From Halanaerobium saccharolyticum (GTDB lineage: Bacteria; Bacillota; Halanaerobiia; Halanaerobiales; Halanaerobiaceae), in NCBI RefSeq assembly GCF_003053565.1, contig NZ_QAXS01000003.1, positions 62,001 through 126,000 on the forward strand: a stretch of 64,000 nucleotides of DNA, in the 5' to 3' direction. The notes under the pieces are model-generated. The model had not been told where the DNA came from, made no database searches, and saw only the letters and a list, made by a program, of their open reading frames with translations. Each line of letters opens with the position of its first letter. Positions within the stretch are counted from its first letter, which is position 1. Made by a program: the position numbers and the translations under genes. Below are positions 1-64,000 of the stretch, piece after piece.

Positions 1-635
1 GTTTTTTTATCAAGATAAGTTAGGGCCAGCAGAAACACTTCTACCACTAGAAAAATTATTGTTAGTACCAGAAAAAATGTGTTCATCTCTCCCATAACCG
101 CCCAGAGAATAAATAAGGGGAGATTAAGCCAGCTGATTTTTTGAGTCATCCTGGGCCAGATCAGAGGATAATCAAGAAGCCTTCTAAACTCATCAAGATT
201 CCAATCTTCACCTCTACTTGCATAGATTTTATCAAAATCTTTACGGAAGTACTCAAAAATACCGCAGAATTCATAAACCTGATACCAGATAAAAATACTG
301 ATCAGCCAGAAAGTAAATAAATCAAGATTTTCAAGAATGAATATGGAATTTAAGCCCTGATAACGGCCACTAAAAACGACTAAAATAAAAAGGTAAAGAA
401 AAAACTCAGCCGCAAAAGTCAGCAGCGGGATTTTTATTTCCAGGGAAGCATTAAAATGCAATATTGCTTCAATTAGAAATAAAAAGAGCAGTAAATAGGA
501 TAGCATGTTTAAATTAAAAAAGTTAGAATTAATTTCAACTAAATAAAAAAACATCACTGCCAGAATAAAATAGAGCAGAACCCCCATAAAAGGATAAAGA
601 TAGCTGTATTTAAAATTATATTCTTTAGCTTTCAT
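1..635 (-). CDS. Multi-pass membrane protein, C-terminus off the window
   Basis: An uninterrupted minus-strand reading frame begins at an ATG at 635 and runs off the left edge, so the C-terminus is missing. The roughly 211 visible residues contain several hydrophobic segments separated by a short polar stretch (about residues 118-150). The gene overlaps the end of the DUF58 gene by 11 bases and so belongs to the MoxR/DUF58 operon. In such operons the third gene is often a TgpA/DUF3488 transglutaminase-like membrane protein, but no transglutaminase domain is visible in this part. I do not recognise the family from the sequence itself. The open frame and overlap are seen directly; the role is unknown. 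Confidence 0.75.
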   Translation of the reverse strand, partial: MKAKEYNFKYSYLYPFMGVLLYFILAVMFFYLVEINSNFFNLNMLSYLLLFLFLIEAILHFNASLEIKIPLLTFAAEFFLYLFILVVFSGRYQGLNSIFILENLDLFTFWLISIFIWYQVYEFCGIFEYFRKDFDKIYASRGEDWNLDEFRRLLDYPLIWPRMTQKISWLNLPLFILWAVMGEMNTFFLVLTIIFLVVEVFLLALTYLDKK

Positions 636-1959
636 GCAGATCACGCTCCTTCCTTAAGTGATGGATAGAAAGTGGTGCTGTAAAAAATCGGTACCTAAAT
701 TCTCGATGAACTACCTCATCTCCCATAATCATAATTTTAATATTATAGCCTCTTCGCATTAAATTTTCTACCACCTGCATCAATTGGCTGTCATCCTTTT
801 CTGTAAAAATAATCAGGGTTCCTCCCCAGGCTAAATCGAGCTCATCAGTCAGCAAATTAAGAAAATTATCCGCCTGAGATATATCAACCCGAGCAAGCAG
901 TTCAAGCAGCTGCTGCAGATGGCCATCTCCATTTCCTGATGGAAGTTTTAAATAGCTATCAAAGTCATGCTCCACGTCTTCTGCATCAGAGACAGAACTA
1001 TTTGCAATTTTATCATTAGCTGCCGCTTCTGAGTCTGAATTCTCATCTTTTTCACTTTCTGAATTCAGTTCAGTTTCAACTTCTCCTTCAGTTATTTTTG
1101 CCTGGTAGGCATTAAACGCCTCTCGGTTTTCACCTTCGATGACGGCATTACTCATAAATTTATAACTGTGACCAATTCGATTTAAATAATAGGCTATCGA
1201 AGCGGTGGCAGTGACTGCGAGTTCTGTTTTTCTTTCTAAAAATTTGTGGCCATAATCTTCCTGAGACATATTTAAAACCAGGGCTGTATCAATGGAAACC
1301 GTCGATTCATTCTTGCGGGATTTTAATTCTCCGGTTTTGGCTGAAGCCTTCCAGTGGATCTGATTCATCCTATCCGAACCCTGATATTCTCTGATACCTG
1401 CTGTTCGATAGGGGTCCTGGTAAATCGGCTGAGGCCATTTGGATTTCCCAAAGGGCAGCCTGGAGGCAAGTCCCAGTTCTTCTAAGTTCAAAATTTTGGG
1501 ATAGATATATACTTCCAGCTCTTTGAGCTCTCCTTTTGTCAGTTCATAACCCAAAAAATCTCCCATTTCCCATCTCAGCGGTCCAATTTTATAGAGCCCT
1601 CTCTTCTTTGCTTTCAGGCTAAAAGTCCACTCTTTTTTCTCGCCAGCTTTAAAATAACTTAAATGCTGTTCTTCCAGAGTAGTTAACTTTCCGGGTAAAT
1701 ACTCATCAAATTTGAGCCATAAAATTGGCAGAAAGCTGTTGTTTTCTACTTCAATAGTTACCTTAATTTCTTCATTATAAAACAAATGATCATTTTCCAG
1801 GTAATGATTTATTTTTAAGTTTTTGGAGATATTATAGTGGTAATATTTAATTGTAAAATGAAAGAGGAGGAAAAAATAAGCAAGCTTAAACAAAACTGTC
1901 CGCTGCAAAACTGCTCCTCCCAGATAGGTTACTAAACCTAAGGCAAAGAAATTAATCAA
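625..1959 (-). CDS. DUF58 domain protein
   Basis: A 444-residue protein with hydrophobic N-terminal segments (about residues 1-35) and a large soluble part. The DUF58 signature is clear: GIREYQGSD at about 188-196 followed by IHWKASA at about 201-207. The C-terminal part (about 240-430) would form the usual vWA-like half, here carrying an acidic Glu/Ser/Asp-rich insertion near residues 290-340. The start is TTG, preceded by GAGGTG at good spacing, and overlaps the MoxR stop by 8 bases. DUF58 proteins work with MoxR ATPases, probably in assembly or maturation of envelope or metal-dependent complexes; the target here is not known. The acidic insertion may reflect salt adaptation. Confidence 0.9.
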   Translation of the reverse strand: MINFFALGLVTYLGGAVLQRTVLFKLAYFFLLFHFTIKYYHYNISKNLKINHYLENDHLFYNEEIKVTIEVENNSFLPILWLKFDEYLPGKLTTLEEQHLSYFKAGEKKEWTFSLKAKKRGLYKIGPLRWEMGDFLGYELTKGELKELEVYIYPKILNLEELGLASRLPFGKSKWPQPIYQDPYRTAGIREYQGSDRMNQIHWKASAKTGELKSRKNESTVSIDTALVLNMSQEDYGHKFLERKTELAVTATASIAYYLNRIGHSYKFMSNAVIEGENREAFNAYQAKITEGEVETELNSESEKDENSDSEAAANDKIANSSVSDAEDVEHDFDSYLKLPSGNGDGHLQQLLELLARVDISQADNFLNLLTDELDLAWGGTLIIFTEKDDSQLMQVVENLMRRGYNIKIMIMGDEVVHREFRYRFFTAPLSIHHLRKERDLHES

Positions 1960-2890
1960 TTACTGGCACCTCGGTTCTTCTGATAATCTCCTTCACAATC
2001 TTTTCTTTATCTGCACCTCTAAGTCTGCTTTTTGATTTAATAATAATTCGGTGAGCTAAAACTGCAGCTGCAATTTCTTTAATGTCATCAGGAATAATAT
2101 AATCCCGCTCATTAATTACTGCCCAGGCCTGAGCCATTTTCATCAGGGCAATACTTCCGCGGGGACTGGCTCCCAGCTCTAGATCACTATGACTGCGGCT
2201 CTGATTGACCAGCTCAACAATATATTTTCGCAGCTTCTGATCAACATGTACCTTTTTGACATCAGACTGCAGCTCAATAAATTCTTGATCGGTCATTACA
2301 GCCTCCAATTTTTCCACCGGATGCTCAAGCTGCAAATTTTTCAAAATCATCTGTTCTTCTGCTTCGGCTGGATAACCAATCTCCAACCTGATTAAAAAAC
2401 GATCAAGCTGAGCTTCAGGCAGGGGAAAAGTCCCATCATATTCAATGGGGTTCTGGGTTGCCATTACTATAAAAGGATCTGACAGCCTGCGGCTAACCCC
2501 CTCGACTGTAATCTGCTTTTCTGCCATACTCTCCAGCAGTGCTGACTGAGTTCTTGGCGTAGCTCTATTTATCTCATCAGCCAAAACAACCTGAGAAAGG
2601 ATTGGCCCCTCTCTAAATTCAAATTCATTAGTTTTTTGATTATAAATTGAAACTCCAGTGATATCTGAAGGTAGTAGATCCGGAGTAAACTGAACTCGTT
2701 TAAATGAACAGCCAATTGAGCGGGCCAGTGAGCGGACAAGTATAGTTTTCCCAACTCCAGGAACATCTTCAAATAGGATGTGCCCTTCAGCCATCATCGC
2801 TGCTAAAGCCAATTTTATTACTCTATTTTTACCCAGAATTACTTCTTCCACATTGTCAATAATTTTCTGTACTTTTTCTATATTCTGCAA
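1952..2890 (-). CDS. MoxR-family AAA+ ATPase
   Basis: A 312-residue AAA_3/MoxR ATPase. Walker A is VPGVGKT (about 43-49), Walker B VVLADEINRA (about 101-110), sensor 1 ATQNP (about 144-148) and the family motif LPEAQLDRF at about 157-165. Length and motif spacing match the family, and the protein looks intact. It starts with TTG behind an AGGTGG ribosome site. It overlaps the DUF58 gene, and the pair with the next membrane gene forms the standard MoxR/DUF58 chaperone-like module. The ATPase role follows from the family; the client is not inferable here. Confidence 0.93.
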   Translation of the reverse strand: MQNIEKVQKIIDNVEEVILGKNRVIKLALAAMMAEGHILFEDVPGVGKTILVRSLARSIGCSFKRVQFTPDLLPSDITGVSIYNQKTNEFEFREGPILSQVVLADEINRATPRTQSALLESMAEKQITVEGVSRRLSDPFIVMATQNPIEYDGTFPLPEAQLDRFLIRLEIGYPAEAEEQMILKNLQLEHPVEKLEAVMTDQEFIELQSDVKKVHVDQKLRKYIVELVNQSRSHSDLELGASPRGSIALMKMAQAWAVINERDYIIPDDIKEIAAAVLAHRIIIKSKSRLRGADKEKIVKEIIRRTEVPVID

Positions 2891-2937
2891 TTATTCCACC
2901 TCTTTTTGTCTTTTTATATTTATTTGAACCATATTTA

Positions 2938-2979
2938 TTTGAACCAGGTCCAAAATGGCCATTTTGGACCTGGTTCAAA
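2938..2979. repeat. 42-bp perfect palindrome (GGTACC/AGGTCC family)
   Basis: A perfect inverted repeat with 21-base arms and no loop, centred on TGGCCA. Its core arm ACCAGGTCCAAAA recurs in a second palindrome at 4298-4329, so the two copies bracket the LarA-family gene. There is no long T-run on either side, so a simple intrinsic terminator is not the obvious reading, although a transcript would fold strongly here. Confidence 0.85.
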
Positions 2980-2995
2980 AGATATTTTTAACATA

Positions 2996-4246
2996 TTATT
3001 TCACCACAGGAACAGTTAGGCTTCCTTGAGGCATTATATAAACTGAATAATCAGCACCGTGTTTTTCTTTAAGGAAATCGACTGCCTCCTGGATATTTTC
3101 CATTTTACTGGCAAAAATATTCTCTGTTCTTTCTTTTGTCAGACTGGAAATTAATATTATCTCTTTTTCTGCTGCTACTTTTGAGATTGCAAAGGCTTTA
3201 TGACCACCAATTAGAAACTTTTCTTTAATTCGATCTACATTATCTTCAGGGTTTTGAGCTTCATTCATCCACATTTCAAAACGCTCTTCTCCATAACCTT
3301 CCGAGCATTCTGCCACCCAGATAATTGTACCACCCTTTTTTACCGCATGGTCGGCATGATCGAGAGCTTTCTGGGCCTGATAGATGTTAATATCACGGGG
3401 AAAACCACCTGAACTGACAACTGCTGCATCAGCTTTTTCTGCCAGATTTAAATGATACATCTCTGCTGAAATATCAATGCCAGCCTCCCAGGCCTGACGG
3501 TAATCACCAGCAACTACTTTTACTATCTCTCGTTCACTGTTTGTCACCACATTAAGTATATAGTCCACACCCAGCATCTCTGCTGCTTCAAACATTTCTC
3601 TGCTGATAGGATTATTTTCTAAAGCGGGCTGTTCTTCAATTACCTCGACCATCATCGCGTGATTATTTTCAATACTATCTCTGCCGGCAACTCCTGGTAA
3701 AATTGATTTTCGACCTCCAGAAAAGCCAGCCATATAGTGGGGCAAAATGACTCCTGTTGTGATTACAAAATCAGCTTCAGCAACTTTTTTATTAATCTTT
3801 AACTGATTACCGGTGCTCAATTTTCCTAAGTCAGCTAAATTCTGATCACAATTGTGGTGAATAAAATTATAACTGCTGTCAATTTCTCTGCCAAAGATTT
3901 CTCGATTCTGTTCAGCAGAATGAGCAGAGTGAACTCCTGTAGCAATCACAAAAGTCACCTGCTCCTTTTTAATTCCTGCCTCAGCAATAGTCTTCAGCAG
4001 TGGAGGCAGCATATAATTATAAGGGGTAAAGCGGGTTACATCATTAACTATAATTACCAGCTCATTTATTTCTCTAAGCTGCAGAAGCTCTGACAGTGGA
4101 GCTGAGCCAATTGAGTCTTCAAGGGAATCTTCTACTGCTGACATTGGGTCAGCCAGACCTTCTTTTTCATTTGCTTTTAAAATATCCAATACTCTGCTGC
4201 TTTCAATCTCAAATTCTAAATTCTTTCTACCATACTTTAATTTCAT
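2996..4246 (-). CDS. larA: LarA/DUF2088 family protein (lactate-racemase-like)
   Basis: A 416-residue protein of the LarA family, whose founding member is a lactate racemase using the nickel-pincer NPN cofactor. Visible signatures are NDVTRFTP (about 68-75), GVHSAH (about 104-109) and the long conserved stretch HYMAGFSGGRK (about 170-180) followed by ILPGVAGRDSI. In known LarA proteins the His and Lys of this region bind or carry the cofactor. Family members act on various alpha-hydroxy acids, so the substrate is uncertain. No larB, larC or larE is in view. The gene lies between two similar palindromes and just downstream of ahcY. The start is ATG with a GGAG site. Confidence 0.85.
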   Translation of the reverse strand: MKLKYGRKNLEFEIESSRVLDILKANEKEGLADPMSAVEDSLEDSIGSAPLSELLQLREINELVIIVNDVTRFTPYNYMLPPLLKTIAEAGIKKEQVTFVIATGVHSAHSAEQNREIFGREIDSSYNFIHHNCDQNLADLGKLSTGNQLKINKKVAEADFVITTGVILPHYMAGFSGGRKSILPGVAGRDSIENNHAMMVEVIEEQPALENNPISREMFEAAEMLGVDYILNVVTNSEREIVKVVAGDYRQAWEAGIDISAEMYHLNLAEKADAAVVSSGGFPRDINIYQAQKALDHADHAVKKGGTIIWVAECSEGYGEERFEMWMNEAQNPEDNVDRIKEKFLIGGHKAFAISKVAAEKEIILISSLTKERTENIFASKMENIQEAVDFLKEKHGADYSVYIMPQGSLTVPVVK

Positions 4247-4297
4247 TTCTGCTCTACTACTCCTTACTTTTTCCTATTTGTGAATTGTTTCTTTATA

Positions 4298-4329
4298 ACC
4301 AGGTCCAAAACGGCCGTTTTGGACCTGGT
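4298..4329. repeat. 32-bp perfect palindrome, second copy
   Basis: A perfect inverted repeat with 16-base arms centred on CGGCCG, between ahcY and the larA-like gene. The arm is ACCAGGTCCAAAACGG, nearly identical to the palindrome at 2938-2979. It sits between the ahcY stop and the next start, so it may separate or stabilise the two messages. Confidence 0.85.
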
Positions 4330-4340
4330 ACCAAAAATAT

Positions 4341-5591
4341 TTATTCAGTCCAGCTGTTGATATAATCTTCCTGCTCATCAGTTAATTGATCAATTTCGAC
4401 GCCTAAAGATTTCAATTTATATTCAGCCACCATATTATCAATGTCATCAGGTATATTATACACCTGGGCATCTAAATTCTGATTGTGGTTTAGATGCAGC
4501 AGTGAAGATAACTGCAGGGCAAACGTCATATCCATAATTTCTGCCGGATGTCCATCTCCGGCTGCCAGATTAACCAGACGTCCATCAGCCAGGAGATACA
4601 GCTTGCGGCCATCTGCCATTTCAAATTTCCTGATATTTTTTCTGGACTCACTTACTTCGACCGCCAGCCTGTTTAAAGCTGGTTTGGAGACTTCAACATC
4701 AAAGTGGCCTGCATTTGCCATAATAGCTCCATCTTTCATTACCTTAAGATCTTCTTCGTCGATTACATTTTTACAGCCTGTAACAGTAATAAAGAAATCA
4801 CCCTTTTTAGCTGCTTCCCGCATTGGCATTACCTCAAAACCATCCATCCAGGCTTCGCTGGCCTTAATCGGATCGATTTCAGTTACAATTACTCGGGCAC
4901 CTAATCCTTTAGCCCGCATGGCAACACCTTTGCCACACCAGCCATAACCAGCCACTACCGCGGTTTTACCAGCCACTACCAGATTAGTCGTCCGCATAAT
5001 TCCATCCCAGACCGACTGACCGGTACCATAGCGGTTATCAAAAAGTGATTTGCATTTTGCATCATTAACTGCCATCATTGGAAAAGCCAGAGTTCCATCA
5101 CCTTCCATTGCTTCCAGGCGGTGAATTCCAGTAGTAGTCTCTTCTGCCCCACCAATGATATTTTCTAAGAGTTCTCTTCTCTCTGTATGTAGAGTCTCAA
5201 CCATATCGCCACCATCATCAATAATCAGATCCGGCTCAATATTTAAAACCATATTTAAATGCTCTTTATACTCTTCAGGTGTGGAGCCATACCAGCTGTG
5301 AACCATCACACCGTGGGCTGCAAGACCTGCAGCTACATCATCCTGAGTAGAAAGTGGATTACTGCCGGCAATAGCCACATCTGCTCCCAGCTGACTGATC
5401 ACATAAGCCATATAGGCAGTTTTAGCCTCTAAATGAAGGCAGATTGCCACTTTTTTACCTGCCAGCGGCTGTGATTCCTGGTGTTCTTTTAAAATTTCAT
5501 TTAAAATATCCATTTTATCAGCTACCCACTGAATTTTGCGCCAGCCCTCTTCAGCCAGTTCCGGACTTCTTAATGTTGATTTATCTAGCAT
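4341..5591 (-). CDS. ahcY: S-adenosylhomocysteine hydrolase
   Basis: A 416-residue protein converting S-adenosylhomocysteine to homocysteine and adenosine in the activated methyl cycle, in the cytoplasm with bound NAD. Conserved stretches are CLHLEAKTA (about 51-59), EETTTGIHRL (about 150-159), NDAKCKSLFDN (about 176-186) and the NAD-binding GYGWCGKG (about 215-222). The C-terminus (after about 380) is shorter than in plant or animal enzymes, as usual for the compact bacterial/archaeal form. ATG start behind TAAGGAGGAG. About 185 bases upstream separate it from the disrupted DUF3267 gene; no SAH or SAM riboswitch was recognised there. Confidence 0.96.
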   Translation of the reverse strand: MLDKSTLRSPELAEEGWRKIQWVADKMDILNEILKEHQESQPLAGKKVAICLHLEAKTAYMAYVISQLGADVAIAGSNPLSTQDDVAAGLAAHGVMVHSWYGSTPEEYKEHLNMVLNIEPDLIIDDGGDMVETLHTERRELLENIIGGAEETTTGIHRLEAMEGDGTLAFPMMAVNDAKCKSLFDNRYGTGQSVWDGIMRTTNLVVAGKTAVVAGYGWCGKGVAMRAKGLGARVIVTEIDPIKASEAWMDGFEVMPMREAAKKGDFFITVTGCKNVIDEEDLKVMKDGAIMANAGHFDVEVSKPALNRLAVEVSESRKNIRKFEMADGRKLYLLADGRLVNLAAGDGHPAEIMDMTFALQLSSLLHLNHNQNLDAQVYNIPDDIDNMVAEYKLKSLGVEIDQLTDEQEDYINSWTE

Positions 5592-6254
5592 AATTACTCC
5601 TCCTTATTGATTTAACTAAAATTAGCTCTTACAAAATAATACTATAATTTCAGTCAGATAATTTACTTCGAGATTATTATTAAAATTTCAATAAATTATC
5701 CGAATTTTCCTCTTATTTATATTTTATCATAGATTAGGGCAATGAAAAGAAAAATCAGTTAAAACTACATATTTTTTATACTTCCTTCCAGAAAACTCTG
5801 GCAGTATCAGTTTTCACAACCGAATTCTTTGGTACCTGACTGAAAATTAAAATAGAGTAAAATATATCACCTGCTCCTCCAATGGAATTCAGAACTGCTA
5901 AAATAGCTAAATATATATAATTTAATTCGAAGACAGAAATTAATAAAACTGGAATTACAGTTAGTATAAATAGAGGCGCCAGCATAGCAATTATAATTCT
6001 ATCTCTTTTTAGAGGTAAATCATAATAAGAGTAAAAGACAAATTTCTTCGGCCAGAAACCAAAAATACTTTTGTCAGAAAGACCAAAATTGGGGTACAGT
6101 AGGGCATGACAAACTTCGTGTAAGGGGATTAATAAAAATACTATGTACCAGTTGTCCATATAGTTACTGTAAATTTCCCTAATTGATATAATTTCTTTAA
6201 TAAATTGATAAAAAAATGTACTGATTAAAATTCCAAAAGGTAACGTCAAGTATT

Positions 6255-7561
6255 TTGTGTAAATAAATTAATATCTTTCTTCAAATAGTTGAATTAGTTT
6301 TTCTCGAGCAGCTAAAAATCCTTTTAATCTTCTCTCTGACCATTTATAATTGTAGTCTATGATCTTAAGATATAAGATTTTTTCTGCTGCTTTTTCATTC
6401 GGTAAACTGTTCATTGTTTTAAGTCTTTTTCTGATTTCCTTATTGGCTCTTTCAATCCAGTTAGTTGTATAAATTGACTTCTGAATACTATCTGGATATT
6501 TGTAGAAAGCAAACAATTCATCTTTATCTTCAAACCAGCTTTGAGCTAAGTGAGGATAGAGTTTATCCCACTTTGAGCTGAAATCATTTAAGGCCTGCTC
6601 TGCATACTCTCTGCTGGGAGCTTTGTAAATTTTCTTTAGATCTGTAACAATTTCATCTGTATGTTTTTTCTTGACTTTATGAAGAGTATTTCGAATCTTG
6701 TGAACTACACAGCGTTGAACATCAGCTTTTGGATATACTTTAAGGAATGAGTCAGTTAATCCTGGTAGACCATCCATAACACCCAAAAGCACCTGTTCTA
6801 CACCTCTGGATTTCAGGTTCATTAATACTTCCTGCCAGAGTGCAGCTGATTCTGTTACACCAATGTAGAAGTCCAGAATCTCTCTATAGCCTTCTTCATT
6901 AATTCCAATGATTATATATGCTGATTCATTGCCAACATGCTCTCGGCGGATCTTGATGCTTAGAGCATCAATAAAGATTACGCTATAGCGCTTTTCTAAG
7001 GGTCTTTTTTTCCACTGTTCAATTTCTTTTAATGCTATATCTGTCAGATTGCTGACACTGGTAGCACTGTATTTTTGACCATACATTTTCTCAATTAAAT
7101 CAGCTATATCTCGAGTGGATAGACCTCTGGCATACATCTGGATTACAGTCTGTTCCAGCCAGTTATCACGACGTTTATATGGCTCAAAAAGAGCAGTTTG
7201 AAAATCATTGTTTCTATCTCTTGGAACTTCTAAATTTTCAATGACACCATATTTAGTCTGTAAATTACGAGAATAATTACCATTGCGGCTGTTGCCAGAG
7301 TTCTTACCAGCAGAATCATATTTATCGTAATTTAGAAATTCAGTTAATTCACCTTTAAGCATTTTTTCGATAAAATTTTTGATCAAATCATTAATCATAT
7401 CGTCAAAATTCACTTGACCATTGTTGGGTTTTTCAGTTATACTTTTCATGAGGAGTCCTCCTTGTGGTTGTGTTTTTTATTTTGTCAATAAATATATTCA
7501 ACCACTCAAAGAAGGATTCCTCTTTTTATTTAAAAAAATTATCATAATTTTATTTACACAA
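6255..7561 (-). mobile_element. IS256-family insertion sequence
   Basis: A 1.3-kb element holding one transposase gene. Imperfect terminal inverted repeats are visible: TTGTGTAAATAAATTA at the left end (from 6255) and, read inward from the right end (from 7561), TTGTGTAAATAAAATTA. Size and transposase type fit IS256. A direct target duplication of 8-9 bases is not evident, so the exact ends are uncertain by a few bases. It interrupts a DUF3267 gene on the same strand. Confidence 0.85.
6268..7449 (-). CDS. IS256-family (Mutator-type) transposase
   Basis: A 393-residue complete transposase. The DDE residues can be placed: D161 in FIDALSIKIR, D226 in GVMDGLPGL and E333 in TTNWIERANKEIRKR. The family C/H motif RCVVHKIRN lies at about 246-254. 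The N-terminal part contains the conserved EVPRDRN stretch (about 74-80) and the RGLSTRDIADLIE helix region. The ATG has a strong AGGAGGACTCCTC-type upstream site. The stop codon lies within the left terminal repeat. Nothing suggests inactivation, so the element could be mobile. Confidence 0.95.
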   Translation of the reverse strand: MKSITEKPNNGQVNFDDMINDLIKNFIEKMLKGELTEFLNYDKYDSAGKNSGNSRNGNYSRNLQTKYGVIENLEVPRDRNNDFQTALFEPYKRRDNWLEQTVIQMYARGLSTRDIADLIEKMYGQKYSATSVSNLTDIALKEIEQWKKRPLEKRYSVIFIDALSIKIRREHVGNESAYIIIGINEEGYREILDFYIGVTESAALWQEVLMNLKSRGVEQVLLGVMDGLPGLTDSFLKVYPKADVQRCVVHKIRNTLHKVKKKHTDEIVTDLKKIYKAPSREYAEQALNDFSSKWDKLYPHLAQSWFEDKDELFAFYKYPDSIQKSIYTTNWIERANKEIRKRLKTMNSLPNEKAAEKILYLKIIDYNYKWSERRLKGFLAAREKLIQLFEERY

Positions 7562-7855
7562 CTTATTATACATTACTTTCCAAAACCTAATATTAGTATT
7601 TTAAAAATAAAAAAACTTGAGATGTTTTCTAGTTCTTTCCAGTCTTCATTCTGCGATAATTCTTCTAAATCTGTTGGTATTCCCAGCTTAAATTTCATCA
7701 AATCTCTCCCCTTAATTTTTTTAAGTTATATTTTTTCTTATTATATAAGATCTTAGCTGAATATAAAAAGTTTTTAGCTAAAAGGTTAATCTCAAAGCCC
7801 GACTGGCCTTTAGAACAGGATAAGTTGTCTTAATTCATTTTGCCACTCACAGAAT

Positions 7856-7885
7856 ACGACTTAGACTCTCAAAACTGCGACTTAG
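7856..7885 (+). promoter_or_regulatory. Candidate LytTR operator: 9-bp direct repeat, 21-bp period
   Basis: The sequence (A/G)CGACTTAG occurs twice, at 7856-7864 and 7877-7885, start-to-start 21 bases (9 plus a 12-base spacer, two helical turns). Paired direct repeats with this geometry are how LytTR domains bind DNA. The site lies about 75 bases upstream of the putative promoter of the LytTR gene that follows. Geometry is seen; binding is inferred. Confidence 0.5.
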
Positions 7886-7961
7886 CTAAAAGCTGTTTTT
7901 TAATTCTACAGGAAGTGATATTCTGTATTTAAGCAAAAAAGTAGCTTATCAGAAATAAAAC

Positions 7962-7991
7962 TTTACTTTGGCTAACTTTTATTAATATAAT
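7962..7991 (+). promoter_or_regulatory. Putative sigma-A promoter of the LytTR operon
   Basis: TTTACT at 7962-7967 and a consensus TATAAT at 7986-7991, separated by 18 bases, about 65 bases before the LytTR start codon. The remainder of 7757-8056 shows no gene. Confidence 0.55.
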
Positions 7992-8056
7992 TAAGATAAT
8001 GTGTAATTTTTTGAAAATAATTCTAAAGCAAACAGAAAATCTGGAGGCAAATAATT

Positions 8057-8614
8057 ATGAAAGTAAAATTGATCTGTTCTGATCCATACCAGCTTTTATT
8101 AAAAGATTTTTTGGAAGCCAGAGATTTTGAGATTTCCAAGCAGGCAGAGCTGGCACTGGTTGAAAATGGAGAGGAAATTCCTGAAAACGGAATCAGCATT
8201 GTTTTTAACCCTCAAAAAATTGAGCAGTTAATTTCATTTTTAGAAAATAAACTTTTAAATCAGGCTTCAGAAAAAGAAAAATCACTGCAGGATCATTTAA
8301 TCGGTCAGCTGGATGAAAATTATGAAATTATAAATTATCAGGATATTATACTTTGTGCAGCTCAAAATAGCATTATCTATGCTCTAACCAAAGATAAAAA
8401 ATATCGAGTTAAGGAAAAATTATATCAGCTGGAAGAAGAACTGGCTGTCGAAGGTTTTGTCAGAATCAACAAGTCAGAGATAGTTAATATTCTACATATA
8501 AAAGAAATTGTTCCCTGGTTTAATGGCCGCCTGCTGCTGAAATTAACTAATAAAAAGGAAGTTGAAGTTTCGCGCAGTTATGCTGGTGCTTTTAAAGACT
8601 ATTTAGGTTTATAA
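8057..8614 (+). CDS. LytTR-domain transcriptional regulator
   Basis: A 185-residue DNA-binding regulator. The C-terminal half (about 85-185) is a LytTR domain, recognisable from the pattern YQDIILCAAQNS, then FVRINKSEIVNI and GRLLLKLTNKKEVEVSRSY. The N-terminal 75 residues are not a response-regulator receiver (no phospho-acceptor Asp in a receiver context). This architecture is common in LytTR genes paired with DUF3021 membrane proteins, as here with the next gene 10 bases downstream. The ATG has GGAGGC upstream. Probably autoregulatory, given the direct repeat upstream. Confidence 0.9.
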   Translation: MKVKLICSDPYQLLLKDFLEARDFEISKQAELALVENGEEIPENGISIVFNPQKIEQLISFLENKLLNQASEKEKSLQDHLIGQLDENYEIINYQDIILCAAQNSIIYALTKDKKYRVKEKLYQLEEELAVEGFVRINKSEIVNILHIKEIVPWFNGRLLLKLTNKKEVEVSRSYAGAFKDYLGL

Positions 8615-8624
8615 GGAGGTAAGA

Positions 8625-9047
8625 ATGGAAAAATTTAAAGATTACATTTATAATTTACTGCCTTCAGGCATGGTCGGGGTCGTAATTGCTTTTTTTGAAA
8701 ATATATTTCTGAATCCAGACAGCAATTTAGCTGAATCAATTTTAATTTATTTTCTTTTTGGAGCTGTAATTGGAACTGTAAGTGAGCTTGCTGTATCCTG
8801 GACAATTTATAAGACCTCTTCAAAAAAATTGTCCTATTTGGCTGTTTTACTTGCAGATGGAATCTCTGTATTTTTACTTTTAATTGTTTTGGGAACTCAA
8901 CAGGCTTATGGCTGGCAGGCAGTTTTAACTATTATTTTGATTACCGAAATTCTGGCATTATCTATAGCATTTTTTAACAATAAAAAATATCAAATTTTTA
9001 ATCAAAGTTTAGAATCTAAAAAAGAAAACTTAAAAGGGAGAGAGTAA
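8625..9047 (+). CDS. DUF3021 family membrane protein
   Basis: A 140-residue protein with four predicted membrane segments (about 15-30, 40-65, 72-93, 98-117) and a basic tail. Size, topology and its place directly behind a LytTR regulator match DUF3021, whose members are thought to modulate the partner regulator at the membrane. ATG start behind AAGGAGGT. It overlaps nothing and is followed after one base by the hydrolase gene, so the three form one operon. Confidence 0.82.
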   Translation: MEKFKDYIYNLLPSGMVGVVIAFFENIFLNPDSNLAESILIYFLFGAVIGTVSELAVSWTIYKTSSKKLSYLAVLLADGISVFLLLIVLGTQQAYGWQAVLTIILITEILALSIAFFNNKKYQIFNQSLESKKENLKGRE

Positions 9048-9048
9048 A

Positions 9049-10005
9049 TTGAAAAAAATCTTAAAACGCGTTTTAATTATTCTGCCTTTAATTTTAATTG
9101 CTTTAGTCTCATTTATTGTTTTAAGCAGTTATTTTGAACACAAAGAGCTGATTGCTGAAGAAAAAGAAAAATATCCTGCCCCCGGCAAAATGGTAGAAGT
9201 AGATGGAACAGAGCTTCATGTCTATTCTGAAGGCCAGGGAGATCAAACTCTGGTTTTTATGTCCGGGCTGGGGACTGTTTCTCCCTACTATGACTTCAAG
9301 GTGCTTTTTGAAAAATTAGCAGCTGATTATCGAATTGTAGTAGTTGAAAGGGCTGGTTATGGCTGGAGTGAAATCAGTTCTGCTGACAGAGATCTAAAAA
9401 CTGTACTTAATGAAACAAGAACAGCCTTAAAATTATCCGGAGAAAAAGCTCCCTATATTTTATTCCCTCATTCTCTAGCCGGGCTGGAAGCAATCTACTG
9501 GGCCAACCTGTATCCTGAGGAAATAGAAGCTATTATTGGTCTCGACCCTCTGGTCCCCGGGGTTATTGAAAAATCTGAAGAAGGACCATTTTTATCTCCT
9601 CTAATTACTTTTTTGACCAGGACCGGATTGGTTAGAAATCAGCCTGAAGTTTTCAACAATAATTTTGAAGCAGTTAAAAAGGAGCTTTTAACAGCAAAAG
9701 AAGCTCAAATTGCCCGAACAATATTTTATCGCCGGGTCCAGACTAAAAATATGTGGGAAGAAGTTGATATGGTGGAAAGTAACTCTCAATTAGTTTCTAA
9801 GCAAGATAAATCAGGAGTACCTTTTTCTGCTTTTATTTCCAGCCAAAATGAAAAAGATTACTGGCAGAAAAGTATAACTTCTTATGCCCGAGCAACTAAT
9901 GGTCAGACTTTTATTTTAGATGGAAGCCACTATATCCACCTTGATTATCCTGAGTTAATTGCAGAAAAAAGTAAAGAAATCATTAAAAAAATAATTAAAA
10001 ATTAA
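9049..10005 (+). CDS. Membrane-anchored alpha/beta hydrolase
   Basis: A 318-residue protein with a single N-terminal membrane anchor (about 8-27) and an alpha/beta-hydrolase fold. The nucleophile elbow is PHSLAGLEA with Ser at about 142, a variant of GxSxG with His-Ser-Leu-Ala-Gly. The oxyanion region is FMSGLGT (about 70-76). The catalytic His is probably in SHYIHLDYPE near the C-terminus. The start is TTG behind GGGAGAGAG, one base after the DUF3021 stop. Substrate unknown; likely an esterase or peptidase acting outside the cytoplasmic membrane. Confidence 0.85.
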   Translation: MKKILKRVLIILPLILIALVSFIVLSSYFEHKELIAEEKEKYPAPGKMVEVDGTELHVYSEGQGDQTLVFMSGLGTVSPYYDFKVLFEKLAADYRIVVVERAGYGWSEISSADRDLKTVLNETRTALKLSGEKAPYILFPHSLAGLEAIYWANLYPEEIEAIIGLDPLVPGVIEKSEEGPFLSPLITFLTRTGLVRNQPEVFNNNFEAVKKELLTAKEAQIARTIFYRRVQTKNMWEEVDMVESNSQLVSKQDKSGVPFSAFISSQNEKDYWQKSITSYARATNGQTFILDGSHYIHLDYPELIAEKSKEIIKKIIKN

Positions 10006-10160
10006 AGCTTTAATTTGCCGGCAGATAGATCCTAAAGAAAACTAATTTTAATCCATATCCCTTTTTTGCGATATTTTTATCTAAAAAACTGGAAATTTGA
10101 GTGCTTTACTTATATAATTATAATAACGAGAATATGAATTTTGAAATGGAGGGATAATTA

Positions 10161-10679
10161 GTGAAGAAAAAAATTTCTATAATCTTAATTGCGGCTCTAG
10201 TTTTAAGTGGACTATCAATCTTTTATTTTCAAAACTCGAGCCCGGCTGTAGTTCAGGCTGAGGTTGGAACAGAAACAGGTATGGAAGCTCCGGATTTCAC
10301 TCTTAAGAATATGAATGATAAAGAAGTAAGTTTAAGTGATTACCGGGGGCAGAAAGTCTTTCTAAATTTCTGGGCCAGCTGGTGTCCTCCCTGTAGAGAA
10401 GAAATGCCAGATATGCAGAAGCTGCACGAAGAATATGGAGAAGAAGTGACCATTTTAGCTGTTAATATTGGTGAAAATAAATCAACAGCTGCTAATTTTA
10501 TGATGCAGAACGGACTAAATTTTACGGTCCTTTTAGATACTGATAAGAGTACAGCCCAAAATTATTTGGTCAGAGGTATCCCAACCAGCTATTTTCTGAA
10601 TGAAGATGGAATTATAACCAACAAAGTTGTCGGAGCAGTCAGCTATGAAAACATGCTTGAACTAAATGAAATAAAATAA
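10161..10679 (+). CDS. TlpA/ResA-type thioredoxin-like protein
   Basis: A 172-residue extracytoplasmic thiol-disulfide oxidoreductase. It has an N-terminal membrane anchor (about 5-24) and a TlpA/AhpC-TSA-like domain with the active site WASWCPPC (Cys at about 75 and 78) and the cis-Pro loop in RGIPTSYFLN. Such proteins keep cysteines reduced outside the membrane, for instance for cytochrome or cofactor maturation; no partner is nearby. The start codon is GTG behind GGAGGG. It has its own promoter (TTGAGT, 16 bases, TATAAT just after 10100) and ends at a bidirectional terminator. Confidence 0.92.
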   Translation: MKKKISIILIAALVLSGLSIFYFQNSSPAVVQAEVGTETGMEAPDFTLKNMNDKEVSLSDYRGQKVFLNFWASWCPPCREEMPDMQKLHEEYGEEVTILAVNIGENKSTAANFMMQNGLNFTVLLDTDKSTAQNYLVRGIPTSYFLNEDGIITNKVVGAVSYENMLELNEIK

Positions 10680-10714
10680 AGTAATTTCAAACTGAAAAAA
10701 ATCATTATAAACTC

Positions 10715-10752
10715 AAAAAAGCAGGCCTCGCAAAAATGAGAGCCTGCTTTTT
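10715..10752. terminator. Bidirectional intrinsic terminator
   Basis: GCAGGCCTC pairs with GAG-A-GCCTGC around a short A-rich loop, flanked by A6 on one side and T5 on the other. It lies between the convergent thioredoxin and purine permease genes and can serve both. Confidence 0.88.
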
Positions 10753-10815
10753 CTAAATAAAATTATTGAAGCTATTTTTTAAATTTTAAATTTAATCTAG
10801 TTAGTTTAGTTTATC

Positions 10816-12132
10816 TTAATGAACTACAAAATATAGTACAAATACTATACCCAGAACATATACTAACCAGTGTACATCTTTACCTTTACCTGTAAAGAGC
10901 TTAACTATTGGATAAACAATAAATCCAAGTGCAATACCATTAGAGATTGAATATGTTAGAGGCATCGCAATCATGGCTACAAAGGCAGGCAGGATTTCTG
11001 TAAAGTCATCCCAGTCAAGCTTTGTAATATTAGTCATCATCATTGTACCTACAATAATTAAGGCAGGTGCTGTTGCTGCTCCAGGAACTATTCCAATTAA
11101 TGGTTTAAAGAATAATGATAAGAAGAACAGAATAGAAACCACTACCCCAGTTAAACCTGTACGTCCACCTTCAGCTACACCAGAAGCAGACTCTACATAA
11201 GTAGTTACTGTACTTGTACCAAATAAAGCACCACCAGTAGTACCAATAGCATCAGCTAAAAGAGCTTTACTTGCTTTTGGTAAATCACCATTTTCATCTA
11301 AGTAACCAGCCTGCTGACTTACTCCAACTAAAGTTCCAGCTGTATCAAACATATCTACGAAGAGGAATGATAATAAAACTCCCATCATGCTGAAGCTCAA
11401 AGCTGACCCGATATCTAATTGGAATAATACTTCTGACCAGTCAGACATTTGCGGCATTGCAACTACACCATTGAAAGCCGGTGTTACCCCATTAATCCAA
11501 CCAAAAGCTGTAGATGCCAGGATACCCCAGAGAAGAGCTCCTTTAATCCCTTTAGCATGTAAAACACCTGTAACAATCAAACCAAATAAAGCTACAAGTC
11601 CAGGTCCTGTTAAAACACTTCCCATTGCAACTAATGTAGCCTGATCTGCTACGACTATTCCAGCATTCTGCAGTCCAATAAAGGCAATAAATAAACCAAT
11701 ACCTGTACTGATACCTGTTTTTAAAGCCATTGGAATACTATTAACAATCATTTCTCTAACAGGGGTCACACTCAAAATAATAAAAATAATACCTTCCAGG
11801 AATATAATTCCCAGTGCCGCCTGCCAGGTAACTCCCATTCCAATAACTACTGAATAAGCAAAGAATGCATTTAAGCCCATTCCAGAAGCCAGTGCAAAAG
11901 GATAATTAGTTAAAGCTGCCATCGCCAGAGTACCAAGCATTGCACCTAAAATTGTAGCAATGAATACTCCGTCAAAAGGCATTCCTGCATCACTTAAAAT
12001 TGCAGGGTTAACAAAGATAATATAGGCCATTGTCATAAAGGTAGTAATCCCAGCGATAAGCTCAGTCTTCACATCAGTATTGTTTTCTTTTAACTTAAAT
12101 ATGTTTTCTAAAGTTCCATTATTATTACTCAT
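10816..12132 (-). CDS. NCS2/AzgA-type purine permease (adenine/guanine/hypoxanthine)
   Basis: A 438-residue polytopic transporter. It matches the AzgA/PbuG branch by length and by the segments GITTFMTMAYIIFVNP (about 29-44), GMGLNAFFAY and the later FDTAGTLVGV and GTSTVTTYVES stretches. It imports free purine bases with protons or sodium. A guanine-class riboswitch and terminator precede it, so it should be shut off when guanine or hypoxanthine is plentiful. ATG start behind AAGGAGGG. It leads the purine island although adenine deaminase upstream is read toward it. Confidence 0.93.
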   Translation of the reverse strand: MSNNNGTLENIFKLKENNTDVKTELIAGITTFMTMAYIIFVNPAILSDAGMPFDGVFIATILGAMLGTLAMAALTNYPFALASGMGLNAFFAYSVVIGMGVTWQAALGIIFLEGIIFIILSVTPVREMIVNSIPMALKTGISTGIGLFIAFIGLQNAGIVVADQATLVAMGSVLTGPGLVALFGLIVTGVLHAKGIKGALLWGILASTAFGWINGVTPAFNGVVAMPQMSDWSEVLFQLDIGSALSFSMMGVLLSFLFVDMFDTAGTLVGVSQQAGYLDENGDLPKASKALLADAIGTTGGALFGTSTVTTYVESASGVAEGGRTGLTGVVVSILFFLSLFFKPLIGIVPGAATAPALIIVGTMMMTNITKLDWDDFTEILPAFVAMIAMPLTYSISNGIALGFIVYPIVKLFTGKGKDVHWLVYVLGIVFVLYFVVH

Positions 12133-12210
12133 TAATAAATACCCTCCTTATTTTTTTCTAGATATCTAAAAACAGAATCTAAAGTTTTCACCACCCCTCT
12201 ATAAAATAGT

Positions 12211-12260
12211 AAAACCCGAGAAAATAGACTCCTGCTATGAGGAATCTATCTTCCCGGGTT
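12211..12260 (-). terminator. Riboswitch-controlled intrinsic terminator
   Basis: On the minus strand AACCCGGGAA-ATAGA-TCCT pairs over about 20 positions with AGGA-TCTAT-TTC-CGGGTT, followed by TTTT-AC-TATTTT. It lies between the purine aptamer and the permease start, so it is the probable expression platform. Confidence 0.85.
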
Positions 12261-12349
12261 AAAGTACCCCTATAAGATAGCACATGTTAGCCATGTCTAG
12301 ATTCTGCTCTGATATTTTAAAATTATCTGGAGCAGTTCTAATCTACTTC

Positions 12350-12416
12350 CCTCATAGTTGTCAGTTATCGGCTGACAATAGAAACTTGTGAACCATATCA
12401 TCACAATTATACGAGG
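12350..12416 (-). ncRNA. Purine riboswitch aptamer (guanine/hypoxanthine class)
   Basis: Read on the minus strand, the segment has the full three-helix purine aptamer. P1 pairs CCTCGTA with TATGAGG. J1/2 reads TAAT. P2 TGTGA/TCACA closes the loop TGATATGGT. J2/3 reads AGTTTCTAT. P3 GTCAG/CTGAC closes the loop CCGATAA. The two loops carry the GG/CC kissing bases. The position before P1 3' that pairs with the ligand is C (AAC before TATGAGG), which indicates guanine/hypoxanthine rather than adenine. A terminator and a purine permease follow. Confidence 0.93.
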
Positions 12417-12493
12417 CCTATTTAAATTTTATTTAAACTGATAATTATTTACATATTTTAAAGAATAATGATTTAACTTCAATTCCATCTATT

Positions 12494-12522
12494 ATTATAG
12501 ATAAACTTGAGCAGCTTGTCAA
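12494..12522 (-). promoter_or_regulatory. Consensus sigma-A promoter of the purine permease
   Basis: On the minus strand a perfect TTGACA (12517-12522) and a perfect TATAAT (12494-12499) are 17 bases apart. Transcription would begin near 12487, about 70 bases before the riboswitch aptamer. It lies between the adenine deaminase stop and the riboswitch, so the permease has a separate message. Confidence 0.88.
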
Positions 12523-12594
12523 TAAAGTTTTGAAGTCAGACCATAAAAATACATAAATACATTATTTTAAATAGGCTTTGAAACTTATAAAATT

Positions 12595-14346
12595 CTACTC
12601 AATAATTAACTCTACTTTTTCAAACTTACTTACATCAAATAAACCCTGGTCAGTTAATTTAAGTTCTGGAATCACAGTCAGAGCCATAAAGGAAAGGGTC
12701 ATAAATGGTCCATCCCTGTTAACTCCAAGTCCATTTGCTATATCCCTCATTTTATTCAAACGATTTGCTACCTCTTTCACAGATTTAACTGCCATTAATC
12801 CTGCAACAGGAAGCGGCAGAGATTCTTCGACTTTGCCGTTAACAACAATCACCAGTCCCCCCTGCATCTTTTCGATTTCTCGAACAGCAAGTTCCATATC
12901 TTTAGCTCCAACACCTGCTACAACTATATTGTGGGCATCATGGCCGATAGAAGTTGCAATCGCACCCCGCCGGAGACCAAAGTTGCGCAAAAGCCCCAGG
13001 CCAACATTGCCTGTTTTATGATGCCTTTCGACAACAGCCAGCTTAACCAAATTGTGTCCAATCAGCTCGATTGCAGGCGGCTCATCCTCGTATTCAGCTT
13101 CTGTATGATAAACTGATTCTCCTGTAACTACCTGATCTTTAATCAGTTCAATTACCCGATATTTTTTAGCAGCAGGTAGTCTAAAATCACTTTCAGAAAT
13201 ATCGCCAATTTTAACTGAGTTAAATATTTTTTCTTCAATTTCTTTATTCATAAAATCTTCTTTATCCAGAGAAATTTTATCATCAATTGACTTGAGCAGA
13301 GTTCCATCTTCAGCAACCAGTCTGCCGTCCTTATAAACCTTTTTGACTTCAAATTCTCGCAGATTATCAAAGACCAGCAGATCAGCTTTATAGCCGGGAG
13401 CAACTGCACCCAGTTTTTTAATTCCCAGTGCCTGAGCAGCATTGATAGTCGCCAGTTTAACAGCCCGCAGAGGTGAAAGACCATACTGAATTGCTTTTCG
13501 GACAGCAAAATCAATCTGACCTTCTTTAATTAAATCACCAGGATGCCTGTCATCAGTTGCAAACATAAAACGGGAAGAGTTGCTGCTGTTTACAGCCGGG
13601 AGCAAGCTGACTAAATCTCTGGTTACTGAGCCCTCACGAATCATAATATACATTCCCTTAGAAACTTTTTCTCTGGCTTCCTCAGCCGTTGTTGCCTCAT
13701 GATCAGCCTGGATTCCAGCCAGCAAATAGGCGTTTAAATCTTTTTCCGAAAGCCCGGGTGAATGACCATCCTTAAATAAATCTGAAGCCATTTCAATTTT
13801 ATCCCAGATTCCCTTATCTCCACTAATAACCGATGGGAAATCCATTACCTCACCCAGACCAAAAATCCCCTCTTCATCAATCAGAGTTTTTAAGTCAGCG
13901 GCTGAAAGTTCTGCGCCTGAGTTTTCAAATTTTGAAGCCGGAACACAGGAAGGGAGCATTAGATTAAAATTCCAGGGCTGGGCATTACCAGCTTTGAGTA
14001 AATATCTAATCCCTGTCAGTCCTGCAACATTAGCAATCTCATGGGGGTCAGCAACTATAGTCGTCGTCCCCCTGGGAATAATCACCCGGGCAAACTCATC
14101 AACATTGGTCATTGAGGATTCAAGATGAAGATGAGCGTCAATCAAACCGGGAGTTACAATTCTGCCTCCAAGATCAACCTCTTCTTTTCCTTCATAATCT
14201 CCAACTCCAATAATAATTCCATCAGCAACAGCAATATCATTTTCAATCAGTCTTTCATTAAAAACATCAACAATTGTTGCATTCTTAAAGACTTTATCTG
14301 CTTTTTCCAGACCGCGGGCCTGCCTTAATAATTCTTTTCTCAGCAT
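12595..14346 (-). CDS. ade: Adenine deaminase
   Basis: A 583-residue amidohydrolase of the AdeC/COG1001 family, deaminating adenine to hypoxanthine with ammonia release. Metal ligands begin with LIDAHLHLESSM (His at about 72 and 74). Family marks are TTTIVADPHEIANV (about 98-110) and FATDDRHPGD (about 270-280), and the C-terminal half has the GHDAHNIVV stretch of this family. Full length. The stop codon is TAG. ATG start behind AAAGGGGGGAG. It sits 27 bases downstream of the DHOD-ferredoxin gene and feeds hypoxanthine to the molybdenum hydroxylases of this island. Confidence 0.95.
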   Translation of the reverse strand: MLRKELLRQARGLEKADKVFKNATIVDVFNERLIENDIAVADGIIIGVGDYEGKEEVDLGGRIVTPGLIDAHLHLESSMTNVDEFARVIIPRGTTTIVADPHEIANVAGLTGIRYLLKAGNAQPWNFNLMLPSCVPASKFENSGAELSAADLKTLIDEEGIFGLGEVMDFPSVISGDKGIWDKIEMASDLFKDGHSPGLSEKDLNAYLLAGIQADHEATTAEEAREKVSKGMYIMIREGSVTRDLVSLLPAVNSSNSSRFMFATDDRHPGDLIKEGQIDFAVRKAIQYGLSPLRAVKLATINAAQALGIKKLGAVAPGYKADLLVFDNLREFEVKKVYKDGRLVAEDGTLLKSIDDKISLDKEDFMNKEIEEKIFNSVKIGDISESDFRLPAAKKYRVIELIKDQVVTGESVYHTEAEYEDEPPAIELIGHNLVKLAVVERHHKTGNVGLGLLRNFGLRRGAIATSIGHDAHNIVVAGVGAKDMELAVREIEKMQGGLVIVVNGKVEESLPLPVAGLMAVKSVKEVANRLNKMRDIANGLGVNRDGPFMTLSFMALTVIPELKLTDQGLFDVSKFEKVELIIE

Positions 14347-14373
14347 AAACTCCCCCCTTTCTCTTTTCTTTTA

Positions 14374-15459
14374 TCAGGCCAGTTTTAAAGCATCAAAATT
14401 GCAGCGGGTAACACAGAGTCCGCAGCCAGCACATTTTGCTGCCTCAATAACAATCTTATTATCATCATCAAGATAATTCGCATCATAAACACAGCTAGTA
14501 ATGCAGAGACGGCAGCCGGTACAGTTTTCTCTAATAATCTCTGGGACTTTAGTTTTGTAATTTGCTTTTTCGGGTGCTTTCTTTTGAGCCAATCCTCTGA
14601 TCTGATCTAAATTGTCATAACCATGTTCCTCTAAGTACTGATCAATTTCTGCAGCAATTTTTCCATAAATTTTGGGTCCTTTTAAAATAGCGGCTGTACA
14701 GGTCTGAACTGCCTGAGCTCCAGCCATAATCATCTTAACAGCATCTTCTCCGGTAGAAATACCACCAACTGCTAGAACTGGTATCTCAACAGTTTTTACT
14801 GCCTGAAAAACAGCTCTTAAAGCCAGCGGGAATATTGCCTCTCCCGAAAGCCAGCCGTATCCATCTTCACTCCCCATCAGCGGTTTCCCACTGTCGATGT
14901 TAAAATCAAGGGTTGGACCAAAAGAGTTGATTAAAACCAGGCCATCAGCTCCTGCATCCTCAGCAGCTTTTGCAAATTTGGGGATGTCAATCTGGGGGCT
15001 TAATTTAACCATCACCGGTTTATCAGTTGCCTTTTTGGCAGCCTTAATACTCTCTACAACTGGTGAAGTATCACTGCCCAGATAATGAGTTGAAAGCTCA
15101 AAGGCATCTGCATAGGGATCTGTCTTTTGAACCAGCTCATTAATCTGCTCGGCACTGTAACCAAGACCAACTATTACTGGCAGACCCAAATTTTTAATCT
15201 CAGGGTATTCATTTTTAAGCCAGTGCTCAGGTCCCATTTCTGACCAGAGCTCAGTATTCATAAAACCTCCTCTGGTCTGAGCCATATTGGGACGCGGTAC
15301 TTCAGCTGCCTCAGTCGAAATTGTTTTGGTTACTATTGCACCTGTTCCACCTTCTTTTGCTTTTTTGGCCATTTCAGCATCCTTAATTGGTGGCCCAGCT
15401 GCCGGCATTACCGGGTTTTTTAAAGTCATATCAAAAAGTTTAACACTTATGTCAGCCAT
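14374..15459 (-). CDS. Dihydroorotate-dehydrogenase-like protein fused to a 2[4Fe-4S] ferredoxin domain (PreA-like)
   Basis: A 361-residue protein. Residues 1-290 form an FMN-binding TIM barrel of the DHOD/PreA type, with MPAAGPP near the N-terminus, VMVKLSPQ in the middle and VGGISTGEDAV for the phosphate site. The C-terminal 60 residues contain two four-cysteine clusters, CTGCRLCITSC and CAGCGLCVTRC. The domain order matches the catalytic subunit of dihydropyrimidine dehydrogenase. I chose the ATG at 15459 because AGGAG lies 10 bases before it; a GTG at 15468 is too close to that site. In this island it may reduce or oxidise a purine-derived ring, but no flavin-diaphorase partner is adjacent. 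The substrate is unknown. Confidence 0.85.
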   Translation of the reverse strand: MADISVKLFDMTLKNPVMPAAGPPIKDAEMAKKAKEGGTGAIVTKTISTEAAEVPRPNMAQTRGGFMNTELWSEMGPEHWLKNEYPEIKNLGLPVIVGLGYSAEQINELVQKTDPYADAFELSTHYLGSDTSPVVESIKAAKKATDKPVMVKLSPQIDIPKFAKAAEDAGADGLVLINSFGPTLDFNIDSGKPLMGSEDGYGWLSGEAIFPLALRAVFQAVKTVEIPVLAVGGISTGEDAVKMIMAGAQAVQTCTAAILKGPKIYGKIAAEIDQYLEEHGYDNLDQIRGLAQKKAPEKANYKTKVPEIIRENCTGCRLCITSCVYDANYLDDDNKIVIEAAKCAGCGLCVTRCNFDALKLA

Positions 15460-15460
15460 T

Positions 15461-16168
15461 TTATTCACTCTCCTGTTTGTATATTTTTAAATTTTCTAAA
15501 ATCTTATTTAAGATCACTGCCCTCTGCTCCTGGTCGTCCTCATTTAACTGATAAATCTCTATATCATTTCGCTGCCTGATTTTATCCAGAAATGGGTTCT
15601 CTTCAGCTTTTATAACTCCAATAACAATTTTTTCTGAAGCGAGTAGAGAAAAAACTTCTTTTTGAAATTTAGCGGCCTCTAATTCAAAGCGCCCCAGCTC
15701 ATCCATTACTATCAGCTCAGCCGATTCTCTTAACAATTCAACCCCCAGATTATCAAAAACTTCAGCTTTTAGAGTAAATTTAGCTTCAGTATTTTCTCGA
15801 TAGGCAAAAATTTTCGGATATCTTAATAATTTAAGTGATTTTCCTGCAGCTGCCGAAAGGCTTAAAGTCTCCGGTGCTCCATTGAAAATTTCAAAAGTTT
15901 CCTGACATCTTTTGGCCTCTGCCTGATCTTCCTTTACTTTTTCTGCAGCAGAAAAATCAGCTGCAGCCTGATTTTTTAATGCTTCTGCACCTTTTTCTTT
16001 TAACTCAGCTGCCTGCCTTAGCTCAAATAACAGCGGCTTACCATCTGCCGCATTAATTCTCGCCACTGAAAACCCAGCTGTTTTTAGATCGAGTTCCTGA
16101 AGCAGCCGGGCCAGCAGTGTTGACTTACCGACCCCTTTAGCTCCAGTAATTAAATAATTATTTGCCAT
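15461..16168 (-). CDS. THEP1-like nucleotide-binding NTPase
   Basis: A 235-residue P-loop protein. Walker A is GAKGVGKSTL (about 8-17), and the Walker B region reads IVMDELGRFEL, close to the DExGxxE of THEP1-type NTPases. The middle is rich in Ala and Lys and less typical. It starts within one base of the end of the Mo-subunit C-terminal gene (shared ATTA junction) and is followed by the DHOD-like gene, so it is co-transcribed with a molybdenum hydroxylase. An accessory role in cofactor handling is possible by context only. It is not the usual XdhC/YqeC-type accessory protein. Confidence 0.7.
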   Translation of the reverse strand: MANNYLITGAKGVGKSTLLARLLQELDLKTAGFSVARINAADGKPLLFELRQAAELKEKGAEALKNQAAADFSAAEKVKEDQAEAKRCQETFEIFNGAPETLSLSAAAGKSLKLLRYPKIFAYRENTEAKFTLKAEVFDNLGVELLRESAELIVMDELGRFELEAAKFQKEVFSLLASEKIVIGVIKAEENPFLDKIRQRNDIEIYQLNEDDQEQRAVILNKILENLKIYKQESE

Positions 16169-17169
16169 TAGCTATTTTCTTCCTTCTCTTTTTCCTTCAG
16201 AGCTTTTTTAATTTTAGAAGGACTGATCGGCAGCTCAAAAAATCTGACTCCAATTGCATCATAAACTGCATTGGCCAGTGCCGGTGCTGCCGCAATTAAA
16301 GTTGGCTCTCCAACACCTTTGGCCCCAAATGGTCCTTCAGAGTCCTCTTCTTCAACCAGATAATGTTTAAATTTAGGAACATCAACACTTGTCGGCACCA
16401 GGTAGTCTGTCATGCCTGCATTTAGGGTCTTACCATTGCGGATCACCTGGTCTTCCATCATTCCCATACCAAGTCCCTGAACTGTTCCACCTTCAATCTG
16501 ACCTTCAACATTTTTAGGATTAATTGCTTTCCCAAGATCAATAGCAGAATAAACATCTAAAAGATCAATAGTTCCCGTGTCAGTATCAATTTCAATATCA
16601 ATTACCTGAGAAAGGAAGGTATAGGCTACATAAACTTTATCAGCCTGTCCGTTTTCATCCGGACTATAGGTTACAGGAAAGAAACTTCCCTCAGCTTCCA
16701 GTTTTTCGCCTCTTTCTTTAACTCTCTCTGCCATTTCCCAGTAGCTTATATAATCATCAGGATCATCATACATATAAATTCTGCCGTCTTCAATCGCAAT
16801 CTCAGGATGGTTGCTGCGGAACTCCAGACTGCCGTAATGGTAAAGATTGGCCAGCATATCTTCTGCTGCTTTTTTTACAGCATTACCGGTAAAATAGGTC
16901 TGTCTGGTAGCAGAAGTTGAACCTGAATTTTTCGTTTTATGGGTATCACCCTGTACTACCTCAAAGTAGTTAGGATTAATTCTTAAAATCTCAGCTGCAA
17001 TCTGAATTACTGTAGTAATTACTCCCTGACCAACATCTGCAGCTGCAGTTCTGATTACTATCCGCTCGTCTTCTTTAATTTCTATTGAGGCAATTGAATG
17101 GTCAGGAAATCCCTCTCCATAACCAAAACCAAACATAATTGTTGCCATTCCTCGTCCAAATTTTTTCAT
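16168..17169 (-). CDS. Molybdenum hydroxylase, Mo-cofactor subunit, C-terminal half
   Basis: A 333-residue protein equal to the second molybdopterin-binding domain of xanthine-dehydrogenase-type enzymes. Seen motifs: AAADVGQGVITT (about 42-53), the SGSTSATRQ stretch, AIDLGKAINP, GGTVQGLGMG and FGAKGVGEPT near the end, which carries the Glu expected to be the catalytic base. It lacks the first Mo domain, which is encoded by the gene upstream. The start ATG overlaps the TAA of that gene by one base (TAATG), with AAAGGGGG about 8 bases before, suggesting translational coupling. The homologous subunit at 24338-26629 is one chain. Either a true split subunit or an old frameshift. Confidence 0.88.
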   Translation of the reverse strand: MKKFGRGMATIMFGFGYGEGFPDHSIASIEIKEDERIVIRTAAADVGQGVITTVIQIAAEILRINPNYFEVVQGDTHKTKNSGSTSATRQTYFTGNAVKKAAEDMLANLYHYGSLEFRSNHPEIAIEDGRIYMYDDPDDYISYWEMAERVKERGEKLEAEGSFFPVTYSPDENGQADKVYVAYTFLSQVIDIEIDTDTGTIDLLDVYSAIDLGKAINPKNVEGQIEGGTVQGLGMGMMEDQVIRNGKTLNAGMTDYLVPTSVDVPKFKHYLVEEEDSEGPFGAKGVGEPTLIAAAPALANAVYDAIGVRFFELPISPSKIKKALKEKEKEENS

Positions 17170-18515
17170 TATTTTCTGCCCCCTTTCCAGTCACTGAGCT
17201 CCATCACTCTTTTAATTGTTTCTTCTGCATTCACACTGTGAGTAAGCTGCTGACCGTTAGGAGTTATTGAATCCTTTTGATAAATATTTTTTAGTCTAAA
17301 TTCTGCAGGGTCTATATTTAATTTATGAGCCAGAATATCCATCTGCTGCTCATAGGCGAAAGCTCCCTGAGCAGTACCAAAACCGCGCATCGCACCGGCA
17401 TAAGTGTTATTTGTATAAACAGCATGAGAAACTCCACGCAGATTAGGGCAGTTATAAGGCCCTGTAGCATGATACATTCCTTTGTGCACAACCGCCGGCC
17501 CACTGGAAGCATAGGCTCCCGTATCTCCAACAAACTTGGTCTCCCAGGCTGTTAAATAACCATCCCGGTCAACACCAGTTTTATTAATAATTGTAATTGG
17601 ATGGCGCTTGGATTGGGTAATCATTGACTCTTCTCTGGTAAAACAGAGTTTAACCGGTCTACCAGTCCGCATGGCTGCTATTGCCAGGTGAATATGAACT
17701 GAAACATCCTCTTTTTTACCAAAGGCTCCTCCAATTGTTGGCTGGATTATCCTAACCTGATCCTTAGAGAGACGCAGTGACTGGGCAACATCAGCCTGAG
17801 TATCATGCAGCCACTGGGTTGCAGCCCAGATATCAACTACTCCGTGCCGCTCATCATAGAGGGCAACTCCAGCTTCATTCTGCATCGGCAGCTGATCGAT
17901 AAACTGTGTCTGATAGCGATTTTCTTCTACAATGGCTGAATTTTTAAAAGCTTCATCAACATCGCCCCGATTTAAATGATGGGTAATTACTATATTTCCA
18001 TCAGGGTGAATATTTGGAGCATCAGCTTCCATGGCTCGGAAGGGATCAGTAATCACTTCTAATTCTTCTACTTTAACCTGAATTAAATCTCTGGCTTTTT
18101 TTGCGGCCTCTTTAGTTTCGGCAACTATAATCGCCAGAGCATCCCCCATATAGCGCATCTTTTCTCCGGGTGCAATTAAAACCGGCTGGTCTCTAATAAT
18201 AAGGCCGAACTGCCTTACATCCGGAATATCTTCAGCAACAATGATATCAACTACTCCCTGAACTTTTTTAGCTCGAGAAATATCAATATCTTTTAAAATT
18301 GCATGGGGGTGAACTGCCCTTTTGATTTTAATATGCAGCATATCATCAAAGCTGATGTCATCAGGATAAACTGCCTCTCCAGTTACTTTATCCCAGGCAT
18401 CTGCTTTCAAAATATCATGCCCGACAAAACGTTTGCTCTTTTTTACTCCTTCAATTGTACAGCGAGTAGTATGTTTACAGAAATAATCTTTAATTCTCTT
18501 ATTCTGATCAGTCAT
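17169..18515 (-). CDS. xdhA: Molybdenum hydroxylase, Mo-cofactor subunit, N-terminal half
   Basis: A 448-residue protein with the Ald_Xan_dh_C domain (about 20-130) and the first Mo-binding domain. Motifs are VGHDILKADAWDKVTGEAVY near the N-terminus, TIGGAFGKKED in the middle and GAMRGFGTAQG later. It ends right after the LSDWKGG linker, where the one-chain paralogue continues into the second Mo domain. I use the ATG at 18515, which has AAGGAAG upstream and overlaps the iron-sulfur gene by 8 bases, rather than a TTG at 18539. With the next gene the two parts total about 781 residues, against 763 in the fused paralogue. Confidence 0.88.
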   Translation of the reverse strand: MTDQNKRIKDYFCKHTTRCTIEGVKKSKRFVGHDILKADAWDKVTGEAVYPDDISFDDMLHIKIKRAVHPHAILKDIDISRAKKVQGVVDIIVAEDIPDVRQFGLIIRDQPVLIAPGEKMRYMGDALAIIVAETKEAAKKARDLIQVKVEELEVITDPFRAMEADAPNIHPDGNIVITHHLNRGDVDEAFKNSAIVEENRYQTQFIDQLPMQNEAGVALYDERHGVVDIWAATQWLHDTQADVAQSLRLSKDQVRIIQPTIGGAFGKKEDVSVHIHLAIAAMRTGRPVKLCFTREESMITQSKRHPITIINKTGVDRDGYLTAWETKFVGDTGAYASSGPAVVHKGMYHATGPYNCPNLRGVSHAVYTNNTYAGAMRGFGTAQGAFAYEQQMDILAHKLNIDPAEFRLKNIYQKDSITPNGQQLTHSVNAEETIKRVMELSDWKGGRK

Positions 18516-18993
18516 TACTATCACTTCCTTCAACTGCAAGTTTATCTGCTGCCAGCATTACAGCATCGATAATCTTTGCATAACCGGTACAGCGGCAGAT
18601 ATTGCCGGAAAGACCATAGCGGACTTCTTTTTCTGTTGGTTTAGGTTTTTCATCCAGCAGTCTTTTGCTTGCCAGAACCATTCCTGGAATACAGTAACCA
18701 CACTGCACTGCACCGGCTTCCACAAATGATTCCTGAATTGGATGCAAATCATCCTTTGTGCCCAGCCCTTCTACGGTTACAATCTCAGCCTGATCGGCCT
18801 GGGGAGCAGGTACCAAACAGGAAGCGGTCAGTTCTCCATTCATAATTACAGTACAGGCACCACATTCACCTTTACCACAGCCTTCTTTGACACCGGTTAG
18901 CCCTAAATCTTCTCTCAACAGATCGAGCAGCCTGGTATAGGGAGTAACTTCCAATTCTCTTTTGGCTCCATTAACTGTTATAGTTATCTGCAT
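18508..18993 (-). CDS. xdhC: Molybdenum hydroxylase, 2x[2Fe-2S] subunit
   Basis: A 161-residue iron-sulfur subunit. The plant-ferredoxin-like half carries CGKGECGAC (about 39-47) with the fourth Cys in TASCLVPA. The helical half carries CGYC (about 98-101) and CRC (about 133-135). Length is typical. It passes electrons from the molybdenum site to the FAD subunit. ATG start behind GGAAGGTGAG. It overlaps the FAD gene by one base (ATGA) and the Mo-subunit gene by 8, the usual arrangement of a co-translated complex. Confidence 0.95.
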   Translation of the reverse strand: MQITITVNGAKRELEVTPYTRLLDLLREDLGLTGVKEGCGKGECGACTVIMNGELTASCLVPAPQADQAEIVTVEGLGTKDDLHPIQESFVEAGAVQCGYCIPGMVLASKRLLDEKPKPTEKEVRYGLSGNICRCTGYAKIIDAVMLAADKLAVEGSDSND

Positions 18994-19907
18994 CAGCTGC
19001 TCACCTTCCTTTCTATTTCATTTAAAGCTCTAACCATCACATCTACTGCCACATCTTCTCGATATTCTTTAGTTCCTCTTAAGTCATCTATCGGATTGAT
19101 ACTGGATTTAACTTCTTTTCCCAGCGCTTTATAATCAAGGTCTTTAAGTGTTTGATCAATCATCACCGCTTCTATCCCCTTAAGCCTGACTGGAGTTGGA
19201 GCAACTGAACCCATTGCCACACCAGCTTTAACTATTTTTTCTCCTTCAAACTCCATTACAACAGCAAGGGTCAGAGTAGAAATAACAAGGGCTTTGCGGC
19301 GGCCAACCTTAATCCAGGCACCCTCTCTCTTATTTTCAGTCATCGGAATTATAATCTCTGTTAAAAGCTCATCTGCTTCCATTAAGTTTCTTTTAGGACC
19401 GGTAAAGAAATCTTCTGCCTTAACAATTCTTTCTCCAGCCTCTGTCTGCAGTTTGAAACTTGCCTCATAGCTTAATAGTGGTGCTAAAAGATCTCCTGCA
19501 GGGGAAGATGTACAGATATTACCTCCAATTGTACCTCTGCTTCTTATTTGAGGTGAACCAACATCTTCTGCTGCAGCAGCCAACACCGGCAATTTATCCT
19601 TAATTAAATCTGAATCCATTAAATCCAGGTGAGTTACCATGGCTCCAATATGCAATTTGTTGTCTTTAACCTTAATTTCTTTGAGCTCATCCAGCTTTAC
19701 CAAATCCAGCCAGTATTCAATCTCATGCAGTTTTTCATAATTTGCTACCAGTAAATCTGTAGATCCTGCTGCCACTTTGAGCTCTTCTTTATATTCAGCT
19801 TTTATTTCCAGGGCTTTTTGAAGATTTTCTGGCTGAAAGTATTCTTTAAAATCTGCGCCAGAAATCGTCTGCCTGTTCTCCTGTTTCATGGGTGATTTTC
19901 TCATCAT
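18993..19907 (-). CDS. xdhB: Molybdenum hydroxylase, FAD subunit
   Basis: A 304-residue FAD-binding subunit. FAD contacts are seen in VAAGSTDLLV (about 45-54) and SRGTIGGNICTSSPAGD (about 122-138), with a C-terminal CO-dehydrogenase flavoprotein-like domain (about 190-300). It hands electrons to an acceptor. Start choice: GGAGGTG precedes a run TTG-ATG-ATG at 19910-19904, and I take the first ATG, 19907. This makes its first 21 codons overlap the 3' end of ssnA in another frame, about 62 bases. A later ATG at 19889 would shorten the overlap but has no ribosome site. Confidence 0.9.
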   Translation of the reverse strand: MMRKSPMKQENRQTISGADFKEYFQPENLQKALEIKAEYKEELKVAAGSTDLLVANYEKLHEIEYWLDLVKLDELKEIKVKDNKLHIGAMVTHLDLMDSDLIKDKLPVLAAAAEDVGSPQIRSRGTIGGNICTSSPAGDLLAPLLSYEASFKLQTEAGERIVKAEDFFTGPKRNLMEADELLTEIIIPMTENKREGAWIKVGRRKALVISTLTLAVVMEFEGEKIVKAGVAMGSVAPTPVRLKGIEAVMIDQTLKDLDYKALGKEVKSSINPIDDLRGTKEYREDVAVDVMVRALNEIERKVSS

Positions 19908-21177
19908 CAACTACCTGCACCTCCCGATTTTCCATTAAGATTCTTCCTTTTACAATTGTTGTATCAACCATACCCCCATTAATCCCAAATAAGATATGGG
20001 CATAAGTATTATCACTGTTGATCTCAGTTGGCGGCTTATAATCTACCACAATAATATCTGCTGCCGCTCCCTCTTTTAAAACTCCCAGCTGAGGTCCAAA
20101 AGTCTCAGTTGCCAGCTGAGCATTGGTTTTAAAAACCATCTGAGGTATTTCAGTCCAGCCGAGACGAGGATCCCGATTCTGATGCTTGAGCATTAAATTG
20201 GCGAACTTAATGCTCTCAAACATATCAGTTGTATAACCATCTGTTCCGAGACCTACTTTTAAATCTTTAGCCAGCGCTTCTTTTAAAGGGGCTGCTCCAA
20301 CAGCATTTCCCATATTTGATTCCGGGTTATTGATTAGATAACAGTCATTATCTCTTAAGATCTCCAGTTCACCTTCCTGTAGATGCACTCCATGAATGGC
20401 CATTGTTCCCGGCCGCCAGATGTTATACTGATCAAGACGCTTAACCGCTCCATTGTAGCCGCGTAATCGGCTGTCTTCTAAATCAGTTCGTCCTTCAGCT
20501 ACATGAATATGAAAACTACTGTCCAACTCATCTGCCAGATCTGAAACCTGCTCTAAAGTTTCATCCTCTAAGGTAAAAGAAGCATGTAAGCCAATTCTAC
20601 CATTTAAGTGGTCCATATCTTTCTCCCTAATCTTTCGTAAAAAACTTTCGCTTTCTGTAATTGAATCCTGAGACTGCTCCGGTCCATTGCGGTCAGAAAT
20701 CTCATAACAGAGATCAGCTCGAATTCCGAGTTCTTCTACAGCTTTAGCAATTAAATCAAGACTGTATCTAACCTGCCCGTAGCTTGCGTGGTGGTCAAAA
20801 ACTGTAGTTACCCCCTGTTTTAAGCCGGTTAAAAAGGCATAAAGGGCACTGTAATAAACATCATCAGCTTTAAGAGTACTGTCAACCCTCCACCACATTT
20901 TCTCTAAGATTTCTAAAAAGTGACGGGGAGGCTGCTCGGTCTTTAAATCCATTCCCCGAGCAAAGGTACTGTAAATATGCATATGGGTATTGATCATCCC
21001 TGGCATAATAATTTTACCTTTAACATCTTTAATTTCAGCTTCCGGATACTTAGATTTTAAAAGCTCAGCTTCACCTAAAGCCTTAATCTCTTCGCCATCG
21101 ATTAAAACTGCTCCATTTTTAATAACTCTATTATCCTGATCATGAGTAATCACTGTTCCATTTGTTAATAAGAGCAA
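19846..21177 (-). CDS. ssnA: SsnA-type putative aminohydrolase
   Basis: A 443-residue metal-dependent amidohydrolase. The metal ligands are HMH in GMINTHMHIYS, His in HIHVAEGRTD, His in AIHGVHLQE and Asp in LGTDGYTTD. The WWRVDSTL stretch and the C-terminal WRRF match SsnA. In enterics and gut anaerobes ssnA lies in ygeW-ygeY-xdh clusters and is needed for anaerobic purine/urate use; the exact ring it opens is not settled. TTG start behind AAGGAGTGG. The 3' end overlaps the FAD subunit gene by about 62 bases, so the two are tightly linked. Confidence 0.92.
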   Translation of the reverse strand: MLLLTNGTVITHDQDNRVIKNGAVLIDGEEIKALGEAELLKSKYPEAEIKDVKGKIIMPGMINTHMHIYSTFARGMDLKTEQPPRHFLEILEKMWWRVDSTLKADDVYYSALYAFLTGLKQGVTTVFDHHASYGQVRYSLDLIAKAVEELGIRADLCYEISDRNGPEQSQDSITESESFLRKIREKDMDHLNGRIGLHASFTLEDETLEQVSDLADELDSSFHIHVAEGRTDLEDSRLRGYNGAVKRLDQYNIWRPGTMAIHGVHLQEGELEILRDNDCYLINNPESNMGNAVGAAPLKEALAKDLKVGLGTDGYTTDMFESIKFANLMLKHQNRDPRLGWTEIPQMVFKTNAQLATETFGPQLGVLKEGAAADIIVVDYKPPTEINSDNTYAHILFGINGGMVDTTIVKGRILMENREVQVVDDEKITHETGEQADDFWRRF

Positions 21178-21360
21178 GAAACCACTCCTTTCTTTCTGAT
21201 TTTTCAGATAGAAAATTTAATAAAATAAATGTACACTACTTTGACTAATAAAACTTCAACCAAAGCTTAAAATCTCTTGCTGAATAAAGATTTTAATCAA
21301 CACCACAAGTCTAACCCTCAATTTAGTAAAGATAATTCAATTTCTGTGCTTGTATATTGA

Positions 21361-21633
21361 GGCTGAGAAAAGTTTAACAGCTATTAAGTGTTTTTGACTG
21401 AAATAGGAATAAATTTAATGACTCAGATATTTTATTTAATTAAACTTGATGAATATTAAGTTAAATCAGACCTAAGAACACGATGTTCTTAGCTGACCGC
21501 AGCACAGGAGGTGCTGATCGGGAAGGAAGTCTGATTTAACGAAAATATGAATCTTAGTTTAATTTTAAAATTAATGCCGGAATAAATTTATCCTATTTCA
21601 GGCAAAAATATTGATTCAAAACTTTTCTTAGCC
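21361..21633. repeat. 273-bp imperfect inverted repeat with a structured core
   Basis: The left arm starts GGCTGAGAAAAGTTT and the right arm ends as the complement of GGCTAAGAAAAGTTT. Further matching blocks follow inward: TTTTTGACTGAAATAGG versus TTTTTGCCTGAAATAGG, then ATTAAACT with flanks, then a perfect 12-base pair GTTAAATCAGAC/GTCTGATTTAAC. The core (21460-21540) can fold into a three-way junction, with a hairpin CTAAGAACA/TGTTCTTAG (21472-21492) and a hairpin CCG-CAGCAC/GTGCTG-CGG (21497-21521). It fills the 450-base gap between ssnA and the next amidohydrolase and reaches the stop codon of the latter. No gene is seen in the gap. It could be a mobile-element remnant, a processing site or an RNA. 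Confidence 0.8.
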
Positions 21634-22992
21634 TTTAACCATCTCAGCAGAAATTGAATTAGCCTTTGCTATAATTTCTTCTTCATCAACTCTTGTCAGC
21701 TCTCCATCTTCAACCACAATTTCACCATTAACAATTGTATAATCAACTATCTGGGTATCACCTGTATTAATAATTGCAGAAACTGGATCATATAATCCTC
21801 CAGCAAAGCCCAGTCTTTTAGAATTGACCATAAACATATCTGCAGCCTTACCGACTTCGAGACTGCCAATCTCCGGCTGGGATAAAACATCACGACCGCC
21901 ATTGGTTGCTAAAGCAAGCACATCTTCAGCAGTAATGGACTTCATCCCGTGGACCAGCCGGTGCATCAAAAAGGCCGACTTCATTTCTAAAATCATATTA
22001 GAGGAATCATTGCTGGCACTACCGTCAACACCAAGACCGACCGGAACTCCTTTCTTGATCATCTCCGGCACCTTTGCTGCTCCCGAAGAGAGCTTCATAT
22101 TGGAAACCGGACAGTGCGAAACTCCGGTTCCAGTTTCAGCCATTCGACTCAGCTCATCACTGTTTAAATGTACTCCATGAGCATACCAGATATCACTGCC
22201 AACCCAGCCCAATTTTTCCATATAGGCTAAGGGTCTGAGCCCTGTCTTTTCTAGAACAAACTGCTCTTCATCTTTAGTTTCTGCCAGATGAGTGTGAGCC
22301 TGAACTCCATAGTCCCGGGCCAACTCCACCGACTCGATCATCAATTCTTCAGTCACTGAAAAAGGTGAGCAGGGAGCCAGCGCTACCCGCTGCATGGCAA
22401 AAGGTGAGCTGTCATGATATTTTTCAATTACCCTTCTGGAATCTTTTAAAATTTCCTGATCAGTCTGCACTACTGAATCAGGCGGCAGTCCTCCATCTTT
22501 TTCACTTAAAGACATACTGCCCCGGGCGCCGTGGAAGCGAATCCCGATTTCTTTAGCAGCTTCAAACTGATTATCAATCAAATTAGCAGGCTGTGATTTT
22601 GGAAAAACATAAAAGTGGTCACTGGTAGTTGTACAGCCTGTTTTTAAAAGCTCTCCTGCTGCCAGCAGAGTTGAATAATAAACTGCATCTGGATTAACTC
22701 GAGACCAGATTGGATAAAGATATTTAAGCCAGTCAAAAAGTTCTGATTCCTGAGCATCAGGCAGATTGCGGGTCAGAGCCTGATAAAAGTGGTGGTGCAG
22801 GTTGACCAGACCTGGAAAGAGAAAATAATCGCGCCCGTTAATTGTTCGGTCCAGTTCTCCTTCAACCTCGATTTCTCTACCCATTCTGGTAATTTTTCCA
22901 TTTTCAATCAGTAAATCCGCATTTTTGAGCCGCTCTCTATTTTTATTCATTGTAATAATCTCTTTAACATTTTTTATTAAAATTCTGGCCAT
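21628..22992 (-). CDS. 8-oxoguanine-deaminase-type amidohydrolase
   Basis: A 454-residue cytosine/guanine-deaminase-like amidohydrolase. Metal ligands: HHH in FPGLVNLHHHFYQ, His in AHTHLAET, His in YAHGVHLNS and Asp in GLGVDGSASND. The LHHHFYQALTRN stretch is typical of the 8-oxoguanine/guanine/isocytosine deaminase group. It probably deaminates guanine or 8-oxoguanine to xanthine or urate, feeding the hydroxylases beside it. I start at the ATG at 22992, one base after the iron-sulfur gene ends, with GGGGTG upstream. A start 14 codons earlier would overlap that gene. The last codons lie in the right arm of the 273-bp inverted repeat. Confidence 0.87.
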   Translation of the reverse strand: MARILIKNVKEIITMNKNRERLKNADLLIENGKITRMGREIEVEGELDRTINGRDYFLFPGLVNLHHHFYQALTRNLPDAQESELFDWLKYLYPIWSRVNPDAVYYSTLLAAGELLKTGCTTTSDHFYVFPKSQPANLIDNQFEAAKEIGIRFHGARGSMSLSEKDGGLPPDSVVQTDQEILKDSRRVIEKYHDSSPFAMQRVALAPCSPFSVTEELMIESVELARDYGVQAHTHLAETKDEEQFVLEKTGLRPLAYMEKLGWVGSDIWYAHGVHLNSDELSRMAETGTGVSHCPVSNMKLSSGAAKVPEMIKKGVPVGLGVDGSASNDSSNMILEMKSAFLMHRLVHGMKSITAEDVLALATNGGRDVLSQPEIGSLEVGKAADMFMVNSKRLGFAGGLYDPVSAIINTGDTQIVDYTIVNGEIVVEDGELTRVDEEEIIAKANSISAEMVKG

Positions 22993-22993
22993 T

Positions 22994-23467
22994 TTAGGCA
23001 CCCCATTCTTCAGCTGCCATCTCAACTGCATCAATTATCTGCTGATAACCGGTACAGCGGCACAAATTTCCTTCCAAAGCTGTTTTTATCTCTTCTTTGC
23101 TTGGTTCAGGATTGGTATTCAGTAAGGCCAGAGCTGACATCAGCATTCCCGGAGTACAGAAACCACACTGCACAGCCTGTTTTTCAATAAAGGCCTTCTG
23201 CAGTGGATGGAGTCCGCTCTTTGACTCCAAGCCTTCAACGGTAATAATCTCACTACCGTCAACCTGAGCTGTGAGCACCATACAGGAATTAACTGCCTGA
23301 TCATCAACAATCACCGTACAGGCACCACATTCTCCAACACTGCAGCCTTCTTTGGTTCCAGTCAGCTTCAGCTGTTCTCTAATTGTATCCAGCAGTCTCT
23401 CCTGACTGCCTACTTTTAATTTATGTTTTTCACCATTAACTGTTAATTCTACATCTAACTTAGCCAT
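22994..23467 (-). CDS. Second molybdenum hydroxylase, 2x[2Fe-2S] subunit
   Basis: A 157-residue iron-sulfur subunit. The clusters are CSVGECGAC plus SCMVLTA for the plant-type centre, and CGFC and CRC for the helical centre. ATG at 23467 is chosen because GGAGGCGGG lies upstream and it overlaps the FAD gene by 8 bases, as in the first set. It shares about half its residues by eye with the subunit at 18508-18993, so the two sets are paralogous. It transfers electrons between the Mo and FAD subunits of the second enzyme. Confidence 0.94.
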   Translation of the reverse strand: MAKLDVELTVNGEKHKLKVGSQERLLDTIREQLKLTGTKEGCSVGECGACTVIVDDQAVNSCMVLTAQVDGSEIITVEGLESKSGLHPLQKAFIEKQAVQCGFCTPGMLMSALALLNTNPEPSKEEIKTALEGNLCRCTGYQQIIDAVEMAAEEWGA

Positions 23468-24335
23468 TATATCCCGCCTCCTCAAGTAAATCTTCAACTG
23501 CTCTTTCTACAAGTTTACCGAGAGCAGGCCGTTTATAAGGAGTTGACCATCTTTCTCCGGTAATCCCTACCATCTCATCTGCTGCTATATTTCCAGCTTC
23601 AATCGGATCAATTTCCGCAAAGCTTTTACCATTCAAATAATCATTGACCTTTCTAAATGGTACAGGAAAAGGTGTTGCTGCTCCAGATGCTACCTGAGCT
23701 TTCTTTACTCTGCCATTTTCTACCTCAGCTAAAAGTGTCAGTGAAATTCTCGAAATACTTAAAGCCTTGCGGCGCCCAATCTTCTGATAGCTGCTGTAAT
23801 ATTCACCCTGGGGCATCGCAAAAACTATTTTTTCTAAAACCTCATCCGGCTTAATTATAGTCTGATAGGGCCACTCCACAAAATCTTCAAGTAATACTCT
23901 GCGGGCTCCCCCCTTTGACCTCAGGACTACTTCTGCTCCCAGAGCAATCAAGGGTGAAAAGGAATCCGCACAGGCTGCTGCATTGGCCAGGTTACCACCA
24001 ATAGTTGCCCGGTTTCTAATTTGAGTTGAGCCAATACTGCTGGCTGCTGCCGCAATAAAGGGCAGTTTTTCCTTGATTTCCGGATTACTTACCAATTCAG
24101 CGTGGGTAGTTAAGGCTCCAATTTCACCTTTTTTATCTCCAAGCTGAATTCCTTTTAGTTCATCTACAGCTGTAATATCAAGCAGATAATCTATCTTATC
24201 AAATTTCTGATCCTGATGGTGAAGGTCAACCATTAAATCAGTTCCACCAGCAAGAAGTTGAACATTTTCTCTTTGATCAAGTATTTCTAATAGTTCATCT
24301 AAACTGTGAGCTCTCAGTAATTGATATTCTACCAT
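23460..24335 (-). CDS. Second molybdenum hydroxylase, FAD subunit
   Basis: A 291-residue FAD-binding subunit with LLAGGTDLMVDL (about 28-39) and NRATIGGNLANAAACAD (about 105-121), followed by the C-terminal domain typical of the CO-dehydrogenase flavoprotein/XDH FAD family. ATG start behind GGGAGGTAAA, two bases after the Mo-subunit stop. It is co-transcribed with the large subunit upstream and the iron-sulfur subunit downstream. Electron acceptor unknown. Confidence 0.94.
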   Translation of the reverse strand: MVEYQLLRAHSLDELLEILDQRENVQLLAGGTDLMVDLHHQDQKFDKIDYLLDITAVDELKGIQLGDKKGEIGALTTHAELVSNPEIKEKLPFIAAAASSIGSTQIRNRATIGGNLANAAACADSFSPLIALGAEVVLRSKGGARRVLLEDFVEWPYQTIIKPDEVLEKIVFAMPQGEYYSSYQKIGRRKALSISRISLTLLAEVENGRVKKAQVASGAATPFPVPFRKVNDYLNGKSFAEIDPIEAGNIAADEMVGITGERWSTPYKRPALGKLVERAVEDLLEEAGYNG

Positions 24336-24337
24336 TA

Positions 24338-26629
24338 TTATTTACCTCCCTTATGCAGAGCACGACCAATTAAAACCCGCTCTAAATTAAGGGGTAAAGA
24401 ACGAATTCTCTTGCCTGAAGCATGAGCTACTGCATTTGCTATTGCTGCACTACCCAGTTCTAAAGTCGGCTCTCCAATTGATTTAGCCCCAAAAGGACCA
24501 TCAGGATCAGGATTTTCTACAATCACCGGTTTAATATCAGGCATATCCTTAATGGTTGGAATCATATAGTCATGGAAGTTAGTCCCCTGAATCACTCCAT
24601 CTCTTAACTCAAGTTCCTCCATAATTCCATAACCTAAGCCCATCATAACTCCACCGTAAATCTGACCTTTTACATTTTCCGGGTTTATGGCTCGTCCAAC
24701 ATCATGAGCTGCCGCCATATTAATCACACTCAGCTCACCGGTTCCGGTATCAACTTCAACCTCAGCTATCTGACAGCCGTAAACATAGGTGAAGTAAGGA
24801 TTTCCACAGCCTTTTTCTTCATCCCAGGAAATTGGTGGAGATTTATACCAGCCGTAAGCTGACATTAAAATCCCTGTATTCCCCATCTCACCTGTTAAAT
24901 CAGCAAAGGTTGCCAGTCTGTTTCCCTGACCGTCATACAAAAATCCGTCCTTTAATTCCATCACTTCTGCATCTAATTCATATTTATCCTGAGCAAAAGT
25001 CATAATTCTCTGCTTCAACTTTTCAGCTGCATCTTTAACCGCATTACCACCAATTAAAGTAGCCCGAGAAGCAACCGTTGAGCCGCTGTCTGGAGTAAAA
25101 CTGGTGTCCAGCTCTTTAAATTCTACTTCACTCATTGGAATACCCAGAACCTCAGCTGCCATTTGAGAAAAGATTGTTTTTAAACCCTGTCCATTTTCTG
25201 CCAGGCCGCTGTAGACAGCCACACTACCGTCTTTATTAATCTGAATCACAGAAGCTGCTGCATCAATTGCCTCAGCTCCTAAACTACAGCCTCTAAAGGA
25301 AATCGAAAGTCCAATTCCTTTCTTCTTATCTCCAGACTGCTCTTTAGAATATTCTTCATATTTATTTTTGTAATCTATGGCCTCCATCGCCTTATCCATA
25401 ACTTCATTTAAAGAAACAGTATGCCGATCAAGCTTCTGACCGCTTGCAGTCACTGATCCCTGCGAATACATATTTCTTTTCCTCAGTTCTACCGGTTCCA
25501 GGCCGAGTTCTCCTGCCAGCTCATCCATTAGCGACTCCTGAGCAAAAATAACCTGAGGGGAACCATAACCGCGCATCGCCCCGGTATAAGGATTATTGGT
25601 ATAATAACCATAGGTATCAGTTTTAACATTTTCTACTTCGTAGGGCCCTGTCGCCTGGACCACACTGCGCCAGGTTACAAAGGGAGTCTGACAGGCATAG
25701 CCCCCACTGTCAGCTACAGCTTCGATCTCCATTGCTGTCAGCTTACCTTCTTTAGTCGCTCCAATTTTATATGTTAAATGATAGGGATGACGCTTATAAC
25801 TTTCGGTAAAAGATTCTTCCCTGCTGTTGACCATTTTGACCGGCCGACCTGTAGCAATTGCCATCACTGCTGCCCGAGCAGCCATCGCCGAGACAACCTC
25901 ATCCTTACCGCCAAAGGAGCCGCCGATATGATTTTGAATAACTCTGACATCAGCCAACTCAACTTCCAGCACCGCAGAAACTGCATTTCTGGTTGCATAA
26001 GGATTCTGAATCGAGCCATAGACTGAAACCAGGTGATTGTCTTCATTAGGAACCACTACAACTGCCTCCGGCTCCAGATAGGAATGCTCAATAAACTGTG
26101 TTGTATATTCTCTCTCTAATACCACATCTGCTTCTGCAAATCCTTTTTCCACATCACCTTTCCGCAGGGGATGATGAATTACCTGATTATCCTCTTTTTC
26201 TGGATGTAATTTCAAAGCACCTTCCTTCCGTGCTTCTAAAGGATCAAAAACTCCTTCCAGTTCTTCATAATCAACCTCGATTTTCTCCAGCGCTGCCGCT
26301 GCTTCTGCTTCACTTTCTGCAACAACCATCGCCACTCCATCGCCAGCCAGCACTACCTTATCCTCAGCCAGCACCTGCTGATCCTGCACAATAACTCCAA
26401 AAAGATTATTGGGAATATCCTTAGCTGTAAATACTCCTTTTACTCCCGGCATTTTTTCAGCCTCAGAAGTTTCAATTTTTAAAATTTTAGCATGAGGATA
26501 TTCAGTTCTCAAGACTTTAGCATAGAGCATATTGGCAAATTCTAAATCCGCTCCAAATTTTGCCTTTCCTGTAACCTTTTCATAGGCATCAACTCTTTTG
26601 ACACCCTTGTTGACATGTTTAAAAGCCAT
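24338..26629 (-). CDS. Second molybdenum hydroxylase, fused Mo-cofactor subunit
   Basis: A 763-residue xanthine-dehydrogenase-type large subunit in one chain. The N-terminal Ald_Xan_dh_C domain (about 15-125) is followed by the first Mo domain with IGGSFGGKDE and GAMRGYGSPQ, then the second with SGLAENGQGL, DSGSTVASR, VGRAINP and FGAKSIGEPTLELG, which holds the catalytic Glu. Length is normal. Substrate could be xanthine, hypoxanthine or another N-heterocycle; sequence alone does not decide. ATG start behind GGAGGTGCAG. It heads a Mo-FAD-FeS-amidohydrolase operon and has a leader of about 220 bases that may be regulated. Confidence 0.95.
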   Translation of the reverse strand: MAFKHVNKGVKRVDAYEKVTGKAKFGADLEFANMLYAKVLRTEYPHAKILKIETSEAEKMPGVKGVFTAKDIPNNLFGVIVQDQQVLAEDKVVLAGDGVAMVVAESEAEAAAALEKIEVDYEELEGVFDPLEARKEGALKLHPEKEDNQVIHHPLRKGDVEKGFAEADVVLEREYTTQFIEHSYLEPEAVVVVPNEDNHLVSVYGSIQNPYATRNAVSAVLEVELADVRVIQNHIGGSFGGKDEVVSAMAARAAVMAIATGRPVKMVNSREESFTESYKRHPYHLTYKIGATKEGKLTAMEIEAVADSGGYACQTPFVTWRSVVQATGPYEVENVKTDTYGYYTNNPYTGAMRGYGSPQVIFAQESLMDELAGELGLEPVELRKRNMYSQGSVTASGQKLDRHTVSLNEVMDKAMEAIDYKNKYEEYSKEQSGDKKKGIGLSISFRGCSLGAEAIDAAASVIQINKDGSVAVYSGLAENGQGLKTIFSQMAAEVLGIPMSEVEFKELDTSFTPDSGSTVASRATLIGGNAVKDAAEKLKQRIMTFAQDKYELDAEVMELKDGFLYDGQGNRLATFADLTGEMGNTGILMSAYGWYKSPPISWDEEKGCGNPYFTYVYGCQIAEVEVDTGTGELSVINMAAAHDVGRAINPENVKGQIYGGVMMGLGYGIMEELELRDGVIQGTNFHDYMIPTIKDMPDIKPVIVENPDPDGPFGAKSIGEPTLELGSAAIANAVAHASGKRIRSLPLNLERVLIGRALHKGGK

Positions 26630-26863
26630 TACTGCACCTCCATAATTAAAATTACCCCATTAAACAGAAGGACTTCCGCCATTTTTGCCGGCCAAAATCC
26701 CTAATCAAACAGCTCCAGCTCAGACAGCCTTCTACTGCCAGCTCTAAATCTGCAAATCAGGAATAGTCACGGCATTTATCTCAATTTTAGTTGAGAGAAA
26801 TGTTAAAATGGTGAAAGTCCATGAAATAAAATTTACTTTATTTAATTCTTATTTACTATTATA
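26630..26863 (-). promoter_or_regulatory. Long GC-richer leader upstream of the second Mo-hydroxylase operon
   Basis: A TATAAT on the minus strand (26858-26863; -35 weak) would give a leader of about 220 bases before the start at 26629. The leader is GC-richer than usual for intergenic DNA here. It has a small hairpin CTCAA/TTGAG (26780-26795) and a near-palindrome around GCCGGC (near 26690). No open reading frame of note. A Moco- or purine-sensing RNA is possible by context, but I could not fit a known aptamer. Confidence 0.35.
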
Positions 26864-26911
26864 TAACAAAATATTTCAAATTAACAGATTTTTATTACAA
26901 TTTTTTGCTGA

Positions 26912-28261
26912 TTAACAGATTTTTTTCTCATCTTTCTCCGGCAGCAGCAAATTTAAACCAATTGCAATGATAGCTCCAACAGTTATTCCCGATGATAAAA
27001 CTGTAGAAATAACTTCTGGCAGCTGGGCCACAACATCAGGTCTAAAGGTTACTCCCAGCCCGAAACTTAAAGCAATTGATAAAATAAAAATCTTTCTATC
27101 TGTCAGACCATTTTTAGTCACAATTTTCATTCCTGAGGTAGCAACCATTCCAAAAAGAGCAATTGTTGCTCCACCTAAAACAGGGTTGGGCATTACACTT
27201 ACTAAAGCTCCAATCTTAGGAACCAGACCCAGAAAGAATAATATCCCGGCAACTGCTATTCCTACTACTTTACTTCCTACTTTTGTAATCTGAATAACTC
27301 CAATATTCTGGCTGAAAGTTGAGTTAGGTAGTGAATTAAAGACAGCTGCAATTGCACTTCCAACACCATCAGCCATAATTCCACCACTGAGTCTTTCTAT
27401 ATGCTGTTCATTTGCTACATCCTCACCGGAAACTTCGGCTACAGCAGTTAGATCTCCTATTGATTCCACAGTAGTAATTATATAAGCCATTACCCAGGGT
27501 AGAAGGTGACTTAACTGAAATGACATTCCATACTTAAAAGGCTGAGGAATAGTAAACCAGCCAGCATTTGCTACTTCTGTCATATTAACCAGCCCCAGGG
27601 GAATAGAAACTATGTATCCCACAATCAAACCAATCGCTACCGCTCCTACTTTAATTAAACCCTTACCAAAACGATTAGCAATAATAATAATAGTTAAGAC
27701 AAATAGTCCTAAAATTAGATTCTGAGGTGCGCCATAGTTTTCTGCGCCTGCTCCACCACCAAAATCTGTAATACCAACCTCCATCAGACCGAGACCGATT
27801 AACATAACCACAGTTCCAGTTACAACCGGTGGAAATATTTTTCTGGTCTGTCTGATAAATCTACTTAAAATCATTTCAACTGGAGAAGTGGCAAGTCCCA
27901 TTCCTAAAACTAGAGGTAAACCACCCTCACTTGCTGCTGCAATCGCCATCGGCACAAAAGTAAATGAAGTACCATGAACTGCCAGCAGACCTGAGCCCAC
28001 AGGCCCAATCTTTGTCACCTGAATATAGGTAGTAACTCCCGAGACCATCAGTGCCATACTGACAAAAAATCCAGTTTCCGCTGCATTTAATCCTGCTACT
28101 CCAGCAATAATCAGAGGAGGAGTAATAATCCCCACAAACATAGCCAGCATATGCTGCAGCCCCAGTAATAAAGTCTCAATCATAGGCGGTTTTTCTTCAA
28201 GTCCGTAAAAAGGTTCATCCTCAACATACATTTCCCGTTTCTGCTCACTACTTTTCTGCAT
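26912..28261 (-). CDS. NCS2-family xanthine/urate permease
   Basis: A 449-residue polytopic transporter of the nucleobase:cation symporter-2 family. Clear family segments are GLQHMLAMFVG (about 34-44), GPVGSGLLAVHGTSFTFVP, PPVVTGTVVMLIGLGL and SLPNSTFSQNIGV, the last matching xanthine/urate carriers (UacT/XanQ/PbuX) rather than uracil carriers. It probably brings xanthine or urate in for the hydroxylase system. ATG start behind AAAGGAGAGG. It lies between the Mo-hydroxylase operon and ygeW, with about 230 bases to the latter. Confidence 0.92.
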   Translation of the reverse strand: MQKSSEQKREMYVEDEPFYGLEEKPPMIETLLLGLQHMLAMFVGIITPPLIIAGVAGLNAAETGFFVSMALMVSGVTTYIQVTKIGPVGSGLLAVHGTSFTFVPMAIAAASEGGLPLVLGMGLATSPVEMILSRFIRQTRKIFPPVVTGTVVMLIGLGLMEVGITDFGGGAGAENYGAPQNLILGLFVLTIIIIANRFGKGLIKVGAVAIGLIVGYIVSIPLGLVNMTEVANAGWFTIPQPFKYGMSFQLSHLLPWVMAYIITTVESIGDLTAVAEVSGEDVANEQHIERLSGGIMADGVGSAIAAVFNSLPNSTFSQNIGVIQITKVGSKVVGIAVAGILFFLGLVPKIGALVSVMPNPVLGGATIALFGMVATSGMKIVTKNGLTDRKIFILSIALSFGLGVTFRPDVVAQLPEVISTVLSSGITVGAIIAIGLNLLLPEKDEKKIC

Positions 28262-28414
28262 AGAACCTCTCCTTTATTATTTTTTCTTAACTATTATATT
28301 AAGCCTTAAAAATAATTATCCTGCAAATAAATTAAACAAAACAGTCACTAATGGAAAATTATAGTTGGATACACCTCCTGATTATTCTAAATTTTTAGAT
28401 AATTAACTTCAAAA

Positions 28415-28481
28415 AGGTACCGGTTACTTAGAAATTATTTCGAGCCAGCGGCTTTTATATAACTCAAATTACCCGGCACCT
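28415..28481. repeat. Imperfect inverted repeat of the GGTACCGG type, 3' of ygeW
   Basis: AGGTACCGGTTACTT on the left faces the complement of AGGTGCCGGGTAATTT on the right, around a loop of roughly 20-25 bases. It lies just downstream of the ygeW stop and resembles the better-paired repeat at 29500-29577 on the other side of the gene. It may end or stabilise the ygeW message. Confidence 0.6.
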
Positions 28482-28489
28482 GATAATTT

Positions 28490-29473
28490 TTACTTACCTC
28501 CCATAGTTAAGGTCATTACTGCCTTAGCTGTGTGCAGTCTATTTTCTGCCTCAGTAAAGACAATTGAATGCTCACCATCAATTACAGAATCTTCAACTTC
28601 ATTACCGCGATCAGCAGGGAGAGCGTGCATGTACATTACATCGTCATCTGCCATTGCCATTCTTTCTTCAGTACACTTCCAGTGTTTATTTGATTCTAAA
28701 AGATCATCTATTACTGCATCATCCTGATTTGTTACCCAGCTTCCCCAGTTTTTAGGGATAACAATGTCAGCATCACGATAAGCTTCATCCTGATCATGTG
28801 TTATTTTAAAGGTACCATTATGTTTTTCAGCATTGGCTCTGGCCTGTTCAATTACCCAGTCCGGCATCTCATAACCCTCAGGATAGGCCAGGGTTACATC
28901 CATACCATAGCGGGGGAATAATAAAGCCTGAGTTAAAGGTACAGAAATCGGCTTTTTGTGGCTGGTAGCATAAGCCCAGATTATTGAAACTTTTAGATTT
29001 CTAGTTTCTTTTTTCTTTTCTTTTATAGTCATTAAATCTGCAATACCCTGCATTGGATGATAGAGATCACACTGCAGGTTCATTACTGGAACTTTAGCAT
29101 GATTGGCCAGTGAGCGCAGATACTTATTTCCGATTTCCCAGACACAGTTGCGGCAGGCAATAGCATGTCCATAGCTGCCCAGAATAATTCCGGTATCTTT
29201 GGCAACCTCACCGTGAGAAACCTGCATGGTGCTGGTATCTAAAAAGTTAGCATGACCACCCAGCTGAGCCAGACCGGCTTCCATTGAGTTTCTGGTTCTG
29301 GTTGACTGCTCAAAAAACATCAAAAAAGCTGTTTTATCTCTTAAGTATGGTGTTGGCTCACCCATTGCAAATTTTCTCTTTAAATCAAATGATACCTCAA
29401 GTAGAGTATCAATCTCATCTTTGGTCCATTCCTGCAGTGTTATAAAATCTCTTCCCTTTAATTGAGTTTCCAT
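28490..29473 (-). CDS. ygeW: YgeW-type (knotted) carbamoyltransferase
   Basis: A 327-residue transcarbamoylase of the YgeW branch. The carbamoyl-phosphate loop is FEQSTRTRNS (about 54-63), the CP/amino-binding HPMQGIADL follows (about 139-147), and the third signature is MHALPADRGNEV near the C-terminus, in place of the HCLP of ornithine carbamoyltransferase. YgeW does not use ornithine or aspartate; its physiological partner is unknown, but it occurs in purine/urate and selenium-linked gene clusters. It could yield carbamoyl phosphate, hence ATP, from a ureido intermediate. ATG start with AAAGGAGG upstream. Palindromic repeats flank the gene. Confidence 0.93.
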   Translation of the reverse strand: METQLKGRDFITLQEWTKDEIDTLLEVSFDLKRKFAMGEPTPYLRDKTAFLMFFEQSTRTRNSMEAGLAQLGGHANFLDTSTMQVSHGEVAKDTGIILGSYGHAIACRNCVWEIGNKYLRSLANHAKVPVMNLQCDLYHPMQGIADLMTIKEKKKETRNLKVSIIWAYATSHKKPISVPLTQALLFPRYGMDVTLAYPEGYEMPDWVIEQARANAEKHNGTFKITHDQDEAYRDADIVIPKNWGSWVTNQDDAVIDDLLESNKHWKCTEERMAMADDDVMYMHALPADRGNEVEDSVIDGEHSIVFTEAENRLHTAKAVMTLTMGGK

Positions 29474-29499
29474 TAAATAATTCCTCCTTTGATTTTTTA

Positions 29500-29577
29500 G
29501 GTACCGGGCACTTGGATATTATTTCCTTTTGCTATCATTAGTTTTATTGTGAAAATAATATCCAAGTACCCGGTACC
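29500..29577. repeat. Long inverted repeat between ygeY and ygeW
   Basis: Arms of 26 bases starting GGTACCGGG(C/T)ACTTGG and continuing ATATTATTT pair with one mismatch around a loop of about 26 bases. It fills the gap between the ygeY stop and the ygeW ribosome site. The arm start GGTACC is shared with the repeats near larA and downstream of ygeW. A strong transcript hairpin here could set the ratio of ygeY to ygeW. Confidence 0.8.
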
Positions 29578-29586
29578 ATTAAAGCT

Positions 29587-30828
29587 TTAAGCTAAAAGAT
29601 TTTCGGTTTCTTCTGGCATCTGATCGGCATATTTTTCTACAAATAATTTTGGAATCGCAGCATAAATTGCAGCGGCTTTAACTAATTCTGATTTCCAGGT
29701 CTTTTCGTTTGGTGCATGTGCCTGATCTTCATGGCCGGGGCCAAATCCAATACAGGGAATTCCATGCCGCCCCATAATTGAAACTCCATTGGTTGAAAAA
29801 GTCCACTTATCAACCAGCGGCTCTTCCTTAAATAGTTCCTTATAAGCTTCAACTGTAGTCTGACAGACGGGGTGATCTTCTTCGATCAGCCAGGTTGGAA
29901 AATAAGCATCAATTGGATATTTAAGACCTGTATAAGAAGGTCTTTCATATTTATACATTTCAACTTCTGCATCTGCCTCATTGACTGCAGGTAGGTTTTT
30001 AACCTGCTGCACAGCAAACTGCCAGCTCTCACCAGCGGTCAGGCGGCGGTCAATTGAAATACTGCAGCCGTCTGCTACCGCACAGCGGGAAGGTGAGCTG
30101 TAAAAAATTTCGGAAACAGTTAGACTTCCCTTACCTAAAAAGTCATGGGGAGTTAAATTTGGATGCAGAGCTTTAAGTTCATTGATAATTGGAGCCATCT
30201 TATAAATTGCATTATCTCCTCTTTCAGGAGCTGAACCGTGACAGCTGACACCGTGGGTGCTGACTTTCATTTCCATTCTGCCCCGGTGACCGCGGTAAAT
30301 ATTACATGATGAAGGCTCAGTAATTACTACAAACTCAGGTTTGATATCATCTTCTTCTAAAATGTAATGCCAGCAGAGGCCATCACAGTCTTCTTCCTGA
30401 ACTGTTCCAGTGATTACTAAGGTATAATCATCTTCCAGGCCCAGATCCTTAATAATCTTACCGGCATAAACCATTGAAGCCATGCCGCCTTCCTGGTCAC
30501 TGGCTCCCCGGCCGACAATTATTTCATCATCTTCATAACCTTCAAAAGGATCATAATCCCAGAGAGATTCATCTCCCACACCAACAGTATCAATATGAGC
30601 ATCCATAGCAATTACATGGCTGCCGCTACCTATGTAGCCCAAAATATTGCCCATCTCATCAATCTCAATCTTATCAAAGCCTACTTTTTCCATTTCTTCT
30701 TTTATTCTCAGTACTACCTCTTTTTCTTCACAGCTTTCACTCGGTATTCTGATCATATCTCTTAAAAATGCACTAATTTCTGAACGATAACTTTCTGCTT
30801 TTTCCATTATTTGATCAAATTCTATCAC
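29587..30828 (-). CDS. ygeY: YgeY-type M20 metallohydrolase
   Basis: A 413-residue M20-family enzyme of the YgeY (selenium-metabolism-linked hydrolase) subgroup. Metal-site motifs are MDAHIDTVG (about 74-82), [10 protein letters not shown] (about 106-115), VQEEDCDG (about 143-150), ITEPSS and, near the C-terminus, [13 protein letters not shown]. Members of M20 cleave amide bonds; in this context a ureido or amide product of purine ring opening is likely, but unproven. GTG start behind GGAGGTG. The gene lies upstream of ygeW in the same operon, separated by an inverted repeat. Confidence 0.92.
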
Positions 30829-30921
30829 TTAGCTGGCACCTCCATTAATTTAATATTTATTCCCAAACAAGTACTGTTAAAATACTTACCCAAATGCCTT
30901 CACTTTTAAAGGAATTATAGT

Positions 30922-31473
30922 TTAAAAATTAGGTGGTGTAATTGCTGAGATAAAGTGCAGATCTTCTTCACCAATACTCCTAATCTTATGGGGCAGACTA
31001 GCTTTATAATAAATACTGTCCCCTTTTTCTAATTCATATTCCTGATCCCCAATTTTAATATACATTTTCCCCTGCATAACAATAGTACATTCTTCGCCCA
31101 GGTGATTTAAGGGTTCATCAGTTGTTTCTGCTCCTGGCTCTAAAGTTGCTTCTATGACCTCCATATCTCGATTTAAATCTGGAGAAAGAAGCTCAAAGGT
31201 TAGATGAGAACCGGGGAAATTCAGGATTCGACGCTCATCTTTACGGACTACCGCATTATGACTTTCTTCTTCAATTAGAAAATAGAAAATTGGAACCTCA
31301 AGCGCCCTGGCTATTTCTCTTAGTGCAGTAATTGATGGTTCCGCCAGACCTCTTTCCACCTGGCTTAAATAACTTGATGTTTTTTGGATTTCCTCTGCCA
31401 CGTCATTTAAACTCATCCCTCTTGCCTGGCGTTTCTTTCGAATTCGCTGGCCCAACCTGATATTATCACTCAT
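30922..31473 (-). CDS. XRE-family regulator with C-terminal cupin
   Basis: A 183-residue regulator. Residues 5-62 form a helix-turn-helix of the XRE type, with MSLNDVAEEI for helix 2 and SYLSQVERGLAEPS around the recognition helix. Residues 105-180 are a cupin_2 sensor domain with HLGEECTIVMQGK and EKGDSIYYKASLPHKI. Such proteins often control amino-acid, polyamine or amine catabolic operons by binding a small ligand. I use the ATG at 31473 rather than the GTG one codon earlier. It overlaps the threonine-synthase-like gene by 8 bases and is probably the local regulator of the ygeY-ygeW region. Confidence 0.92.
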   Translation of the reverse strand: MSDNIRLGQRIRKKRQARGMSLNDVAEEIQKTSSYLSQVERGLAEPSITALREIARALEVPIFYFLIEEESHNAVVRKDERRILNFPGSHLTFELLSPDLNRDMEVIEATLEPGAETTDEPLNHLGEECTIVMQGKMYIKIGDQEYELEKGDSIYYKASLPHKIRSIGEEDLHFISAITPPNF

Positions 31474-32722
31474 CACTGGTCACACCCTGTTCAGCAAAGA
31501 TCTTAGTTAGTTTCTCCAGGTCCGGTTCAACTTCGATTGGGTCACCAGCTGCCCGGCGGGCATTTTTAACATCTTTAAGACCATTACCGGTAATTACAAC
31601 AGCTGCGCTCTCATCTTTCTTTACAATCCCCTCTGCTGCAGCTTTTTTAAGCCCAGCCATTCCAGCAACTCCTGCCGGTTCACCAAAGATCCCGGTTTTT
31701 TTACCGAGATTTCTCATCATAGCTAAAATCTGATCATCGCTGACATTAATCATTTGCCCTTCAGAATCCCTAACAGCTCTAACTGCCTTCAGCCAGTTGC
31801 GTGGTTTACCTACAGCAATACTGTCGGCGATTGTGTTTTCAGCTGTGACTTCCAGATCCTTACCAGTTCTGAAGGCTTCTGTGATTGGAGCACAGCCTGC
31901 TGCCTGAACACCCAGCAGTTTTGGAATCCGATCAATAAAACCAATCTGTTTTAGGTCATATAAACCTTTATAGGCTCCTGCTATTGTACAGCCATCACCA
32001 ACAGAAAAGACAAGCCAGTCAGGCATCTCCCATTCCAGCTGTTCCGCCAGCTCTAAAGAAACTGTCTTTTTACCTTCAACCAGATAGGAATTAATGGCAG
32101 CATTGCGGTTATACCAGCCCCATTTTTTAATTGCCTCTGCCGACAGATAAAATGCTTCCTCATAAGAACCTTTGACCGAAACAACATCAGCTCCGTAAAT
32201 TAAAAGCTGGGCCAGTTTACCGGCTGGAGCCCGATCGGGCACAAAAATAACTGCGTTCATTCTGCCTCCCATAGAAGCAATATTACCTGCCAGTGAAGAA
32301 GCTGCATTACCTGTTGAAGAACAAGCAACCGTTTTTGCTCCTGCTTCCTGAGCTTTAACTACAGCCATCGCTGAAGCTCTATCTTTTAAAGAAGCTGTTG
32401 GATTTAAGCCATCATCCTTAATAATAAGCTCTTTAATCCCAAATTCTTCTGCCAGGACCGGTGAATTATAAACCGGGGTATTCCCAACAGCAAGTTTAGG
32501 CTTTTCAGTCTCCGGCTTAATCGGCAGCAGAGGTTCAAAGCGCCAGATACGCTGATCAGGATTTGCCTTTAAATCAGCTTTTGACCATTCACTCTTAATT
32601 TTTTGGTAATCAAAATCAACATCTAAGATCCCATCCTCACAGTCATCACAGAGATAACGCTCAGGATCGGCTTCATATTCTCTACCACACTTAATACAGT
32701 GCAGCCCTGTTACATATTTCAT
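31466..32722 (-). CDS. Threonine-synthase-like PLP enzyme with N-terminal zinc ribbon
   Basis: A 418-residue fold-type-II PLP enzyme. The N-terminus has a zinc-ribbon pattern CIKCG...CDDC (within residues 9-33). The PLP lysine lies in NPTASLKDRAS, and the phosphate/substrate loop is SSTGNAASSLAG, as in threonine synthase. The SVGDGCTIAGAYKG stretch is also typical. True threonine synthesis is not supported by any thr gene nearby. Among ygeW-type clusters this place is taken by YgeX (diaminopropionate ammonia-lyase), so a beta-elimination on an amino-acid-like product is a fair inference. I use the ATG at 32722, 6 bases after GAGGTG. Confidence 0.85.
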   Translation of the reverse strand: MKYVTGLHCIKCGREYEADPERYLCDDCEDGILDVDFDYQKIKSEWSKADLKANPDQRIWRFEPLLPIKPETEKPKLAVGNTPVYNSPVLAEEFGIKELIIKDDGLNPTASLKDRASAMAVVKAQEAGAKTVACSSTGNAASSLAGNIASMGGRMNAVIFVPDRAPAGKLAQLLIYGADVVSVKGSYEEAFYLSAEAIKKWGWYNRNAAINSYLVEGKKTVSLELAEQLEWEMPDWLVFSVGDGCTIAGAYKGLYDLKQIGFIDRIPKLLGVQAAGCAPITEAFRTGKDLEVTAENTIADSIAVGKPRNWLKAVRAVRDSEGQMINVSDDQILAMMRNLGKKTGIFGEPAGVAGMAGLKKAAAEGIVKKDESAAVVITGNGLKDVKNARRAAGDPIEVEPDLEKLTKIFAEQGVTSDE

Positions 32723-32827
32723 CTGCTTCACCTCAATTACTAATTCTATTCTCGTCTATTTAATTCTGCCCGCTTAGATTGAAATAAGCAGCGAGAGAAT
32801 CCGAATTTATTTTCTATTTATATAATT

Positions 32828-34303
32828 CTACAGCTCTGCTAATAAACCTGTCTTGTGATTAAATTCTTCTATCAATTTATCTATTTCTTCTGCCTGAGAA
32901 TGGATTCCGCCCCAGTAATTTTCATAGTCATACCACTGAGCATTTAATTCTTCCGAATCTCTGCCCTGCTGCTCAATCCAGGTATAATATTTAAGGTTGT
33001 GGACACGGCGGCGTTCTTCCAGCCCCATCTCCAGAGTATACTCGGTATCAATACCGCGTAAATAACGGTGATAATCTTTAATCGCGTCTTCTCTGGTGTA
33101 TTCTCCTCTTTCTTCTCTCATTTCTTCCAGGCGAGAAGTATATAATTCTAAAGAATCAGTTAAAACAGTCATCAGCATCTGATTTTGATCCAGCTCATAA
33201 TATTTAGCCATCTTAATAGTTCCAACCAGGTTGGCAATTCCTGAAATTCCTAATAGTTCAAGCTTTTCTACAAAATCTTTTGCTATTCCCTGCTCAACTA
33301 AATACTCTCTTCCTGCTTCTTCGTTAAATAAGCGCAGCAGTGACATTGTTCGCTCATCATCTATGGCAACTGCCATATCAGTATTTTTTACATTATGAAT
33401 CCAGGGAATATGCTTGTCGCCAATACCCTCAATTCTGTGGGCACCAAAACCATTACTTAAAATTGTTGGACACTGCAGTGCTTCCCCGACAGCAATTTTG
33501 CTCTGTGGGAACTGATCTTTAAGATGGTCGCCAGCTCCTAAAGTTCCAGCTGAACCTGAAGTAGCAAAGAAGCCAAAGTAATTATCGTCTTCTCTCATCT
33601 CACTTCTGATTACTTCTTCCATCGCAGAACCGGTAACCTCATAGTGCCAGAGGTGGTTGCCAAATTCTTCAAACTGATTAAAAACTGTGATATTATCTCT
33701 GGTTTCCCTGAGCTCCCAGACCTTATCAAAAATTTCTTTAACATTACTTTCAGTACCTGGAGTAGGAATAACCTCACCTGCAACTTTCTGCAGCCATTCA
33801 AAACGCTCCTTACTCATTCCCTCCGGTAAAATGGCAATAGAATCACAGGCTAGAAGTTGGGAGTTATACGCTCCACCACGGCAGTAATTACCGGTTGAAG
33901 GCCAGACTGCATGGCTGGATGTTGGATCAAACTGACCGGTTACCAGCTGAGGGGCCAGACAGCCATAAGTAGCTCCTACCTTGTGGGCTCCCGTTGGGAA
34001 CCATTTACCAACAATTGCAAAAATCCTGGCGTCAACACCTGTTAATTCTGAAGGAAACTCAATATAATTTACCCCGTCATAGAGTCCCCCATCTTTTTTC
34101 GGCTCATTTTTCCAGCTGATGCGGAATAAATTATAACTATTCACATCCCAGAGGCCAATATCTTTTAGCTTTTCTTTGATCTTATCCGGAATTAATTCTG
34201 GATTTTTCATCTGCTTAAAAGTTGGCAGAATTATGTTCTTTTCTCTGGCTCTTTCAACCGCTTTTTCTAATTGTTTTTCATCGACTTCTAAATTAATCAT
34301 CAT
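32828..34303 (-). CDS. Fold-type-II PLP-dependent enzyme, function unknown
   Basis: A 491-residue protein of the PALP (tryptophan synthase beta) superfamily. The likely PLP lysine is in FPTGAHKVGATYG (about 103-115), the substrate loop is PSTGNYCRGGAYNS, and a glycine-rich phosphate cup follows as TSGSAGTLGAGD. It has an N-terminal extension and a charged C-terminal tail not found in cysteine synthase. Candidates are an amino-acid lyase or thiolase-like beta enzyme; no small OrtA-like partner is present. Second ATG at 34300 gives better ribosome spacing than 34303. It is the first gene of the ygeY-ygeW unit and follows two terminators. Confidence 0.75.
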   Translation of the reverse strand: MMINLEVDEKQLEKAVERAREKNIILPTFKQMKNPELIPDKIKEKLKDIGLWDVNSYNLFRISWKNEPKKDGGLYDGVNYIEFPSELTGVDARIFAIVGKWFPTGAHKVGATYGCLAPQLVTGQFDPTSSHAVWPSTGNYCRGGAYNSQLLACDSIAILPEGMSKERFEWLQKVAGEVIPTPGTESNVKEIFDKVWELRETRDNITVFNQFEEFGNHLWHYEVTGSAMEEVIRSEMREDDNYFGFFATSGSAGTLGAGDHLKDQFPQSKIAVGEALQCPTILSNGFGAHRIEGIGDKHIPWIHNVKNTDMAVAIDDERTMSLLRLFNEEAGREYLVEQGIAKDFVEKLELLGISGIANLVGTIKMAKYYELDQNQMLMTVLTDSLELYTSRLEEMREERGEYTREDAIKDYHRYLRGIDTEYTLEMGLEERRRVHNLKYYTWIEQQGRDSEELNAQWYDYENYWGGIHSQAEEIDKLIEEFNHKTGLLAEL

Positions 34304-34348
34304 TATCCTCCCTCTTTAAATTAAGAGTATTTAGAAAATTATTTGTTT

Positions 34349-34389
34349 AAAAAAATTAAATCTCACTTTATATATTCAATGAGATTTAA
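34349..34389 (-). terminator. Intrinsic terminator with T7 run
   Basis: On the minus strand TTAAATCTCA pairs with TGAGATTTAA across a 14-base loop and is followed by TTTTTTT. It is the second of two terminators behind the OsmC gene and lies only 46 bases before the PLP-enzyme start, so it could also act as an attenuator for that gene. Confidence 0.65.
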
Positions 34390-34426
34390 ATTAATCCTGC
34401 AATAATTTGTAGATAAAATAAAAAAA

Positions 34427-34446
34427 ATACCCGGATATCCGGGTAT
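34427..34446 (-). terminator. Intrinsic terminator behind the OsmC gene
   Basis: A perfect 20-base palindrome, ATACCCGGATATCCGGGTAT, is followed on the minus strand by an eight-T run. It ends the OsmC transcript. Confidence 0.85.
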
Positions 34447-34526
34447 TCAATAATTTCAATCATTTTTCTGTAATATATTTACTTAAAATTATTAATTCTT
34501 CTTCATTTAACATATATTAACATAAT

Positions 34527-34940
34527 CTAATCTGTAGACTCAATTTCATAACTTGAAGTGATTTCTGCATTTAAAGAGTTGCTGGCCGAGCAGTATTTTT
34601 TTTCCGAAAGATTAATTGCTCTTTCCACCCTGCGTTCATCTAATTTTTTCCCTTTAAACTTATATTTAATATGAATTTTAGTAAATCGCCTCGGAGGTTC
34701 TTCTGCCCTTTCAGCATCAACCTCCATTGCAAAGTCTTCTAATTCAGTTTTCATCTTTTTAAGTATCAAAACAACATCAATTCCAGTACAGCCAGCCAGT
34801 CCACTGAGCAGTAATTCCATTGGGCGAGGCCCCTTATTATGCCCTCCACTTTCTGCTGCTGCATCAACTGTTAATTCATGACCTGATGGCAGTTGATTTT
34901 TAAATTCCATTTCTCCCTGCCAGTCTACATTAATTTTCAT
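34527..34940 (-). CDS. OsmC/Ohr-family protein
   Basis: A 137-residue protein of the OsmC-like family. The two redox cysteines are seen in LAGCTGID (about 49-56) and KKYCSASNSL (about 113-122), and the GPRPMELLLSGL stretch before the first is diagnostic. Members reduce organic hydroperoxides or act as thiol-dependent modifiers; this YhfA-like branch is less well defined. ATG start with AGGAGG upstream. Its own terminator pair follows. Together with the flavoprotein and the DUF134 gene upstream it suggests a redox/thiol-response neighbourhood. Confidence 0.9.
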   Translation of the reverse strand: MKINVDWQGEMEFKNQLPSGHELTVDAAAESGGHNKGPRPMELLLSGLAGCTGIDVVLILKKMKTELEDFAMEVDAERAEEPPRRFTKIHIKYKFKGKKLDERRVERAINLSEKKYCSASNSLNAEITSSYEIESTD

Positions 34941-35049
34941 AATCGAATTAATCCTCCTTTTTGTGCACTCAACTTCTCCTTAGAGCAATTTACTCAATTA
35001 AATTTATAATCTCTTGATTATTAAAACAAGCACTAATAGATTCAGGATT

Positions 35050-35457
35050 TTAAGCCTCCTGATCCTCATCACATTCCGGGCACTTCTCTTTAGACATATT
35101 TTTCCCGTGCTGATGAGTTCTACCTCTTCTCATTTTTTTGCCGCATTCCGGACAGTGGCCCGGTCTCACCAGACGATAATCTCCCCCAGCAAATTTAATT
35201 GCCTTACCACAGGTTAAAGCCTCAGCAGCCTTTTTTCTGGCTGAAGTTAATACCCGCTGAAAAGTTGGGCGAGAAACATTCATCAGTTCTGCTGCTTCTG
35301 CCTGAGTTAAACCTTTAACATCTTTTAGGCGCAGGGCTTCCACTTCTTCCATAGTCATCTCTACTATTTCCAGCTGATGTCCGGGGACTCCCGCTGGTTT
35401 AAAAAATTTTATTTCAGGTAATTTTTCAATTATCCGATCTTTGGTTGGACGGGCCAT
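35050..35457 (-). CDS. DUF134 helix-turn-helix protein with zinc ribbon
   Basis: A 135-residue DUF134 protein. The N-terminal part holds a sigma-70-region-4-like helix-turn-helix (EEVEALRLKDVKGLTQAEAA and the VSRPTFQRVL recognition helix). The C-terminus has a CPECGKK...CPECDE zinc-ribbon pattern with a His-rich linker (RTHQHGKNM). It is a likely small DNA-binding regulator, often next to iron-sulfur or NifX-type genes. ATG start behind AGGAGTG. Target genes unknown; the neighbouring redox genes are candidates. Confidence 0.88.
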   Translation of the reverse strand: MARPTKDRIIEKLPEIKFFKPAGVPGHQLEIVEMTMEEVEALRLKDVKGLTQAEAAELMNVSRPTFQRVLTSARKKAAEALTCGKAIKFAGGDYRLVRPGHCPECGKKMRRGRTHQHGKNMSKEKCPECDEDQEA

Positions 35458-35545
35458 ACTTTTTCACTCCTGTTACATTTATTTAAAGTTTAGTAAAATA
35501 CTCTATTATATTTATTATAACAGATTGGTGAACAAAGAACAAAAG

Positions 35546-36892
35546 TTATATCTTCTTTTCTGCAACCATTCCCAGTATTGCTACTGCATCTTTAGGACCG
35601 GAATAAGGAGGAGCATAGGCAAGATCAACCTGAAACAGTTCTCCTGCAGTCATTCTATTGTAAATTGCTGTAGCCAGCACATCAATTCTTTTATCAGAAC
35701 CTTCACCGCCGATTACCTCTGCTCCAACAATAACTCCATTTTCTCTATCAAAAATTCCTCGCAGATGAATTGGAGCAGTACCCGGATAATAGCTTGCATG
35801 ATTATGAGCTTTAATTTTGACAGCCACAGCATCGATTTCTTCTTTTTCTGCCTCCTCCAGATCCAAACCAGTTTTTGCCACTGTCAGGTCGAATATTTTT
35901 GTAATTCCTGTTTTTAAAATACCATAATGTTTATAATCTCCACCGGCTGCATTTTCGCCAGCTGTTCTTCCCTGCTTATTTGCAGTAGAACCAAGAGGAA
36001 CCCAGACATCTTTATTGGTCAGCAGATCAGTTGATTCCGCACAGTCACCTGCAGCATAAATATCTTTAAGATTTGTTTCTAATCTCTCATTAACTTTAAT
36101 AGCTCCTGTTTTACCGATTTCAACTCCAGCTTTTTCTGCCAGCTCTGAATTGGCCTTAACTCCAATCGAAAGTAAGACAAGATCAGTTTCAATTTTTTTG
36201 CCAGAAGCAGTTACAACTTTCTCTACCCTGTCTTCACCCTCAAAATGATCCACTCCATCATCTAAAATCAGTTCAACTTCCTTTTCCTTTAAATGTTCTG
36301 CTACAATCTCGGCCATTTCTTTACTATAAGGAGGCAGCACCTGATCTTCCAGTTCAACAATTGTAACATCCATCCCCAGCTCCCTAAAAGATTCTGCCAT
36401 CTCAAGACCAATCAGGCCGGCACCAATAATTACAACCTTTTGAGTTTCTTTTCGACTTAAAGCCACTTTTATCTGGTCGGCACTCTCAACAGAGCGAAGA
36501 GTAAAAATATTTTCCAGATCCAGACCTTCAAATGGGGGTTTAATTGGAGAAGCACCGGTAGCAATAATTAATTTATCATATTTATACTCACCCGTTTCTC
36601 CTGTGTTTAAATTCTTATATTTTAATTTTTTGCCATCTGTTTCAATTTGAGTAACCTCGTGTTGGAGCCTAACTTCGACATTATATTTTTCCTTAAAATC
36701 TTCCACTGTATTCATTACTATTTCAGAACGGGAAGGTGTTACGCCAGAGATATAATAGGGAAGTCCACAGCCAGCATAAGAAATATCCGTTCCCTTTTCA
36801 AAAACTACAATTTCTGCTTCTTTATCTGTTCTCCTTGCTTTAGCTGCAGCACTTGTACCTGCTGCAACAGCACCAATAACAGCTATTTTCAT
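35546..36892 (-). CDS. CoA-disulfide-reductase/NADH-oxidase-type flavoprotein
   Basis: A 448-residue FAD/NAD(P)H disulfide reductase. The FAD-binding GAVAAGTSAAAKARR is at the N-terminus, the redox Cys in SYAGCGLPYYISG (about 38-50), the NADH loop in VIIGAGLIGLEMAE (about 152-165) and the second FAD contact in DIYAAGDCAE (about 273-282). One active Cys with this SYxxCGLPY pattern marks CoADR/NOX/NPSR enzymes. It reduces CoA disulfide, polysulfide or oxygen. No C-terminal rhodanese domain. ATG start behind AGGAGG. Confidence 0.9.
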   Translation of the reverse strand: MKIAVIGAVAAGTSAAAKARRTDKEAEIVVFEKGTDISYAGCGLPYYISGVTPSRSEIVMNTVEDFKEKYNVEVRLQHEVTQIETDGKKLKYKNLNTGETGEYKYDKLIIATGASPIKPPFEGLDLENIFTLRSVESADQIKVALSRKETQKVVIIGAGLIGLEMAESFRELGMDVTIVELEDQVLPPYSKEMAEIVAEHLKEKEVELILDDGVDHFEGEDRVEKVVTASGKKIETDLVLLSIGVKANSELAEKAGVEIGKTGAIKVNERLETNLKDIYAAGDCAESTDLLTNKDVWVPLGSTANKQGRTAGENAAGGDYKHYGILKTGITKIFDLTVAKTGLDLEEAEKEEIDAVAVKIKAHNHASYYPGTAPIHLRGIFDRENGVIVGAEVIGGEGSDKRIDVLATAIYNRMTAGELFQVDLAYAPPYSGPKDAVAILGMVAEKKI

Positions 36893-36999
36893 CTTAAATT
36901 CCTCCTGTTAAAAATTTATTATAATTCAGTAAAGCATTTACTTAATTTAATCAATGTCTTCAGCCAGAAAAATACTTAACTGTCTGGAATAAATGTTTT

Positions 37000-38274
37000 T
37001 CAAATTTCACAGGCATTTTTCTCAACAACCTTAAATAGTGTATTATTAACTGTATTTTCTGAAGGTCTTGAAATAGCAGCCAGGTTTTCAAATGTTTTAC
37101 TTAAAGAACAGTTAATAAATCCTGAAGGAAGATGACAGTTCAGATCCTGCATAATCAAATCAAAATGCCTCAATGCAAGTTCAGCTGCTGTAAGCGACTT
37201 TAAAGCACAGCTCCCCTTGGCTCCATCACAGTAAACTCCACTTGTATCACTGATTAAATTATTGATCGCCTCTTCTATTTTATCTTCTTTACCGGCCAGA
37301 TAAAGTAAAGCTGCCAACACTCCCGGTGCTGCAGCATAAAAAAGCCCACAGAGTGCAGAAAGACGCCCCAGGTAAATTTTGGCATAATGACCAACCAGAT
37401 GAGCAATCATTGTTGCCTTAAAAATTTCTTTATCTGAGATATTAAAATAATGTCGGGCACTGTGATAGGTAACCAGCGAAATAAAAATGCCCTGGTTACC
37501 ACTACCTGAAGATGCCAGGGCTGGAGAAGCTGCTCCGGCCATTCTGGCTCCTGTACCATCAGCAGCTTTAGCTGCAATTTCATTTAGCTCATTAAAATCA
37601 GTTCGTTTTCTATATTTAACCCCAACTTCCGAACCAACTCCCTCTCTACCAGCTCGGGCGATTACCGAGTTTAGTTTCAAGCCATCTTTTAATAACTGAA
37701 GCTGCCTATCTGAAAATTCTTTTTCTACTAGCTCAATTAACTGATAAATATTCATCGTCTTTAATTGAGCATTAAGATTTTTTAACTGCTGGTCAGCAGA
37801 AATTTTACTCTGATTTTGATAAACTATTTTACCATCAACTGTAATCTTTTTTAAATCATCATGACTGCCTTTAATCAGAGAGCAAACCTGATTATCAGCT
37901 TCAATAATTGCTTCCACATAAACGGGCATCTTTTCTTCCAGAACCTCAAATTCTACTCGCTCAATAATCCCCAGGGCCTGATCCAGTTTATCTTCTAGAT
38001 CAGCTAATATTGTCAGTTTTCTTGCTAAGGGTTTATCGGCAAAATAACCTAAAGCGGCTGCTGTTTTATTTCCATAATACTTATTAATCCCCGGCAGGCC
38101 GGTTGACATACCATTTTTATAAACAAAACCATCAATCTTAATCTTGATTTTCTTTAGCTCACCCCGACTGTGTTCGGCTGCAGCAGCCACTGCAAAAGCC
38201 ACCGCTCCCGGTTCAGTACATCCCTGAGCTAGAACAAGCTCTTTTTCTGCAAAAAGGTCCAGCAGTTCTGACAT
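37000..38274 (-). CDS. UPF0597/CyuA-type L-cysteine desulfidase
   Basis: A 424-residue protein of the UPF0597 (YhaM/CyuA, serine-dehydratase-alpha-like) family. Marks are VLAQGCTEPGAVAFA (about 14-28), TGLPGINKYYGNK, TGARMAGAASPALASSGSGNQG (cut by a short loop) and GAKGSCALKSL, whose cysteines can bind an oxygen-sensitive [4Fe-4S] cluster. It converts L-cysteine to pyruvate, ammonia and sulfide in characterised members. ATG start behind GAGGTGATCA. It is followed downstream by the disulfide reductase, which fits sulfur handling. The 330 bases upstream (38275-38606) hold nothing but the tRNA promoter on the other strand. Confidence 0.9.
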   Translation of the reverse strand: MSELLDLFAEKELVLAQGCTEPGAVAFAVAAAAEHSRGELKKIKIKIDGFVYKNGMSTGLPGINKYYGNKTAAALGYFADKPLARKLTILADLEDKLDQALGIIERVEFEVLEEKMPVYVEAIIEADNQVCSLIKGSHDDLKKITVDGKIVYQNQSKISADQQLKNLNAQLKTMNIYQLIELVEKEFSDRQLQLLKDGLKLNSVIARAGREGVGSEVGVKYRKRTDFNELNEIAAKAADGTGARMAGAASPALASSGSGNQGIFISLVTYHSARHYFNISDKEIFKATMIAHLVGHYAKIYLGRLSALCGLFYAAAPGVLAALLYLAGKEDKIEEAINNLISDTSGVYCDGAKGSCALKSLTAAELALRHFDLIMQDLNCHLPSGFINCSLSKTFENLAAISRPSENTVNNTLFKVVEKNACEI

Positions 38275-38543
38275 TTGATCACCTCAGCTTAATATTTTCT
38301 TTAAAACTAACCAGTAATAATAATCTCTTTAAATTTATAAACAGAGCATTTCCTTTATAAAGAATAATTCCTACTCTTAACTATACTATTCTAGATTTAA
38401 CTGCTACTTCCTTGTCATAAAATTAATTATTATGAACAAATGTCAAAAAGATTAATTGTTTCAAGGAAAAACAGGCCCAAAACACTGACAGAACAGTAAG
38501 GAATAGAGAGAAAATTTTAAATTATATTTCTTCAGCAAAATTC

Positions 38544-38572
38544 TTGACGCCAGTTAGTTCTTATGCTATTAT
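38544..38572 (+). promoter_or_regulatory. Near-consensus sigma-A promoter of tRNA-Glu
   Basis: TTGACG (38544-38549), a 17-base spacer and TATTAT (38567-38572), ending 34 bases before the tRNA. Confidence 0.8.
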
Positions 38573-38606
38573 ATTTATTGCAGTCAACAAAATTATATAA
38601 AAATTT

Positions 38607-38682
38607 GCCCTCATCGTCTAGGGGTCCAGGACACCAGGTTTTCATCCTGGCGGCAGGGGTTCGAATCCCCTTGAGGGTACCA
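38607..38682 (+). tRNA. tRNA-Glu (anticodon UUC)
   Basis: Full cloverleaf with encoded CCA. The acceptor stem GCCCTCA pairs with TGAGGGT (G1-U72 wobble, as in many bacterial tRNA-Glu), the D arm starts GTCTAG, the anticodon stem CCAGG/CCTGG encloses TTTTCAT (anticodon TTC), and the T stem AGGGG/CCCCT encloses TTCGAAT. It has its own promoter and terminator. Confidence 0.97.
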
Positions 38683-38692
38683 TTTTGAATCT

Positions 38693-38718
38693 AAGACAGC
38701 CAATTGGCTGTCTTTTTT
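38693..38718 (+). terminator. tRNA terminator
   Basis: AAGACAGCC/GGCTGTCTT hairpin with AATT loop followed by T6, 10 bases behind the tRNA. Confidence 0.92.
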
Positions 38719-38782
38719 GTTTATGCTCGTTTATGTTTGTTTATGTACACGCACCGTGAACCTGTCAGTTTTTGTCGATTAG

Positions 38783-38811
38783 CTGACAGTAGAAAAATTC
38801 TATGTTATAAT
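38783..38811 (+). promoter_or_regulatory. Sigma-A promoter of the acetamidase gene
   Basis: CTGACA (38783-38788), a 17-base spacer and consensus TATAAT (38806-38811). The -35 overlaps the right arm of a CTGTCAG/CTGACAG hairpin (38762-38789), which could be an operator. Confidence 0.75.
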
Positions 38812-38866
38812 TTATAATAAATATTCTCAATTTTAAATATATTTAATTAAAATCTGGAGGGATAGA

Positions 38867-39766
38867 ATGAAAATATCAGCCGACAAGCATATCTATTCAA
38901 TGTCTGCCCACAATAAGGAGGCTGCCAGCTGTCAGCCAGGTGAAACAGTAATTTTTGAGACACAGGACTGTTTTAGTAATCAGATTCAAAGTGAGGAAGT
39001 ACTTTTTGAGTCGACAGACTGGGAGACAATTAATCCAGCAACTGGACCTCTAAAAATTGAAGGTGCTGAACCTGGAGACACACTGAAAATAGAAATCAAA
39101 AAAATCAAAGTAAAGGATCAGGGAGTTATGATTACCTCTCCGGAAATGGGATTTCTGGAAGAATTTATTACTGATTCGGAGACTAAAATTATTCCTATCG
39201 AAAATAATAAGGCTATTTTTAACGAAAAAATTAATATTGATCTCGATCCAATGATTGGAGTAATTGGTACTTCACCTGGCAAAGACGAGAAAGCTGTTCC
39301 CTGTGGTACACCAGCCTCCCATGGAGGAAATATGGACACCAAAGTAATTAAGGAAAATGCAATTCTTTATCTTCCGGTTAGAGTTCCTGGAGCAATGCTG
39401 GCAATAGGAGATCTGCATGCAGCCATGGGTGATGGCGAAGTTGTTGTAACAGGTATTGAAATTGCTGGTGAAGTTACTGTCAAAGTTGATCTAATAAAAA
39501 ATAAGGAATTAAGTGATCCAATAGTTGAAACTGAACCAGCTTTTTATACTATTGCTTCGGGTACAGATCTGGATGCCGCTGCCAAAAAAGCGAGCAACAA
39601 TATGTTTCAATTTTTGAACGAAAGACTTCCACTGAGTAATAATGAGCTTGCAATGCTGATGAGTATTATTTGTGATCTCCAGATTAGTCAGGTTGTTGAT
39701 CCTCAAAAAACTGCCCGCATGAGAGTAGAAAAAAGGGTGTTAGAAAAATATGGTTTAAAGTATTAA
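38867..39766 (+). CDS. Acetamidase/formamidase
   Basis: A 299-residue FmdA/AmdA-family amidase. Seen marks are DCFSNQI near residue 35, INPATGPLKIEGAEPGD (about 55-71), PCGTPASHGGNMDT (about 144-157) and LAIGDLHAAMGDGEV (about 176-190). It hydrolyses short-chain amides such as formamide or acetamide to the acid and ammonia. Formamide-type products are conceivable from purine degradation, but the gene is a separate transcription unit with its own promoter and a terminator. ATG start behind GGAGGG. Confidence 0.92.
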   Translation: MKISADKHIYSMSAHNKEAASCQPGETVIFETQDCFSNQIQSEEVLFESTDWETINPATGPLKIEGAEPGDTLKIEIKKIKVKDQGVMITSPEMGFLEEFITDSETKIIPIENNKAIFNEKINIDLDPMIGVIGTSPGKDEKAVPCGTPASHGGNMDTKVIKENAILYLPVRVPGAMLAIGDLHAAMGDGEVVVTGIEIAGEVTVKVDLIKNKELSDPIVETEPAFYTIASGTDLDAAAKKASNNMFQFLNERLPLSNNELAMLMSIICDLQISQVVDPQKTARMRVEKRVLEKYGLKY

Positions 39767-39791
39767 TTACAATTTTTATAATTTAAACAAT

Positions 39792-39819
39792 GGCTGGCTT
39801 TTTTAGGTCAGCCTTTATT
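39792..39819 (+). terminator. Probable intrinsic terminator behind acetamidase
   Basis: GGCTGGC faces GTCAGCC across a T-rich loop, followed by TTTATTATT. Modest stem, no better candidate in the gap. Confidence 0.5.
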
Positions 39820-39855
39820 ATTGCCGAAAAGCTAGCAAGCTCAAATTTCAGCTAT

Positions 39856-39884
39856 TTGTCATTATTTTTTAGTTCTGATATAAT
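39856..39884 (+). promoter_or_regulatory. Sigma-A promoter of the first waaA
   Basis: TTGTCA (39856-39861), a 17-base spacer and consensus TATAAT (39879-39884), 34 bases before the start codon. Confidence 0.78.
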
Positions 39885-39917
39885 TCAGATAGCATTTAAT
39901 TTTAAGGGGTTTTAATC

Positions 39918-41225
39918 ATGTACATAATCTATAATTTATTACTTGTTTTAATTTTCATAATCTATTCTCCTATCTTAATCTATAAAGAGCTTACTAATAC
40001 AAACAAAAAAAATACCAAAGAACTTTTTGGCTTTTATGCAAATAAAATAAAAAGTCTAGCCACCAATAATAAAGTCATCTGGATTCACGCAGTTTCTGTC
40101 GGGGAAACTGTGGCCGCCAGTCCTGTTGTAAAAGAACTAAAAAAAGAACTACCCGAATACAAATTAATTTTTTCTACTACCACTTATACCGGCCAGAATA
40201 TGGCCCACAAAATCATTGAGGATGCTGATGCTATAGTCTATTTTCCCTTTGATCTACCGTTTGCTGTTAATAAGGCTTTAAATATAATTAATCCTGATCT
40301 GATTATGATTATTGAAACTGAACTCTGGCCAAACTTTATCAAGATTGCAAACAAGCGAGGGCATAAAATAATCTATGCCAATGGTAGAATAAGTGATAGT
40401 AGTTACAAAAAATATAATTATTTAGGCTCAATTATGCCGGATATGCTTAATAATATTGACTGTCTGGCCATGCAGTCTGAACAGGATAAAAATAGAGTTA
40501 TAGAACTTGGAGCTAATGAAAAAAAAGTTTTTAACCTGGGAAATACAAAATTTGATCAGAATTATTCTCTAATTTCTGAAAACAAAAAAGAAAAATATCG
40601 AAAATTGTTTAAAATAAATAAAGATAATTTAGTTTTTGTTGCTGGTAGTACTCATCCTGATGAAGAAAAACATTTAATCCAGATTTATCAGGAGCTAAAA
40701 AAGGAATTTCCTAATTTATATTTTATTGTTGCTCCCCGTGATATTGAAAGAGCAGCTGAAATCAATGAAATTTTTAAAACAAATAATATTGATGCTGTAA
40801 AAAAAACAGAGCTTAAGAATAACAATTCTAAAAAAATTGAAGCTCTTATTTTAAATACTATCGGGGAACTGGCACAAATATACAGTATTGCTGATCTAGT
40901 TTTTGTAGGAGGCAGTATGATGGGAAAAGGGGGGCATAATGTACTGGAGCCTGCCGCCCAGGGAAAACTGGTGTTTTTCGGTCCGGATATGTCTAATTTT
41001 AAAGACAGCAGAGATCTTTTAATTAAAAATGATGCCGGAATACAGGTAAATACCTGGCAGAGTTTAAAAAAAGAACTTAACTATTATTTAAATAATAAAA
41101 ACAATTTAAAGAACAGGGGAGAAAAAGCCAGAAAAGTAATTCTAAATAATAGAGGTGCTTCTAAAAGAATTCTTAACCATACTTTAAAAATAATCAAACA
41201 GAAAAGCTGTCAGCATCAAGACTGA
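39918..41225 (+). CDS. waaA: 3-deoxy-D-manno-octulosonic acid (Kdo) transferase, copy 1
   Basis: A 435-residue GT30 enzyme with an N-terminal membrane segment (about 1-20). Family motifs are HAVSVGETVAASPVV (about 57-71), FSTTTYTGQNMA, ETELWPNFI, NGRISDSSY, AGSTHPDEE and GGSMMGKGGHNVLEPA. It transfers Kdo from CMP-Kdo to lipid IVA on the cytoplasmic face of the inner membrane. The gene stands alone with its own promoter, away from the glycan cluster that holds a second copy (62072-63391). ATG start behind AAGGGG. A TTG-free, AT-rich coding style like the glycan cluster suggests a related history. Confidence 0.93.
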   Translation: MYIIYNLLLVLIFIIYSPILIYKELTNTNKKNTKELFGFYANKIKSLATNNKVIWIHAVSVGETVAASPVVKELKKELPEYKLIFSTTTYTGQNMAHKIIEDADAIVYFPFDLPFAVNKALNIINPDLIMIIETELWPNFIKIANKRGHKIIYANGRISDSSYKKYNYLGSIMPDMLNNIDCLAMQSEQDKNRVIELGANEKKVFNLGNTKFDQNYSLISENKKEKYRKLFKINKDNLVFVAGSTHPDEEKHLIQIYQELKKEFPNLYFIVAPRDIERAAEINEIFKTNNIDAVKKTELKNNNSKKIEALILNTIGELAQIYSIADLVFVGGSMMGKGGHNVLEPAAQGKLVFFGPDMSNFKDSRDLLIKNDAGIQVNTWQSLKKELNYYLNNKNNLKNRGEKARKVILNNRGASKRILNHTLKIIKQKSCQHQD

Positions 41226-41231
41226 CAGCTT
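41204..41231. terminator. Hairpin between convergent waaA and PepSY genes
   Basis: AAGCTGTCAG pairs perfectly with CTGACAGCTT over an 8-base loop and spans the waaA stop codon. On the minus strand it is followed by TTTTCTGTTTG, so it probably ends the PepSY transcript as well. Confidence 0.6.
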
Positions 41232-41275
41232 ATAAGTTATATATTAGCTATTTTCAAAAATAACTTTTTTCTACA

Positions 41276-41734
41276 TTATTCGCTTTCATAGTCGTCATCC
41301 TGATTACTGCCGCTGTCATCATCTTCTCCATGTTCTTCTGATTCATTATCCTGATTATCATAGTCTTCTGTCTCATTACCTTCATTATGATGTTCTCCGC
41401 TTTCATTCTGATAATTATTTTTCTCATCTTCAAAAGATTTTAATATTTTACCAGTATCTGCATCAATACTTACCTCATGATTTCCATTTGAATCAGTAAA
41501 TTCTACTTCAAAAAATGTTTTACCATTTTCCAATTCTTTGTCAACTGATTTAACCTGGGCATTAGTATATTTCTCTTTTACAACCTTAATAGCCTTTTCC
41601 ATATTAAAAATATTAGATTTCTGATCAGCTGCCTGAACCCTATTTTCGGATAAAGTAAATATACCTCCCACAAAACCAAAAACAAATACAGCTAACATTG
41701 ATGTTGCTATTATTTTCTTCAACATATTTTTCAT
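41276..41734 (-). CDS. Secreted PepSY-domain protein with acidic tail
   Basis: A 152-residue protein with an N-terminal signal/anchor (about 5-25), one PepSY domain (about 45-95, with MEKAIKVVKEKY and HEVSIDADTGKIL) and a C-terminal tail of about 50 residues made almost wholly of Glu, Asp, Asn, Gln, Ser and His. PepSY domains are thought to inhibit proteases or sense outside the membrane, often beside two-component systems. The acidic tail fits a salt-adapted exported protein or cation binding. ATG start with GGAAAGGATG context. Its gene is last in this minus-strand group. Confidence 0.85.
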   Translation of the reverse strand: MKNMLKKIIATSMLAVFVFGFVGGIFTLSENRVQAADQKSNIFNMEKAIKVVKEKYTNAQVKSVDKELENGKTFFEVEFTDSNGNHEVSIDADTGKILKSFEDEKNNYQNESGEHHNEGNETEDYDNQDNESEEHGEDDDSGSNQDDDYESE

Positions 41735-41839
41735 CCTTTCCTTTTTTTAATTTCTTTTTTACTACAATTTCATTTTATACTTTAAAAATTAAACAAATGT
41801 TAATTATAGATTAAAGTATTTTAATATTCATATTGATTT

Positions 41840-42490
41840 TTAGTCAGCGACTTCTGCAGCACCTGCATCCTTTTCTATCTTAAAATTAAGAGTTTTATAG
41901 CCTTTCACATGCAGATAAACATCAAAAATCAAACCATTAGTTGAACTTCCATATAATCCATTCATATTTGCAGAATAATGATCTTTAGCAATTTTATTGT
42001 CAAAATGAAGAGTTAATTCACTTTCTGCAGCAATTTCTGAATTAAGTTTCTGATAATACGATTCTTCGGCACCTGTTTTTTTATCAGTTATTGTATAATA
42101 GAGTTCTATATTGCTCAAAGATTTTTTCCCTTTATTTAATAATGTTATTTGCAGATGGTCAGGAAGATCCGAATGATTAGTATCAAAATTATCTTCTACC
42201 CTTGCATCCTTTACCCTTATTTGTAAATCTCGGCTGCCGCTTTCTTTAATAGGATTACTCAATTGAACAGGATTATTATCATCTTTATCATTCATTCCAT
42301 CACCATCACTATCAGCAGCATAAGGATTAGTTCCATATACTTTTTCTACATCATTGGGAATTCCATCTTTATCACTATCCAAATTATTTCCAGCCGCATA
42401 TATTTTACTAGCACCTCCAGAAAAAACTATTAATGCTGCTAATAATAGCAAAGTCAATGTGAGCCAATTACTCTTTTTTACTTTCATCAT
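41840..42490 (-). CDS. Exported protein with thrombospondin-type-3 calcium-binding repeats
   Basis: A 216-residue exported protein with a signal peptide (about 8-32). Right after it come two TSP3-like Asp-rich repeats, DSDKDGIPNDVEK and DSDGDGMNDKDD (about 38-70), expected to bind calcium. The rest (about 90-215) looks like a beta-rich domain similar in style to NEW3/CARDB-type modules. It sits 50 bases downstream of an ABC permease gene and may be secreted or sit on the cell surface. No enzyme motif is seen. Start at the first of two ATG codons, GGAGG upstream. Confidence 0.8.
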   Translation of the reverse strand: MMKVKKSNWLTLTLLLLAALIVFSGGASKIYAAGNNLDSDKDGIPNDVEKVYGTNPYAADSDGDGMNDKDDNNPVQLSNPIKESGSRDLQIRVKDARVEDNFDTNHSDLPDHLQITLLNKGKKSLSNIELYYTITDKKTGAEESYYQKLNSEIAAESELTLHFDNKIAKDHYSANMNGLYGSSTNGLIFDVYLHVKGYKTLNFKIEKDAGAAEVAD

Positions 42491-42541
42491 AATCTTTTAC
42501 CTCCATAGTTATTATTTTTAACTTTTTAATATATTATCTAT

Positions 42542-43501
42542 TTAAAGATTTTCTCTGCGCAAAAAAACCAGATAAGACAGCATACTTAAAATTATATTAG
42601 GCACTAATAAACCTGCCAGATTTAGCCACTTTAGATTAGCTATTTCCCAGGCAGTATTATTTTTAAAACCAGGTTTAACTCCTAAGAGAGCAAAACTAAT
42701 TCTTTCAAAATGTTTGGTTGGAGAAAGTTCTTCTATTCCATTTCTAAGTGTTTCATAGAATTTAAATTTATTGACTATCTGTTTCTCCTGAGCTCTGTTG
42801 AGTCCCATACTTGCGAAAAATCCACCAGGAAGTTGGTTATCCATATCCATGGTATCGCCAATTTGAGGGAATATAAAAGCAAATACAAGCCAGATAATTA
42901 TTACTGTAAGCAGGGCATAGTTTTTATATGGTAGAAGCAGAGTTACAAACAAAGAAATTATAAAAAACAAGGCCATATATAAAAATGAAGCGGCAAAGAA
43001 AAAGATTAATCTTATTAAATCCGCCTGACTAAGACTAACTCCCCCCAAAGCAGTAAGAAAAATAATTGTTACAGCTGCAATAGCAAAGTTAATTAAAGCT
43101 AAGAGCAGCAGATTCCCACCCAACTTTCCATTAATAAGCTGGTCCCTATAAATTGATCTGGATAGTATCAGTTTAAATGTACCATTTTTCCTCTCTTTGC
43201 TTACTGCATAATTACCGAGGACTATTGCTAATAAAGCACCAATCATAGCAACATAATTTACAAAGCTCTTTGATACTGAGAGAGGATTAAGGCTGGGCAT
43301 TGGTGGTAAATTAGTTTTACCCATTGACTTTAAAAACTCAATAGACCTATTGTACTGTGCTATCTGGGAGTGGACCTGTAAGGTCCCCAAAACTATTGAT
43401 ACTATAGTTAAAATAAGCAGCAAAATAAGTATGGAAAGAAAAAATTTATTATTTAAAGAATCTTTAATCTCCTTTCTAGCAATCACTATCATTTCACTCA
43501 T
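42542..43501 (-). CDS. ABC-2-type permease, second
   Basis: A 319-residue membrane protein with about six hydrophobic segments, beginning with a cytoplasmic SEMIVIARKEIKDSLNNKF stretch and the first helix at about 20-42. The motif KERKNGTFKLILSRSIYRDQ (about 107-126) after the second helix marks ABC-2 permeases of the NosY/YhaP style. It is paralogous to the permease at 44339-45262 (shared LLSRPIYRDQLINGKL-like stretch). I start at the ATG at 43501, because the GGAGGTG site lies inside a longer possible form. A NEW3 protein gene lies between the two permease genes. Confidence 0.9.
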   Translation of the reverse strand: MSEMIVIARKEIKDSLNNKFFLSILILLLILTIVSIVLGTLQVHSQIAQYNRSIEFLKSMGKTNLPPMPSLNPLSVSKSFVNYVAMIGALLAIVLGNYAVSKERKNGTFKLILSRSIYRDQLINGKLGGNLLLLALINFAIAAVTIIFLTALGGVSLSQADLIRLIFFFAASFLYMALFFIISLFVTLLLPYKNYALLTVIIIWLVFAFIFPQIGDTMDMDNQLPGGFFASMGLNRAQEKQIVNKFKFYETLRNGIEELSPTKHFERISFALLGVKPGFKNNTAWEIANLKWLNLAGLLVPNIILSMLSYLVFLRRENL

Positions 43502-43525
43502 TAAGTTCACCTCCATTTAAAATAT

Positions 43526-44338
43526 TTATCTTCTTCCAAATCTGCGAAAATAATATATTGTTCCCATTATCATAATAATCAGCAGAATCAGGATTACCAA
43601 AAAGTAATTTGGATTCTTTTTAACAGTAATTGAGCCAATTAAAATTTTTGTCTGAGAATGCTGATTATAGGCAATTACTGAAATCTCTTTGTTAGCAGCT
43701 GCCTGTGATGAAGGAACAAATATATCCACATTAAATGATCCTTTTTCTCCAGCTTTAAGATCCATTTGTTTGGGTTTAATATTTTCTATTAACCACTTTT
43801 TCGGCAGCTCAAATTTAAGTTTAATATTTTTTAGAGTCTCTGTTCCTATGTTTCCAACTGTAACTGAAAAACTTTGATTTTCACCACTGATCAAATTCAA
43901 ATCTCGAGGATAATCTGCGATTGTGAGCTGATAATCTTTATTAATTTTAATGTTAAGTGGTAGAGATTTAGTAATATTACCCTCTTTTTTCAAGACTGCC
44001 CGGAATGAAAGATGATCAGCTTTTGAGTTTTCTGGTATTTTTAATTTCAAGTCTATTTTTTTACTATTCCCTGCAGTTAAACTAAAATTGGTTTCTGAAA
44101 ATGACTTATAATCCAGACTGCTGATATATTCTTTTTGAAGATTTAATATCTGAAAAGAATAATTATGTTCTCTCTGGTCATTATTTTTAATTAGAAAAGT
44201 ATAATCAACCTGCTGCCCCCCCGCTGCCTCTTTGCTGAGATAAATAGGACTGGTAGCAAAAGTCTGAGCTGCTGCTCCTGAACTAAATCCTGCTGCTAAG
44301 ACTATCCAAATTATTAATACAGTTAATATTCTTTTCAT
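43526..44338 (-). CDS. NEW3-domain protein with signal peptide and C-terminal membrane anchor
   Basis: A 270-residue protein with an N-terminal signal (about 3-24), an extracellular beta-rich region and one C-terminal membrane helix (about 243-262) followed by RRFGRR. The middle includes a NEW3-type module (about 148-225) with NIGTETLKNIKLKFELP and KPKQMDLKAGEKGSFNVD stretches. Such COG1470-like proteins accompany ABC-2 exporters in many anaerobes. The gene lies between the two permease genes and touches the first one base apart, so it is likely a component of the exporter. Role unknown. Confidence 0.82.
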   Translation of the reverse strand: MKRILTVLIIWIVLAAGFSSGAAAQTFATSPIYLSKEAAGGQQVDYTFLIKNNDQREHNYSFQILNLQKEYISSLDYKSFSETNFSLTAGNSKKIDLKLKIPENSKADHLSFRAVLKKEGNITKSLPLNIKINKDYQLTIADYPRDLNLISGENQSFSVTVGNIGTETLKNIKLKFELPKKWLIENIKPKQMDLKAGEKGSFNVDIFVPSSQAAANKEISVIAYNQHSQTKILIGSITVKKNPNYFLVILILLIIMIMGTIYYFRRFGRR

Positions 44339-45262
44339 TTAATTACCTTCTTTTAAAAAACTATTGTATGAACCAAAAAGCATAAAAAGCCCAGGAACTA
44401 GAAGATATATAATAGATCGCAGATTAAGCTTCAATAATGTAAAAAGAGAAAGTTGAGCATGTTCTGGAACTACCTGCAGAAGGTCACGACCTATATTTTT
44501 AAATTGTACTGTAGGAGAAAATATCTCTATTGTCTTAGAGATCAGTGTATCCTGCGGCATTTGATTCATGGTTTGACTTATATTATTCAGTACATAAACA
44601 TAATTTTTTTGGCTTTCAGCCAGCTGTGGAATAACATAACTTACTCCCATCCAAATAATTAGCATTAATAAAAAAGCAAAAGTACTGTTTTGACTCTTGA
44701 GAGAAACAAATAATGAGGCAAGATAAAAACTTATCATATAATAAAAAGCAAAAACAAAAAAAACAGTTAAACGACTAAATTCAGCAAAATTAATATTCAT
44801 TCCAGATACCACTGTAAAAAGGAAACAATTAAAAACTAAAGTTATTATTAATAAACCTGCAATTACGAACGCTCCTCCAAAAAGTTTACCATTTATCAGC
44901 TGATCTCTGTAAATTGGTCTTGAAAGTAAAAGCTTAATTGTCCCCTCCTCTCTTTCTTCACTAAAAGAATTGAACCCAAGAAATATAGCAACAATTGAGC
45001 CTATTACCGCAACATAATTTATAATATTTTTCAAAATTGATAAGGGGAATATCTTCGGCTCTGCTGGAATAGAAGTAGCTCCCTGTGATTTCAATAAGTT
45101 AACAATATCCTGATATGCTGTGATTTCAGCATTTTTGGTTGCTGACCCTATATACACTGATAGAATAGAAAGCAGAAGGAAAAGTAAAGCAACTGCAAGA
45201 AAAGCCTTATCTTTAAATGCAGTTTTTATTTCTTTAGATGCTATAGACAGTATTTTCCCCAT
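44339..45262 (-). CDS. ABC-2-type permease, first
   Basis: A 307-residue permease with about six membrane helices. It begins MGKILSIASKEIKTAFKD, and the EEREEGTIKLLLSRPIYRDQ stretch follows the second helix as in its paralogue downstream. The ATG at 45262 is preferred because GAGGGGG lies before it; a longer form starting at 45319 would overlap the ATPase gene by 86 bases. The chosen start overlaps by 29. It would form a heterodimer with the permease at 42542-43501. Confidence 0.88.
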   Translation of the reverse strand: MGKILSIASKEIKTAFKDKAFLAVALLFLLLSILSVYIGSATKNAEITAYQDIVNLLKSQGATSIPAEPKIFPLSILKNIINYVAVIGSIVAIFLGFNSFSEEREEGTIKLLLSRPIYRDQLINGKLFGGAFVIAGLLIITLVFNCFLFTVVSGMNINFAEFSRLTVFFVFAFYYMISFYLASLFVSLKSQNSTFAFLLMLIIWMGVSYVIPQLAESQKNYVYVLNNISQTMNQMPQDTLISKTIEIFSPTVQFKNIGRDLLQVVPEHAQLSLFTLLKLNLRSIIYLLVPGLFMLFGSYNSFLKEGN

Positions 45263-45983
45263 TATTTTGATCCCCCTCAATCCGGAAATATATATCCTCA
45301 AGAGATTTTTCACTACCAAATTTTTTCTTAATATTTATTAAAGAATCTGTCATCAGCAATTGCCCGTGACTTATTATTCCAATACTACTGCAGATTTTTT
45401 TCACTTCTGATAAAAGATGGGTATTTAGAAATATAGTCGTATTCCACTTATTATTTATATATAAGAGCAGATCACGGATGCTTTTGGTCCCCTGTGGATC
45501 CAAACCTGATGTTGGTTCATCTAAGAATAATATCCTGGGTTTATGCAGTAAGGCCTGAGCTATACCGATACGCTGTCTCATTCCTTTAGAAAATTCCCTG
45601 ACTTTTGTATCTTTCCAGGAGTTCATCTCTAAATCCTTAAGAACCTCATTTATCCTTTTCTCAACATTTTCAACCCCAGATAAACTACCAAAAAAATAGA
45701 GATTTTCAAAAGCTGTTAAGTTGCTGTATAAGTTAACATTTTCTGGTAAATAACCAAGCATGCTTCTTACTTTAAGATTATCTTTTACAACATCATAACC
45801 AGCAATCTCAGCACTTCCACTGCTTGGTCTGATTAATGAGACCAGCATAGAAATTGTTGTTGTTTTCCCTGCTCCATTATGTCCCAGGAAGCCAAATATT
45901 TCACCCTCTCCTACTTTAAAACTTAAATTATCAACAGCTGTAAAACCATCGTAATTTTTAGTTAAACTATTTATTACCAACAT
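45234..45983 (-). CDS. ABC transporter ATP-binding protein
   Basis: A 249-residue ATPase. Walker A is GHNGAGKTTT (about 34-43), the signature SKGMRQRIGIAQ (about 131-142), Walker B ILFLDEPTSGLDPQG (about 148-162) and the switch His in LNTHLLSEV. It belongs to the DrrA/CcmA-type ATPases that drive ABC-2 permeases. ATG at 45983 preferred over a GTG four codons earlier. First gene of an operon with two permeases, a NEW3 protein, a TSP3 protein and probably the PepSY gene. Export substrate not identified. Confidence 0.94.
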   Translation of the reverse strand: MLVINSLTKNYDGFTAVDNLSFKVGEGEIFGFLGHNGAGKTTTISMLVSLIRPSSGSAEIAGYDVVKDNLKVRSMLGYLPENVNLYSNLTAFENLYFFGSLSGVENVEKRINEVLKDLEMNSWKDTKVREFSKGMRQRIGIAQALLHKPRILFLDEPTSGLDPQGTKSIRDLLLYINNKWNTTIFLNTHLLSEVKKICSSIGIISHGQLLMTDSLINIKKKFGSEKSLEDIYFRIEGDQNNGENTVYSI

Positions 45984-46103
45984 TTTTATCACCACTTTTT
46001 AAGATTATTATTATCTCTTGCTCTGATTTAAATTTTACAACTTAGATATTAGAGATTTATTAATTAAAAATGAGATTTTTTTAATCTTTAAAGTAACAGA
46101 GAT

Positions 46104-46152
46104 AAAAAAAGGCACCGCCCAGCTGGAGTTATCTCAGCTGAACAATGCCTTT
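46104..46152 (-). terminator. Intrinsic terminator behind the DedA-PAP2-LssY gene
   Basis: On the minus strand AAAGGCA pairs with TGCCTTT and, inside, CAGCTGAG faces CTCCAGCTG, followed by a seven-T run. It ends the transcript of the gene at 46223-48343. Confidence 0.85.
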
Positions 46153-46222
46153 AATAATTATCAAAAATTATTTATTTTTTAATAAAACTTTGAGTTAATT
46201 AAATATTTTAACTGAACTCTAT

Positions 46223-48343
46223 TTATTCAACTACCAATATATATGCTTTGCCATCCGTGAAAAAAGGATCTCCTACAAAATTACTTCCCAGTTTAGGCGC
46301 GACAAATTGATATTTTTCTGCAGATTTGATCAGAGAAGTAGTCTCTAAATCATCAAAAAGATATTCCCTCTCACTATCAATATCAGGATCAATCTTATGA
46401 GTTATACCCCACTTAATTCCACTATCAAAACTTGCCGTACCTACATATATTTTCTCTCCATCATTGGTTATAAAATTAGTCTCCCAGAATCGAGCATGAT
46501 GACGAACTCTAATATTATCACTAGAATCTGGTTTTTCAAAAGCAAGATCATTAACCTTTGAATTCCAGAAATCAGGTGTAACCGGTGCACTGGGATATGG
46601 TTTTTTTAATAAAGCCGCTTTTGCAGCTTTATATAAAGTATATATGTTGATTTCATCGGCTGTATTCCAGCCAGCACTTTGAAAAGTTCTGATTAATTGT
46701 TTTTCATTATTAGCCACGATAATAAAACTTATCGGTTCTCCTTTTTCTCCTAAAAGCGACTCTGTATATTTAAGCCTACTGCCTTCAAAAACATTGAGAG
46801 CTTTACTAACAATTAGTGGCTTCTGTGGGGGAGTTGTTCTATATGGAATTTGATATTCTAAGGAAAAAAATGTATATGAGCCAACTGCTAAAATTATTAT
46901 TATAACTGAAATTATTTGTTTTACCAGTCCGGACAATTCTACATCTTTAAATTTATGGAAAATATTTTTTTGATTAAGAGTTAAATATTCTGAAACACTT
47001 ATTGCTATAATCAACCACAGAGCTCCAACTAAATATCCAGCCCAGACATCACTTAAAAAGTGTACACCCAGATAAAGTCTACTGAAACCAATAGCTATAA
47101 TTAATATCAAACCTGTAAAAAATATATTTATCTTATTTTTCCAGCTAGAAATTTCCTTCACTAAAAAATAAGTTAAAAAACCATAAAACGCAACTGAAAT
47201 TGTAGCATGACCACTGGGAAAAGAAAAAGAACTTTCTTGATAAATTGCAACAACCGGCCTTGGTCTATGAAAAAGTAATTTACCGATATAGGTAAATAAC
47301 ACACTACCTGTAATGCTAATCAGGATTGGAATTATATATGATTTTTTATTCCAGAGCCATAAAATTAAAATTATACTAAATGTAAAAACTAATATAACCT
47401 GCCATTTCCCGAGAAAAGTAATCCAGAAAAATATATCTGTAAGAGTTTCATTTCTAAAAATCGTCAAAAGATTTGCTATTCTATGATCCACACTAATAAT
47501 TAAATCAGTAGTTAGAAAATCTTCAATAATACCTCCTAAAAGAGCCATTACATAGATTAAAGACAAAACAAAAAGAGTAACTGGAAGACCAAAAAAATTA
47601 TTCCTATCAAATCTTTTTCTTAGAAATGAAAAGAATGCCTTATGCTGCTCAACAAATTCTTTTACTTCTTTATTTTCGATCACAGCCCTTTTTATCGATT
47701 CACCTATTGAAACAAGTAAAGTTAAAAGTTCCTTTCCTCTACTCAAAGCAAAATGTTTGAGTAAATATATTAAAATCACAAAAACAATTAATCCTGTAAA
47801 GAAAATTGTAAACCTTGTAGACCAGAGGGCAACAAGCTGCCAGGTTCTACCAAAAAAGTAGCCAAGAGCAATATGAGACGCTGCCCATAATATGCTGCTT
47901 AAAATATTCCACAGCAAAAAAACTTTAGCATCTAGCTCAAAAAAACCGGCTATAAATGGGATAATAGGTCTTACCCAGCCAACGAATCGCCCCAGAAAAA
48001 CACTTTTAGCTCCATAATGTTCAAAAAACTTTCGGCCTTTTATAAAAAGTTCCTGATTAAATATTTTACCATCCTGATTAAAGGGGACTTTTTTATTTCT
48101 TCCTAAACGAAAACTATAATTATCTCCCAAAACAGCAGCCAGAAAGACTAAAAGATATAAAATGATAATATTCAAACTGCCGTGAGCTGCTAAAAATCCT
48201 CCAATAATAACAGCTATACTTCCCGGTACTATTAAACCTATAAAAGCAAAAGATTCAAAAAAAGCCAGAATAGCTATTAATAGATAACCAAAAATAGAGA
48301 AATTTTGAATTAATGATATTAGATAATTATAATAATTACTCAT
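46223..48343 (-). CDS. DedA-PAP2-LssY_C three-domain membrane protein
   Basis: A 706-residue fusion. Residues 1-200 are a DedA/SNARE-associated domain (FFESFAFIGLIVPGS and GRFVGWVRPIIPFIAG). Residues 250-450 are a PAP2 phosphatase with the three acid-phosphatase motifs KLLFHRPRP (about 356-364), FPSGHA (about 376-381) and SRLYLGVHFLSDVWAG (about 424-439). Residues 495-706 match an LssY_C-type soluble domain with RHHARFWE. The order suggests uptake or flipping plus dephosphorylation of a lipid-linked phosphate, such as undecaprenyl pyrophosphate or phosphatidate, but the substrate is inferred. ATG start behind AGAGGGGAT. Confidence 0.92.
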   Translation of the reverse strand: MSNYYNYLISLIQNFSIFGYLLIAILAFFESFAFIGLIVPGSIAVIIGGFLAAHGSLNIIILYLLVFLAAVLGDNYSFRLGRNKKVPFNQDGKIFNQELFIKGRKFFEHYGAKSVFLGRFVGWVRPIIPFIAGFFELDAKVFLLWNILSSILWAASHIALGYFFGRTWQLVALWSTRFTIFFTGLIVFVILIYLLKHFALSRGKELLTLLVSIGESIKRAVIENKEVKEFVEQHKAFFSFLRKRFDRNNFFGLPVTLFVLSLIYVMALLGGIIEDFLTTDLIISVDHRIANLLTIFRNETLTDIFFWITFLGKWQVILVFTFSIILILWLWNKKSYIIPILISITGSVLFTYIGKLLFHRPRPVVAIYQESSFSFPSGHATISVAFYGFLTYFLVKEISSWKNKINIFFTGLILIIAIGFSRLYLGVHFLSDVWAGYLVGALWLIIAISVSEYLTLNQKNIFHKFKDVELSGLVKQIISVIIIILAVGSYTFFSLEYQIPYRTTPPQKPLIVSKALNVFEGSRLKYTESLLGEKGEPISFIIVANNEKQLIRTFQSAGWNTADEINIYTLYKAAKAALLKKPYPSAPVTPDFWNSKVNDLAFEKPDSSDNIRVRHHARFWETNFITNDGEKIYVGTASFDSGIKWGITHKIDPDIDSEREYLFDDLETTSLIKSAEKYQFVAPKLGSNFVGDPFFTDGKAYILVVE

Positions 48344-48473
48344 AGCGAAATCCCCTCTTTAATAAATTTAATTTCATGAAGAATTATATTCATTCTGAAG
48401 ATAGATATATAGCTTATTGAAAACAAATAAAAAGCTTATTTTTATAGTCCAGGTAGCAAAATAATATAAATTT

Positions 48474-49862
48474 TTAAACTACAGGGAGCTTAATTATAAA
48501 GGTTGTTCCTAGACCAGCACTACTCTCAAAATTAATACTTCCTTCGTGAGACTCCACTATCCATTCACAAATAGCAAGCCCCAGACCAGTGCCCCCCTTT
48601 TTACGAGACCGTGACTTATCCACCCGATAAAATCTCTCAAATATATTATCTTGATCTTCTTCAGGAATACCCCTACCGGTATCTTTAATTTTAATTATTA
48701 AATTTCCATCATTTTTTTCAGTAATTATCTTAACTTCTCCACCTTTTGGTGTATATTTAATAGCATTATCAATTAAGTTAAGAAGTAGTTGAATAATCAT
48801 ACTTTGATCTGCTAAAACACTTATGCTTTCGCTCGACTGTTCAGTAATTATTTTTATATTTTTATTTTCAGCAACTGCGCTAAACTCTCCCGCCACAATT
48901 TTCACTAATTCATTAATATCAAACTCTTCTTTTTCAATAATCTGCTTTCCACTATCACTTCTTGCAAGCAGTAAGAGCTGTTCAATTAAATGCCCCATAT
49001 AATCAGACTGCTTTTTTATGATTTTCAGGGTTTCTTCACATTCTTCTTTTAAATCTTTTCTTCTCAGAATCTTTTCCGATTGAGCTCTGATTACAGTTAT
49101 TGGAGTCCTTAGTTCATGAGAAGCATCTGAAGTAAACTGTTTTTCTCTTTCAAAGGCCTTCTCCAGCCTTGCAAAAAGCTGATTTAAAGTTACAATCAGA
49201 CTACCCACTTCATCGTCAGTATTTTTTTCTTCAATTCTTTGCCCCAAACTACTGGAACTTATTTCTCTGGCAGTAGTATTAATTTTCTCTATTGGGGAAA
49301 GAGCCTTCCCAGCCAAAAAGTAGCCGCCAGTAATAGCTGCTATTAAAAAAATTGATATACCCAGTATTGAAATTAATATTAATTTATCTAATATTTTTTC
49401 TTCCGAATCCAGCCTTTCTGCTACCCTAATCCAGCCCGAAGTACTTTGACTGCTTATCGGTAAAGTTATTAACGCCCAATCTTCATCAATATTATCATTT
49501 TCTAATTTAATGACAGAAAAAATATTATCAGTCTTCAATTTGTCTGGTAAAATATAGTTTTGTTTATTGGTTAATACCAAATTCTTATTCGCAGCATAAT
49601 AAGCTATTAAATAATCTTTATCAGCATTCTCTTTTACTTCATTAATGATTGGACTAATTTCGATGTTTTCCTCTCTAAGATCATTATTCTCAATTTCTCC
49701 AATGATTTGCTCTCCTTGATTTTTTAGCCTAATTTCTACCTGGTTATATATATATTGTTCTACATTTAAAAATATAAAACTGCTAAAGGCAATTAAAGTC
49801 ATTGTTAAAATAATTATATACCATAAAGTTAATCTTGTCTTTATTTTTAATCTAAGTTTCAT
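48474..49862 (-). CDS. Sensor histidine kinase
   Basis: A 462-residue membrane kinase. Two membrane helices (about 10-30 and 163-185) bracket a roughly 130-residue outside sensor. A HAMP domain follows (about 185-240), then HisKA with the phospho-His in SDASHELRTPITV (about 247-259) and the ATPase domain with N box LLNLIDNAIKYTPKGG, G1 DTGRGIPEED and G2 KGGTGLGLAIC. I use the ATG at 49862, overlapping the regulator gene by 11 bases. With the upstream regulator it forms a CusS/ArlS-like system. The outside signal is unknown; envelope or cation stress is plausible given its neighbours. Confidence 0.94.
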   Translation of the reverse strand: MKLRLKIKTRLTLWYIIILTMTLIAFSSFIFLNVEQYIYNQVEIRLKNQGEQIIGEIENNDLREENIEISPIINEVKENADKDYLIAYYAANKNLVLTNKQNYILPDKLKTDNIFSVIKLENDNIDEDWALITLPISSQSTSGWIRVAERLDSEEKILDKLILISILGISIFLIAAITGGYFLAGKALSPIEKINTTAREISSSSLGQRIEEKNTDDEVGSLIVTLNQLFARLEKAFEREKQFTSDASHELRTPITVIRAQSEKILRRKDLKEECEETLKIIKKQSDYMGHLIEQLLLLARSDSGKQIIEKEEFDINELVKIVAGEFSAVAENKNIKIITEQSSESISVLADQSMIIQLLLNLIDNAIKYTPKGGEVKIITEKNDGNLIIKIKDTGRGIPEEDQDNIFERFYRVDKSRSRKKGGTGLGLAICEWIVESHEGSINFESSAGLGTTFIIKLPVV

Positions 49863-50535
49863 TTTCAATTACCTTTATCCTATAGCCTCTACCATGAACC
49901 GTTTCAATTAATTTTGGCTCGAAATCATTATCAATTTTTTGTCTCAAATAACGTATATATACATCAACAATGTTAGATGTATTTCCATATCGATAATCCC
50001 AGACATGTTCTTCTATCTGGGTTCGAGACAGTACCTGGCCTCTGTTCCTCGTCAGATATTCCAGAACAGCATATTCCTTAACTGTTAAAGGTATTTCAAT
50101 TCCTCCGCGTAAGACTTTATGGTTTACCGTATCAATTACAAGATCTCCGGTCATAAGTTGATTATTATTCTCTTCAATACCTCTTCTAAGTAATGCTCTA
50201 ACTCTTGCAACCAGCTCACCAAAAGCAAAAGGTTTGGTTAGATAATCATCTGCACCGCTGTTTAATCCCTTTATCTTATCTTCTACCATATCCTTTGCTG
50301 TTAATATTAAGATCGCTGTATTAATACCGTACTCTCTGATTTCTTTTAAAGCTTCCATTCCATTTTTAACTGGTAGCATTAAATCTAATATTATTATATC
50401 GTATTCATTATCCCAGGCAAGATTAACAGCCTGCTGGCCATCACTTACTGTATCAACAACAAAGCCTTCTTCCTCAAGCCCTTTTTTAATTACATCTGAT
50501 AAATCCTTTTCATCTTCTACAACTAAAATTCTCAT
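49852..50535 (-). CDS. OmpR-family response regulator
   Basis: A 227-residue regulator with a receiver domain (acidic pocket VVEDEKD at 5-11, phospho-Asp in IIILDLMLP at about 51, switch Thr in LTAKD, Lys in YLTKPFAF) and a winged-helix DNA-binding domain (about 128-222, with TVKEYAVLEYLTRNRGQVLSR and VDVYIRYLRQKID). Full length. It overlaps the kinase gene by 11 bases. Possible targets are the lipid-phosphatase fusion, the ABC/PepSY group or the glycan cluster on either side. Confidence 0.95.
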   Translation of the reverse strand: MRILVVEDEKDLSDVIKKGLEEEGFVVDTVSDGQQAVNLAWDNEYDIIILDLMLPVKNGMEALKEIREYGINTAILILTAKDMVEDKIKGLNSGADDYLTKPFAFGELVARVRALLRRGIEENNNQLMTGDLVIDTVNHKVLRGGIEIPLTVKEYAVLEYLTRNRGQVLSRTQIEEHVWDYRYGNTSNIVDVYIRYLRQKIDNDFEPKLIETVHGRGYRIKVIENET

Positions 50536-50577
50536 TTATCAGCACCTCTTTAAATAAATATGTAAAATAACTTTAGT

Positions 50578-50844
50578 TCACTGATTACTTGTGCTCTTTC
50601 TGTTCTTTTTAATTAAATATAAATTTCGTAGATAAATAAAAGAACCGGTTGACTGTCCCACAATAAAAACTGGATCTCGCCGATGAATTGCATAAACTAA
50701 CAAAGTAAGACTTCCTGCAATACTAAAATACCAGAAAGCATTTGGAACTATACTTTTTTTTGCTTTTTCTGAAGCAATCCATTGAATAATAAAACGTAAG
50801 GTAAACATCGCCTGACCAACAAATCCAATTATTATCCATATCAT
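50578..50844 (-). CDS. Small LAB_N-domain membrane protein
   Basis: An 88-residue protein with three membrane helices that matches the stand-alone LAB_N domain (named after the N-terminus of some lipid-A-disaccharide synthases): GFVGQAMFTLRFIIQWIASE at the N-terminus and FWYFSIAGSLTLLVYAIHRRDPVFI afterwards. It starts three bases after the glycosyltransferase gene upstream, and such pairs are often seen next to ArnT-like enzymes. It may anchor or channel the soluble glycosyltransferase. Regulatory genes lie 40 bases downstream. Confidence 0.85.
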   Translation of the reverse strand: MIWIIIGFVGQAMFTLRFIIQWIASEKAKKSIVPNAFWYFSIAGSLTLLVYAIHRRDPVFIVGQSTGSFIYLRNLYLIKKNRKSTSNQ

Positions 50845-50847
50845 AGA

Positions 50848-51567
50848 TTAATCCCTCTTTATATTATAATTAATAATTCTTTTCTTCATCCACCGCATAA
50901 CTAGTGTATCAAATAATCCTCTCCACATTCTGTTATTAATCCCATATTTAGACTGACCATATTTTCGGGGATAATGGTTAACCGGAACCTGTTTTACTTC
51001 ATATCCATTAATTCTGGCTAAAGTAGGGTAAAATCTGTGCATACCTTTAAAAGGATAAAATTCTTTATGAATCTCATTTTTAAAAACTTTTAGTGGACAA
51101 CCTGTATCAGTAATCTTTTCACCGGTAATAAAGTTCCGAACCCCATTACCAACCACTGAAGAAATTTTTTTAATCAAACCATCATTCCGGTTGGTCCGCA
51201 TCCCGATTACCATATCATAATCATTTAAAAAGGGAATCAGTTTAGGTATATCAGCAGGACTGACCTGGAGATCTGCATCTAAAGTAATTATATATTCTCC
51301 TTCCGCTTCTTTAAAACCAGCTAAGAAAGCAGCAGTCTGACCATTATTTTTAGTAAAATGTATTGCTGAAAGTCTATTTATTTTTTCCTGCAGCAAATCT
51401 ATTTTTTGACTGCTGCCATCCTGACTTCCATCATCTACATAAATTATTTGATAATTATATTCTTGTTCATTTAATTCATTAATTATACTATCTGTTAGAG
51501 GAGACAAATTTTTGATTTCATTATAAATGGGTACCACTATTGAAAAATCATATTTATAATTCTGCAT
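50848..51567 (-). CDS. Family 2 glycosyltransferase, polyprenyl-phosphate sugar synthase-like
   Basis: A 239-residue GT2 enzyme of the DPM1/ArnC type. Motifs are SIVVPIYNE (about 9-17), IYVDDGSQDGS (about 39-49), TLDADLQVSP (about 95-104) and the later KVFKNEIH and RHYP-like NHYPRKYGQSKYG stretch. It probably moves a sugar from a nucleotide donor to undecaprenyl phosphate. Unlike ArnC it has no C-terminal membrane helices, which the adjacent LAB_N protein could supply. Followed downstream by that protein; two ArnT-like transferases lie upstream. Confidence 0.9.
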   Translation of the reverse strand: MQNYKYDFSIVVPIYNEIKNLSPLTDSIINELNEQEYNYQIIYVDDGSQDGSSQKIDLLQEKINRLSAIHFTKNNGQTAAFLAGFKEAEGEYIITLDADLQVSPADIPKLIPFLNDYDMVIGMRTNRNDGLIKKISSVVGNGVRNFITGEKITDTGCPLKVFKNEIHKEFYPFKGMHRFYPTLARINGYEVKQVPVNHYPRKYGQSKYGINNRMWRGLFDTLVMRWMKKRIINYNIKRD

Positions 51568-51607
51568 TTTCCACCACCCTTAATTTATATACGTTTTTAA
51601 AGTTAAA

Positions 51608-53218
51608 TCAGTTACTATAATTAGTAATAATTATATAACTTTGATTAAATTGTGATACTTCAAATTTGTTTTTTATATTTTGATTCAAATCCCCCCTGAT
51701 TCGCTGCCAATCGTCAAGTTCCATCATAACTGCAAATTTATCCTGCTTAAGATAATTTAGAAAGCCAACCCGGTCCTTAATCACTTCCGGCCAAAAGTCA
51801 AGATAAATACCAAGAGAATCGGAATCACCATCATATTTATAAGTAGCAATATTATTGATTCCTCTAGTTTTTAACTGCTGCATTTCTTTAGCTGTCTCTT
51901 TAAGAGTATAAGTCTGACTGAAAGGTTGAGCTACTGAGAAAGAAAAGTTGAGTAGAAAAACTGCAAATATAATAATAACGAGATACGAAATATAACTATA
52001 TTTCTTTTTAAATAGTAGAATTATCCCGACTATTCCTCCCAGAATCCAGCTTATAATTGTTGGCATCAAAAGACTTTTTAAAGCTATTCCCTGTGTTTCC
52101 TGGGGTATAAAAAAACTTCCGATGGTGAAAAATGCAAAAGTAATCAATGCTGGAATTATAATATAATATTTGGATGCTCGCCGATTTGAAATCTCTTTAA
52201 ATAAATAAGCAACCAAAAGAGCTCCAGCTGGATAGATTGGTAAAAGATATATGTCAAGCTTTCCACTTATTAAAGAAAATAAAATAAAAGTAACAGCAAA
52301 CCAGCTAAGTAAAAACTTTATAAATTGAGGTAACTTTCCCCTATTCTTAAAACAGTAAATAAAAGCTGAATAAAGAAAGAAAGACCACGGTAAAAAGGTA
52401 AAAGAAAAAGTTGTTAAATAATAATAAAATGCTTTCTGGTGAGCAAAGGAATTAACAGTTCTACCAAAAGTTTGAACAACTAATAATTGATATGCATATT
52501 CTTTTCCCCCTCTAATTAAAGCGGGTACAAGCCATAATAAAATTACAGCTACAAAAATTAAGATGCCTTTTTTTAATTTTAAATTTTTAAATTCCGCCAG
52601 ATCTTTTTGAATTAACAAAAAGGCAGGAATAACAACTAAAGGAATTAAAAAACCAGCCGGTCCCTTAATCCATGTTGCCAGGCCCATAAATAAGTAAACC
52701 AAATAATAGAATCTATCTTTTCTTTTTGATTCTGAAGAATAACCGAGATAAAAAGAAAATAAAGCAGAAATAATGAAAAATCCCATTAAATGATCCATTC
52801 GAACTGTTATTGAAAGAGCAAAAAAGTAAAAAGTAATCATTAAAATCAAAGCCGACAAAAATCCATATTTCTTATTAAAATTCAGGCTTCCCCAGAAGAA
52901 AGTGACTATTGCAATTAAAATACCCGGAATTAAACTCATCATAACCATTGCGGTTACAGAATAACCCCCGGCCATAAGTCGGCTAAAATTTAAAAAGTAA
53001 AAATAAAATGGAGGTTTATGAGAATAAAACTTCCCCCCTAAATGTGGAACCAGCCAGTTTCCAGTATCATACATTTCCTTAGCAACTTCAACATATTTCA
53101 TTTCTTCTTCCCAGTGCAAATCTCTATAGAAAGTAGCTGGCAAATAGAGAGCTGCCCCACAAATAATAATTAATAATATATATATATAAATATTTTTATG
53201 ATTATTTATTGTTTTAAT
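51608..53218 (-). CDS. ArnT-like family 39 glycosyltransferase, probable AUU start
   Basis: An integral membrane GT39 protein (about 537 residues) with roughly 11 helices. The conserved acidic N-terminal loop is YRDLHWEEEMKYVEVAKEM and the HKPPFYFYF stretch follows. It would move a sugar from undecaprenyl phosphate to lipid A, core or protein outside the membrane. The first usual start codon (TTG at 53143) would remove the first helix. The frame stays open upstream, and an ATT at 53216-53218 lies 8 bases after AAGGGGG. From there the protein lines up within one residue of its paralogue's start (53445-55037), so I take the ATT. Confidence 0.82.
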   Translation of the reverse strand: MKTINNHKNIYIYILLIIICGAALYLPATFYRDLHWEEEMKYVEVAKEMYDTGNWLVPHLGGKFYSHKPPFYFYFLNFSRLMAGGYSVTAMVMMSLIPGILIAIVTFFWGSLNFNKKYGFLSALILMITFYFFALSITVRMDHLMGFFIISALFSFYLGYSSESKRKDRFYYLVYLFMGLATWIKGPAGFLIPLVVIPAFLLIQKDLAEFKNLKLKKGILIFVAVILLWLVPALIRGGKEYAYQLLVVQTFGRTVNSFAHQKAFYYYLTTFSFTFLPWSFFLYSAFIYCFKNRGKLPQFIKFLLSWFAVTFILFSLISGKLDIYLLPIYPAGALLVAYLFKEISNRRASKYYIIIPALITFAFFTIGSFFIPQETQGIALKSLLMPTIISWILGGIVGIILLFKKKYSYISYLVIIIFAVFLLNFSFSVAQPFSQTYTLKETAKEMQQLKTRGINNIATYKYDGDSDSLGIYLDFWPEVIKDRVGFLNYLKQDKFAVMMELDDWQRIRGDLNQNIKNKFEVSQFNQSYIIITNYSN

Positions 53219-53444
53219 TGAACTTACCCCCTTATAATTTAATAATTTTGTTTATAATTAGTAAATACATCTCTTGCTGATCACCAAACTTAATTTGATA
53301 ACTCAATTATATTTTTAATATATTAAAAATATATTAAAAAACAAAGACAAATCTAGAAAAAAATGGAGTTTTAAAATTCCAAACACCTTAACCCTTAATT
53401 ACTTTTAAATCAAGAACTTTTAACCAATCTAGTAATGTTTATTC

Positions 53445-55037
53445 TTATTCGATTGAATGATAAATCAGATTATATCCATTTGAATGATAGATAACATCTT
53501 GTTGATTAAAAATAGCACTTACTTTTTCAAAATCATCTTCACTAATTAAAATAACAGCTTCTTGTTTTTCTTGAAGATAACCAATGAGTGCCTTTTCAGT
53601 ACCCAGGTCCTTAATAAAAAAATTAGTATAAACTGCTAGAGTTTCCGGCTGCCCATATCTAAAAGCAGCAATATTTTCGACGTTTTTTTGTTCTCGTAAC
53701 CCTTTCAACTCTTCAGCAATTGGTCTTTTACTATAATTCTGACTTGCTATGGGAACTATTATCAGATTTAAATTAAGTGAAAAAAAGAGCATTGCTATTG
53801 CTAAAAGATAAACTAATGCCAAATAATTTTTTTTAAAATATAAAACTAAAGCAATCAACAAAATAAAACCTATTGATATCAGTGCTGGTTTTAATAAACT
53901 GCCAATATTATAACCTTCAATATTATCAGGAATAAAAAAACTGCCAGCAATAATAATTATAATAGTTAGTAAAACTGGAATCACTATAAATTTTTTATTC
54001 TCCTGATTAACTATAACCTGCCGACATAAGTAGGCAATCAAAATTGCAGCTGCGGGATAAATTGGCAACAGATAAAATACTAATTTACCACTAAAAAAAG
54101 AAAATAATAGCAGGGGCCAGAAAAACCAGCTTAATATAAATTTAAGTTCTGTATTAATATTTCTATAATGTTTAATTATATAAAAGAGACTTGAAATTAA
54201 CATAAAGGTCCAGGGTAAGAGGGTTAATGGAAGTGTGGTAAAATAATAATAAAAAGGTTCACTGTGAGCAAAAGAATTAACCGCTCTACCAAAAGTCTGC
54301 AGAACTAACAAATCATAAATATACTCTTTGCCGCCAAAAATAAAGGCAGGTATTAACCATAATAAAATTACAGAAAAAAAGATACCTAATCCCTGCATCA
54401 ATTTCATTTCCTGCAATTTTTCTAAGCTTTGATCCCAGATAACAAACCCGAAAATAGTTGCTAAGGGAATCAAAAATCCAGCTGGTCCTTTGATCGCAGT
54501 TGCAATAGCGATAAACAAATAAGCAAAAAGATAAAAACAATTATTCTGATTTTGATATGCCATAAAAAAGGTAACCAAAGCAGCAGTTATAAAAACCATC
54601 ATTAATAAATCCATTCTGACAAATATAGATAAACTAAAAAAAAGTACAGTTGTAGCTAAAATTATACTTGCTAAAAAAGCATATTTTTCGTCCAATATAG
54701 ATCTAGCAAACAAAAAAGTTAACAATAGTATTATTACAGCAGAAATAATACTGGGACTGACCATTGCTGGGGCAGAATACTCACCAAAAATTTCTTTAGA
54801 AAAAATTAAAAACCAGAAATAAAAAGGAGGTTTATCTGTATAAATTCTGCCACCAAGCCGGGGAACAAAATAATTACCACTATTCTCCATCTCTCTAGCA
54901 ACCTCTGTATATCTTAATTCATCACGATAATGAAGATCACGATTTAAAGTTGAGGGAACAAACAGCAGAATACTGAAAATAATTAATATTAGCAGATAAA
55001 TATAAGTATTTCTTAAATCATTGTTAAATAAAGACAT
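53445..55037 (-). CDS. ArnT-like family 39 glycosyltransferase
   Basis: A 530-residue polytopic GT39 protein with about 11-12 helices. The first helix (about 12-29) is followed by LNRDLHYRDELRYTEVAREM, which holds the catalytic acidic residues typical of ArnT/PMT enzymes, then DKPPFYFW and, in a later loop, FGGKEYIYDLLVLQTFGR. It shares most of its length with the downstream paralogue. It probably transfers a sugar from a polyprenyl-phosphate donor to lipid A or another acceptor. ATG behind GAAAGGGGG. The 226-base gap downstream is AT-rich and holds no gene. Confidence 0.92.
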   Translation of the reverse strand: MSLFNNDLRNTYIYLLILIIFSILLFVPSTLNRDLHYRDELRYTEVAREMENSGNYFVPRLGGRIYTDKPPFYFWFLIFSKEIFGEYSAPAMVSPSIISAVIILLLTFLFARSILDEKYAFLASIILATTVLFFSLSIFVRMDLLMMVFITAALVTFFMAYQNQNNCFYLFAYLFIAIATAIKGPAGFLIPLATIFGFVIWDQSLEKLQEMKLMQGLGIFFSVILLWLIPAFIFGGKEYIYDLLVLQTFGRAVNSFAHSEPFYYYFTTLPLTLLPWTFMLISSLFYIIKHYRNINTELKFILSWFFWPLLLFSFFSGKLVFYLLPIYPAAAILIAYLCRQVIVNQENKKFIVIPVLLTIIIIIAGSFFIPDNIEGYNIGSLLKPALISIGFILLIALVLYFKKNYLALVYLLAIAMLFFSLNLNLIIVPIASQNYSKRPIAEELKGLREQKNVENIAAFRYGQPETLAVYTNFFIKDLGTEKALIGYLQEKQEAVILISEDDFEKVSAIFNQQDVIYHSNGYNLIYHSIE

Positions 55038-55090
55038 CTAATTTCCCCCTTTCTTTAAATACCTGGTTTAATTTAGAGATAACTTTTAAA

Positions 55091-56032
55091 TTAATAAATT
55101 TTCTTAAGCCAGTTAACCTCCCTTTCTAAAGCTTCTTTAAAGGTGACTTCGGGAGAATAACCTAATAGTTGATCGGCTTTACTAATATCTGCAGCAGTAT
55201 GTTTTACATCTCCTTTAACTTTTTTCGAATAAATAATTTTGGTGTCACTGCCAATTATCTGTTTCATTAATTCAAGACTCTGATTTAATTTGACAGTATT
55301 AGTTCCTCCAACATTTATAATTTCACCAGCCGGAGAATTTTGAGCTGCCAAAATATTAGCTCGAGCAATATCACCTACATAGGTAAAATTTCGACTTTGC
55401 TCACCATCACCGAAAACATTAATGATTTCTCCCTGCAGAAAAGCCTTAATAAATATATGAAAAGCCATATCAGGTCTCTGGCCTTCACCAAAAACAGTAA
55501 AATATCTTAATGATACTGTAGGTACATTAAAATTTTTATAATATAAATAGCAGAGATTTTCTCCAGCAAGTTTTGAGACGCCATAAGGTGAAACCGGCTG
55601 CAGCCTCTGTTTTTCTGTCATAGGTATCTGATCAGTATCCCCATAAACCGAAGATGAAGAAGCATAAACAAATTTCTTTAATTGTCTGCTCTCTTTTGCT
55701 GCCTCTAAAAGTTTTTGAGTTAAAAGAATGTTATTCTGGTTATATATTTCAAAATCTTCACCCCAGCTAGAACGAACTCCAGCCTGAGCTGCCTGATGAT
55801 AAATATAATCCACATCTTTTATTAAGTCTTTTAAATCTGTTTTTAAAAGATCTTTTTCTAGAAAAGTATAATTAGGATTATTTAAAATTTCTTTTATATT
55901 ATTTTCCTTTAATTCTCTTGCATAATAATCTGTAAAACAATCTATCCCTATGACCTCTTCGCCTTCTGCTAGTAATTTTTTAGCTAAATTTGAACCTATA
56001 AATCCTGCTGATCCAGTTATTAAATGTTTCAA
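55091..56032 (-). CDS. NAD-dependent nucleotide-sugar epimerase/dehydratase
   Basis: A 313-residue extended short-chain dehydrogenase. The NAD-binding motif is TGSAGFIGSNLA (about 6-17), the active-site pair is SSSSVYGD with YGVSK (about 151-155) and the sugar-binding region contains RYFTVFGEGQRPD. The best match by eye is to UDP-glucose/UDP-glucuronate 4-epimerases. It would provide a UDP-hexose or UDP-uronic acid for the glycan cluster. ATG start behind GAGGTGATCA. Exact sugar not determined. Confidence 0.9.
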   Translation of the reverse strand: MKHLITGSAGFIGSNLAKKLLAEGEEVIGIDCFTDYYARELKENNIKEILNNPNYTFLEKDLLKTDLKDLIKDVDYIYHQAAQAGVRSSWGEDFEIYNQNNILLTQKLLEAAKESRQLKKFVYASSSSVYGDTDQIPMTEKQRLQPVSPYGVSKLAGENLCYLYYKNFNVPTVSLRYFTVFGEGQRPDMAFHIFIKAFLQGEIINVFGDGEQSRNFTYVGDIARANILAAQNSPAGEIINVGGTNTVKLNQSLELMKQIIGSDTKIIYSKKVKGDVKHTAADISKADQLLGYSPEVTFKEALEREVNWLKKIY

Positions 56033-56043
56033 AATTGATCACC

Positions 56044-56784
56044 TCATTGATTATTTAACTCCCACAAAAAAACATATTTCAAAAAAGAATAATATGCTCT
56101 AATAGCCGAATAAATAAAACCAGGACCTCCCATTAAAATTCCTCTCTGTAAAATATATTTCTGAAAAAAATCCAGAAAAAATCTTAGGGCTGCGTAACCC
56201 AGACCTTTTTTTACTCCAGCTTCAAATTTTTGATTTGCTGATAATTTAGCATAATGAATATATTTATTAATATAATGCTTTAAATTTAAACAGGTATAAT
56301 GGAAGATAGAACTCTTTAATCTTCCTAGTTTTTTCGACTTTACTCTCAATTCCTCATGAACCTTATTATGAAATTCAAATTTCTTCTTAAATAGACGGGT
56401 CCTATAAATTGGAAAATCCCCTGCCTACTTCATTGGTTTTCCCAAAAAATAAGTTTTTATTGGGATTTCAAATGCATCAAAGCTCATATTATCTTCAAGA
56501 ATTTCTAAAATTTCATTTTTAAGTTCTATAGATACTCTTTCATCAGCATCAATATTTATAATCCAATCGCAAGTAGTTTTTTTAAGACCATAATTTTTCT
56601 GATTTGAAAAATTATCGAATTCTCGTTTGTAGATTTTATCAGTATACTTTGCAGCTGTTTCTACAGTCCTGTCGCTACTATATGAATCTACTAAAACTAT
56701 TTCATCTACCCATTTAATTGACTCTAAACAATCAGATATCCGTTCTTCTTCGTTTTTTGTAATGATTAAAGCAGATATTCCCAT
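56044..56784 (-). pseudogene. Family 2 glycosyltransferase with an in-frame amber codon
   Basis: The frame begins MGISALIITKNEEE at an ATG (56784) behind GGGGGG and reads 119 residues to a TAG at 56425-56427. The same frame then stays open for about 126 further codons to a stop at 56044. The complete product would resemble the intact enzyme at 59145-59903 (WaaE/KdtX-like GT2): the first part has VLVDSYSSDRT-like and NIDADERV motifs, and the last part has the FFLDFFQKYILQRG and FLWELNNQ ends. The TAG falls right after YFLGKPMK, where the paralogue has a Tyr codon in YFLGKWIKYCG. A nonsense mutation is the simplest reading. Confidence 0.85.
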
Positions 56785-56876
56785 AATTCCCCCCACTTAA
56801 TAAAAATTATTTCTAATTAAAATCAGTATTAAATTATAAGTATTAGTGACCATTCCTCTTTATATTTAACAATTGA

Positions 56877-58031
56877 TTATGTTTTTAATAATCGCAAATC
56901 AACAATATACAGGGCTATAATAACCCAAAAAATATTTGCAGAATGAGAAATAAATATATTTGTAAAAGTTAATCCATGAATAAAAAAAGTCATAAAACTC
57001 AAGAAATATCCATAAACAATTGTTTTCTCTTTAACTTTTAATATTCTTAATCTGTTAATACCATGTTTTATTATTGAAAAAAATAAATATAAATAACTAA
57101 TCAGTCCAAAAATTCCTGTTTCAGCTAATAAATCAAAAATATTACTATGAGCATACATCCTTCCTTTTACTCTGGCAATATCAAGTATATATTTTTCAGG
57201 ATATAACTTCTCAAAGCTTCCTATGCCATGACCAAAAATTGGCCTATCTTTCCACATTTCGAAAGCACTTCTCCACATTAAAATTCTCTCATTATTAGAA
57301 CTGTTATTTAAATCAAAAATGCTATTAAACCTAGCTTTAAATGATGGAAATAAAACTATTATTACTATTGAAATAATAAATAATGCAACAAGCATCTTTT
57401 TATCAACAAAAAAAGCAAAAAAGAGCAAACCAATAATTAATGCAATCCATGCCCCTCTAGTATTTGAAACTATAAGAGATAAAACAGAAATTAATGAAAC
57501 AAATATATAATAATATCTAGCTTTATTCTCAGTTCTATAAATTAGCATTACCATTATTGATAAAACCATTAATAATACACTTTCATTTGTTAAGGTAGAT
57601 AAAAATCCAGCAGGCCTTCTCAGATTTAATATAAAATATTGATAAATACTAAATAAAGAAGAAATCAAAATGGATAAAGATAAACTGATAAATATCTTAT
57701 TTAATTGATCCTTCTTTTTAATGAAATGAATAATAGAAAAATAAATAATTAAGTATCTTAATATCTTATCTAAATAATCCAAACCCAATTTATAGTAATC
57801 TGAAAAGACTATTGATAAAACTAATACAGCGAAAAATATTAAAATTGCATTTATAACTTCTTTAGATTCTTTATAAATTGCTTTAATATCAATTCTTTTC
57901 TGAAATAAATGTATAAATAATAATATAAATAATAATCCCACAGATAAATTAACCCCTGCAACTGATATGTTTGCTGAAAAGGTTAAAAATATTATTATCC
58001 AGAAACCTAATTTGTCTACAGTAATATTCAA
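56877..58031 (-). CDS. O-antigen ligase/polymerase family protein
   Basis: A 384-residue polytopic membrane protein with about 11 helices and a large loop (about 235-300). The Wzy_C/WaaL marks are SNTRGAWIALIIGL (about 189-202), WRSAFEMWKDRPIFGHGIG (about 252-270) and the HSNIFDLLAETGIFG stretch (about 290-304) with the loop His. It would join polymerised or undecaprenyl-linked O-chains to the lipid A core outside the membrane. The start is a TTG with a weak ribosome site. Very AT-rich. Confidence 0.87.
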   Translation of the reverse strand: MNITVDKLGFWIIIFLTFSANISVAGVNLSVGLLFILLFIHLFQKRIDIKAIYKESKEVINAILIFFAVLVLSIVFSDYYKLGLDYLDKILRYLIIYFSIIHFIKKKDQLNKIFISLSLSILISSLFSIYQYFILNLRRPAGFLSTLTNESVLLMVLSIMVMLIYRTENKARYYYIFVSLISVLSLIVSNTRGAWIALIIGLLFFAFFVDKKMLVALFIISIVIIVLFPSFKARFNSIFDLNNSSNNERILMWRSAFEMWKDRPIFGHGIGSFEKLYPEKYILDIARVKGRMYAHSNIFDLLAETGIFGLISYLYLFFSIIKHGINRLRILKVKEKTIVYGYFLSFMTFFIHGLTFTNIFISHSANIFWVIIALYIVDLRLLKT

Positions 58032-58051
58032 TTCCTTTTAAACCCCTTTAA

Positions 58052-59152
58052 TTAAATTTTTTGAGTTTTAAAATAAACTTTCTCAACTGAACTTATCATT
58101 TTCTCTAAAGAAAATTTAGTTTTAACTCTTTTGTAACCATTTTCAATATATTTATCCATAAGCTTCTGATTATAATAAAAGTTTAAAATTTCATTTTTGT
58201 ATTTAATAATATTATTATGATGAACAAGTAACCCTGAATCCTTATCAACTATTACCTCTTTAAGTCCATCAATTTTATTAGCAATCACAGGGGTACCTGC
58301 TGCCATTGCTTCAATTGCAACAAGTCCAAAGCCCTCGCTTTTGGAAGGCACAACTAATAAATCAAATAAATTCATTAGTTCGGGTATATCTTTTCTATAA
58401 CCAGTCATTATAACTCTATCTTCCAAATTATTTTGCTTGATTTTAGTCAAAAGTTCATTTTTATATTCTTTATTATCAGAAAAATCTTCACCCACAAGAA
58501 TAAATTTTATTGGCTTCAATTTAATCTCTTTTGCAATATCTATTAATAACTTTTGATTTTTCATCTCACAAAGTCCCCCAACAGAACCTATAATAAAATT
58601 ATCTTTACTAATATTTAATTCAGAATATAAATAACTAGAATTTATATTATTATAATTACTTAAATCCATGCCATTATATACTACTGATATTTTTTCTGAT
58701 TGAATATTATTTTCTTGAATTAAATTATCCTTAACTTTTTCAGACACAGCAATAAAATGATCAATTTTAGCAAACATCTTTTGATGAAGAATGCTATTAC
58801 CTAATGGTGGCAAAATATGTCTCGTAGCAACTACTTTAGCCTTTCCAGCAAAATATTGTGCAAAAACAGCAAGCCAATAGTCTTTACCGTTATGAACATG
58901 AATAATATCAATTTGATTTTCTTTAATAATTTTCACAAGTTTGTAAACTGTATAAAAATCAATAGAGTTTTTGAGCGGTAAAACTTTGAGATTAATATCC
59001 ATGTCATGAAAATTAGCTGCAATTTGTGATCTAACTGCCAAAGATATATTATATCCTCTATCTATAAGTCCTTTTAATAGATCTTTTAAATGAGTTTCTC
59101 CACCAGACCAAGTTTTAGAAGAGTTGATTTGTAAAACAGAAAGTTTATTCAT
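58052..59152 (-). CDS. Family 4 glycosyltransferase
   Basis: A 366-residue GT-B retaining glycosyltransferase. The N-terminal half has SKTWSGGETHL (about 12-22) and IIHVHNGKDYW, the C-terminal half IIGSVGGLCEMKNQKLL, the donor-binding LLVVPSKSEGFGLVAIEAMAAG split over about 268-292 and a closing VYF helix. It probably adds a hexose during core or O-antigen assembly on the cytoplasmic side. ATG start; it overlaps the upstream GT2 gene by 8 bases. Confidence 0.92.
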   Translation of the reverse strand: MNKLSVLQINSSKTWSGGETHLKDLLKGLIDRGYNISLAVRSQIAANFHDMDINLKVLPLKNSIDFYTVYKLVKIIKENQIDIIHVHNGKDYWLAVFAQYFAGKAKVVATRHILPPLGNSILHQKMFAKIDHFIAVSEKVKDNLIQENNIQSEKISVVYNGMDLSNYNNINSSYLYSELNISKDNFIIGSVGGLCEMKNQKLLIDIAKEIKLKPIKFILVGEDFSDNKEYKNELLTKIKQNNLEDRVIMTGYRKDIPELMNLFDLLVVPSKSEGFGLVAIEAMAAGTPVIANKIDGLKEVIVDKDSGLLVHHNNIIKYKNEILNFYYNQKLMDKYIENGYKRVKTKFSLEKMISSVEKVYFKTQKI

Positions 59153-59903
59153 CTAAATCACTTCTCAAATTATTTAATTCCCATAATTTTATATTTTTTA
59201 TAAATTGATAATAAGAAGACAATAAAGAAAGAACAATTCCATGAAAACCATCAAAAAAACCTCTTTTAATAATATACATTTTTATAAATTCTAAGAAAGA
59301 CCTACTTAAAATATAAGTAATACCAATTTTTTTTCCAGATCTATATTTCTTTTCTGCATCAAGAGTAGTATATTGATTCATTCTTGTTATATAACTTGAC
59401 AAATTTTTATATGTATAATGTAAAAAACCATTTTCTAATCTTTCTATCTTTCCGTTAACAGAAAAACCCTCGTGTACTATACCGGAATATCTATATTTAT
59501 TCTTAAATAATCTTAAATTATAATCTGGATGCCAGCCACAATATTTTATCCATTTCCCTAAAAAATAATTTTTACGAATTATATTAAAGGCATCAACTTC
59601 ATCATCATTCTTTAAATTTCTAATCTCATTTTTTAATTCCTCTGTTACCCTCTCATCAGCATCAATAACAAAAACCCAGTCTGTTTCAATTTTATCAAGG
59701 CCAAAATTTCTTTGAGAAGCAAAGTCTTTAAATTCATTTTCATAAAAATTAACATTTTCATATTGCTGGCAAATTTCTTTAGTCCTATCATCACTGTAAG
59801 AATCTACAACAACAATTTTATCAATCCAACTAATGCTGTCCAGACAATCAGCAATATTATCTTCTTCATTATAAGTTAAAACTAAAGCACTTAGCCCTTT
59901 CAT
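59145..59903 (-). CDS. Family 2 glycosyltransferase (WaaE/KdtX-like)
   Basis: A 252-residue GT2 enzyme. Motifs: SALVLTYNEEDNI (about 5-17), VVVDSYSDDRT (about 31-41), FVIDADERVTEE (about 79-90) and HPDYNLRLFKN (about 125-135). The C-terminal part, with FLEFIKMYIIKRGFFDG and LWELNN, is typical of the WaaE/KdtX group that decorates LPS core. It overlaps the neighbouring genes by 1 and 8 bases. It is the intact counterpart of the amber-interrupted gene at 56044-56784. Confidence 0.93.
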   Translation of the reverse strand: MKGLSALVLTYNEEDNIADCLDSISWIDKIVVVDSYSDDRTKEICQQYENVNFYENEFKDFASQRNFGLDKIETDWVFVIDADERVTEELKNEIRNLKNDDEVDAFNIIRKNYFLGKWIKYCGWHPDYNLRLFKNKYRYSGIVHEGFSVNGKIERLENGFLHYTYKNLSSYITRMNQYTTLDAEKKYRSGKKIGITYILSRSFLEFIKMYIIKRGFFDGFHGIVLSLLSSYYQFIKNIKLWELNNLRSDLDE

Positions 59904-60964
59904 TATATCATTCCTTCATTTTCAATTCTGTCCACTACCAGATCTGGACTCAGTTCCCGCATACATTTAAAATGATCCAGCGGACATTCGTGTTCTCCAC
60001 AGGGACGGCAGTTGAGCCCGGCATTCTTAATTAATATATTCTTAGCTTTACCACGGGGAGCATATTTTGTTTCATCAGAAGGTCCAAAAATTGCTGCTGT
60101 ATTGGTTCCGACTGCAGCCGCTACATGAACCGGTCCGGTATCACCACTGATCACCAGCGAGGCTCTTTTTAAAATTGCAGCAAGTTCAAGCAGAGACGTT
60201 TTCCCACTTAAATTATAAATCATGTTCCTATTTTCAATTTTATTTATTATATAACTAACTCTTTCAGTATCAGAAGGGCCACCAACAAAAAGAATCTTAT
60301 AGCCTCTTTCAATCAGCAGATTGGCAACTTCTGCAAAATATTCTTCGGGCCAGCGTTTTGTTTTCCAGCTGCCTCCGGTATTTAAAACAATAAATTTATC
60401 ACTCAGACCAATATTCTTTATTTTTCGAGCAGCACTCTGATTATAAGTTTCATCAATTCTCAAAACCGGAAAATAATCTTCCTTAGAATCAAATTTATGT
60501 TTCTGGATTTCAAAGTTCTTCGCCAGCAATTGACTCTGCTGCATTTGATTTAAAAATTTAAGATATAATTCTATCATATGAGAAGAATTATCTTTTTCTA
60601 CTACCTCATCTAAAAATAATCCTCTACCCCTGCCACCATAGCCAATACTTTTTTCAGGTGAAATTAATTTTAAAAGCAGCGCAGTTCTCCAGTTACCCTG
60701 AATGTTAATTCCCAGCTGATAATTATTCATTCTCAATTTTTTAGCAAATTTATATGATCTGGCAGCTGTCCAGCTCTTATTATAACTGTAAACATGGTCA
60801 AGATTTGGATTAACTCTCATTAACTCAGAAAAATTACTATTTGCCACCAGATCAATCCTGGCCTCTGGAAAAAGTTTCCTCAAGCCTTCAAAAAAAGGGT
60901 GGGCAAATAATAGATCACCCAGATATAAAAGATCCATAACTATTATTCTTTTACTAGTTTTCAT
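59903..60964 (-). CDS. Family 9 glycosyltransferase (heptosyltransferase-like), copy 2
   Basis: A 353-residue GT9 enzyme of the WaaC/WaaF/WaaQ type. Seen are the N-terminal IIVMDLLYLGDLLFAHP (about 7-23), NTGGSWKTKRWPEEYFAEV around the middle, ISGDTGPVHVAAAVG (donor site) and FGPSDETKYAPRG, plus a late CRPCGEHECPLDHFKC cluster common in this family. It adds heptose or another sugar to the inner core. I start at the ATG at 60964, about 9 bases after GGGGA. It overlaps the next gene by one base. Confidence 0.92.
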   Translation of the reverse strand: MKTSKRIIVMDLLYLGDLLFAHPFFEGLRKLFPEARIDLVANSNFSELMRVNPNLDHVYSYNKSWTAARSYKFAKKLRMNNYQLGINIQGNWRTALLLKLISPEKSIGYGGRGRGLFLDEVVEKDNSSHMIELYLKFLNQMQQSQLLAKNFEIQKHKFDSKEDYFPVLRIDETYNQSAARKIKNIGLSDKFIVLNTGGSWKTKRWPEEYFAEVANLLIERGYKILFVGGPSDTERVSYIINKIENRNMIYNLSGKTSLLELAAILKRASLVISGDTGPVHVAAAVGTNTAAIFGPSDETKYAPRGKAKNILIKNAGLNCRPCGEHECPLDHFKCMRELSPDLVVDRIENEGMI

Positions 60965-61029
60965 AATAACCATTCCCCGTATAATATACAATCCAATTTT
61001 AAAGTGGAATTGAACAGATCATTTTAATG

Positions 61030-62085
61030 TTAATCACTTAATTTCTTTTTAGCAATCCTCAAAACCTGTTCTACACTAATTGATTTCATACACTGCATAT
61101 TGCGACTGCAGTGCCTGTCCCAACAGCGAATGCATTCCAGACTATTATCCTGAATAACTGTATGGCCTTCACCAAAAGGACCATTAGTCTCCGGATCAGT
61201 AGGCCCCATCAGTGCTATCACCGGTATTCCAACCGCAGCTGCAAGATGGGTTGGGCCCGTATCTCCACCTATATATAAAGCTGCTCTTCTGTAGACTTCT
61301 GCTAATTCCTGCAGATCAGTTTTACCAGCCAGATTACTATATTTATCTTGCTCAACTGCTCCAAAACTATCTATAGCGTCCTTATCATCTCTGCTGCCTG
61401 TAAATATAACATAATATCCTTTTTTAATAAGTTCATTAGCCAGCTTAAAATAACTTTCCAAAAACCAATTTTTAGACTCCCAGTTAGTAAAAGGATTAAG
61501 AACTACAATTTTATTTTTAGCATCAATTTTATTTTCTTCAAAAAGTCGACTCACTCTACTTTTTATAACCGGAGTTAACTTAAGTCCATAGTTTATCTCA
61601 TTCATTTCTGCCTCAAGAGCTCCAGCAAAATGAAGATATTTATAAATACGATGCCCCTTTTTTTCTGGAAGATCTATCTTTGCCTGATAAAATAAAGTAC
61701 TTAATTCTCTCCCATCAGATGGCCCCATACGCAAATTGGGATTTACAAGAAAAGAACTTATTGCACTCTTAAAAAGGCCCTGTAAATCTAAAGTAATATC
61801 ATATTTTTCAGCCCTTAATTTTTTAAAAAAAGAAAAGAATGATCTGACTCCTTTTATGAAATCTTTGTTAATTAATTTTTTCCAGCGTTTGCGTGGTAAA
61901 ATAATTACATTATCTAGATACGGATTTAATTTAACCAGTGGATATGATTGCTCTTCAACAAGCCAGTCTATCTGAGCATTAGGATGTTTTTGCCTTAAAG
62001 CATAAGCTGTAGGCAAAGAATGAATAACATCTCCGATCGCACTCAATCTGACAATCAAAATCTTTTCTACCCTATTTTCTATCAT
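61030..62085 (-). CDS. Family 9 glycosyltransferase (heptosyltransferase-like), copy 1
   Basis: A 351-residue GT9 enzyme. Motifs are ILIVRLSAIGDVIHSLPTA (about 9-27), NPFTNWESKNWF, LYIGGDTGPTHLAAAVG and ALMGPTDPETNGPFG. The N-terminal RLSAIGDVIHSLP is the form usual for WaaC (heptosyltransferase I), so this may add the first heptose to Kdo. It overlaps the Kdo transferase gene by 14 bases. A C-terminal CIRCWDRHC stretch is also present. Confidence 0.93.
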   Translation of the reverse strand: MIENRVEKILIVRLSAIGDVIHSLPTAYALRQKHPNAQIDWLVEEQSYPLVKLNPYLDNVIILPRKRWKKLINKDFIKGVRSFFSFFKKLRAEKYDITLDLQGLFKSAISSFLVNPNLRMGPSDGRELSTLFYQAKIDLPEKKGHRIYKYLHFAGALEAEMNEINYGLKLTPVIKSRVSRLFEENKIDAKNKIVVLNPFTNWESKNWFLESYFKLANELIKKGYYVIFTGSRDDKDAIDSFGAVEQDKYSNLAGKTDLQELAEVYRRAALYIGGDTGPTHLAAAVGIPVIALMGPTDPETNGPFGEGHTVIQDNSLECIRCWDRHCSRNMQCMKSISVEQVLRIAKKKLSD

Positions 62086-63391
62086 AATAATCTTCTCCCT
62101 GCTTTAACAGCACATCCACCAGCTGCAGTTGTTTTTTTACCGCACCACGATTTTGATCAATTAATTCCGCTGCTTTTTCTGCTCTCTGTTTTCGGTACTG
62201 GTCATTGGCCAGCAGCTGGTAAGTCTTTTCAAAAAAATCTGCTGCATCCTCAATTTCAAATCCAACTTCATTTTCTAAAAGAAAGTCTCTTTCTTCTTTG
62301 AAATTATACATGCTCTGACCAAATAACACAACTTTAGCCCTGGCAGCTGCTTCGATTACATTATGTCCTCCCCTGTCAATTAGAGAACCTCCAATAAAAA
62401 CTAAATCCGCATAAAAATAAAGCTGTGCCAGTTCGCCCATAGTATCAACAATAATAATATCCGTGTCTTCTGACAGCTGAATCACATTTCGTTTGAGATC
62501 CGAATATAAAGCTGCAGCTATTTCTCTTTTCCGACAGAGCTCCAGAATTTCTTCTCTTCTTTCGACATAGCGAGGTGCCAGTAAGAGCTTTAAATGTTTA
62601 AAATCTGTTTTAAGCTGCTGATAAAGATCGAGAATTATCTCTTCCTCTCCCTGATGGGTACTACCTGCAATAAGAACTTTTGTCTGATCAGTTATATTAA
62701 ACATCTTCGTTTTTTGAAAATATTCTTCTTTCGAAGGGGGATTTAAATCAATGTCATATTTTAAATTACCATTAATACAGATATGATCTTCTGCTGCCCC
62801 GAGTTCTTTGATTTTTTCAGCTGCTTCCTGATGCTGCATACTAAAAATATCAACCCGACTCAGCATATCATCTAAAAGTGCCCCCAGGTATTTATACTGA
62901 CCAAAGGAATCATCACTTATCCGGCCACTGGCAAGCATAATCTGACAGCCAGCCTCATCCAGAGTTCTAATCAAATTTGGCCAGAGCTCTGTCTCAATCA
63001 TAATAAATAGATCAGGTTTAAAAATTCCAACTGCTTTTTTTACAACCCAGTTTAAATCAAAGGGAAGATAAATAATTAAATCAGCTCCCTCGATTTTCTT
63101 TTTAGCCAGGTTTTTGCCACTGGCTGTCATTGTCGAAAAAATAATTCTTGCCTCTGGATATTCCTCTCTAATCTCAGCCGTCAACTTTTGTGCCGCAAGT
63201 GTTTCTCCAGCTGAAGCAGCCTGAATCCAGATAACTTGAGGAGCCGGAAATAAAAGATCCAAATTCTGATCATAAAAAGCAAAACGCTCTCTTAAATTAA
63301 GTTTTTCTCCACTTTTTTTGCTTTTGAAATAATAATAGGGAAGTAAAAAAACTGTCAGTACAGACAATAATAAATTATAAATAAAATACAT
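62072..63391 (-). CDS. waaA: 3-deoxy-D-manno-octulosonic acid (Kdo) transferase, copy 2
   Basis: A 439-residue GT30 enzyme with an N-terminal membrane segment. Family motifs: IQAASAGETLAAQKL (about 52-66), FSTMTASGKNLA, ETELWPNLI, SGRISDDSFGQY, AGSTHQGEEE and GGSLIDRGGHNVIEAA. It attaches Kdo to the lipid A precursor. I start at the ATG at 63391, directly behind AGGGGGAG; a form 12 residues longer lacks this site. It stands between the lipid A acyltransferase-type gene and the heptosyltransferases, as expected for the housekeeping copy. Another copy is at 39918-41225. Confidence 0.94.
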   Translation of the reverse strand: MYFIYNLLLSVLTVFLLPYYYFKSKKSGEKLNLRERFAFYDQNLDLLFPAPQVIWIQAASAGETLAAQKLTAEIREEYPEARIIFSTMTASGKNLAKKKIEGADLIIYLPFDLNWVVKKAVGIFKPDLFIMIETELWPNLIRTLDEAGCQIMLASGRISDDSFGQYKYLGALLDDMLSRVDIFSMQHQEAAEKIKELGAAEDHICINGNLKYDIDLNPPSKEEYFQKTKMFNITDQTKVLIAGSTHQGEEEIILDLYQQLKTDFKHLKLLLAPRYVERREEILELCRKREIAAALYSDLKRNVIQLSEDTDIIIVDTMGELAQLYFYADLVFIGGSLIDRGGHNVIEAAARAKVVLFGQSMYNFKEERDFLLENEVGFEIEDAADFFEKTYQLLANDQYRKQRAEKAAELIDQNRGAVKKQLQLVDVLLKQGEDYYDRK

Positions 63392-63430
63392 ATTTCTCCC
63401 CCTCATTGAGCTAAAAATTAGCCTCAAAAT

Positions 63431-64000
63431 TTAATTATATGTTTTCCAGCGTTTATGCAGCCACATCCAGTCAGCCGGCTCTTTTTTTATTTCTTCTTCG
63501 GTCAATTCAAGCAGCGACTTAAGTTCATCTTTCAATTCTTCTTCCGAAGCCTCAGAGCTGATTTTGCGAGGTGGATAACATATAAGTTCATGTTTCAGCC
63601 AGTCCTGGCGGTGAAAAAAAAGAGGTACAATGGGCGCTCCTGTTCTCTGTGAAAATTTTACAGCACCAGGAAAGGTTAAGGCCGGCCTGTCAAAAAAGTC
63701 GAGTTCCCAACCATCTCTTCTCGCATGTTGATCGCCTAAGATAGCTAAAATTTCATTTGACTTTAAAATTTTAAAAGCCTTTCGAATAGATAGCCCCTTG
63801 GGAATAATTCCTACACCAGCATTATCACGAATTTCATTTATTTTCTTATTAAAAGCTGAATTTTTCTGTTCCTGAGCAATCGAATGCACCTTATAACCTT
63901 TAAGTGCCAGCAAAGCCCCCAGCAGCTCCCAATTTCCCAGGTGAGCTGAATAAATAATAACACCTTTTTTCTCAGCCAGTGCCTGGTCTAAATATTTAAG
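63431..64000 (-). CDS. LpxL/HtrB-type lipid A acyltransferase, N-terminus off the window
   Basis: The frame is open to the right edge, so the 5' end is missing; 189 residues are visible. It holds the acyltransferase motif YSAHLGNWELL with the catalytic His, then GYKVHSIAQEQKN, the second motif region GVGIIPKGLSIRKAF and later LGDQHARRDG and FPGAVKFSQRTGAPIVP, all in the order of the LpxL/LpxM family. It would add a secondary acyl chain to Kdo-lipid A at the inner membrane. It lies upstream of waaA with 39 bases between them. Confidence 0.9.
   Translation of the reverse strand, partial: LKYLDQALAEKKGVIIYSAHLGNWELLGALLALKGYKVHSIAQEQKNSAFNKKINEIRDNAGVGIIPKGLSIRKAFKILKSNEILAILGDQHARRDGWELDFFDRPALTFPGAVKFSQRTGAPIVPLFFHRQDWLKHELICYPPRKISSEASEEELKDELKSLLELTEEEIKKEPADWMWLHKRWKTYN

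Follow-up and report, generated by a model that had tools for sequence, protein, structure and literature searches.

The nicotinate dehydrogenase (NDH) of Eubacterium barkeri is encoded by four genes whose products are of 23, 33, 37, and 50 kDa, and Mo is bound by the two largest of them (PMC10331938, a review). Its subunits, NdhL, NdhM, NdhS, and NdhF, are seen in structure 3HRD, where the Mo subunit is divided after Mo domain 1. Some other members of the xanthine oxidase family have the Mo subunit whole: in one-chain xanthine dehydrogenase Mo subunits of the PucD/XdhA kind the same three Pfam domains follow in the same order in a single polypeptide, and E. coli XdhD is also one chain. SsnA, UacX (a DHO_dh protein), YgeW, YgeY, and PALP proteins are members of the reductive urate pathway, and in the E. 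coli XdhD-YgfM and C. difficile urate clusters a Mo hydroxylase adjoins SsnA (PMC12507026).

Here we analyse a hydroxylase locus of Halanaerobium saccharolyticum contained in a 64,000-nucleotide stretch of contig NZ_QAXS01000003.1 (the window). A sequence-only reading of the window had noted that the Mo subunit of one hydroxylase is divided over two genes, and had left the choice between a real two-chain form with translational coupling and a frameshift that happened to leave a good start. The two-chain layout is already known and structurally solved in E. barkeri and is not a novelty. Its recognition here guards a conserved two-chain enzyme against being filed as a pseudogene or a sequencing error, and adds a probable purine/urate operon of the Halanaerobiales to the settings in which the NdhL/NdhM layout occurs.

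Domain content of the two chains

The Pfam domains expected of the xanthine oxidase family were found in order across two adjacent ORFs, with Ald_Xan_dh_C and MoCoBD_1 in ORF1 and MoCoBD_2 in ORF2 (Table 1). The earlier description of the second Mo domain as a 333-residue protein of its own was thus correct, as was that of the paralogous enzyme as a single chain, in which all three domains were found in one ORF. The ORF1 frame opens at a TTG at 18539 (456 aa), and the ATG at 18515 is the likelier start. A GAKGVGEP motif lies within ORF2; its glutamate (E288) is invariant in 12 relatives and is presumably the catalytic glutamate of the family. Mo domain 1 of ORF1 carries an AMRGFG loop of the form AxRGFG, to which AFRGFG corresponds in NDH and XDH (PMC8305194). 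A search of a plasmid collection returned no match.

Table 1. Features of the split hydroxylase locus. Coordinates are those of the window, except in the last row, which describes locus L026.
Feature	Coordinates	Strand	Remarks
Adenine deaminase	12595..14346	-	TIGR01178, 625 bits (cut-off 472.5)
UacX/PydA-like reductase	14374..15468	-	DHO_dh (PF01180) with C-terminal 4Fe-4S domain; compared with UacX of PMC12507026
NTPase_1 family protein	15461..16168	-	Start overlaps ORF2 end by one base
ORF2, second Mo-cofactor domain as separate subunit, NdhM-type	16168..17169	-	MoCoBD_2; 333 aa; ATG start
ORF1/ORF2 junction	17167..17189	-	GGAAAGGGGGCAGAAAATAATG; ribosome-binding site inside last ORF1 codons (WKGG), then TAA and ATG sharing one base
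ORF1, hammerhead and first Mo-cofactor domain subunit, NdhL-type	17169..18515	-	Ald_Xan_dh_C, MoCoBD_1
[2Fe-2S] subunit of split enzyme	18508..18993	-	Fer2, Fer2_2
FAD subunit of split enzyme	18993..19910	-	FAD_binding_5, CO_deh_flav_C; 305 aa from TTG, true start may be internal
SsnA-type amidohydrolase	19846..21177	-	TIGR03314, 542 bits (cut-off 455.5)
Paralogous one-chain Mo subunit	24338..26629	-	763 aa; FAD subunit 23460-24335, FeS subunit 22994-23497
Xanthine permease, PbuX family	26912..28261	-	TIGR03173, 448.6 bits (cut-off 414)
Carbamoyltransferase (OTCace), YgeW-like by position	28490..29473	-	Below YgeW and ornithine cut-offs
YgeY-family hydrolase	29587..30828	-	TIGR03526, 714.7 bits (cut-off 321.5)
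PALP-family PLP enzyme, candidate for YgeX position	31466..32731	-	Best model threonine synthase; not over YgeX model
L026 (genome G023), fused copy, the only one in the order's split clade	1488-3837	-	783-aa frame

The best solved structures for ORF1 and ORF2 were chains A (E 2.7e-96) and B (E 5.8e-64) of 3HRD, respectively. Residues 1-329 of ORF2 matched residues 1-330 of chain B, with the starts MKKFGRG and MKKRGKG. Mo domains 1 and 2 are encoded as separate chains as in NdhL/NdhM, the break falls before the KK-G-G of domain 2, and the second chain begins at the same residue as NdhM (MKK-G-G). As in NDH, the FeS and FAD subunits are separate, here in the same operon. The locus departs from NDH in that the sequence similarity is only moderate, the neighbouring genes are purine genes, and the YqeB marker is absent from the window genome. 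We conclude from these sequence comparisons that ORF1 and ORF2 very probably encode a genuine two-chain, NdhL/NdhM-type Mo subunit of a xanthine-oxidase-family hydroxylase, a judgement that leaves the substrate aside. Like NdhL and NdhM, the two chains would assemble around a single Mo cofactor, and homology suggests that the FeS and FAD subunits encoded next to them complete a unit of four subunits.

Conservation of the split

The sequence-only reading had proposed that relatives be checked for the same split. We searched 38 genomes of the order Halanaerobiales for the second half and found it in 25. A separate frame of ~330 aa lies directly behind the first half in 24 of these, spanning six families, and the remaining genome has one fused frame nested among split copies (Table 1, last row). 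ORF2 identity among the split copies of the order ranged from 59 to 100%, with no internal stops. All genomes of the genus and family that have the ortholog are split, the opposite of the one-chain relatives that would have told against a real two-chain form. A scan of named genomes found only split forms in H. saccharolyticum, H. kushneri, H. polyolivorans, Halothermothrix, and several Atribacterota. The split is also present in Atribacterota and many other Bacillota, and a phylum sample of 398 genomes held many more frames of ~330-360 aa beside fused frames of ~760-930 aa.

The junction of strain 5-U2 (G019) and of the H. saccharolyticum strains is identical to that of the window, and that of H. 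kushneri differs by one base. Because these independent assemblies agree, an assembly error near 17170, where a missing or extra base had been envisaged, is excluded. In-frame TAG codons flagged in L021 and L025 as possible recoding both proved to be terminal stop codons.

Junction and translation start of ORF2

On the coding strand the junction reads GACTGGAAAGGGGGCAGAAAATAATGAAAAAATTT, in which TAA and ATG overlap by one base (TAATG), and GGAAAGGGGG sits just upstream. The duplex energy of the -20 to -4 stretch with the anti-Shine-Dalgarno (anti-SD) sequence was -11.0 kcal/mol, in agreement with the strong ribosome-binding site previously read at this join. Upstream of ORF2 the median energy was -11.4 kcal/mol over 47 split loci, against -3.0 kcal/mol at the same position in 44 fused loci; the contrast is large, although the rows are related and the p-value of the rank test is not independent evidence. 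Three split loci without a start in range (L019, L020, and L119) were left out of this comparison, and L018 was scored as having no SD through the choice of an upstream ATG, while GGGAGGGGG precedes its true start. A strong SD site is present before the second gene in essentially all split copies, and most fused copies lack one at the corresponding position. The overlap of stop and start measures 4 bases in 10 of the 25 split loci of the order, 1 base in 7, and 8 bases in 5; the other 3 have a gap of 1-2 bases.

A sequencing error or a recent frameshift mutation could have broken a one-chain gene and left a good start by chance; the paralogous Mo subunit of the window is a single chain, and there are homopolymer runs at the junction (G5, A4, and A6). 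However, the same or nearly the same junction recurs in independent assemblies, and the split, with overlaps of differing length and with open frames that are intact and conserved, is kept throughout six families of the order and also in Atribacterota and other Bacillota. We regard this explanation, the earlier reading's own alternative, as exceedingly improbable. It is also conceivable that programmed ribosomal frameshifting fuses both frames, so that a single long polypeptide is the major product or a minor one. In the window the ORF2 frame stays open over the 21 bases that precede its ATG, and the last codons of ORF1 are AGA AAA TAA, where the A's could allow a lysine tRNA to slip backwards by one base. 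With a fixed recoding event the frame would be constant, but ORF2 is in frame 2 relative to ORF1 in 18 of the 25 split loci of the order and in frame 1 in seven, so two independent starts with coupling are the better reading. Further, in several relatives the frame of ORF2 is closed 0-3 bases before the ATG, the junctions inspected by eye share no slippery heptamer, ORF2 has its own start and SD, and 3HRD has the corresponding parts as separate chains, one of 425 and one of 330 residues. Programmed frameshifting was rejected on the varying frame and the closed upstream frames, and we hold it to be very unlikely.

Of the two-chain form with coupling that had been suggested, the two chains are upheld by the conserved split, and the overlap and SD point to translational coupling of ORF1 and ORF2. 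Ribosomes finishing ORF1 would restart at the overlapping ATG, or be recruited to it, via the SD inside the end of ORF1.

Evolution of split and fused forms

In an unrooted tree of the second Mo domain, five changes of the split or fused label are required, and well-supported branches force three of these. The fused copy L026 falls in the starred clade of split rows; it carries a junction linker of ~18 residues, has an insertion ahead of Mo domain 1, and is probably a re-fusion. Grouping all split rows as one clade was rejected (p-AU 1.3e-7) in an unrooted tree in which NdhM is a long branch; L026 was removed for this test, as the nested re-fused copy had confounded the test that included it. 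The order also has a second, distant split Mo hydroxylase of 40% identity (L027, G032:C164, 1501-3721), which groups with NdhM in the domain-2 tree on long branches.

The split may have arisen repeatedly at one and the same point, or it may be old and have been undone in some lineages. A tentative proposal, to which we give somewhat less credence than its contrary, is that within Bacillota and Atribacterota the Mo subunit was split on more than one occasion, each time at the same inter-domain point, and was re-fused on at least one (G023/L026). If it is true, a single enzyme family in a single operon context has two-chain and one-chain forms that are evolutionarily interchangeable. The gene order SsnA-FAD-FeS-Mo1-Mo2-(NTPase)-UacX-Ade is conserved in Halanaerobiales, and four loci of uncultured Firmicutes (L055, L056, L059, and L063) have the same order with the Mo gene fused. 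Split and fused relatives in the same operon order offer a natural comparison for the assembly of multi-domain enzymes.

Gene neighbourhood and likely substrate

As in the XdhD-YgfM and C. difficile urate clusters (PMC12507026), the split enzyme adjoins SsnA and has UacX-like, YgeY-, carbamoyltransferase-, and PALP-type genes nearby. This neighbourhood suggests that it most likely acts in anaerobic purine/urate breakdown, as a urate dehydroxylase (the XdhD role) or a purine hydroxylase. It was found together with SsnA and a reductase of the YgfK/UacX type, as expected of XdhD, and an 8-oxoguanine deaminase accompanies the one-chain paralogue. These gene positions make the split enzyme the candidate for XdhD, and the paralogue is most likely the xanthine dehydrogenase. 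The XdhD role in particular we consider nearly balanced, leaning slightly against. Unlike E. coli XdhD, the window enzyme has two Mo genes and a separate FeS gene. Neither half reached an NCBIfam equivalog cut-off; against the XdhD model TIGR03313 they scored 124.5 and 177.2 bits (cut-off 1101.9), but this model describes a single chain with FeS and Mo parts fused, which puts split proteins at a disadvantage. Among the window genes tested, neither a HyuA nor a YgfK homologue was identified.

The split enzyme could instead be a nicotinate dehydrogenase like that of E. barkeri, whose chains A and B are the closest solved structures for both halves. Apart from the moderate similarity and the purine neighbours already described, NdhM sits with the split paralogue L027 on a long branch (1.38) in the domain-2 tree, away from the clade of the window, and we judge a nicotinate dehydrogenase unlikely.

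More widely, window positions 12595-34303 look like an anaerobic purine/urate utilisation locus of Halanaerobium, with two Mo hydroxylases, SsnA, a UacX-like reductase, YgeY, a carbamoyltransferase, two PALP enzymes, and a permease. The NTPase_1 gene is fast-evolving (29-45% identity in most relatives) and was not detected at the same place in several of them (L029, L030, L035, L050, and L054). An IS256-family transposase lies at 6268-7449. The split enzyme with FAD and FeS genes was observed in Atribacterota at L037, L040, L044, L046, L047, L049, and L053, and in a bacterium of the same clade at L036. Neither SsnA nor UacX was found in the examined flanks (up to 4 kb) of these split copies, and given such flanks the use of the enzyme may differ there.

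Selenium markers

YqeB, a marker of selenium-hydroxylase maturation, was not found in the window genome (G000) or in other genomes of its genus. The window genome does encode a SelD (G000:C26, 23047-23973) that scores above the cut-off. Its frame contains a single TGA, as does that of every genome in the order for which SelD matched at full length, so the protein is probably selenocysteine-containing. Because YqeB is absent from genome and genus although SelD is present, selenium dependence of the split enzyme in the window genome is not supported. YqeB is present in G022, G001, and family f4, which carry the same enzyme, and selenium use may differ between its orthologs.
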